From an uncultured Verrucomicrobiales bacterium (GTDB taxonomy: Bacteria; Verrucomicrobiota; Verrucomicrobiia; Verrucomicrobiales; DEV007), in contig CALAHF010000174.1 in the NCBI GenBank assembly GCA_937891465.1, positions 1-33,899 on the forward strand: 33,899 nucleotides of DNA, read 5' to 3'. Below are positions 1 to 33,899 of the stretch, in pieces; positions within the stretch are counted from its first letter, which is position 1, and every line of letters starts with the position of its first letter. A model generated the notes under the pieces. The model ran no database searches. It saw only the letters and a list, made by a program, of their open reading frames with translations, and was not told the DNA's origin. Made by a program: the position numbers and the translations under genes.

Positions 1-138
1 CTTCAACTGCTCTTCACAAAACAATCTCGGGTGTCATCCATTTTGGCTCAATTCGTCTGTTCGTGAAAAGCGGTTCAAGCCTTGTAATCCAATGGTGCGG
101 TGCCCCAAACTCGAAACCGCATTTAGGATCGAAAACTA

Positions 139-1008
139 ATGATAAAATTGCTCCCCCTTCTCGCCGTTTTGCTTGGCTCGTCTCAGCTTCTTCAGGCTCA
201 GGTGACCCGCGAACGGGATGTCATTTACCATCGCACCGAAGGCGTCGCCCTGACGATGGATGTTTTTAATCCGGAAAAACCAAATGGAATCGGCATTATA
301 AAAATCGTCAGCGGCGGTTGGAAGTCGAGGCATCAGAATGTGACCGAGGAATACGGGAGTCCCTACACCGATCACGGTTACACCGTTTTTGCGGTCGTTC
401 ATGGGTCGCAGCCTCGCTACAAAGTTCGCGACATCATGGAGTTCATGCATCGCTCGGTGAGATTCATTCGGACAAATGCAGAACGGTGGAAAATTGATCC
501 GGATAGAATTGGTGTCACCGGCGCCAGTGCGGGCGGGCATCTCAGCCTCATTCTAGCAACGACGGGTGGACCTGGAAAACCGAAAGCGAAAGACCCGGTA
601 GATCGCGCAAGCAGTTTAGTTCAGGCCGTGGCGTGTTTTTATCCGCCGACGGATTATTTGAATTGGAGCGAGCCTGGCGACGATGCCGTGGGAATCGGGA
701 AGCAGGAAAAGTGGCAGCCTGCGTTTGGAGACGAATCCAAAACCGCTGAGGGCCGACAAAATCTCGGACGAGCGATGTCTTCGGTTTATCACATCAGTGA
801 AAAGACGCCGCCAGTTCTGATTATTCATGGCGATGCAGATCCGGTCGTTCCGCTTTTTCAGGCTGAGAGTTTCAAAAAAATCGCTGAATCAAAAGGCGTC
901 CCGATTGAATTGATCGTGAAAAAAGGAGGCGAACACGGCTGGCCGGATCGGATCAAAGACGAGGCCCATTTTCTAAAGTGGTTCGATAAGCAGCTTTTGA
1001 AAAAGTAA
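139..1008 (+). CDS. Exported alpha/beta-hydrolase (BD-FAE / prolyl-oligopeptidase-like esterase)
   Basis: The protein has 289 residues with a signal peptide at about 1-21 (hydrophobic core, then LQAQ), so it should act in the periplasm or outside the cell. The catalytic triad of the alpha/beta-hydrolase fold is visible: nucleophile Ser130 in GASAGG, Asp234 in HGDADPVVP, and His266 in GGEHGW. These motifs and the length fit the esterase group that includes bifunctional feruloyl/acetyl-xylan esterases, which remove acyl groups from plant or algal polysaccharides. The substrate cannot be read from sequence. The start at 139 is preceded by AGGA at 125-128, a plausible ribosome site at 10 nt spacing. 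The DUF1080 gene follows after 34 nt on the same strand, so the two are probably co-transcribed. A peptidase or general lipase role is the alternative. Confidence 0.85.
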   Translation: MIKLLPLLAVLLGSSQLLQAQVTRERDVIYHRTEGVALTMDVFNPEKPNGIGIIKIVSGGWKSRHQNVTEEYGSPYTDHGYTVFAVVHGSQPRYKVRDIMEFMHRSVRFIRTNAERWKIDPDRIGVTGASAGGHLSLILATTGGPGKPKAKDPVDRASSLVQAVACFYPPTDYLNWSEPGDDAVGIGKQEKWQPAFGDESKTAEGRQNLGRAMSSVYHISEKTPPVLIIHGDADPVVPLFQAESFKKIAESKGVPIELIVKKGGEHGWPDRIKDEAHFLKWFDKQLLKK

Positions 1009-1042
1009 AAATCAGGCTTTTAAACCCAACCACTTCTCGACA

Positions 1043-2056
1043 ATGACGACTCCAAACAAAAAAAAGACTTCACCGCTTTTCACTCTCTTTTCACCCCTGC
1101 TCATTCTAGGTGCGGGTCTTCCAGTTCACGCAGAAGACATTCCGAAAAATTTGATGGGCGACTGGTCGCTTGATCTCGAAACCGGCGAACCGGCCTGGAT
1201 GAGCGTTTCAGAAGTAGAAGGAAAACAGCATGTGAAATTGCGGGTCTATATCGGCCCGGAAGGTCCGTATCCGATTGATGAAATCAGAGATGGGCGGATT
1301 CATTTCACACGAACGGCCAGAAAGAAGAAGGCTCAAATCGAAACGAAAGTTGATGTGGGGATCGTCGACGGAAAGCTGGATGGCAAGCTCGTCCGGACGC
1401 CGCTCGGTGATGGGGAAGCCAAGGTGGTAAAATTTACGGGGAAGAAAATTCCGCCGATGCCGAAGACCGCGCCGGATCTTTCGAAGGTGAAATTTGGAAA
1501 ACCCATTCAGCTTTTCAATGGCAAAGACATGACTGGCTGGAAAACTTATGAAGATGACAAAATTAACGGGTGGGGCGCTGAGGATGGAATGCTGGTGAAC
1601 AAAACGCCGAAGACCGATTTCAGCGCGACCGGTGCTCATGCCAATCTTAGGACGGTCGCTGAGTTCGAAGACTTTCGAATACAGATTGATTTTCTTATTG
1701 AGGCTCAACGCAACAGCGGCGTCTACTTGCGGGGAATTTATGAAGCTCAGGTGGTCGATCGCGATAGCCGAATGCAAGGGCTTCGGGGCGTCGGTTCAAT
1801 TTTCAGCCGAATTGCTCCTTCCAAAAACGCGGGAAAACCCGGTGGAGAATGGCAGAGCTATGACATCACCCTCGTTGATCGGCATGTCACGGTGATTTTA
1901 AACGGAGAAAAAGTGATCGATAACCAACCGGTGATTGGGCCAACTGGTGGCGCGATTTATACCGACCCTTCTGCGCCGGGCCCGATCTATTTGCAGGGCG
2001 ATCACACGGCTGTGAAATACAAGAACATCGTTCTTACTCCGGTTGCGAAAGAGTGA
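1043..2056 (+). CDS. Exported DUF1080 protein (3-keto-disaccharide hydrolase-type)
   Basis: 337 residues with a signal peptide ending near VHA at 30. Residues 35-135 form a beta-rich N-terminal part I cannot name. From about 155 the protein is a DUF1080 domain, a concanavalin/LamG-like jelly roll, starting with the family hallmark LFNGKDMTGW (157-166). Later it has the typical SGVYLRG and GEWQSYDI strands. Members of this family have been shown to hydrolyse 3-keto-glycosides made by sugar 3-dehydrogenases, so a role in periplasmic carbohydrate breakdown is the best guess. It sits 34 nt behind an exported esterase. No Shine-Dalgarno sequence is visible. The extra N-terminal domain makes it longer than a minimal DUF1080 protein (about 200-250 residues). 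Confidence 0.85.
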   Translation: MTTPNKKKTSPLFTLFSPLLILGAGLPVHAEDIPKNLMGDWSLDLETGEPAWMSVSEVEGKQHVKLRVYIGPEGPYPIDEIRDGRIHFTRTARKKKAQIETKVDVGIVDGKLDGKLVRTPLGDGEAKVVKFTGKKIPPMPKTAPDLSKVKFGKPIQLFNGKDMTGWKTYEDDKINGWGAEDGMLVNKTPKTDFSATGAHANLRTVAEFEDFRIQIDFLIEAQRNSGVYLRGIYEAQVVDRDSRMQGLRGVGSIFSRIAPSKNAGKPGGEWQSYDITLVDRHVTVILNGEKVIDNQPVIGPTGGAIYTDPSAPGPIYLQGDHTAVKYKNIVLTPVAKE

Positions 2057-2185
2057 TTACGGCTAAGCGGAAAAGAGCTTTTCAAATAAAATTTCGGAAT
2101 TTTATCGAAGTTAGAATTAGCATTTGTTTTTGATTTCGAGAGACAGATTTATGGGCTCCAAACGTCCTAAATTCGTAATTCAGAT

Positions 2186-3031
2186 ATGGACTACCAAAAA
2201 TTGATCGAGAGCTTTGACTCCACTAAATTCATTCACGATTCGGCCATTCCGTGGGTAAAAAACATCGTATTTGCTCTGTTGATTTTCGTCATTGGACGAA
2301 TGGTCGCAAAATGGATTGTCTGGATTGCCCGCAAGGCAATGGGCAGAGGGAAAGTGGATCCGATGCTGATTCAATTCGTGATCAACATTCTCAGCTGGAC
2401 GTTGTTGCTTTTCATTTTCGTAGCGACATTAAATCAACTGGGAGTCGACACGACCTCCTTCGTTGCTTTGCTTGGTGCTGCCGGAGTCGCTGTTGGTTTT
2501 TCCCTGAAAGACTCGCTCTCGAATTTCGCTGCGGGTGTGATGCTAATTCTCTTTCGCCCTTTCCGAACGGGAGACTTCATTCATGCAGCCGGAACCGAAG
2601 GTGTTGTCGAAGAGATTCGAATTTTCAGTTCCACGCTACGAACACCCGACAATCGTGAATTGACCGTTCCGAACGGCGAAATCTTTGGTGGGGTGATCAC
2701 GAACGACAGCGCTCGAGAGACTCGTCGGATCGATCTAACTGTCGGAATCGGGTATGGAGATGACATTCCAAAAGCCAAAGCAACTCTTGAGCAGATTTTA
2801 AAAGACCACGAACTGATATTGGATGAACCGGAACCTTTCATCGCAGTGGGTGACCTTAGCGCAAGTAGTGTTGACCTTCTCGTCCGACCCTGGGTGAAAA
2901 CCGTGGATTATTTTAAAGTGAAATGCGACCTCACTGAAAAGATAAAGGTCACCTTTGATGCTGCTGGACTTGAGTTCCCGTTTCCCCAAATGGATGTGCA
3001 TATGTCACAAGAAGACGTAACGGCTGCGTAA
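2186..3031 (+). CDS. mscS: Small-conductance mechanosensitive channel, MscS family
   Basis: 281 residues, close to the 286 of E. coli MscS. Three membrane helices are visible at about 22-47, 62-83 and 89-125. The third is the Gly/Ala-rich pore helix (GAAGVAVGFSLKDSLSNFAAG). It is followed by the beta-domain signature FRPFRTGD and the VPNGEI motif (161-166), and the C-terminal vestibule ends in FPFPQMDVH, as in E. coli. The protein forms a homoheptameric inner-membrane pore that opens under membrane tension to release solutes during hypo-osmotic shock. It stands 129 nt after the DUF1080 gene and 78 nt before the propeller gene, so it is probably a separate unit. The call is firm at family level; the symbol is by homology. 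Confidence 0.93.
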   Translation: MDYQKLIESFDSTKFIHDSAIPWVKNIVFALLIFVIGRMVAKWIVWIARKAMGRGKVDPMLIQFVINILSWTLLLFIFVATLNQLGVDTTSFVALLGAAGVAVGFSLKDSLSNFAAGVMLILFRPFRTGDFIHAAGTEGVVEEIRIFSSTLRTPDNRELTVPNGEIFGGVITNDSARETRRIDLTVGIGYGDDIPKAKATLEQILKDHELILDEPEPFIAVGDLSASSVDLLVRPWVKTVDYFKVKCDLTEKIKVTFDAAGLEFPFPQMDVHMSQEDVTAA

Positions 3032-3109
3032 ATGTTCGGTCCCATGAAGAATTAGAGTCGACCACAATCGTGTGCTTCTCAGAAGCCTGAAAAGCGATAC
3101 CATCGCGAT

Positions 3110-6100
3110 ATGCACAAGTGTATTCTAGCGACGCTCGCTCTCATTTTTTCCGTTAGCAGTCATTCGGCAACTCCACAGAAAAAGGCTGCCGAAATCTTAA
3201 AAACCTCAGGGGTTACGGGCGGCCTTGTGGTTCACCTGGGCGCAGGCGACGGAGCCGTCACTGAAGCTTTACGAGGAAATCGGGAATCGATCATCGTTCA
3301 TGGATTGGAACCCGACAAACAGGCTGTGGACGCTGCCCGGGCGGCGATTTTAAAAACAGGAAATTACGGCAATGTCTCGATTGAACACTTTTCAGGAACT
3401 GCCCTGCCCTACCTTGAAGGAATTGTAAATTTGGTCGTGGTGGATAATCCAGGAGAGATCACGGACAAAGAAGTCATGCGGGTGCTTCGCCCGGGTGGAG
3501 TGGCCTTAAAACGCGATGGAAAAAATGGATGGGCGAAGACATTAAAACCTTGGCGCGATTCGATCGATGATTGGACCCACTTTTTCCACAACGCCGGTGG
3601 CAATGCTGTCGCGAAAGATTCGGAGGTCGGCCCACCTCGGCACATGAAATGGGTGGGTTCGCCGAAGTGGTCACGTCACCACGATCGCATGGCGAGCATG
3701 AGCGCATTGGTTTCAAACGACGGGCGGCTTTTCTACATCATGGATGAAGGAAGCCGAATCTCGATTCAGCTTCCTTCAAAATGGGAACTCGTTGGCCGCG
3801 ATGCTTTCAATGGAGTGATCCTTTGGCGACGCGATATCCCTGAATGGCACACTCACTTGTGGCCACTGAAATCCGGGCCGACTCAACTGGCGCGAAGACT
3901 CGTAGCAACGGGAGATCACGTCTATGCAACCCTCGGCATCACGTCACCGGTATCAATGATGGATGCCGCAACCGGCGAAACCACACGGGTTTTCGAAGGC
4001 AGCGAAGGAACCGAAGAACTGATCGTAGAAGGGAAAACCCTCTATCTCATCTCAATGGAAGGTGAGCATGAATTAGCGGATTATTTGCCCGCAAGCGGGG
4101 CTTCAGGTGACCAGGGAACTGTGGCGAAACGATGGAAGTGGAATGAATTGCCACGTAAAATCATGGCGTTCGATACCACGACCGGAAAGCAACTGTGGAA
4201 GCATATTAGCCGGGTCTCGCCACTCACCATTTCCGCTTCGGAGGGAAATTTCTTTTACCACGATGGCGACAAAGTGGTCGCACTAAACGGAAAAGACGGC
4301 TCTGAAATGTGGACCGGAGAAAAGGCCGACCGTCGCGATCAGGTGACTTTCAACTTTGGACCAAAACTCGTGGTCGTTGGAGGCAAAGTGCTTTTTGCTG
4401 GAGGCGATCGTCAGATGCATACCTATGATGCAAAAACCGGCGAAGAAATTTGGAGCGCTCCTCATGCTCGCGGCGGCTATCAGTCGCCAGAAGATTTGCT
4501 CGTGCTCAAAAACACCGTTTGGAGCGCTCCGCTCACTAGCGGAAAAGACTCAGGAACTTATACGGGCCGGAATTTACTGACTGGAGAAATCGAAAAAGAA
4601 TTCTCTCCCAATGTCGATACCTATTGGTTTCACCACCGTTGTTACATTGCGAAAGCAACGGAGAATTTCCTGATGCCCTCCCGAACTGGAATCGAGTTCG
4701 TCGATCCAGAGAAGGAGAATTGGGACATCAATCACTGGGTCCGCGGAGGCTGTCTCTACGGTGTCATGCCTGCGAACGGATTAACTTACGCTCCGCCTCA
4801 CAACTGCGCGTGTTATCCCGAAACTAAACTCTACGGATTCAACGCCCTTTCCGCAACCGGCCCTCGTCCGGACAATCCTTCAAAAGACAGGCTCGAAAAA
4901 GGACCCGCTTTTGGAAAGGTTGTAGCCGCTGTTCCAGCTGAATCCGACTGGCCAACCTTCCGGGCAGATGAACAACGGAGCGGATTCACATCTCAATCCA
5001 TTGCCGGAAAAAACCTGACCACCGAATGGGAGACGGATTTGGGAGGTCGCCTAAGTGCGATCGTTTCTGCAAATGGAAAACTCTTCGTTTCTCAAATCGA
5101 TCAACATACCGTTCACGCTCTCGACACGAACTCCGGCAAACCCTTGTGGGCGTTCACAACCGGCGGGCGGGTCGATTCACCTCCAACAATTCATAAGGGT
5201 GCGGTGATCTTCGGTTGTGCCGACGGAAACGTCTACTGCCTGCGTGCGGAAGACGGTGAGCTTGCCTGGAAATTCAAAGCCGCTCCTTCAATCGAGCGAC
5301 ACATGGCATTCGAGCAGCTGGAATCTGTCTGGCCGGTTCACGGCTCTGTTCTGGTGAAAAATGACCATGCCTATTTTGTGGCGGGACGATCCAACTTTCT
5401 CGACGGTGGCCTCCGGTTTTATGGCCTCGATGTCGACACCGGGAAAGTCGTAAGCGAAAAAATTATCAACGAAATCAATCCTGAAACAGGCAATAACATT
5501 CAGGAAAAAATTCAGACCCTGCAGATGCCGGCAGGTCTTCCCGACATCCTTAGCGCGTCGGGCGGCTACATTTACATGCGCTCGCAGAAGATGGACCTGA
5601 GCGGTGAGCGACTTGAGATCGGCCCTCATTCCGGCGACGCCGCGACCCAGGGCGCCGTTCAACGCGAAGGCGAACACCTTTTTGCACCGATGAGCTTTCT
5701 CGATGACACATGGTTCCACCGCTCTTATTGGGTTTTTGGAAAGAGTTTCGCGGGTGGTCACAACGGCTATTATCAGGCTGGGAAAAACACACCGTCCGGG
5801 CGAATTCTGGTTTTCAACGACAAAGACGTTTTTGGATTTGGTCGTAAACCCGAGTATCTGAAATGGACAACGACGCTTGAGCACCAGCTTTTCTCAGCTA
5901 GCCGAAATGCTCCCGAAGGCGCGCTGACCGTCGTTGATGATGCCGATTTACGACGTGGAAAAGCAGAGCCCCCAAAAGGGGAGTCCAAGGGAAAAGGGAA
6001 AGCGAAAGCCAAACAAGGAGCCCAGAGTGGGTCGTATGTTGAATTTGGCTCCACCAAAACTCTCAGCCCCATCGGCCATCCCCTTGGTATCGAAGCCTGG

Positions 6101-7060
6101 GTGAAGCCTGATACAAAAGAGGGCGTCATCGCAGCTCATGGTGGTCCGCACGCTGGATATGCAATCACTATGCGAAAAGGAATCCCTTGTTTCATCTATC
6201 GAAACGATCCCGAAAAGCTTCTCGGTGCAGTTGCAAAAAATCCAATCCCGCAGGGCGTATGGACTCATCTCGTGGGTCAAATCACAGCCGACAAAAAGCT
6301 TCAACTGTTTGTGAACGGAAAGCTCGCGGCGACTGGAAAAGCAGATGGATTCATTACACAAGAACCAGCCCAGGGCCTTCAGGTTGCGAGTGATATGGGC
6401 TCCGCAGTCGGCACTTACAAATCCCCCCTTCCCTTCAGCGGGTTGATTGATGAATTTTCTGTCTTTCACGGAACACTTTCTGCCGAGGAAGTCGCCGATC
6501 GATTTAAAAATCCCGGGGCGACCGCACAACCCGATAATGCCAGTATCGTTTTGTTCACTGACTTCGACAAAGGCGACGCGACTGATTTTTCCGGAAATTC
6601 AAACAGCGGATCGCTCGTCGGCGTTAAAAAATCAGCCAAAGGAAAGAATGGTGGTGCACTCGAGTTCACCGGTAAATCAGCTGCCTACGGCGGAGGAAAA
6701 CAGGGCGGATCACTCGTGAAACCTTATTGGACGCAGGACATCCCACTACTCGCACGCGCCATGGTTTTGGCTGACAAGACTTTGTTTGTCGCCGGTCCAC
6801 CGGACCTTTTCAATGAAGTCGAGACATTCAAACAACTCGCAGCCGACGATGAAACCGTTCAAAAAATCCTCGCAGAACAGGACGCCGCAATGGCCGGTGC
6901 CCAGGGCGGATTGCTTCGTGCATTTGACGCTGACACGGGAGAAACACTCTCGGAAATCAAATTGCCCGCCCTTCCGATTTGGGATGGAATGGCTGCCGCC
7001 GACGGCAAATTGCTGCTTTCAACCAAAGACGGTCGAGTTATCGCCATCTCAGGGAAGTGA
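3110..7060 (+). CDS. Giant exported mosaic: methyltransferase-like Rossmann domain, two PQQ-type beta-propellers, embedded LamG domain
   Basis: 1316 residues. Residues 1-20 look like a signal peptide (ending SHSA). Residues 25-135 resemble a class I SAM-methyltransferase fold: VHLGAGDG at 41-48 as motif I and VLRPGG at 125-130. From about 150 there is a PQQ-type propeller (WTHFFHNAGGN, then many strand-turn units such as GKQLW and GEEIW). It ends at a conserved cysteine segment (C548, C566, C568). A second propeller starts near 612 (DWPTFRADEQRSG). A Lys/Gly-rich linker (about 949-974) leads into a LamG/concanavalin-like domain (about 975-1131). Propeller sequence then resumes at about 1201 and ends in LLLSTKDGRVIAISG. 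Quinone cofactor binding is not shown; the propellers may be purely structural or substrate-binding. Large proteins of this type are common in Verrucomicrobiota and Planctomycetota, mostly without known function. Probable location is periplasm or cell surface. Confidence 0.82.
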   Translation: MHKCILATLALIFSVSSHSATPQKKAAEILKTSGVTGGLVVHLGAGDGAVTEALRGNRESIIVHGLEPDKQAVDAARAAILKTGNYGNVSIEHFSGTALPYLEGIVNLVVVDNPGEITDKEVMRVLRPGGVALKRDGKNGWAKTLKPWRDSIDDWTHFFHNAGGNAVAKDSEVGPPRHMKWVGSPKWSRHHDRMASMSALVSNDGRLFYIMDEGSRISIQLPSKWELVGRDAFNGVILWRRDIPEWHTHLWPLKSGPTQLARRLVATGDHVYATLGITSPVSMMDAATGETTRVFEGSEGTEELIVEGKTLYLISMEGEHELADYLPASGASGDQGTVAKRWKWNELPRKIMAFDTTTGKQLWKHISRVSPLTISASEGNFFYHDGDKVVALNGKDGSEMWTGEKADRRDQVTFNFGPKLVVVGGKVLFAGGDRQMHTYDAKTGEEIWSAPHARGGYQSPEDLLVLKNTVWSAPLTSGKDSGTYTGRNLLTGEIEKEFSPNVDTYWFHHRCYIAKATENFLMPSRTGIEFVDPEKENWDINHWVRGGCLYGVMPANGLTYAPPHNCACYPETKLYGFNALSATGPRPDNPSKDRLEKGPAFGKVVAAVPAESDWPTFRADEQRSGFTSQSIAGKNLTTEWETDLGGRLSAIVSANGKLFVSQIDQHTVHALDTNSGKPLWAFTTGGRVDSPPTIHKGAVIFGCADGNVYCLRAEDGELAWKFKAAPSIERHMAFEQLESVWPVHGSVLVKNDHAYFVAGRSNFLDGGLRFYGLDVDTGKVVSEKIINEINPETGNNIQEKIQTLQMPAGLPDILSASGGYIYMRSQKMDLSGERLEIGPHSGDAATQGAVQREGEHLFAPMSFLDDTWFHRSYWVFGKSFAGGHNGYYQAGKNTPSGRILVFNDKDVFGFGRKPEYLKWTTTLEHQLFSASRNAPEGALTVVDDADLRRGKAEPPKGESKGKGKAKAKQGAQSGSYVEFGSTKTLSPIGHPLGIEAWVKPDTKEGVIAAHGGPHAGYAITMRKGIPCFIYRNDPEKLLGAVAKNPIPQGVWTHLVGQITADKKLQLFVNGKLAATGKADGFITQEPAQGLQVASDMGSAVGTYKSPLPFSGLIDEFSVFHGTLSAEEVADRFKNPGATAQPDNASIVLFTDFDKGDATDFSGNSNSGSLVGVKKSAKGKNGGALEFTGKSAAYGGGKQGGSLVKPYWTQDIPLLARAMVLADKTLFVAGPPDLFNEVETFKQLAADDETVQKILAEQDAAMAGAQGGLLRAFDADTGETLSEIKLPALPIWDGMAAADGKLLLSTKDGRVIAISGK

Positions 7061-7068
7061 ACTTTCTC

Positions 7069-7114
7069 CCACGATCCAACAGGGTTGATTCATCGATCAT
7101 ACCCTGTTTGATCG
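7069..7114. repeat. Dispersed palindromic repeat, copy 1, between convergent genes
   Basis: Only 69 nt separate the stop codons of the propeller gene and rnd, and most of that space is this element. AACAGGGT (7078-7085) pairs perfectly with ACCCTGTT (7101-7108), and an inner TGAT/ATCA extends the stem with one bulged base. The first 17 bases (7069-7085) are identical to 20466-20482, and the rest is similar to that copy. It may act as a weak bidirectional terminator, but neither side has a convincing T-tract. Confidence 0.6.
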
Positions 7115-7129
7115 TAAAAATCGTTTTGA

Positions 7130-8266
7130 TTAGGACTCCATCAAATCCCGCTGCCACTTAAGCAACAAGTTCTGGCGATCTGCTTCGTCGATATTGGTTG
7201 CCGCCAATTTTTCCAACACCACGCGCGGTGCAATCAAAGTCGGATCAATCCCCACTCGTCCTGCCGCGTCGTTGCGTTGTTTTTTAAGAACCTTCAAAAG
7301 ATCTTCGTCAATCTGAAGACGCATTCCTCCAGTTCGACGAAACTTCTTGGGGTAATCAGATTCAGGAACCTCACGCGCCTCCGCAATTGCTTTGACCAAC
7401 CGGCGAGCGATCTGCGGACGCAAATAATGCGGTGGCTCAACGCGTTCTCCAAGCTGAAGGGCTTCGGCAAGATTGAGAATTTCCTGATTTCCAATCAGCT
7501 TAAACGCCGGGCGATCGAGACGACGACATTCATCATCGCGCCACCCCCAAAGTGCTTTCAAAAAACTAAGGCCGTGAGGATCAAGTTTTCCCCAACCATT
7601 GACGCGCCACTGATCTTCTCCGCTCTTTTCTTCCCGCTCAAGAGAAACTGTTCGAGCGCCCTCACAGGATTCGACAAACCAATCGAACTTCCTCTTTTCT
7701 TTCAGTTGCTCAACAAACCCTTCGGCCAGCTGAATAAGGTAACGAACATCGTTGTAGGCATACGCCTGCATTTTTTCGGTCAACGGACGCCGACTCCAAT
7801 CCGCTTTCTGGGATTGTTTGGAAAGTTTGATCCCAAAATTCTGTTCGAGAAGACTGGCCAACCCAAAAGTTTCAATCCCAAGCAATCGGGCCGCGGTTTG
7901 GGTGTCCCAGACCGTTTTAGGAATCCAGCCGTAGGTCCGTCGGAACATCGACATGTCATAGTCGGCTCCGTGCATCCAAACGACGTCGGATGCATCGAGA
8001 AAATCGATAAACGGTTTCATACCATCCTGGTCGATGGCAAGCGGGTCGATAATTGCCATCGAACCTTCAACAGCAAACTGAATAAGACACAATTTTGTCT
8101 CATACGAGTGCATCGAATCAGCCTCGGTATCAACCGTGCACCACTTTGGGACCCCGTTATTTGCCGCAATCAATTCATCGAAATAGGCGGCAAGTTCGCC
8201 GGGTGTTTCGATGTAGTGCTCAGGCTGAGAGAATCGCGGGTCGTTCGTCGTTTCCGTTAAAGTCAT
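7130..8266 (-). CDS. rnd: Ribonuclease D (DEDDy 3'-5' exoribonuclease with HRDC domain)
   Basis: 378 residues, similar to E. coli RNase D (375). The DEDDy exonuclease motifs are all present: Exo I VDTEAD (D46, E48), Exo II HGADYDMSMF (D104 as the likely metal ligand) and Exo III YAYND (Y169, D173). An HRDC nucleic-acid-binding domain follows at about 228-300 (LDPHGLSFLKALWGWRD). The enzyme trims 3' ends of tRNA precursors and other structured RNAs using two metal ions. Its ATG begins 6 nt after the rho stop codon, so it is the last gene of a coaE-rho-rnd operon and is probably translated from the same message. No Shine-Dalgarno sequence is seen. Confidence 0.92.
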   Translation of the reverse strand: MTLTETTNDPRFSQPEHYIETPGELAAYFDELIAANNGVPKWCTVDTEADSMHSYETKLCLIQFAVEGSMAIIDPLAIDQDGMKPFIDFLDASDVVWMHGADYDMSMFRRTYGWIPKTVWDTQTAARLLGIETFGLASLLEQNFGIKLSKQSQKADWSRRPLTEKMQAYAYNDVRYLIQLAEGFVEQLKEKRKFDWFVESCEGARTVSLEREEKSGEDQWRVNGWGKLDPHGLSFLKALWGWRDDECRRLDRPAFKLIGNQEILNLAEALQLGERVEPPHYLRPQIARRLVKAIAEAREVPESDYPKKFRRTGGMRLQIDEDLLKVLKKQRNDAAGRVGIDPTLIAPRVVLEKLAATNIDEADRQNLLLKWQRDLMES

Positions 8267-8272
8267 ACAAGA

Positions 8273-9766
8273 TCACTGAAGGCCGCGTAAAAGCAGTTCG
8301 GCGTTAGAGTTCGTGACGGAGATATTCTTAATGAGCGCTTCCATGGCCTCGCCGGCAGGTCGCTGGGCCATTTGCTTACGGAGTGTGGTAATGCGCTGGT
8401 ATTCATCAGGGTGGTAAAGAAGTTCATCTTTACGAGTTCCCGATTTCAACGTGTGAATCGCAGGCCAAATGCGAGATTCGGCCATTTCACGATCCAGAGT
8501 GATCTCCATATTTCCTGTTCCCTTAAATTCCTCAAAAATAATGTCATCCATCCGGCTGTCGGTCTCAATGAGACAGGTGGCCAGAATTGTGAGACTTCCG
8601 CCTTCTTCAACATTTCGTGCAGCTCCAAAGAACTTACGGGACCTCTCAAGAGCTTTTGGTGAAATACCGCCAGAACCAATCGGACCTCCGCCCCCGCCTC
8701 CCCCACGACCTCCACGGCCACGTTTGTTGCCGCCTCCGCCGCTTTGAGCGTTCGAGTTGTGGGCTCGCGCCAAACGAGTCAAACTATCCAGCAAAACAAC
8801 AACGTGCTTACCTTCTTCGACCATTCGTTTTGCCCGATCAAGCACCATATCCGATACTTGGACGTGACGCTGAGGACTCTCATCAAAAGTTGAACTGAAT
8901 ACTTCAGCATCGACAGTTTCTTTAAAATCAGTGACTTCCTCAGGACGCTCATCCAATAGGAGTACAATCAACTCGACTTCAGGATGATTTTTGTGAATCG
9001 AAATCGCAATATTCTTGAGAAGGATCGTTTTCCCGCCCCGGGGAGGAGCCACGATCAAACCACGCTGTCCTTTGCCAAGCGGTGCAATCATATCAATCGA
9101 ACGGGAAGAAGGGCTCTCAGCTCCTTCGTATTCCAAGATAATTCGCTCGTCAGGAAATAAAGCGGTGAGGCTATCGAATGGTCGCCCAGACTCCCATTCG
9201 TCTGCAGGTTTTCCCTCAATCGTTAGAATTTCTTCGACTGATAAAAATTTCTCACGATCGCGAGGCTGGCGAATATGACACCGGACTCGCTGCCCCGATT
9301 TTAGATCATATTTTCTGATATAGTCAGAAGTGATGTGAACATCATCAGCATTTGGAGAAAAACTCAGGCGAGGCCAACGAAGAAATCCAAATTTATCACC
9401 ATTGTGCTCTAGAAAACCTTCGGCTTCCAATCGGGTCCCGTGCTTTCCGTAATACTGCAGGATTTCGAACACTAGCTGATGTTTTGACCGGACTCCGGCA
9501 ACTCTCAAACCTGCTTCCTGAGCCAAAGCATGCAGTTTGGCAAGCGGCTCCTGTTGGAACTCATTGAGATCAATAAATTCAGGAACTTCCGGGGGCGGAG
9601 GAGATTCTTTCGGCTCCTTCTTCTTCGGGGCATCCGATTTTTCTTCTGATTCTACCTTAACCGGCTCAGCTTCAGTTTGTTGAACTGAATCGTCGGTCGA
9701 ATCTGAGCTATTCTCAGAGACAGGGACTTCAGGTGGTATTTGAATTTCTTTTTCCTCTGTATTCAT
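8273..9766 (-). CDS. rho: Transcription termination factor Rho with Gly/Arg-rich Q-loop insertion
   Basis: 497 residues against 419 in E. coli. Residues 1-65 are an acidic, Pro-rich, low-complexity extension. The Rho N-terminal helical domain and the cold-shock-like RNA-binding domain ([15 protein letters not shown], 116-130) follow. The RecA-like ATPase core has its P-loop APPRGGKT at 240-247, Walker [11 protein letters not shown] at 322-331 and SGTRKDELL with the likely arginine finger R445. The core is otherwise canonical ([15 protein letters not shown]). Between Walker B and FFGAARN, where E. coli has the Q-loop, residues 342-367 are an RG/poly-Gly stretch about 17 residues longer than expected. 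Rho is a hexameric RNA helicase that terminates transcription. Its start overlaps the coaE stop as ATGA, indicating translational coupling. Confidence 0.96.
8666..8743 (-). repeat. Gly/Arg-rich low-complexity insertion in Rho (Q-loop), G-rich coding strand
   Basis: Encodes Rho residues 342-367: clusters of glycine around KRGRGGR, then seven glycines. On the minus (coding) strand the DNA and mRNA contain closely spaced G-runs (GGAGG, GGGGG, GGGGG, GGAGG), a potential G-quadruplex. The normal Q-loop residues GK-V-L-TGG of E. coli appear replaced by GPIGSGG at the end of this stretch. Confidence 0.75.
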
Positions 9767-10389
9767 GAGGGTAACAAATTTTCTGCTTTGAGCGTCTCAC
9801 TCAATAAATTGGTCTGGAACTCCAACTCTGAGGAACTTCCGTCGTTCCAAATGACAACATCCGCGTTTTCAATTTTATCTGAAATGGGAAGTTGGGAGTT
9901 GAGAAGGGACTCTATGGTCGCTTGATCAAGGTTTCTGTTTTCTGAAAGTCGTTGCGATTGCGTTTTTTTTGAGGCGGCAATGACCACATCTAGATCCCTT
10001 TTTACGGGAAAATCCACTTCGTATAATAGAGGAACTTCCAAAACGAATAGTTCTGGTCGTTCGTCAACCGAAGCAGCCTGAAGCAGTGCCTTGTTTGCAG
10101 AGTTCAGAATTTGAGGGTGCAAAATTCCTTCGAGTGTTAATCTACGGGATTCTTCCTCAAAAACGATTTGTCTTAGCGCTGAACGATTGACGCCTCCGTC
10201 TGGATTTAAGACTTCGTTTCCAAACTCTTCGCTGATTGTCGCAATGATCTCCGGCTTTGTCAACAGATTGTGGGCCTCGGCATCGCAATCAAATAGCACA
10301 GTAAGCTTGACCCCAAACAGCTCTATCAGTCGTTTGACCACGGTTGATTTTCCTGTCGCGATTCCACCGGTGATTGCAATCGTCTTCAT
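9763..10389 (-). CDS. coaE: Dephospho-CoA kinase
   Basis: 208 residues, typical for the family. The P-loop GGIATGKST is at residues 8-16. The CoA-substrate motif DCDAEAH, the lid-region EVPLLYE, the RLSENR arginine motif and the terminal ADVVIWNDGS (family: AD-VI-N-GS) all match dephospho-CoA kinases. It phosphorylates the 3'-hydroxyl of dephospho-CoA with ATP, the last step of coenzyme A synthesis, in the cytoplasm. It is the first gene of the coaE-rho-rnd set; the stop overlaps the rho start (ATGA). Its own start lies just 12 nt past the base of a strong terminator stem, so its promoter must lie in or upstream of that hairpin, or the operon depends on read-through. Confidence 0.95.
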   Translation of the reverse strand: MKTIAITGGIATGKSTVVKRLIELFGVKLTVLFDCDAEAHNLLTKPEIIATISEEFGNEVLNPDGGVNRSALRQIVFEEESRRLTLEGILHPQILNSANKALLQAASVDERPELFVLEVPLLYEVDFPVKRDLDVVIAASKKTQSQRLSENRNLDQATIESLLNSQLPISDKIENADVVIWNDGSSSELEFQTNLLSETLKAENLLPS

Positions 10390-10401
10390 CGCAAATAATA
10401 A

Positions 10402-10430
10402 AAAAGGCGTGGTAGTGAACCACGCCTTTT
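10402..10430 (-). terminator. Rho-independent terminator of the pilus-like operon
   Basis: Perfect 11-bp stem: AAAAGGCGTGG (10402-10412) pairs with CCACGCCTTTT (10420-10430) around a 7-nt loop. Reading on the minus strand, after the secretin stop at 10475, the stem is followed by a T-rich tail (TTTTTTATTATTT). This is a textbook intrinsic terminator for the secretin transcript. It ends about a dozen bases before the coaE start codon. Confidence 0.9.
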
Positions 10431-10474
10431 AAGAATTTAAATCCAGAATAGCTATGATTTACCTTGGACTCCTA

Positions 10475-13102
10475 TCAAGGAGCTGGAGCAGTTGCATCAA
10501 CGCCCTCAGGAACATCAGTACCAATGAAACGATTGTTGATCTTCAATCCAGCAGGATCCTGAATTTCGGCACGGACGAAGATTGTGAGGTTCCGCTTGAG
10601 GTGCAGCTCAACGTTGTTTCGAAAGAGGCGACCAAAGATAGGAAGGTCACCAAGGAAAGGAACCTTATCTTCAACGTCTTGAACATCTTCACGAATCAAT
10701 CCACCAAGAGCAACGGTCTGTTGGTCCCAAATGGTGACCTGCGTTGTTACCTTCCGAGTATTAAAAACTGGCATTTCAATCCGGTTCTCGGTGATGACAA
10801 CTTGCTGTGCCTGACCAAGAGCGTTAAATCCAGCCGATGAAATTGGGCTTCCATAGTTAATAAATCCTTCGAATTCAACAACCTCAGGAGAGAGGTTAAG
10901 ATCGATTGTGAAGTTATCAGCACCAAGCACTGGATCAACTTCGAGCGTGACCCCTGTGTTCCGTGTTTCGAACGCAGTAGGCGTCGCAGGCGTTACCGGG
11001 AAGGTTCCGGTCGAAGAACCGTCACCACCTGTAATACCAGTCGTTCCGACCTGGTTTGGAATCTCTGGTGGATCATACTCAGTTGGGTAGATGAACTCAC
11101 GAATAACTTCGATTTTCGCGCGCTGACCACTTCGAGCCATGACGGACGGAGCAGTCATCAGATCAACGCCTTTCTTCTGGCGAAGCGCACGGATCATTAC
11201 TTGGAACTGTGGATCGGTAAACACGCCTGCAATTCCGAAGATTGAAGGAGCTACGGCCGACAAATCCTGAGTGCTACCAGCAGCATCAGAAATCAATCCA
11301 TCGATAGAATCTGCACTCAGCGCATTACCACCACTACGAAGACCCGCAGTAACTGGATTGCCTGCAATCGTTGTCCCATCCGGATTACTAAATGCGAAGT
11401 CAGTAGCAGTGAGGTTTCCGGCATTTGACGGAACCCCGCCGCTACCAAAAACCTTTGGAGCCGTTCCAATATTGAATGGTCCGAGGAGCCAATCAAAACC
11501 AAGCTCTTTCCCGTCTTCCTGAGAAATCTCAATGAAGCGTGAAGTGATGAAGATTTGCTTCTCGACTCCTGAAGTCAGTGTATCCAGAAAGATCTCTGCC
11601 AATTCCATCTGATCCTGTGTAGTTCTGACAATCAACTGCGAAGTTCGCGGGTTGAACGAAGCACTACCACCAGGAGGGAATGTCACACCTGAGGCTTCCA
11701 GAACTTCGCGGGCCGTCATTCGACCAGAACCTCCACCGCCACTATTCTCAACAGGGTCAGCAAAAGGATCTGCTGCGGCACCGCCACCGCCACCGCCACC
11801 GCCACCGCCACCGCCTGCAGTCAGGAATGTCGGAGGAACTGTGTAAGTATTTGTGTAAAGCTTATCATCAGGACGAGACAAAGGAACGATCAGGACCGCG
11901 TTTGGCTCGACCTTATACTTCATCTGAGCAAGCGAAGTCGTGTAGCGAAGCGCCTCAACAAGAGGGACATTCTGGAGTCGCAATGTGATACGAGTTGCAC
12001 CAACGCCACCATCAACTCCAAATCCGCCACCACCAGCACCAGCACCAGCAGGCGCATCAAAACCGCCTCCATCAAAGCCATCGCCACCAGCCGGGTCAGC
12101 AGGAGCAGCACCGCCGCCGCCAACACCTGCATCAAGGATAAAGTTTACTCCTTTGCGAGTTGGGTCATTTTCCTCCACATCCAGCTCAACACTTCTCTGC
12201 TGGAGAAACTGAAGAGCCTCGGTGAGCGGTGTATCCACAAACTCAACACTTGGCAGAATGATCTTTTTCAACTTCTGCTCATTCAAGAGGATTCGATCAG
12301 TCTCAGTATCGGTCTTCCCTACAATTGCATCAATTGGATTCGAGCCAACAGGAACAGGCATTTCCCATCCCTCAGCAATCTTGCGCATGAACGTCGCACG
12401 GGTTTGATCCCTCGCTGTATCGTAATACTTCAGGCGTTCCTGCTCGACCTTCTCCAAGCTCTGACGCGCAGCTCTGTTATAAGGGTCCTGGGTCAACGCT
12501 TCATTGTAACGAGCCTCTGCACCGTCATAATCGCCTAAATCAAGGTGTCCCTGCGCAACCTTGAGGGCATATTCGACTTTTCTCACCTTATCCAGATGAT
12601 CTGGAGTAAGCGCTGGAGAATACCATTCTGGATCCTGAAGACGCTCAAGAAGGCGCTTTGCCTCAAGATTGTCTGGATCCATTGACGGCTGCAAAACATC
12701 TTGAAGAAGCACAGTCGCTTCGGGGTATCGAGCTTCGACTGCACGCTGTTCGGCAAGCTTCACACTCGCATTGGCATACTGCTTGGTGTAAGCAGCTTTG
12801 CGAGATTCTGTCATCTCGGCATCTGGAAGCAAATCAAGTGCTGACTTATACTGCTCAATCGCACCTTGGTAATCTTCATCAGCCATTAACTGAGAACCAC
12901 GCAGAGCAGCCTCATCAGCTTTCTTCACCCGTTCTTGCAGACGAATCACGTAACGACTGGCAACTCCGGGCACGCCGCCCTCTCCTCCAGCGGCACTGCC
13001 GCCAGCTTCGGCGTAAACAGAATTACAAACTCCAACCGACGCGAGGGAGAGCGCGCAAACAAGTGCGGTGTGAATTTGTTTGAATTTAAGGGATGTTCTC
13101 AT
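10475..13102 (-). CDS. Amuc_1098-like secretin, outer-membrane channel of a pilus-like system
   Basis: 875 residues. A signal peptide ends near VYA at 31. Residues 55-235 contain tetratricopeptide-like helices (DYQGAIEQYKSAL, GDYDGAEARYNEAL). Residues 283-325 and 370-408 are small N-domains of secretins, split by a Gly-rich stretch (327-369). A second Gly-rich linker with 12 consecutive glycines (430-441) follows. Another N-domain (about 460-505) leads into the secretin barrel (about 510-850), with the signature VPFLGDLPIFGRLFR near the C-terminus. Secretins form 12-15-mer gated pores for type IV pili, type II secretion or related systems. The order of neighbours matches Amuc_1098-1102 of Akkermansia muciniphila, where this protein is the predicted pilus outer-membrane channel. 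It is the last gene of the operon, 88 nt after the 1099-like gene. Confidence 0.92.
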   Translation of the reverse strand: MRTSLKFKQIHTALVCALSLASVGVCNSVYAEAGGSAAGGEGGVPGVASRYVIRLQERVKKADEAALRGSQLMADEDYQGAIEQYKSALDLLPDAEMTESRKAAYTKQYANASVKLAEQRAVEARYPEATVLLQDVLQPSMDPDNLEAKRLLERLQDPEWYSPALTPDHLDKVRKVEYALKVAQGHLDLGDYDGAEARYNEALTQDPYNRAARQSLEKVEQERLKYYDTARDQTRATFMRKIAEGWEMPVPVGSNPIDAIVGKTDTETDRILLNEQKLKKIILPSVEFVDTPLTEALQFLQQRSVELDVEENDPTRKGVNFILDAGVGGGGAAPADPAGGDGFDGGGFDAPAGAGAGGGGFGVDGGVGATRITLRLQNVPLVEALRYTTSLAQMKYKVEPNAVLIVPLSRPDDKLYTNTYTVPPTFLTAGGGGGGGGGGGGAAADPFADPVENSGGGGSGRMTAREVLEASGVTFPPGGSASFNPRTSQLIVRTTQDQMELAEIFLDTLTSGVEKQIFITSRFIEISQEDGKELGFDWLLGPFNIGTAPKVFGSGGVPSNAGNLTATDFAFSNPDGTTIAGNPVTAGLRSGGNALSADSIDGLISDAAGSTQDLSAVAPSIFGIAGVFTDPQFQVMIRALRQKKGVDLMTAPSVMARSGQRAKIEVIREFIYPTEYDPPEIPNQVGTTGITGGDGSSTGTFPVTPATPTAFETRNTGVTLEVDPVLGADNFTIDLNLSPEVVEFEGFINYGSPISSAGFNALGQAQQVVITENRIEMPVFNTRKVTTQVTIWDQQTVALGGLIREDVQDVEDKVPFLGDLPIFGRLFRNNVELHLKRNLTIFVRAEIQDPAGLKINNRFIGTDVPEGVDATAPAP
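11780..11815 (-). repeat. Hexanucleotide tandem repeat coding for poly-glycine in the secretin
   Basis: Five perfect copies of CCGCCA (plus strand, 11781-11810) and a sixth partial copy give twelve glycine codons (residues 430-441). The unit is six bases, so slipped-strand changes would lengthen or shorten the linker by two glycines without breaking the frame. Confidence 0.9.
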
Positions 13103-13190
13103 GCAATGGTATTCTTTTAAGCGATTGCCGTTTTCAAGAATCGTCTCATTTTGACTAAACCTTATTGAAAAGATGAAAATGGGACAAATG

Positions 13191-14156
13191 TCAACTTTTC
13201 TTCGAGATTTCGATGTCTTTTTTTTGTCCGGTGTCTGATTCTACGGATATTTTGGCTGAATCCTCCTCAATTTTGAGAAGTCGGTATTTGTTTTTCTGAT
13301 CGTTTGATAAAGTGAATGTATCACCTTCCTTAATGTTTTGAGGCTCAACAGTCCCTAAATCATAAGTCAATTCTCCAAAATAAGTGGGTATAATTTTTGA
13401 AATACTCTTCTGAATCACTTGTTTTTCTGCAGACGGCATATACGTGATTTTGAGTTCTGAAACATCCTTCTTAATTCCATTTATTTCTTTCTCGATTTCT
13501 TCATACGCATCGATACGAAATTGCTGATCACTCGAGATCTCTCCGATCCTCATGATAAAAGTTTCACGCCGCTGCCAAGCTGCGGTTGGTTCCCGGATAA
13601 TCTGAAATCGCTCCGCATCAGGTTTGGCCGCAAATTTCAGCTTGTATCCCTTTGATTTCCTTTCCTTCACATAAAGCTTCCCAGTGTAAGGAGGGTGAGC
13701 ATTGGGGTCTTTAGGGCCGGTTTTTACTTCCCACTCCTCGATATTCGAAAATCCGTCATTATCGGAGTCCTGAGAGAGCACAGCAGCGTTCAAAAACGGT
13801 AAGTTATGCTCAATCAACCATTGGTTGGAAACAGGAGGTCGTACCAACTCCGACGTTGGATTCATCATATCGATCAAATTCCCATTCACCTCGACAATCG
13901 TAATCGACTTAAAAAGAGGGAGTGGCTTAGGTGGATCCCCCTTCATTGGAAGTTCCCACTGTGCATTTGCCTTTACAATTGCGTTCGCCTCTTTGACCCG
14001 GTTCACATCGTTCTCAGCAATCGTATCATCTTTCACAATCGGATCGCGCATAAACTGGTTTGGAAACGAAAACGCTTTAAAAGCGAAAAGCCCACTCACA
14101 GCGAGAACCACTGCGGCAGCCCCGATCAATACAAATTTATCCCATGCGCTGTTCAT
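13191..14156 (-). CDS. Amuc_1099-like pilus-system protein, membrane-anchored
   Basis: 321 residues. One N-terminal membrane helix (about 8-28, LIGAAAVVLAVSGLFAF) anchors a periplasmic region. Residues 130-142, DSDNDGFSNIEEW, form a thrombospondin type 3-like calcium-binding loop, followed by a conserved-looking TGPKDPNAHPPY. The C-terminal half is beta-rich and charged. I recognise the gene from its place between the Amuc_1100-like gene and the secretin rather than from a known enzyme motif; by analogy with PilP or GspC it could link the inner-membrane complex to the secretin. That role is inferred. It begins 50 nt after the Amuc_1100-like stop, without a Shine-Dalgarno sequence. Confidence 0.8.
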   Translation of the reverse strand: MNSAWDKFVLIGAAAVVLAVSGLFAFKAFSFPNQFMRDPIVKDDTIAENDVNRVKEANAIVKANAQWELPMKGDPPKPLPLFKSITIVEVNGNLIDMMNPTSELVRPPVSNQWLIEHNLPFLNAAVLSQDSDNDGFSNIEEWEVKTGPKDPNAHPPYTGKLYVKERKSKGYKLKFAAKPDAERFQIIREPTAAWQRRETFIMRIGEISSDQQFRIDAYEEIEKEINGIKKDVSELKITYMPSAEKQVIQKSISKIIPTYFGELTYDLGTVEPQNIKEGDTFTLSNDQKNKYRLLKIEEDSAKISVESDTGQKKDIEISKKS

Positions 14157-14206
14157 AAATTAGTTTTCAAATTAGTTTCTGTATCACTCAATTCCCCTCA
14201 CCAGAC

Positions 14207-15208
14207 TTACTTGCGTCCGGAATCGTCTTTCACTTCCTTGGCTTCCTTGCTTGAAGGGTCAAGAAATCTTACCACATCGACAATCATGTAGACTTCCAAA
14301 CTCTCCTGTCCCATCAGCACTTTCGCGTCCTCATCAGCAGGCTCATAGCCCTGCAATTTCATATTTGCTATAACTTCTGACTCAGATGCCGTTGGCCACC
14401 CTGCTTCTTCAAGCTGTGAAATCATCGCAACCTCCTCTGTGTCAGGGTTTTTGTACCGCGGAACATCACTGCCAGCAACCGCAATTAATTTTGCAGGAGG
14501 ATCAGGACTGCTGTTGGTGACTTTCATCACTCTCACAATGTAGAAAAACTTCTTATCATTGGCAATTCGATTCAAAAAAGTCTGAAATGACTGGTGACTT
14601 CCTGTGAATCGGAGTCTCACGGGATACTTATGAACCAGTCCGTCTGCGTGTTTATTGCTCGATGCCCCCTCTTCTCCCGGGATCAGATCCCTGGTAAGAC
14701 TGAGAAGCGACGTTGCATTAGATTCAATAATTGCTCGAATCAGGTGATCAATTGCCCCCAACTCGAAATCAAGAGTGGGCACCACATCAGGTGCCGGAAT
14801 TTTCCCCTTGTAGGTGTCGAAGCCTAAATAAAAGTCTTCTTCGCCTACGATTAAGAAATCACTTTCTTTCGCCACCGCTTTCAATGCGTCTACCTTTGTC
14901 CGCACCAATTGCTGGAATTCAGTGTCGCGAATGGCCTCGTTCAACGGGGTTTGAAACTGATTGAGATTCTGATAGAGCGCATCCACATCAGCCTTGTAAG
15001 TCTTCAGATTCCCTTCAAGCTTCTTGGTATTTTCGGGGCTGGGAAACGGCACCCGCTTAGAGAGGCTCTCTATTTGGGTCAACTTATCGCCCCAGCTCCC
15101 CATTGCTTCATCATAGCCGCTTTTTGCCTTCAAGCAGAAAAAGCCTGCCCCACCAATAAGCAGCAGTGAAATCACTCCAAATGTAGCTAACCAAATCTTC
15201 GGTTTCAT
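14207..15208 (-). CDS. Amuc_1100-like pilus-associated protein (PilO/GspM-like fold expected)
   Basis: 333 residues (Amuc_1100 has 317). An N-terminal membrane helix (about 5-27) is followed by a coiled-coil segment (about 35-115). Landmarks that align with Amuc_1100 as I remember it are DFYLGFDTYKGKIP (125-138), LDFELGAIDHLI (146-157), the VRLRFTGSHQSFQ...FFYIVRVMKV block (197-230) and VLMGQESLEVYMIVDVVRF (297-315). Amuc_1100 is the Akkermansia protein reported to signal through host TLR2, and its structure resembles PilO/GspM-type inner-membrane pilus components. Here it lies 18 nt downstream of the PilM/PilN-like gene, which fits a PilM-PilN-PilO assembly. Residues 231-296 are a variable hydrophilic stretch where Amuc_1100 instead has a Pro/Ala-rich region. 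Host signalling should not be assumed. Confidence 0.85.
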   Translation of the reverse strand: MKPKIWLATFGVISLLLIGGAGFFCLKAKSGYDEAMGSWGDKLTQIESLSKRVPFPSPENTKKLEGNLKTYKADVDALYQNLNQFQTPLNEAIRDTEFQQLVRTKVDALKAVAKESDFLIVGEEDFYLGFDTYKGKIPAPDVVPTLDFELGAIDHLIRAIIESNATSLLSLTRDLIPGEEGASSNKHADGLVHKYPVRLRFTGSHQSFQTFLNRIANDKKFFYIVRVMKVTNSSPDPPAKLIAVAGSDVPRYKNPDTEEVAMISQLEEAGWPTASESEVIANMKLQGYEPADEDAKVLMGQESLEVYMIVDVVRFLDPSSKEAKEVKDDSGRK

Positions 15209-15226
15209 AAAAAATCGTTTTGAAAA

Positions 15227-16969
15227 TCAGTTTGTGTATTTCACCTGATACTGCTTCGGCACTGGAAGGCTCATAATCCAGCGATATGCGTATTTCGTTC
15301 CGTTTCCTGCATCCACCTGCTCAATCGCAGTCTGCGCATCTACATCCTTCAAATCAAAGAATGCAGTATCCGGATTATCAATCGCATCTTTTTTTAACAC
15401 ATCGAAATACTCGTAGACCACCTTGGCGCCTTTCGGACGATTCTCGCGCCACAGTCCCTCGATACGGAATCCGTCGATTATTTTCTCTTCACCACCGCCC
15501 GTTGGCAGTCCGGGAATTTCCGGATTAACCAAAACAACCCCTCCTGAAGTTGGCTCAAAACTGGTGATAAACATAAAGTCGCTCTGCATCATGTAGCTCA
15601 GATAATCAAAGACCTGCGTCCAATAAACCCGATGAATCACCACGTTTCGAAACGGCTCTTTCTTCAAACTGACAACCTTCAGCTCATCTTCAATCTTGTC
15701 GATTGACTTCGCATGATCATCAAGCGCATTCGCCTCTCCTTCGATTTCTGAAGCATTTTCAGCCGCGATAGTCTGTCCTTGAGTAAAGAAAAAGCCCAGC
15801 CCAGCCAGGAGCGCAGCCAGTGAAACCATCGCCATCACCAACGCCGGCTTTCGCTTCTTCAAATCCTGAACTGCCTTCACAGAATCCGGAACCAAAACAA
15901 CAGACATTGGCGTAGGACCGCTCTGACGAACAGCTGAACCAACGAGCTCGCCCAAATTGTGAGCATGAGAAGCAACGTGATCCCGATCCACTCCCGACCC
16001 TATACGGACATTCCGGAGCGCGTTAAAATAATCGATCGGCAAATTGAGTTTTTCCGCAAAGAATTCGCGAATAAATGGCAAAGCCGCGGTCGCACCATTC
16101 AACAATGCCAACTTAGGTGCACTTCCCCCTTGCTGACTCCGATAAAAATTCGTCGTTCGCATCACTTCCGAATGCAATCGGGTCAGTGAATTCCGAATCA
16201 CCTTGGAAATCCCGGCAATCACCGGATCTTCGTGGTCGGCGTATGGCCCACCCAGAGCGACAAAGCCATCGACCGCCTTGCGAACATCAGCCTCTTCGTA
16301 AGAAACGGAGAACTCTTTCGCAATCGCCTTCGAAATATCAGCTCCACCAATTTTGATGGTTCGGACAAAAACCTTCTTACCTTCAGCAAAAATCAGATTG
16401 GTCGTTCGTGCACCGATATCGATGACAACTGTCGTCTGATCTAAATCAGGATAGTTAAACCGAAACGCGTTATACAAAGCAAGCGGAGCGATCTCCACAC
16501 CACCTGAAGTAAAACCAGCGCCTTCGACTAGCTCGTCAATCTCGTTCAACTCATCCTTCTTCACAGCGGCCAACAAAACCTCGACTTCAATATCGTCTTC
16601 ATCACCGATGAGCTGATAATCCCACACAACATCATTGATATCGTATGGCACTTGCTGTTGAGCCTCGAATTTAACAATCTCCTCAACTTGCTCACCGTCA
16701 AGCTGCGGCAGAGCCACAAATCGGGTAAACACCGGGAATGATGAAGTCACATAGGGGACGGTCTGCCCCTTTGCCTTAAGCGAGCTCGAAACCTGCTTCA
16801 GAGCCATTCTGGTTTGCGCATTCCTGCGATCATCTTCAGTCGGATCCCCGACCAAATCAGAACGCTCGTATTTCTCGAGAATCAACCCACCATCAGGCGT
16901 CGGCTTGAAAACCGCCCCTGACACATGTTGTGACCCAAGATTCACAGAATAAATTCTATCGTCTGCCAT
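15227..16969 (-). CDS. Amuc_1101-like PilM-type actin-fold protein fused to a PilN-like membrane region
   Basis: 580 residues. Residues 1-350 match PilM, an FtsA/actin-like ATP-binding protein: the PilM hallmark KFEAQQQVPYDINDVVWDYQ lies at 100-119, the phosphate-2-like loop VVIDIGARTTNL at 181-192, and IKIGGADISKAIA follows. A single membrane helix at about 375-397 (LVMAMVSLAALLAGLGFFF) is followed by a 180-residue periplasmic domain beginning with a coiled coil. This second half resembles PilN, which in classical type IV pili is a separate protein that binds PilM. The protein would thus span the inner membrane, with the actin-like part in the cytoplasm. It lies 83 nt after the 1102-like gene and 18 nt before the Amuc_1100-like gene. 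Confidence 0.88.
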   Translation of the reverse strand: MADDRIYSVNLGSQHVSGAVFKPTPDGGLILEKYERSDLVGDPTEDDRRNAQTRMALKQVSSSLKAKGQTVPYVTSSFPVFTRFVALPQLDGEQVEEIVKFEAQQQVPYDINDVVWDYQLIGDEDDIEVEVLLAAVKKDELNEIDELVEGAGFTSGGVEIAPLALYNAFRFNYPDLDQTTVVIDIGARTTNLIFAEGKKVFVRTIKIGGADISKAIAKEFSVSYEEADVRKAVDGFVALGGPYADHEDPVIAGISKVIRNSLTRLHSEVMRTTNFYRSQQGGSAPKLALLNGATAALPFIREFFAEKLNLPIDYFNALRNVRIGSGVDRDHVASHAHNLGELVGSAVRQSGPTPMSVVLVPDSVKAVQDLKKRKPALVMAMVSLAALLAGLGFFFTQGQTIAAENASEIEGEANALDDHAKSIDKIEDELKVVSLKKEPFRNVVIHRVYWTQVFDYLSYMMQSDFMFITSFEPTSGGVVLVNPEIPGLPTGGGEEKIIDGFRIEGLWRENRPKGAKVVYEYFDVLKKDAIDNPDTAFFDLKDVDAQTAIEQVDAGNGTKYAYRWIMSLPVPKQYQVKYTN

Positions 16970-17052
16970 AATGAAAAATTAAAATCTTTCAGAAATACCA
17001 CTCACCTCTTTCGTTTCTTTCCAGAGGTTCCCAGTTCCCTATCGAAGCATTA

Positions 17053-17658
17053 TTACTTCTTCTTCTCGTCAGCGTAACGGTCGATCCAAAGTATCCCAAA
17101 GGGAGTCTCTGAACGTGAAAGAACCCCAGCGGTAGGGTTTTGCCCCTCCCAAAACTTTTTACTGGTCAGCTCAACGCCGCCACCTACGAGCACTCCATTA
17201 TAATAAACTTCAACACCGACACCTTTAATCACGTTTGGATTAAAGGACCGGAAATCTCCCGTCAGCTTTCCCAAAGTTGATGGGGAAACATAAACGGCAG
17301 AAAAAGTTTCTTCGCCAGCCTCAACATTAAGGTGGGTAATATCAGTTGTCATCACAACAACTTTTCCTTCCTCATCCATCATGCCGATGTAATAACGGAA
17401 CAGCAGTTCCGGAACCACCGCATCACGTGGCGCAACGTCTTTCGCTTCAAAAGTCACCTCAACCTCGAGCCAATCACGTGGCTTGAACTTTTTGTCCTTC
17501 ACTCCACCAGCTTGAAAAATCGGAGTCGGCTGAGCCTGAATCTCGATTTTTTTGATATCAATCCCTGAGCCGGCTTTCACCTGCACTTGAGATTGACCAT
17601 GGGCGATAACTGACGCGAAAATCGTCAGGCTAAAGATTTTAAAAAAGTTTTTCATCAT
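17053..17658 (-). CDS. Amuc_1102-like exported pilus-system protein
   Basis: 201 residues with an N-terminal signal or anchor (about 1-22, ending AHGQ). The mature part is beta-strand rich (WLEVEVTFEAKD, GVGVEVYYNGVLVGGG) and is probably an immunoglobulin-like sandwich; I see no catalytic motif. It is identified mainly by length, fold character and its position as the first gene of the cluster that matches Amuc_1102-1098. Two adjacent ATG codons (17658 and 17655) make the exact start uncertain by one residue. It is likely the promoter-proximal gene of the operon. Confidence 0.75.
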   Translation of the reverse strand: MMKNFFKIFSLTIFASVIAHGQSQVQVKAGSGIDIKKIEIQAQPTPIFQAGGVKDKKFKPRDWLEVEVTFEAKDVAPRDAVVPELLFRYYIGMMDEEGKVVVMTTDITHLNVEAGEETFSAVYVSPSTLGKLTGDFRSFNPNVIKGVGVEVYYNGVLVGGGVELTSKKFWEGQNPTAGVLSRSETPFGILWIDRYADEKKK

Positions 17659-17691
17659 GTTTATGAGTCTGAATTCACTTCAACGAACGTG

Positions 17692-17720
17692 TTTTAACAA
17701 TTTTGGAAGCAGTTTGGCAA
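17692..17720 (-). promoter_or_regulatory. Candidate sigma70-type promoter of the pilus-like operon
   Basis: On the minus strand TTGCCA (17715-17720) and TTAAAA (17692-17697) are separated by 17 nt, about 34 nt upstream of the 1102-like start codon. The -35 match is good and the -10 match is weak. This is the only gap (86 nt) where the operon's promoter can lie outside the upstream gene. Confidence 0.3.
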
Positions 17721-17744
17721 CTAAATTTCGCAGAGATTTTTCAC

Positions 17745-18713
17745 TTATCCGACTCGACCTCGGAAATATTCAATAGTTTCGGCGATTCCTTCATTAAAGT
17801 TAACCTTGGGCTCCCAATCTAACAAGCTCTTCGCCAACGAGATATCCGGCTGACGAACCTTGGGATCATCCTCGGGAAGATCGCGAAATTCGATCGGCGA
17901 ACTGGTCTCAATCATCTCGGTAATTTTTTCAGCGAACTGCAAAATCGTCATTTCAACGGGATTGCCGATATTCACCGGCCCTGTCGAATCACTTTGTGAC
18001 AATCGGTAAATGCCTTCTACCAAGTCCTTTACGAAACAGAAACTTCGCGTTTGGCTTCCATCACCAAAAACCGTGATCGGCGTTCCATTTAATGCCTGTC
18101 CGATAAATGCAGGCACAACCCGACCGTCCATCAACCGCATCCGGGGACCGTAGGTATTAAAAATCCGCACGATCTTCGTATCGACACCGTGCGTTCGGTG
18201 ATACGCCATCGTGATCGCTTCCGCAAAACGCTTTGCCTCGTCGTAAACGCCACGAGGTCCAATTGGATTCACGTTTCCCCAGTAATCTTCTGTTTGCGGA
18301 TGAATCAGCGGATCTCCATAAACTTCCGAAGTTGAAGCGATTAAAAACGTCGCGCCCTTCGCTTTAGCCAAACCGAGCGCATTGTGCGTTCCCAAAGAAC
18401 CCACTTTCAGGGTTTGAATCGGCAGCTCAAGGTAATCAATCGGACTTGCCGGGCTGGCCAAATGAAATACAAAGTCAACATCCCCCTCGATCTCGATGTA
18501 CTTCGAAACATCATGCTCAATAACCGAGTGGTCCGGATTGTCCGCCAAATGCGCGATATTATCCAACGAACCGGTGATCAAATTATCCACAGCAATCACC
18601 CGATGCCCCTTTGACAACAGCAAGTCTGTCAAATGAGAACCCAAAAACCCTGCCCCGCCGGTGACGACAGAAACAGGTTTTGATGAAGAGGATAGATTTG
18701 CAGAATCGGCCAT
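17745..18713 (-). CDS. UDP-glucuronate decarboxylase-type NAD-dependent sugar-nucleotide enzyme (UDP-xylose synthase family)
   Basis: 322 residues from the chosen ATG. Extended short-chain dehydrogenase features are the NAD-binding [10 protein letters not shown] (GGAGFLG at 19-25), STSEVYGDP (127-135) and the YDEAK catalytic Tyr157/Lys161 pair. The segments [17 protein letters not shown] and [10 protein letters not shown] are typical of UDP-glucuronate decarboxylases, which make UDP-xylose from UDP-glucuronate for surface polysaccharides. The frame is open to an earlier ATG at 18773. I prefer 18713 because the fold begins shortly after it and the extra 20 residues look non-coding. It lies 86 nt upstream of the pilus-like operon and is divergent from the Gfo/Idh/MocA gene. 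A dTDP-glucose or UDP-glucose epimerase role is less likely. Confidence 0.85.
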
Positions 18714-18780
18714 GAATTGAATCGCCGACACTTCAACACAGGAAAAATTCCGGTCAACCGTTTTCACACCCAAATCGAAT

Positions 18781-18793
18781 CTTAATAGTTAAG
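18781..18793. promoter_or_regulatory. Small dyad in the divergent intergenic region
   Basis: CTTAA and TTAAG flank a three-base centre in an A/T-rich stretch between two divergent genes. It could be an operator or part of a promoter. The evidence is only symmetry and position. Confidence 0.2.
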
Positions 18794-18877
18794 ATATCCT
18801 AAATAAAATAAGGCTTTCCGCCTCACACGTATTCGGAGCTTGGCAACAATCGCACTTTCTGAAACGCTATCTATAAC

Positions 18878-20335
18878 ATGGCAAACGATCACCAAACCGA
18901 TTCTTCAAAATCACAATTCACCACCCGCCGCAGCGCTCTTAAAACTGCTGCCGGCGCTTCCGTTCTCGCAGGAGCCTCAATTCCTAACGTATTCGCTCAG
19001 GTAAATGAGGAGGTCAAAGTCGCCCTCATTGGAGCCGGCGGTCGCGGAACCGGAGCTGTAAAAAACGCCCTTTCCGTTTCAGGTGCGCTCGGCCCCATCA
19101 AATTGCATGCGATGGCCGATGTGTTTCAGGACAAAATGGATCGCAGCTACGAAACGCTGAAAAAAGATCCCAACGTCGGCGATAAAATTGACGTTGATCC
19201 CGAACGACGCTTCATCGGCTTCGATGGCTACAAAAAAGCCATGGATTCTATGAAAGCTGGCGATATCGCCATTCTGACAACTCCCTGTGCATTCCGCTGG
19301 CCCATGTTTGAATACGCCGTTGAAAAAGGACTCAACGTTTTCATGGAAAAACCCCTCTGCGCAGATGGTTTCTCCGCTCGCAAGTTGTTGGAAATCAACA
19401 AAAAGGCCAAAGAGAAAAACCTCAAAGTCGGCGTCGGCCTCATGTGTCGTCACTGCAAATCACGGAACGAGCTGAAAAAACGCATCGACGACGGAGCCAT
19501 TGGCGAAATCACCTCCATGCGCTCTTACCGGATGCAGGGCCCCATCGGGTCATGTTTCACTCCGAAGAACGACGGAAAACTGAGCGAGCTGATGTATCAG
19601 ATCAAAAACTTCCACAGCTTCATTTGGCTGAGTGGCGGCGCTTACAGCGATTTCTTCATTCATGGAATCGATGAGATGTGCATGATCAAAGGAGCTTTCC
19701 CCGTAAAAGCCAAATCCGTTGGCGGACGCCATTACAAAACTATCGAAATCAATGGCGAGCAGGTCGAAGCCGTTGATCAAAACTTCGATAGCTACGGCGT
19801 CGAATACACCTTCGAAGACGGCACCATTGCCACTTTCGACGGTCGTAACATGAAAGGCTGCAAACAGGAGTTCGCCGCCTACGCCCACGGCACCAAGGGA
19901 TCCGCCGTCATTTCGTCAAAAAGCCACGTGCCGGCTTCTTCACGGATTTATAACGATCAAAACATCGATTACAACATCCGCGCAACCCCGGCAAATCTGC
20001 AATGGGCCTTTCCAAACACCAGTACCAAGCGTGGTGGACACAGCGAAGGAAATCCTTACGACATTGAGTGGGAAGTGCTTCTCGAAGCCATCCGTAACAA
20101 CACCGAGCATAACGAAGTCGATCGAGGCGTCGCAGCCTCCGTGGTTACCTCGATGGGCCGCATGGCCGCTCACACCGGACAGGAAATCACCTACGACATG
20201 ATGCTCAACAGCGAGCACGAGATGTGTCCTGATGTCACAAAACTCACGCTCGACAGCGATTCACCAATCATGCCTGACGGCGACGGACGCTACGCGATCC
20301 CAGAGCCCGGCATCAAAAAAGACCGCGAGTATTGA
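18878..20335 (+). CDS. Tat-exported Gfo/Idh/MocA family oxidoreductase
   Basis: 485 residues. The N-terminus carries a twin-arginine signal (TTRRSALK, 15-22, then a hydrophobic stretch ending VFAQ at 41), so it would cross the membrane folded with its NAD(P) bound. The Rossmann motif ALIGAGGRG is at 49-57, and the family's catalytic EKP motif at 157-159 (GLNVFMEKPLCAD). The C-terminal half is the usual alpha/beta sheet domain. Such exported members are common in Verrucomicrobiota and Planctomycetota. They are thought to oxidise or isomerise sugars or cyclitols, in some cases producing 3-keto sugars; the substrate here is unknown. It is divergent from the UDP-glucuronate decarboxylase gene and has no Shine-Dalgarno sequence. 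Confidence 0.9.
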   Translation: MANDHQTDSSKSQFTTRRSALKTAAGASVLAGASIPNVFAQVNEEVKVALIGAGGRGTGAVKNALSVSGALGPIKLHAMADVFQDKMDRSYETLKKDPNVGDKIDVDPERRFIGFDGYKKAMDSMKAGDIAILTTPCAFRWPMFEYAVEKGLNVFMEKPLCADGFSARKLLEINKKAKEKNLKVGVGLMCRHCKSRNELKKRIDDGAIGEITSMRSYRMQGPIGSCFTPKNDGKLSELMYQIKNFHSFIWLSGGAYSDFFIHGIDEMCMIKGAFPVKAKSVGGRHYKTIEINGEQVEAVDQNFDSYGVEYTFEDGTIATFDGRNMKGCKQEFAAYAHGTKGSAVISSKSHVPASSRIYNDQNIDYNIRATPANLQWAFPNTSTKRGGHSEGNPYDIEWEVLLEAIRNNTEHNEVDRGVAASVVTSMGRMAAHTGQEITYDMMLNSEHEMCPDVTKLTLDSDSPIMPDGDGRYAIPEPGIKKDREY

Positions 20336-20377
20336 GAAACAGGCAGGCGTCTCTTTCCAAGGGCCCAAGAAGCCTCG

Positions 20378-20399
20378 CGTGGGCAGGAATGCCCACGCT
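20378..20399. repeat. REP-like perfect hairpin
   Basis: Arms GCGTGGGCA (20378-20386) and TGCCCACGC (20391-20399) pair perfectly around a GGAA loop, 43 nt after the oxidoreductase stop. No T-tract follows on either strand. This favours a REP-like extragenic palindrome over a classical intrinsic terminator, though it could still protect the mRNA 3' end. Confidence 0.55.
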
Positions 20400-20465
20400 C
20401 CTTTCTACAAATCTCATTCTGCCCGTGCTGTAGCCGACCTTGCTAAAAGCTCTGAGGAGCCCTTG

Positions 20466-20565
20466 CCACGATCCAACAGGGTAAGTTCATCGAACACACT
20501 CTATTGATTCGAAACGGCTAAACGAACGCACCCTATTGGTTCATCGAACCAACCCTGTCCGTTCG
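20466..20565. repeat. Dispersed palindromic repeat, copy 2 (iterated units)
   Basis: Starts with the same 17 bases as copy 1 at 7069-7085 and continues with GTTCATCGAAC-centred units separated by ACCCTATT/ACCCTGTC-like words. The last 37 bases (20529-20565) match 26126-26162 at about 29 of 37 positions. The GGTTC-ATC-GAACC core (20538-20550) is a perfect short stem. Confidence 0.6.
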
Positions 20566-20770
20566 AAAAAATCGAATCCCGCATTCCTTCGCTTCCGTCA
20601 GCGAAAGTGCCTCGGCGTAAACCCCTCACTTTCAGCATCAACCTTGCTGAATGAGCCCCGCTTTTATTTTAGTGCTAAATCGCCCCAAATATGGCACACT
20701 ATTTCGTATTCTTGAAAATAAAACGGCTTCACCATTCATTCGTTTGAGTCTGTGGAAACCACCGTTGAAC

Positions 20771-22972
20771 ATGCTCGCTTCTAAATTTCCTGCCTTAATT
20801 TTCACACTCGCCGTCCTGCTCACGGGAAGCGTGAAGGTCAACGCGCAGCTGGATCTTAATCGCGATGGGTTTCTCGACCTCTGGCAAATCGAGCATGACG
20901 CGTTCGATCTGCAATTTGATATTGATGACGACGGGGACGAATCCATCAATGGCTTCGAGTCCCTTTCGGGAACGAATCCAGACGATGACTCCAGCTTTCT
21001 CGAACCGACGAAACTGACTGCGGGATCGACCGCAGGCATGTGGACTTTGAACTGGGATACCGTCCCGGGAATTGGCTATCAAGTTCAAGTCTCAGCCAGC
21101 CCTGTAGGTCCGTGGGAATCCGTGGGAACACCAATCACGGGAGACGGAAATTCGATCGCTCACGTTTTCGACGGTTCTGGAATCACCGCCCTACAGGGTG
21201 CATCCGGTTTCGCCCGCATACGGGTCGTTCAAATCGACGCCGACGACGACGGAGTATCCGCTTATGAAGAATTACTGCTTGGCCTGAGCGATTCCAGCGG
21301 CATCAGCAACACCGATCCCGGCGCAATAAGCGATCTCGAATTTGCGCGTCGTCACATTTTGCAAACCGGGGAATTTGGCCAAGGCGGCCTCAGTTTAACG
21401 CCTACTCAGATTGATTCGGCACGATTTCTAACCCAAGCAACTTTCGGGGCGAGTTGGGAGCTAATTAATGAGGTGACTGATCTGGGAATCGAAACCTGGA
21501 TCGACCAACAAATGGACAGCGAGCCGGAATTTCACCGACCGCTCGTCGAGCAATACACCGCCCCGCTCAACGAAGAATCCGAAGGCTGGGGCGTTACCCG
21601 CTCCCGCGCATGGTGGCACCGGACGATGACGGCTGACGACGTTTTGCGACAGCGCGTTGCCTTTGCGCTGAGCGAAATTTTTGTAATTTCAGATCGCTCC
21701 GATGACATTTTTGATTCCCCCGTCGGGACGGCTGCCTACTACGATCTGCTTCTCGAACACGCTTTTGGAAATTACGAAGAACTGCTCGCTGACATCACAT
21801 TTTCTCCCATCATGGGCTTCTACCTCAGTCATCTGGGAAATCGCAAAACGGACGAGTCCCAAAACATTTTCCCCGATGAAAACTACGCTCGCGAAATCAT
21901 GCAGCTTTTCTCCATTGGCCTCTACGAACTCAACGCAGACGGCTCGCGGAAACAAGCCGGCGGCGAAGACATCCCGACGTATACCAATGTCGATATCACC
22001 GAGATGGCCAAAATTTTCACCGGTCTCAATTACGGAAATCAGGACGATTGGGTTTACGAAGATTTCGAGGAGGAACCGGAAATTTTCTTCGAACTTGACT
22101 GGGTTCTCGACGCCCCGATGGACATGTATGACTTTTGGCACGAGCCGGGACCAAAAACGATTTTCGGAACCGAAGTCATCGACGAGGACGATCCGTCGGA
22201 CAACATTTATGCCGCCATCGGGATTCTAGCAGATCACGACAACGTCGGCCCCTACATCGGCCATAAATTGATTCAGCGTCTTATAAAATCAAATCCCTCC
22301 CCAGCCTACATCGCCCGGATTTCCGCCGTGTGGGACGATGACGGCGAAGGCACCCGTGGCAATCTCGGCGCTGTGGTGAAAGCAATTTTAATGGACCCAG
22401 AAGCGCGAAATCGCAACGCCGCCCTCGCAGATTCCGAATCAGGAAAACTCCGAGAACCACTGCTGCGTTTCATGAATGTGCTGCGTGCTTTCAATGCAAC
22501 TCCGAGCCGCTATGGTTGGAATTTCGATGGCGAATACGTGAATGAGATGCTCCAACAATACCCACTCCGCTCACCGAGTGTTTTCAATTTCTACTCTCCC
22601 GATTTTCAACCGAACGGGCCTCTGGCGGACAACAATCTGGTCGGCCCGGAATTTCAAATCATGAACTCGCAGACCGCAATCTCTATTCATAACCTGATCT
22701 ACGAAGCGGTCATGTTTGACGACCTCTACAACGAGCGCGGTCGCCAAGTCGTCTTCGATTATTCCGACGAAATTGCCCTCGCTGATGATCCCGTCACCCT
22801 AATAGATCGGCTCAGTCTCCTGCTCGGTCAGGGCGAAATTTCTGATGAAACCTACCGCACAATTGTCGCCGAACTCACCCAGCTGATTCAAGACGAAGAA
22901 GAACCCGGAATCATCGTTCGCTTTGCCATCACCGCCCTCACGACCTCCCCCGATTTCAATATTTTGCGATGA
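20771..22972 (+). CDS. Exported DUF1800 domain protein
   Basis: 733 residues from the preferred ATG. The frame is open to 20651, but the upstream 40 residues are unlike a leader, while MLASKFPALIFTLAVLLTG at 1-19 is a good signal peptide ending VNAQ. Residues 28-63 hold two acidic calcium-loop motifs (DLNRDGFLDLWQ, DIDDDGDESINGF) of the TSP3/dockerin type, and a third (DADDDGVSAYEE) lies near 156. Between them is a beta-sandwich-like region. From about 205 comes the DUF1800 domain (ARFLTQATFG, then NYAREIMQLFSIGL near 371). DUF1800 proteins are almost always followed by a DUF1501 gene, as here, with an ATGA overlap. Their biochemical role is unknown, and surface or periplasmic polymer handling is an inference. 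Confidence 0.88.
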   Translation: MLASKFPALIFTLAVLLTGSVKVNAQLDLNRDGFLDLWQIEHDAFDLQFDIDDDGDESINGFESLSGTNPDDDSSFLEPTKLTAGSTAGMWTLNWDTVPGIGYQVQVSASPVGPWESVGTPITGDGNSIAHVFDGSGITALQGASGFARIRVVQIDADDDGVSAYEELLLGLSDSSGISNTDPGAISDLEFARRHILQTGEFGQGGLSLTPTQIDSARFLTQATFGASWELINEVTDLGIETWIDQQMDSEPEFHRPLVEQYTAPLNEESEGWGVTRSRAWWHRTMTADDVLRQRVAFALSEIFVISDRSDDIFDSPVGTAAYYDLLLEHAFGNYEELLADITFSPIMGFYLSHLGNRKTDESQNIFPDENYAREIMQLFSIGLYELNADGSRKQAGGEDIPTYTNVDITEMAKIFTGLNYGNQDDWVYEDFEEEPEIFFELDWVLDAPMDMYDFWHEPGPKTIFGTEVIDEDDPSDNIYAAIGILADHDNVGPYIGHKLIQRLIKSNPSPAYIARISAVWDDDGEGTRGNLGAVVKAILMDPEARNRNAALADSESGKLREPLLRFMNVLRAFNATPSRYGWNFDGEYVNEMLQQYPLRSPSVFNFYSPDFQPNGPLADNNLVGPEFQIMNSQTAISIHNLIYEAVMFDDLYNERGRQVVFDYSDEIALADDPVTLIDRLSLLLGQGEISDETYRTIVAELTQLIQDEEEPGIIVRFAITALTTSPDFNILR

Positions 22973-24405
22973 GCAACCAGCTTTCTTCCCAATCGAAAAA
23001 CGCATCGCCCGATGCCTTGAGCCGTCGCCGCTTCCTCGGGCAGGCGAGTTGCGCAGGCGTCGGCTCCGCGTCACTGTTTTCGTCGCTTTTCCAACTGCAA
23101 ATGGCCAACGTCGCCTCCGCCCAGGAAGCTGCCGACGATGATTACAAAGCACTCGTCTGCGTATTTTTCGCCGGCGGAATGGACACGTTCAACTTGCTGG
23201 TTCCCCGCGGAAATTCCGAATACTCCGAATACGCTGGCATCCGGTCCGATCTCGCTTTGGCCCAAAATTCACTCACCGCGATCAACACGCCCGTTGGCGA
23301 TGGCCGCACCTTTGGCCTGCACCCCGCGATGTCCGGCATGGCCGATTTAATCAACCAGGGCAACGCCGCGATGGTTTCAAACGTCGGCACTCTCGTGGAA
23401 CCAAACACCACTCTGGCCCGCTACCAAAATGGCGCCGCCAAATTGCCGTTCGGCCTGTTTTCTCACGCCGATCAAATCGCCCAATGGCAAACCTCGCTGC
23501 CCGACTCCCGGACTGCGACCGGCTGGGGCGGGCGTATCGCCGATTTCATGCAGGCGGCGAATGAAAATCAGGACATCTCGATGAATATTTCGGTGTCAGG
23601 GAACAACATTTTCCAAGCCGGCAATACCGCCGTTCCCTTTTCAGCCAGCGTGTTCGGCAATGAAGACGGGAATCAGCTCTACGATTTTAAAAACGACGAG
23701 GAGTATCTTTCACAGTTCCGCAACGCAGCAATTACCAATTTACTCGACGAGCAGTACCAGTCGCTTTTCAAAAAAACCTACGTCAACTCGCTGAAAAGCT
23801 CCCTCGACGACAACGACAATTTTGCCGCCGCGCTCGGACAGGTCGATCTCACCACGCCCTTCAGCCCCGGCTACTACTCGCAGCTGTTCCGCACCGTTGC
23901 CAAAACCATCGCCGCCCGCGAAACCCTCAACGTCCGCCGCCAAACATTCTTTATTCTAATCGGCGGTTGGGATCATCACGACGAAGTCATCAACAACATG
24001 CAGGGCCAGCTCACCGGCGTAAATGCCGCCATGACCGAGTTCTGGGCATCACTCAACGAAATGGGCGTGACGGATCAGGTCACCACGTTTACCGCATCGG
24101 ATTTTGCACGAACTCTCACCTCGAACGGACGCGGTTCCGACCATGCCTGGGGTGGCAATCACCTTGTGATGGGCGGCGCCGTGAACGGAAATCAGATCTA
24201 CGGCGACTACCCCAGCCTCGCCGAAGGCAGCAGCCTCGACACCGGGCGCGGTCGACTGATTCCAACAATCTCGTGCGACGAATATTTCGCCGATCTCGCC
24301 ATGTGGTTCGGCGTTTCTCAAAGCGATTTGCCGAGCGTGCTTCCCAATTTATCCCGCTTCCATAGCGGCCCGTCCGCGCCCATCGGGTTCATGAGCAATA
24401 CCTGA
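22969..24405 (+). CDS. Tat-exported DUF1501 protein
   Basis: 478 residues. A twin-arginine signal is present (LSRRRFLG, 18-24 region, hydrophobic stretch to about 52, ending ASAQ). The domain starts with ALVCVFFAGGMDTFNLLVPRG (61-81), the typical beginning of DUF1501, a relative of the alkaline phosphatase/sulfatase fold. Further hallmarks are FILIGGWDHHDE, SDFARTLTSNGRGSDHAWGGNHLVMGG and GDYPSL. The His- and Asp-rich segments could bind metal. Function is unproven. Its start overlaps the DUF1800 stop by four bases, so the two proteins are translationally coupled and very likely work together. Confidence 0.9.
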   Translation: MSNQLSSQSKNASPDALSRRRFLGQASCAGVGSASLFSSLFQLQMANVASAQEAADDDYKALVCVFFAGGMDTFNLLVPRGNSEYSEYAGIRSDLALAQNSLTAINTPVGDGRTFGLHPAMSGMADLINQGNAAMVSNVGTLVEPNTTLARYQNGAAKLPFGLFSHADQIAQWQTSLPDSRTATGWGGRIADFMQAANENQDISMNISVSGNNIFQAGNTAVPFSASVFGNEDGNQLYDFKNDEEYLSQFRNAAITNLLDEQYQSLFKKTYVNSLKSSLDDNDNFAAALGQVDLTTPFSPGYYSQLFRTVAKTIAARETLNVRRQTFFILIGGWDHHDEVINNMQGQLTGVNAAMTEFWASLNEMGVTDQVTTFTASDFARTLTSNGRGSDHAWGGNHLVMGGAVNGNQIYGDYPSLAEGSSLDTGRGRLIPTISCDEYFADLAMWFGVSQSDLPSVLPNLSRFHSGPSAPIGFMSNT

Positions 24406-24429
24406 TTTCTCCGCATCTTTTTTTATCAA

Positions 24430-24969
24430 ATGAAAGACACCTTCCGCCGATTTTTGAAAACTCTGCCGCTTGCGATTTTGTTCGCGGTATTGTTCGGCAC
24501 TGGATGGTGGCTTTTAGAAAAAAAAACGGTGGAGAAACCCATCCCTGAGAAACCAGCCATCAATCCCGATTTGCCGACTGCAAAAGACGTCTCTGCCGCC
24601 ACCGTTTCAAAACGCGCCTTCGCCGATTACGCTGCCGAATCCAAAACCACAACCGACGATCTAAAAATCATCGATCGCTTGATTCGGCAATTTTTTCTCA
24701 TCGCAAAAGATCAATCCAGCCGTTTCCCCATGGGCAACAATCGCGAAATCACCCGCGTCCTCGCCGGTCACAATCCCATGAGCAGGGCCTGGATTCCCGC
24801 TGATCATCCGGCCATCGACGAACGCGGCGAGTTGATCGATCGCTGGAAAAATCCGCTTCACTTTCACGCGCTCGCTCGCGGCGTTTTCGAAATCCGCTCC
24901 GCCGGTCCCGACGGCACCCTTTTCACCGAAGACGACATCAAAATCGGAACGCCGTCTCAACAAAGTTAA
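24430..24969 (+). CDS. Membrane-anchored protein with GspG-like C-terminal segment
   Basis: 179 residues. A single membrane helix lies at about 12-30, followed by a Pro/Lys linker and an alpha-helical stretch (70-95). Residues 128-170 (IDERGELIDRWKNPLHFH, then FEIRSAGPDGTLFTEDDI) resemble the calcium-binding C-terminal part of type II secretion major pseudopilins, where the pattern is D-W-NP ... S-G-DG ... DDI. The N-terminal prepilin signal (G/F-T-L-x-E) of true pseudopilins is absent. It lies 24 nt after DUF1501 and 4 nt before the next gene, inside the same operon. Its role is unknown; it may sit with the DUF1800/DUF1501 complex in the periplasm. Confidence 0.75.
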   Translation: MKDTFRRFLKTLPLAILFAVLFGTGWWLLEKKTVEKPIPEKPAINPDLPTAKDVSAATVSKRAFADYAAESKTTTDDLKIIDRLIRQFFLIAKDQSSRFPMGNNREITRVLAGHNPMSRAWIPADHPAIDERGELIDRWKNPLHFHALARGVFEIRSAGPDGTLFTEDDIKIGTPSQQS

Positions 24970-24973
24970 CCTG

Positions 24974-26077
24974 ATGAAACCTCTCTTCTCTTTTTTCCTA
25001 GTTCTGGTTTCAACCGGATTCTGCTTCGCCCAGGTCGAAGACGACGCGACGCGCCCCATTGGATTTGTCCGCCAAACTTGCCCTGAAGGCTCCGACACTT
25101 GGATCGGAACTCCGTTCGAGCACGTCAAAGCGGATGCCAGCGTCGAGTTGAAAAGTCGCCCACGCGTGATTTCCAGCCGCCACATTGCAGTTTTTTACCT
25201 ACTGCGGAAACAACCGTGGACCAAAAATCAATTCGTTGGCACCCATTACGTTCGCATCGCCGGCAACCATGAGTGGGCTGGGCGTCCCTACAAAATTCAA
25301 TCCGTCAGAAGGACTTTAATCGTCGTGGAATACGAAGATCACTTTCCGAAAGAAGACTTCACTCGCGGGCACGAAATCGAAGTCGTCCCCTACCCAACCG
25401 TCACCGATATTTTTCCACCCGATTCCCAAACGACCTTTCAGGAATCGGATGGTGTTCTTCCGCTTCAGCGAAAAACCGAGCTGCTCATTTTTGAAGACGA
25501 TCCCTCAAATTCCACGCCAACACCGCCGACCAGTTTTTTCGTGACTGCAGATGGTTGGCAGCAGGTTACCTCAGCCGGAATTCAACCTGCAAACAACGTC
25601 ATGCTCAAGCCATGGACGGCGATGGTTATTCGCAACAAAACCGGCCTTGGCGATACCGAATTTGTGACCACTGGTTTACTTCCAAAATTCCCCGTCCACA
25701 CGCCAGCTCGTGGCATTTTGAACGAGCGCGTCGAAATTCCCACACCAGCCCCCGTTTTCGTCCCAACCAGACTCGCCGACCTTCAACTGCCGACCCGACA
25801 CAACATTTTCGGAGACAGCGAGACCTTTGACGAAGCCGATCGCGCGGCCGAACTCCTGGTTTTCGACGGAGCGATTGCCGAATTGAACAAAGAGCCGTCC
25901 GCCACCTACTTCCGCGTCGCCGGTCAATGGCACCTCGACAACGGAACGACCTACCCCGTTTCCGACGATGTCGAAATTCAGCCCGGCACCGCATTTTCGT
26001 TTAAGAAAAACCGAACCTGGTTTCACAAATGGGTCTACACCCCCGTTCATCTTCAAGAGGAGGGAGCGACCGAATGA
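24974..26077 (+). CDS. Exported protein resembling TIGR02597 family
   Basis: 367 residues with a signal peptide (about 1-20, ending CFAQ). The mature protein is beta-rich with no cysteine pattern or catalytic motif. Features such as SDTWIGTPFE near the start, the central IQPANNVMLKPWTAMVIRNK and the closing IQPGTAFSFKKN recall the TIGR02597 family of secreted proteins described from Verrucomicrobium-type bacteria. I make this link from memory of the pattern, so it is moderate. It starts 4 nt after the GspG-like gene, and its stop overlaps the next start as ATGA. Function unknown, probably surface-associated. Confidence 0.75.
   Translation: MKPLFSFFLVLVSTGFCFAQVEDDATRPIGFVRQTCPEGSDTWIGTPFEHVKADASVELKSRPRVISSRHIAVFYLLRKQPWTKNQFVGTHYVRIAGNHEWAGRPYKIQSVRRTLIVVEYEDHFPKEDFTRGHEIEVVPYPTVTDIFPPDSQTTFQESDGVLPLQRKTELLIFEDDPSNSTPTPPTSFFVTADGWQQVTSAGIQPANNVMLKPWTAMVIRNKTGLGDTEFVTTGLLPKFPVHTPARGILNERVEIPTPAPVFVPTRLADLQLPTRHNIFGDSETFDEADRAAELLVFDGAIAELNKEPSATYFRVAGQWHLDNGTTYPVSDDVEIQPGTAFSFKKNRTWFHKWVYTPVHLQEEGATE
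26058..26063 (+). promoter_or_regulatory. Strong Shine-Dalgarno sequence deciding the start at 26074
   Basis: AGGAGG lies 10 nt before ATG 26074, inside the 3' end of the preceding gene. It is one of very few good ribosome sites in this window and supports 26074 over the earlier in-frame ATG at 26029. Confidence 0.75.
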
Positions 26078-27843
26078 TGAATTTTATGAACAAACAGGGC
26101 TATAACGAAGATAGCCCTTTGAAAACACCCTATTCGTTCAACGAACATACCCTGCTGCTTCGTTTTCTTGCGTTTTTTGGTCTGATCTCAGGAACAGCTT
26201 TCGCCTCTGATTCAGCCGTGCAATTTTACTTCGGCGGCCTCGACGACGTGCCCACAGGTTCGGTGGGAATTCTCGTCGCTGATGAATCCAACAATGGATT
26301 TCTCGAACCCGACGAAAGCGAGATGATCGGTGTGAAGCTCGTGGAAAACGAAAGCATCGGCCCATTGGATTCTGACGATCGGATCATTGCCGTATTCACC
26401 GCGACCGATTCAGGATTCAGCCCCGGAAAAACGGGTTTCACCGGCCTGGTCAACAAATTCAAATGGCAAGATCGCGTCCCCGCTGGAGCGCCGTTAAAAT
26501 TCTATTGGTTCCCCGACAACAAACCGGGCGACAAACTCGGGAAATGGATGCGCTACGGCTCATTCCGTCGAGATCCTGTCGGCACCAGCGGTGGCACGAT
26601 TGGATTTTTCGCGCCCGATTTTCGCAAACACGAAACCATCGCCACCATCACGACTGATGCGCCCGGCGGAGGAGATTTTGACGGCACTACCGGCATCGCA
26701 ACTGGGTTAGTTGGAATCGGCGTTTTCACCGGACAAGAGTTGCCCGAGCGCATTGGCGATCCTACAGGACCAGCCGATGGGCCTGAAACGACGACTTCCG
26801 TTTTGGGCGACGAATTTCGCGGAACTTATGTCGGGCTCGTAAACAAAATTACCACGAATGCCGACCTCGGTGAAATCTCTGTTAAAATCGGAAAAGCAGG
26901 CAGTTTTTCGGGCCGCATTATAGTGAACCGGGTTGCCTACAAACTAAGAGGCCGCTTTGATGAAAACGGAATTTACGCCGCCGAGCTGAATTCACGTGAT
27001 GCGATCGAACCGCTCAACCTTGCACTGCAATTGGCAACTACCGACGGCAGCGGCGGATTGAAAATCAACGGCACGATCGACGGAGCTTCTGGACTCGCCG
27101 GCATCATCAACAGCCATCGCGCGAGCTTTCACAAAAAACTCAATCCAGCACCGTGGGCGGGGCGTTACACAATGCTGTTGCCGAAAACGGAGGACTCTCC
27201 CGGCGGCGACGGATATGCGTTGGTCACCGTCGCGACCAGCGGAAAAGTGACTGCAAAATTCCGCCTCGGCGACATGGCTGGCGCAAGCGATTCAACCTAT
27301 CTCTCGGTCGATGGCGAATGGCCGCTTTCTTTGATTTACAGCAGTCGCAAGCTGGGTCGCGTCGCCGGTAGACTGACTTTTCGCGATATTCCCGAAAGTG
27401 ATTTTGACGGCGTGTTGAGTTGGTCAAAACGAGCCCATACGCGCGAACGGTTTTACCCTGAAGGATTTGCCGTCACCCTTCCCGCAATCGGTTCGGAATT
27501 TGAGCTCGTCACCGAAGGTCGTTTGGTTTCCAGTATCGTCGGCGGCTGGCAAAATACCGCGATCACCTTCCTCGGCGATTATAATTCAAATCCCGGCACG
27601 ATTTACACGAATTGGGGCAACGATAATCGGTTCACCAGTTATCTTCGTGATGGCCAACGCCTGAAAATTTCTGCGAATCGCAAGACCGGTTACATCGGCG
27701 GATCTTATGTCGATAAATCAGTCAGCCCCGCGCTTAATTTTCGCTTTTACGGCGTCGCTTTTCAGAAACAGAGCGTGATCTCCGGCGTGTCTTACCGCTA
27801 TCGCACGACGGAAGTTGGTTCCCTCACGATTGATCCAAACTAA
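26074..27843 (+). CDS. Exported beta-rich repeat protein of Verrucomicrobiota type; leader contains a dispersed repeat
   Basis: 589 residues from ATG 26074, chosen for the AGGAGG site and the ATGA overlap with the upstream stop. The hydrophobic signal core (LLLRFLAFFGLISGTAFAS) comes only after an unusually long polar leader of about 27 residues, which is encoded by a copy of the dispersed palindromic repeat. The mature protein has beta-strand modules: FRGTYVGLVNK...GSFSGRIIVNRVAYKLRGRF (from about 245) and AGRYTMLLPK...GYALVTVATSGKVTAKFRLGD (from about 360). These look like repeated units of a beta-prism or barrel. There is no catalytic signature. It is the last gene of the five-gene operon and converges on the cytochrome gene with a 4-nt overlap. 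Function unknown. Confidence 0.8.
   Translation: MMNFMNKQGYNEDSPLKTPYSFNEHTLLLRFLAFFGLISGTAFASDSAVQFYFGGLDDVPTGSVGILVADESNNGFLEPDESEMIGVKLVENESIGPLDSDDRIIAVFTATDSGFSPGKTGFTGLVNKFKWQDRVPAGAPLKFYWFPDNKPGDKLGKWMRYGSFRRDPVGTSGGTIGFFAPDFRKHETIATITTDAPGGGDFDGTTGIATGLVGIGVFTGQELPERIGDPTGPADGPETTTSVLGDEFRGTYVGLVNKITTNADLGEISVKIGKAGSFSGRIIVNRVAYKLRGRFDENGIYAAELNSRDAIEPLNLALQLATTDGSGGLKINGTIDGASGLAGIINSHRASFHKKLNPAPWAGRYTMLLPKTEDSPGGDGYALVTVATSGKVTAKFRLGDMAGASDSTYLSVDGEWPLSLIYSSRKLGRVAGRLTFRDIPESDFDGVLSWSKRAHTRERFYPEGFAVTLPAIGSEFELVTEGRLVSSIVGGWQNTAITFLGDYNSNPGTIYTNWGNDNRFTSYLRDGQRLKISANRKTGYIGGSYVDKSVSPALNFRFYGVAFQKQSVISGVSYRYRTTEVGSLTIDPN
26091..26162. repeat. Dispersed palindromic repeat, copy 3, inside a coding start
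   Basis: GGGCTAT (26097-26103) pairs perfectly with ATAGCCC (26111-26117). A second small stem, GTTC-AAC-GAAC, spans 26136-26146. Bases 26126-26162 match 20529-20565 at about 29 of 37 positions. The element begins 17 nt downstream of the start codon and is translated as part of the leader peptide. Confidence 0.6.
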
Positions 27844-30800
27844 CGTTCCGTCGGAGTCATCCGAACCAAATCACTCGCCGCGATGGCCTTGATTGTGGCT
27901 GAATAAGTCCCGCCGTTTTTCTGCGCCTCGGCATTTATTTTCTCAACGGTGGTTGCATCCTGCGCCGTCATGGGTCGGCCCATCGCAAACTGCGTGAGCT
28001 TCCAGGTGATCGTTTCCTTCACGCGCTTGCTTCCCGCTAGCAAGGCCATCAACTCGGCAGAATTTTTGTAATCTATCGATTCCGACTCGCCGGGAAATAA
28101 AATCTGGCCGTCGTCGCGGAGCTTGTTTTCATGCTCATCTTTTTCGTGAAAGGCACCGATGCCATCGAATTTTTCCAAGCCGAAAGCAAGTGGCTCGAAT
28201 TTTTGATGACACCCGCCACAGCTCGCGTTTTCAATCCGATTTTCGGCGATCCCGCGCTGCGTCAGTCCCGGTTCCGATGAAATCGGCGTCACATCAACAC
28301 ACGGCGGAGGATCTTTCACCACGCCACGAAGCAAATCGTGCATCACAAAAAGGCCGCGCGACACCATCGACGCTTCATCACCGCCAACCGTCAAAATACT
28401 GGCCTGAGTCAACAACCCGCCACGCCCTGAATTTTCGGAGAGGTCGTATTTCGCCATCCCCTCGCCTTCTTTCGACGGCAGACCATAAAATTTCGCCAAA
28501 CGCGGACTCGCATGCGTCACCTGAGCGCTCAGCAAATCGGAAAGTGGCCGCTTCTCATCCCAGACAACCGTTCTGAAAAACGCCAGTGTCTCCGCTTTCA
28601 TATCTGTCGCAAGCTCAGGGTTCCAATCCGGAAAGTGTTTTGGATTCGGCGCTAGATTCGCCAATCGACCGAGATTCAGCCATTCCGACGCAAATTGCTG
28701 TGATCGCTCAATTGCCCGCGGATCAGCCAGCATTCGCGAAATTTCCACGCCCATTTTTGCGGTATCAGAAAGCTCACCATTTTCCGCCGCCCGCATCAAT
28801 TTTTCATCCGGAGACGCTCCCCAAATCAAATAACTTAACCGCGACGCCAATTCGTAATCTGTCACCGGCCAGGCCGTTCCGTCACCCTGCTGAGTTTCAA
28901 TCCGGTAAATAAATCGGGGCGATTGCAGCATCGCTTCGATCAAAAACCGAGCAGCTTCATCAAACTCACCCTGAGCCGAAGCCACCGTCGAAAGCACGCC
29001 GCGAAAGGCATACAATTCGTCCTGTGAGAGCGGCCCCCGTAGCAACCACGTGCCCATGTCTTGCACAAAAAGCTCCATTGCATCGTCATCCGCGAGACTT
29101 TTCGAATTCGAATATTGTTTCACGAATTTCTCCGCATCCATTCGCTCGACAATCAGCTCCGCCAATCGCGCATAGGCCCCGACGTGCTTGAGATCGACGT
29201 TTAAATTATAAGCCGTGTTGGAAAACCCATCGGCTCTCAGTTCAGGCGGCAACAGCTCGCGCGCTTCCTTCGAAATGTCGACGCCCGTGGCTGCTTTTAC
29301 CGTGGCGCCGTATTCGGGAACTGTGAGCCGCTGCACCCAAATTTTGTTAGCCTTTTCGCCGCCGCCATGAACATAAACCGCCGGATCAATTTGCGAAATC
29401 GTCCACGACGCCCCGCCTTCGATCCACTGTTTCAACGCCGCCTTTTCTTCATCCGACAGCGGATCACGATCTTCCGGCATTTCATCTTCGACGACTGATT
29501 TCCAAATCGCACTTTCTTCCGCCTTCCCCGCGACAACACCATGGCCATCTCGCTTTCCGCCGGCAAACGCGAGCGCCTTTTTCGTCAAATCCAGCTTCCC
29601 CTCACGATTTGCCGAGTCGTGACATTCGAGACAATGATTCGAAATCAGCGGCGCAATTTTGTTTTCAAAAAGCAGCTCGTTTTCCGATTTTGTGATTAAC
29701 GCCGGCCCAACTCCAAGAGCACCCGGCCCCGCCCGAAAATTCTGCCCGATTTCGCCAATCGACAACGCCCGATTAAAAATTGCGACAAGATGAAGTGAAC
29801 CTTTCCACGGACGATCACCCGTCATTTCATTTCCTAGCGAAAGCTTTAAAGTCGGATCCCACGGCTCCAAACCGCCTTCGATTTTTTCCTTCGCCCGCTC
29901 GCGCCCATTCACATAAAGCCGAGATAAACCGCTTTTTTCACGCGTGTAAACGATGTGAGTGAGTTTGGTTTCGGCTACTTTTTTCGGAGTAACCAACGCA
30001 CGATTCGCGCCGTTCGAATCCGTCTTCGATGTTCGAAATCGCACCTCAAACGCCGTTTTTTCCTGACCAATCGTAAAACTTCGCGATCCCGTATTCGGCG
30101 AAAGTGTCACGATTCGGGCTGGGCCCTCTTGCTTCAAATTCTCAGGCCGCACCCACGTTTCGATCGTGACTGCGTTGCTTTTCTGAAGCGCATTTGTCAA
30201 ACGCGTCGCTGGTTTCTGAGACTGAATTTTCGCCTTCCCCGTGATTGTTAATGTTCGCGGACCACGCTCGACTTCACGCGGCGTTTCAATTTTCAAATCC
30301 AACGGCTCAGCTGCGCCAGAGCGATCGCAAATCAGAACTCCAGTCGGCTCAGAAAAATCGTAAAGAACCTGCAATCCCTTCCCCGTCCGCGAATAATTTG
30401 GATTCGAAATCGGCAATTCCGCTTTGCCCGAATGCTTCACCGTTTCAGGTTTTGGCTCCGGCTTGGGCTCAATTTTTGTAATCGTCGGAGCCGGAATTTC
30501 CACATCGATTCCCGCTTTAAAATGCTGCTCGATTTCTTTCGCGGCCAGCGCTCGATCAAAAATCGCCACGAGAAAATACGTTCCCTTCCAAAGTCGCGAG
30601 CCAACCATTTCGTCTCCCAGCGCGAGGTGATACTTTCCATCCCACGAGTTCAAATCAGCCCCTACATTTTCATCACTTCGCTGTTTTCCATTCACAAAAA
30701 GCAGCGCCTTCCCCGATTTATCGAAGGTGTAGACCACATGCGTCAGTTCGGTTTTCACCGCCTTCGTCATCACTGATGGCATTCCATTCTTGCTCGTTTT

Positions 30801-31223
30801 CGAAGTCCGAAATCGCACATCAAAAACATCTTTTTCCTGACCCAGCGTAAAATTTCGGTTCGTGGAATCATACGACAAGGTCACGATCCGCGCCGGCCCT
30901 TCCTGACTTGTATTCGAAGGCTTAATCCATGCCTCAATCGTCATTGCCTGAGTCGCCTTCGCAACTTCCGTCATTTTCTGCGCCGGTTTTACCGAACGAA
31001 TGAGCGTCGGGCCATGAATCTCCAACGCTCCCGCAGAACGCTTCACGCCGGACGTCTTCGAGACCTTCAGATCCAAATCACCCGCCCGATCTTTGACGAC
31101 ATCACCCTTCGCATCCGCAAAATCATACAAGACACGCAGCCCTTCGCTAGAACGCTGTTGGCCGATCGCAATCGAGCCAACCAACATCCCAACAATCGCC
31201 AACAATCCAAAATTTCTTCCCAT
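27840..31223 (-). CDS. Exported planctomycete-type cytochrome c protein (PSC1, DUF1587/1595/1592/1588/1585) with two tandem LamG domains
   Basis: 1127 residues with a signal peptide (about 1-21). Two LamG/concanavalin-like domains at about 28-238 and 283-499 are clear tandem duplicates (both contain EGPARIVTLS, FTLGQE or FTIGQE, VRFRTSKT, VNG, WKG...LVAIF.RAL). They are joined by an EPKPEPKPE linker. A c-type cytochrome site, C531-LE-C534-H535, begins the PSC1 region. DUF1587-like (RLTVPEYGATV), DUF1595-like, DUF1592 (YELASRLSYLIWGASPDE) and DUF1588 regions follow, the last with a second haem site C1002-GG-C1005-H1006. DUF1585 ends the protein. Such proteins are presumed periplasmic redox or substrate-processing proteins; the substrate is unknown. 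AGGA at 31231-31234 lies 7 nt before the ATG, a good ribosome site. Confidence 0.9.
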   Translation of the reverse strand: MGRNFGLLAIVGMLVGSIAIGQQRSSEGLRVLYDFADAKGDVVKDRAGDLDLKVSKTSGVKRSAGALEIHGPTLIRSVKPAQKMTEVAKATQAMTIEAWIKPSNTSQEGPARIVTLSYDSTNRNFTLGQEKDVFDVRFRTSKTSKNGMPSVMTKAVKTELTHVVYTFDKSGKALLFVNGKQRSDENVGADLNSWDGKYHLALGDEMVGSRLWKGTYFLVAIFDRALAAKEIEQHFKAGIDVEIPAPTITKIEPKPEPKPETVKHSGKAELPISNPNYSRTGKGLQVLYDFSEPTGVLICDRSGAAEPLDLKIETPREVERGPRTLTITGKAKIQSQKPATRLTNALQKSNAVTIETWVRPENLKQEGPARIVTLSPNTGSRSFTIGQEKTAFEVRFRTSKTDSNGANRALVTPKKVAETKLTHIVYTREKSGLSRLYVNGRERAKEKIEGGLEPWDPTLKLSLGNEMTGDRPWKGSLHLVAIFNRALSIGEIGQNFRAGPGALGVGPALITKSENELLFENKIAPLISNHCLECHDSANREGKLDLTKKALAFAGGKRDGHGVVAGKAEESAIWKSVVEDEMPEDRDPLSDEEKAALKQWIEGGASWTISQIDPAVYVHGGGEKANKIWVQRLTVPEYGATVKAATGVDISKEARELLPPELRADGFSNTAYNLNVDLKHVGAYARLAELIVERMDAEKFVKQYSNSKSLADDDAMELFVQDMGTWLLRGPLSQDELYAFRGVLSTVASAQGEFDEAARFLIEAMLQSPRFIYRIETQQGDGTAWPVTDYELASRLSYLIWGASPDEKLMRAAENGELSDTAKMGVEISRMLADPRAIERSQQFASEWLNLGRLANLAPNPKHFPDWNPELATDMKAETLAFFRTVVWDEKRPLSDLLSAQVTHASPRLAKFYGLPSKEGEGMAKYDLSENSGRGGLLTQASILTVGGDEASMVSRGLFVMHDLLRGVVKDPPPCVDVTPISSEPGLTQRGIAENRIENASCGGCHQKFEPLAFGLEKFDGIGAFHEKDEHENKLRDDGQILFPGESESIDYKNSAELMALLAGSKRVKETITWKLTQFAMGRPMTAQDATTVEKINAEAQKNGGTYSATIKAIAASDLVRMTPTER

Positions 31224-31295
31224 GACGGAATCCTAACAATCGCCGCCCCGATGTCATTCACTCATTCGAGCCAATTTGGGCGAATCGACGATTTT

Positions 31296-31925
31296 TTAGG
31301 GAAGGACAGCTTCTTCAGCGATGGAAATTTCACCTCCTTGCGAATAAGCAAAAACGACAAATAGCCCAATTCCAATGAATGACAGCAGCGTTGGTTTCCA
31401 CGCTCTCCTCGGATGGAGGAATAAAAACGGTATCCAGCTGATCCCGAACATCAGAAAACAGAGGCCCCAAACGGGAGATTCCGCGAACGACGCGATCAGC
31501 ATCAACAGGCCCGAAATGATGATGCAAGCGCAAGCAATCCAAATGAAATGAAGTTGCGGCTTGGTAATTAAAAGATCTCCAAATAATCCAACGAGGCCAT
31601 TCGGAGCAGCCTCCGAAACTCCGTTGATGTCTTTCAGATAGATCAGCTTCTCTCGATTTGCTTCCTCGATGAATTGAGTGCGCATCGGCTCGGTGACTTG
31701 ATTCACATTCGCTCGCCGAACTCCGCCGTCATGGCGAATCGTGAAAAAGCCCTGACTGTCGATGTCGGTGCAAATCCCAGTGAGCGTGGTTCCGTCTTGA
31801 AAGGTCACCTTTTTTTCTAGCGGCTCTTGGGGAGCTGATTCCGCCGACAGTTGAGTTGCGAAAGCCATAAACCCGGCTGCGGCGATAATGACTATTAAAG
31901 AGTGGCGAGAAGATAAATGGATCAT
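31296..31925 (-). CDS. Membrane protein, unknown function
   Basis: 209 residues, not recognised. A signal peptide or first helix (about 10-28, ending LSAE) is followed by a small beta-rich domain (VTFQDGTTLTGICTDIDSQG, then GGVRRANVNQV) that could be a barrel of SH3/Sm-like type. After residue 120 come three membrane helices (HFIWIACACIIISGLLMLIA, VWGLCFLMFGISWIPFLFL, LLSFIGIGLFVVFAY). It lies 72 nt upstream of the cytochrome gene on the same strand and may be co-transcribed. It is certainly coding by its hydrophobic pattern; no role can be given. Confidence 0.65.
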   Translation of the reverse strand: MIHLSSRHSLIVIIAAAGFMAFATQLSAESAPQEPLEKKVTFQDGTTLTGICTDIDSQGFFTIRHDGGVRRANVNQVTEPMRTQFIEEANREKLIYLKDINGVSEAAPNGLVGLFGDLLITKPQLHFIWIACACIIISGLLMLIASFAESPVWGLCFLMFGISWIPFLFLHPRRAWKPTLLSFIGIGLFVVFAYSQGGEISIAEEAVLP

Positions 31926-32147
31926 CTTCCGATTTTGACCAAAAAACTCTATCCAACTATTACAATTGAAGTTCTGTTTTGTAAGTAGTTATCAACCAAA
32001 TTACTATAGCCATCTTGGTTGGTGGCGTAGAAGTGGCCCGTTGGGCCGGCCTCCGTTTTTCTTGCTACCATGACCGCCGATGTCGTAGATTTAACGTTCG
32101 ACGAAATTTGCAAACGTTGCACAACCACTTGTTAGTTTTAGCAAAAA

Positions 32148-32501
32148 TTGAAAGCAGTGAAAAAAACGCTCACAACAACTTTGATTTGGTTCATCGTGCT
32201 ATTCTCACTCACCTACACGGGAGGTTACTTGTTTCTGAGATACAAATGCTCAAGCGAGGAATTTATACCCTCTGACCCTTGGAAAGGATCTCAACTTTCG
32301 ATGAAATCAAGAGTGACGTATTGGAGCGACGACTTCGATATGAAAACAATGTCCGCAAACTCATACTATTATGATCCAGGGCTCGAAATTGACGTGGGAT
32401 TCGAAAAATTCTTGAATGCACTTTATTTTCCGGCTCAAAAAATCGATCAAAGAGTTTTCGGATCGGCGGTAATATTCCAAACCTCTGACCAAATTCGGTA
32501 G
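32148..32501 (+). CDS. Small single-pass membrane protein, hypothetical
   Basis: 117 residues if started at TTG 32148. A GTG at 32157 would give a more usual MKKTLTTTLIWF beginning, and I cannot decide between them. One membrane helix (about 9-31) is followed by a polar, Tyr/Asp-rich outer part with no known motif. The base composition is more A/T-rich than its neighbours. It ends 12 nt before the stop of the convergent isochorismatase-ThuA gene. It could be a real small accessory gene or a chance frame; the hydrophobic N-terminus favours a gene. Confidence 0.45.
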   Translation: MKAVKKTLTTTLIWFIVLFSLTYTGGYLFLRYKCSSEEFIPSDPWKGSQLSMKSRVTYWSDDFDMKTMSANSYYYDPGLEIDVGFEKFLNALYFPAQKIDQRVFGSAVIFQTSDQIR

Positions 32502-32513
32502 GTATCCTTTGCC

Positions 32514-33899
32514 CTAATACCCTTCAGCATTAGGAATATCACTGGGCAAAACGCGCAGCCATTCCATCGCATTCCCCATCAGCTTTTGAAAAGCAGGCAG
32601 CGCAAATTCCTCCTCTTGTCCAAGGCAGGTGTAGAAGACGCGGCTTTTTCCGTAAGAATTGGTCCATGCGATCGGCTCGAGTTCCATACCCTCCATTTTC
32701 CCGATCAAAATCGGCGTCGCGGTCTTGGCTAGGTCGGACGAAAAGTAGAAGCCACCGCCTGATTGAAATGGCAACTCGACCCCTTCAAGAATCGGGTGAG
32801 CTTTCGCTCCTGCGGCTGCGGTGAATTCGGCAATGAGTTTATGGCCGGCGTGGGTTTCATAGGCGGCTCCCAACACTTCTTTGTCAAAATCCGGCCACTC
32901 GGGATTTCCTTTGGGGCCTTTTCCAACTGCGGTCAGGCCATGGCTGGAGGTGCGAATCGCCAGCAATGGTTTCCCAGCCGCGAGGTGATCTCGAATCGCC
33001 TGCAATTGATCCGCCGGCAAGGCCTGACGGCGCACACTGAGCACAAGAACATCGGCATTTTTGAGCGCTTTGGTGAGACCGGGGAAATTGTGTTCTTTCG
33101 GGTCACCTATGATGATTTCGGTGTTATATCCTTGGTCAGCGGTCCAGATTTTTTTGGCCAAAGCGGGGAGTGTTTCCCACGTTTTGTAACCGGGTTCAGC
33201 AATCGCAATCACCACGCGGGTGGGCACGTCCCACTTAAAAAGGAAGGGGTTCCCTCCAAGGATTTGATCGCTGGTGATTGTCGGAGCGACGTATTTCTCA
33301 ATGTGTTCAATGATCAATTCGGTGCCTTTGTAATGCGACACGAACGGCGACATTGTTGGGTTGTACATCGTGTCTGTCATGTCGCGAACGAGCGCCACGT
33401 TCTTTCCGTTCTGCGCCATTTGGCGAAGCCCAAACGGCCGGCCTAACACGCACATATTGGTGTGAACTCCCACGAGCAGCACGTTTTTAATACCGCGCGC
33501 TTCCATCGAATTCCAAATCTCGTCGCCTTTGTCGCTGATGATATCTTTGCTCTCATCAATCTCGATCGTTTCGATCTGGCGCTTCCACGGGGCTTTCGGA
33601 TTTCTTCCGATTGAATCCAAGTGGGCCGCCCATTTTTCGTGAATTCCAAGATCGTCATCCTCACCACCATCGGATTGATCAATCGGATAATGCTCCATCT
33701 CCTCGCCTGGAATTGACTTGCACCAATTCTCGATATCCCCGGGTAAATTCGCGGCTTTGGGAGATTCGCCAGCCCGTTTTCTGGCCGGATGATCTTTGTA
33801 AAAATCGAGACAACTGCTGGGCGCATGAATCACAAAAACGCCACGGTCACGCAGGCTCGAAACCACTTCGTTCATGCGGGGCGCAATTTCTCCGACTCG
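32514..33899 (-). CDS. Isochorismatase-type hydrolase fused to a ThuA-like domain (5' end outside window)
   Basis: The frame stays open to the window edge; the residues read upstream of Met (RVGEIAPR) still fit the family, so the ATG at 33875 is internal and the gene is partial. Counting from that Met, residues 1-205 are a cysteine-hydrolase (isochorismatase-like) domain: RGVFVIHAPS at 11-20 and LLVGVHTNMCVLGRPFG with likely nucleophile C142. Residues 215-445 are a ThuA (trehalose-utilisation-like) domain, a glutamine-amidotransferase-like fold, with ADVLVLSVRR, HAGHKL and RVFYTCLG. ThuA homologues act in sugar metabolism (reported for trehalose and keto-sugar pathways). The combination suggests hydrolysis of an amide or ether metabolite plus sugar handling, which is inference. 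No signal peptide can be judged. Confidence 0.85.
   Translation of the reverse strand, partial: RVGEIAPRMNEVVSSLRDRGVFVIHAPSSCLDFYKDHPARKRAGESPKAANLPGDIENWCKSIPGEEMEHYPIDQSDGGEDDDLGIHEKWAAHLDSIGRNPKAPWKRQIETIEIDESKDIISDKGDEIWNSMEARGIKNVLLVGVHTNMCVLGRPFGLRQMAQNGKNVALVRDMTDTMYNPTMSPFVSHYKGTELIIEHIEKYVAPTITSDQILGGNPFLFKWDVPTRVVIAIAEPGYKTWETLPALAKKIWTADQGYNTEIIIGDPKEHNFPGLTKALKNADVLVLSVRRQALPADQLQAIRDHLAAGKPLLAIRTSSHGLTAVGKGPKGNPEWPDFDKEVLGAAYETHAGHKLIAEFTAAAGAKAHPILEGVELPFQSGGGFYFSSDLAKTATPILIGKMEGMELEPIAWTNSYGKSRVFYTCLGQEEEFALPAFQKLMGNAMEWLRVLPSDIPNAEGY

Follow-up and report, generated by a model that had tools for sequence, protein, structure and literature searches.

The five-gene locus and its flanking regions

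The DNA analysed here, hereafter the window, is a stretch of 33,899 nucleotides from an uncultured Verrucomicrobiales bacterium. Positions 10475-17658 are occupied by five minus-strand ORFs, each matching one NCBIfam family, in the order Amuc_1102, Amuc_1101, Amuc_1100, Amuc_1099, and Amuc_1098. The first gene (17053..17658) encodes an exported protein of the Amuc_1102 (MUL2A) family with an Ig-like fold (NF042424, 143 bits for a cut-off of 55). It is followed by a gene of the Amuc_1101 (MUL2B) family (15227..16969), whose product combines a PilM domain with a PilN-like transmembrane (TM) segment, a coiled coil, and a beta-alpha-beta domain. The next two genes encode TM-anchored proteins: a periplasmic protein of the Amuc_1100 family (14207..15208; NF038287, 194 bits, cut-off 180; TM at residue 8), which would occupy the PilO position, and an Amuc_1099 family member (13191..14156; NF042425, 174 bits, cut-off 50) with an EF-hand-type loop (residues 130-141) and a PilP-like C-terminal beta domain. 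The last gene (10475..13102) encodes a PilQ-type secretin of the Amuc_1098 family (NF042912, 972 bits, cut-off 750), characterized by N-terminal TPRs, Gly-rich linkers, and a C-terminal secretin domain. Curated cut-offs were exceeded by four of the five ORFs, the exception being Amuc_1101, which scored slightly below (NF045709, 618 versus 650 bits, E 1.9e-185). Solved Akkermansia structures were also matched by sequence, with 6lad (E 2e-13) and 6kny for Amuc_1100, and 7dsz for Amuc_1102 (phmmer, E 2e-17). These profile searches recovered the gene order of the Akkermansia cluster, as recognised in an earlier note on this DNA, and family scores and synteny together rule out a chance resemblance.

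The same five families, in the same order and flanked by CoaE and Rho, constitute the Amuc_1098-1102 region of Akkermansia muciniphila (the MUL2 locus plus PilQ). The window organism belongs to another family of the same order, and its sequences are divergent, Amuc_1101 being about 30% identical to its homologue in an Akkermansia-like genome. Downstream of the locus are the minus-strand genes for CoaE, a dephospho-CoA kinase (9763..10389; PF01121), found in 40 of the 49 loci with enough flank, and Rho (8273..9766; Pfam Rho domains), which has the same position in relatives. The secretin, CoaE, and Rho are the flanks given for the Akkermansia MUL2 region in the Fig. 2 legend of PMC13174399, and all three are present here. 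Upstream, and as a difference from Akkermansia, the window carries a minus-strand NAD-dependent sugar epimerase (17745..18773; Pfam), a neighbour conserved in 45 of 69 loci with enough flank.

The single terminator that the earlier note had placed after the last gene looks real: a minus-strand hairpin of 12 pairs with a T tail (10402..10430) lies between the secretin stop and CoaE. The promoter suggested before the first gene fared less well, as a search for sigma-70-like sequences near 17658 on the minus strand yielded no convincing candidate, the sole match overlapping the start codon. The gap separating the first gene from the epimerase is only 86 bases, which would allow co-transcription.

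Other genes in the window encode DUF1800 and DUF1501 proteins (side by side at 20651-24405), a planctomycete-type cytochrome/PSD protein, a 3-keto-disaccharide hydrolase, a BD-FAE esterase, and a PQQ protein. The product of 27840-31223 is large and exported; it carries two LamG domains together with planctomycete cytochrome c and DUF1592/1588/1585/1595/1587 domains. From such exported proteins the note had pictured a free-living polymer degrader, for which this set of neighbours is a thin basis.

Proposed assignment of the products to parts of a type IV pilus

Amuc_1101 corresponds in its PilM domain to the actin-like cytoplasmic protein PilM of type IVa pili (T4aP). Besides its Pfam match (PF11104 PilM_2, E 6e-28), its predicted structure (pLDDT 90.6) matched Thermus PilM (2ych) over residues 2-352, the range covered by the comparison, with a Z score of 35.8 that applies to the PilM part. 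No other PilM in the genome scored over the cut-off. Past this part, the chain runs through a TM segment at 377 into a long helix, after which comes a beta-alpha-beta domain. At the PilM-PilN junction (residues 357-361) is a PilN-like (I/V/L)xLxP motif, in which L359 is found in 52/52 and P361 in 50/52 family members; the Pfam PilN model (PF05137) matched two of the 52. We infer that Amuc_1101 is a PilM fused to a PilN-like part, which would be the equivalent of PilN.

In Amuc_1099, the predicted fold points to PilP. With VIA-align, the best neighbour of the model (pLDDT 90.8) was Myxococcus PilP (3jc8 chain Pa, an architectural model; Z 9.6, rmsd 2.2 A over 72 residues), the next row having a Z of 5.0, and the similarity corresponds to the PilP homology-region beta domain. 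This resemblance is seen with VIA-align only, Foldseek by itself giving no significant match for the same model. The calcium-loop protein described in the earlier note has a genuine EF-hand-type loop (DxDxDG...E), which is near-invariant among 56 family members: D130 and D134 occur in 56/56, and D132 and E141 in 55/56. Judging from this motif, the loop may bind calcium.

Gene order, topology, and the fold resemblance of Amuc_1100 to type IV pilus (T4P) and type II secretion system (T2SS) proteins, reported in published work cited in PMC13119276, suggest that this protein stands in the PilO position. The Pfam PilO model found no match in the Amuc_1100 family, for which families were listed for 32 members, and the Pfam PilO, PilN, and PilP models were likewise without match in the Amuc_1100 and Amuc_1099 families. 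Amuc_1100 has been reported at the Akkermansia surface (PMC5332112), a location that an inner-membrane PilO does not predict and that counts against the PilO-position reading.

The secretin domain of Amuc_1098 (PF00263, E 1e-30) spans residues 639-848, and PilQ chains were among its PDB matches. A Pfam scan at E values up to 1 found no AMIN domain in this protein, TPRs being present in its place. The AMIN domain is common but not universal in PilQ. In the earlier note, the TPRs and Gly-rich linkers, together with the missing pilin and motor genes, had suggested a machine that need not be a classical pilus, yet nothing about them is unusual for this secretin family: TPRs were described in Akkermansia PilQ (Ottman 2016), and the Gly-rich stretches vary widely among relatives. 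The Akkermansia PilQ homologue is a very abundant outer membrane protein (PMC4960237). Finally, Amuc_1102 is an Ig-like accessory protein.

The locus is probably the form that the standard pilMNOPQ operon takes in Verrucomicrobiota. In type IV pili, this operon encodes the channel and scaffold that span the envelope. With the PilMNOPQ system of Myxococcus, Thermus, and Pseudomonas it shares the PilM fold, the PilP-like fold, the secretin domain, and a single operon apart from the motor genes. It differs in that PilM is fused to a PilN-like part, the PilP counterpart is larger and carries the EF-hand-type loop, the secretin has TPRs without a detected AMIN domain, PilO is undetectable by sequence, and the Ig-like Amuc_1102 is additional. 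The architecture is also analogous to that of GspC/D/L/M in type II secretion, with which it has the secretin superfamily in common, and the locus could be read as supplying the secretin and the inner-membrane scaffold for a type II-like machine that forms a short pseudopilus for enzyme export and no pilus. Amuc_1098 does score on the GspD model, but its 127 bits are far below the cut-off of 351, and T2SS membership of the locus was rejected on these scores; moreover, the PilM (not GspL) and PilP assignments are of the T4P type.

Motor, pilin, and secretin genes elsewhere in the genome

As the earlier note stated, the window contains no pilin or motor gene, and no prepilin motif was found in any of its frames. 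This fact is uninformative because the same genome (5.97 Mb in 229 contigs, 95.6% complete) carries these genes on other contigs. A prepilin, PilC, and two PilB-type ATPases are encoded on contig C36, two tandem PilT genes (ca. 420 bits each, cut-off 319) on C97, four prepilin-like ORFs with a 730-residue PilB-like protein on C226, and a prepilin peptidase on C204. The genome thus has PilB, PilC, PilT, prepilins, and prepilin peptidase, as in T4aP. Well-studied T4aP bacteria usually have pilMNOPQ in one place and the motor genes in another, so that the layout seen in the window is normal.

These data bear on the view, put forward in the earlier note, that the locus encodes a motor-free, envelope-spanning machine for adhesion or uptake that builds no pilus. 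The gene content of the window and the link between MUL genes and mucin transport in Akkermansia, in the summary given by PMC13174399, are in its favour. With complete sets of motor and prepilin genes on other contigs, with the only clear PilM of the genome located in the locus, and with PilB-type ATPases accompanying the locus throughout the phylum (see below), this view is highly improbable. The genome has nine T2SSE-type ATPases. The type II-like machine draws some support from the PilB-type ATPases, which the PilB and GspE models do not separate cleanly: they score almost equally as GspE and fall below both cut-offs. Against it, a separate T2SS-like pseudopilin cluster with GspF, GspG, GspK, and a PilN-domain protein lies on contig C84, the genome encodes further secretins besides that of the locus, and PilT is present.

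Several observations concern these additional secretins. A second Amuc_1098-family secretin (851 bits, cut-off 750) lies outside the locus on the minus strand of contig C175 (G000:C175:7673-10084; L072:5641-8151), and copies similar to it occur in most genomes of the same order. Its assignment, with a Mul1B-like neighbour, to a MUL1 locus was considered and found weak, given that the Mul1B match is below cut-off, that the neighbouring protein has an F5/8 domain, and that Mul1B is far from the second secretin in the Akkermansia-like genome G021. In family f2, the gene after the second secretin encodes an unannotated, homologous single-TM protein of ca. 480-600 aa (L077:3645-5204, L083:8521-10065, L076:3678-5324, and others), in which no Pfam family scored over the cut-off; in family f3, its neighbour is a sulfatase (L080:3555-5120). 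Two adjoining Amuc_1098-type matches were observed at the locus end in L093, L115, L186, L187, L190, L204, and L213, those of L190 being weaker and maybe fragments. Such pairs suggest tandem duplication as the source of the second secretin. On C97, a secretin domain is split into two matches, one with an in-frame TGA (G000:C97:87223-87734; L015, L016), possibly reflecting a pseudogene or an assembly error.

Distribution in Verrucomicrobiota

A scan of genome contigs identified at least 567 confirmed relatives, from which 80 loci were kept. Based on record titles, all belong to Verrucomicrobiota, and many of the names refer to lakes, ponds, soils, or reactors, from which habitats were inferred. 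Gene order is kept in these relatives, with all five genes present in 47 of the 50 loci having enough flank, and motor genes were found near the locus in only two of the 80. Locus L217, from one MAG, has PilC and PilT within 9 kb (4857-6281 and 14348), and L179 has a PilT-like gene directly upstream (L179:6975-8231).

In a sample of 289 Verrucomicrobiota genomes, Amuc_1100 was matched in 224, PilT over its cut-off in 276, and a PilB-type ATPase in 287. Every Amuc_1100-bearing genome had a full-length PilB-type ATPase (224/224), and 219 of the 224 had PilT. Eight genomes were devoid of a full-length PilB-type match, namely six from family f5 (best E 1e-75 to 3e-87) and two tiny ones from family f8 (none). 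The same eight gave no match to Amuc_1100, and none to the Amuc_1098 secretin except a marginal one in G057 (E 3e-4). Co-occurrence with Amuc_1100 had Fisher p values of 5e-6 for PilB and 0.002 for PilT, figures that reflect few independent losses, the co-loss with PilB involving about two families. The absence of MUL2 was reported for Methylacidiphilaceae (PMC13174399).

Five genomes (G116, G208, G205, G281, and G136) keep the locus and PilB without a recognisable PilT. Such lineages count in favour of a type II-like machine, but with PilT in nearly all locus-bearing genomes and the evidence set out above, that reading is improbable.

The distribution of the locus is not tied to mammalian hosts, in line with the suggestion of the earlier note that the ancestral role of Amuc_1100-type proteins may be unrelated to them. 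The locus occurs across the phylum in bacteria that are mostly free-living. Its conservation in free-living bacteria is real, and it was already published in 2026, together with MUL2 synteny in aquatic Akkermansiaceae and other Verrucomicrobiales (PMC13174399).

Proposed function and significance

As the Verrucomicrobiota counterpart of pilMNOPQ, the locus probably specifies two parts of the cell's type IVa-like pilus, its alignment subcomplex and its outer-membrane secretin. In such a complex, the parts of which may well assemble physically, Amuc_1101 would provide a cytoplasmic ring of actin-fold PilM joined to a membrane part resembling PilN. Amuc_1100, in the PilO position, and Amuc_1099, as PilP, would have their anchors in the inner membrane and reach across the periplasm. 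The TPR-bearing secretin Amuc_1098 would form the gated pore, and the Ig-like Amuc_1102 would be exported and serve as an accessory protein or adhesin. With PilB, PilC, PilT, prepilins, and the peptidase supplied from other loci, a filament could be assembled and retracted through the Amuc_1098 channel. By analogy with the literature on Akkermansia relatives, its use would most likely be attachment to particles or glycans and polysaccharide uptake; a type IV-like pilus that attaches to fucose-rich glycans was proposed, and fucoidan uptake observed (PMC13174399).

The near-invariant EF-hand-type loop in the PilP counterpart raises the possibility that periplasmic Ca2+ controls the coupling of the inner-membrane scaffold to the TPR-bearing secretin. 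A calcium-responsive variant of T4aP, in which lineages devoid of PilT would use the locus for non-retractile or secretion-like work, is conceivable though doubtful.

Three elements of the present analysis are modestly new: Amuc_1099 is assigned to PilP and has a near-invariant EF-hand-type loop, Amuc_1101 is read as a PilM-PilN fusion that retains a PilN-like motif, and the locus co-occurs with motor genes on a genome-wide scale. Both amuc_1099 and amuc_1100 were called uncharacterized in 2026 (PMC13174399). For Amuc_1099, the predicted PilP fold and the calcium-type loop now offer a concrete handle.

Amuc_1100 is under study as a probiotic effector that acts on TLR2. Its apparent PilO position within an ordinary pilus scaffold, across bacteria from soil, lakes, and the sea, argues for a structural ancestral job, and makes its reported surface location worth re-testing.
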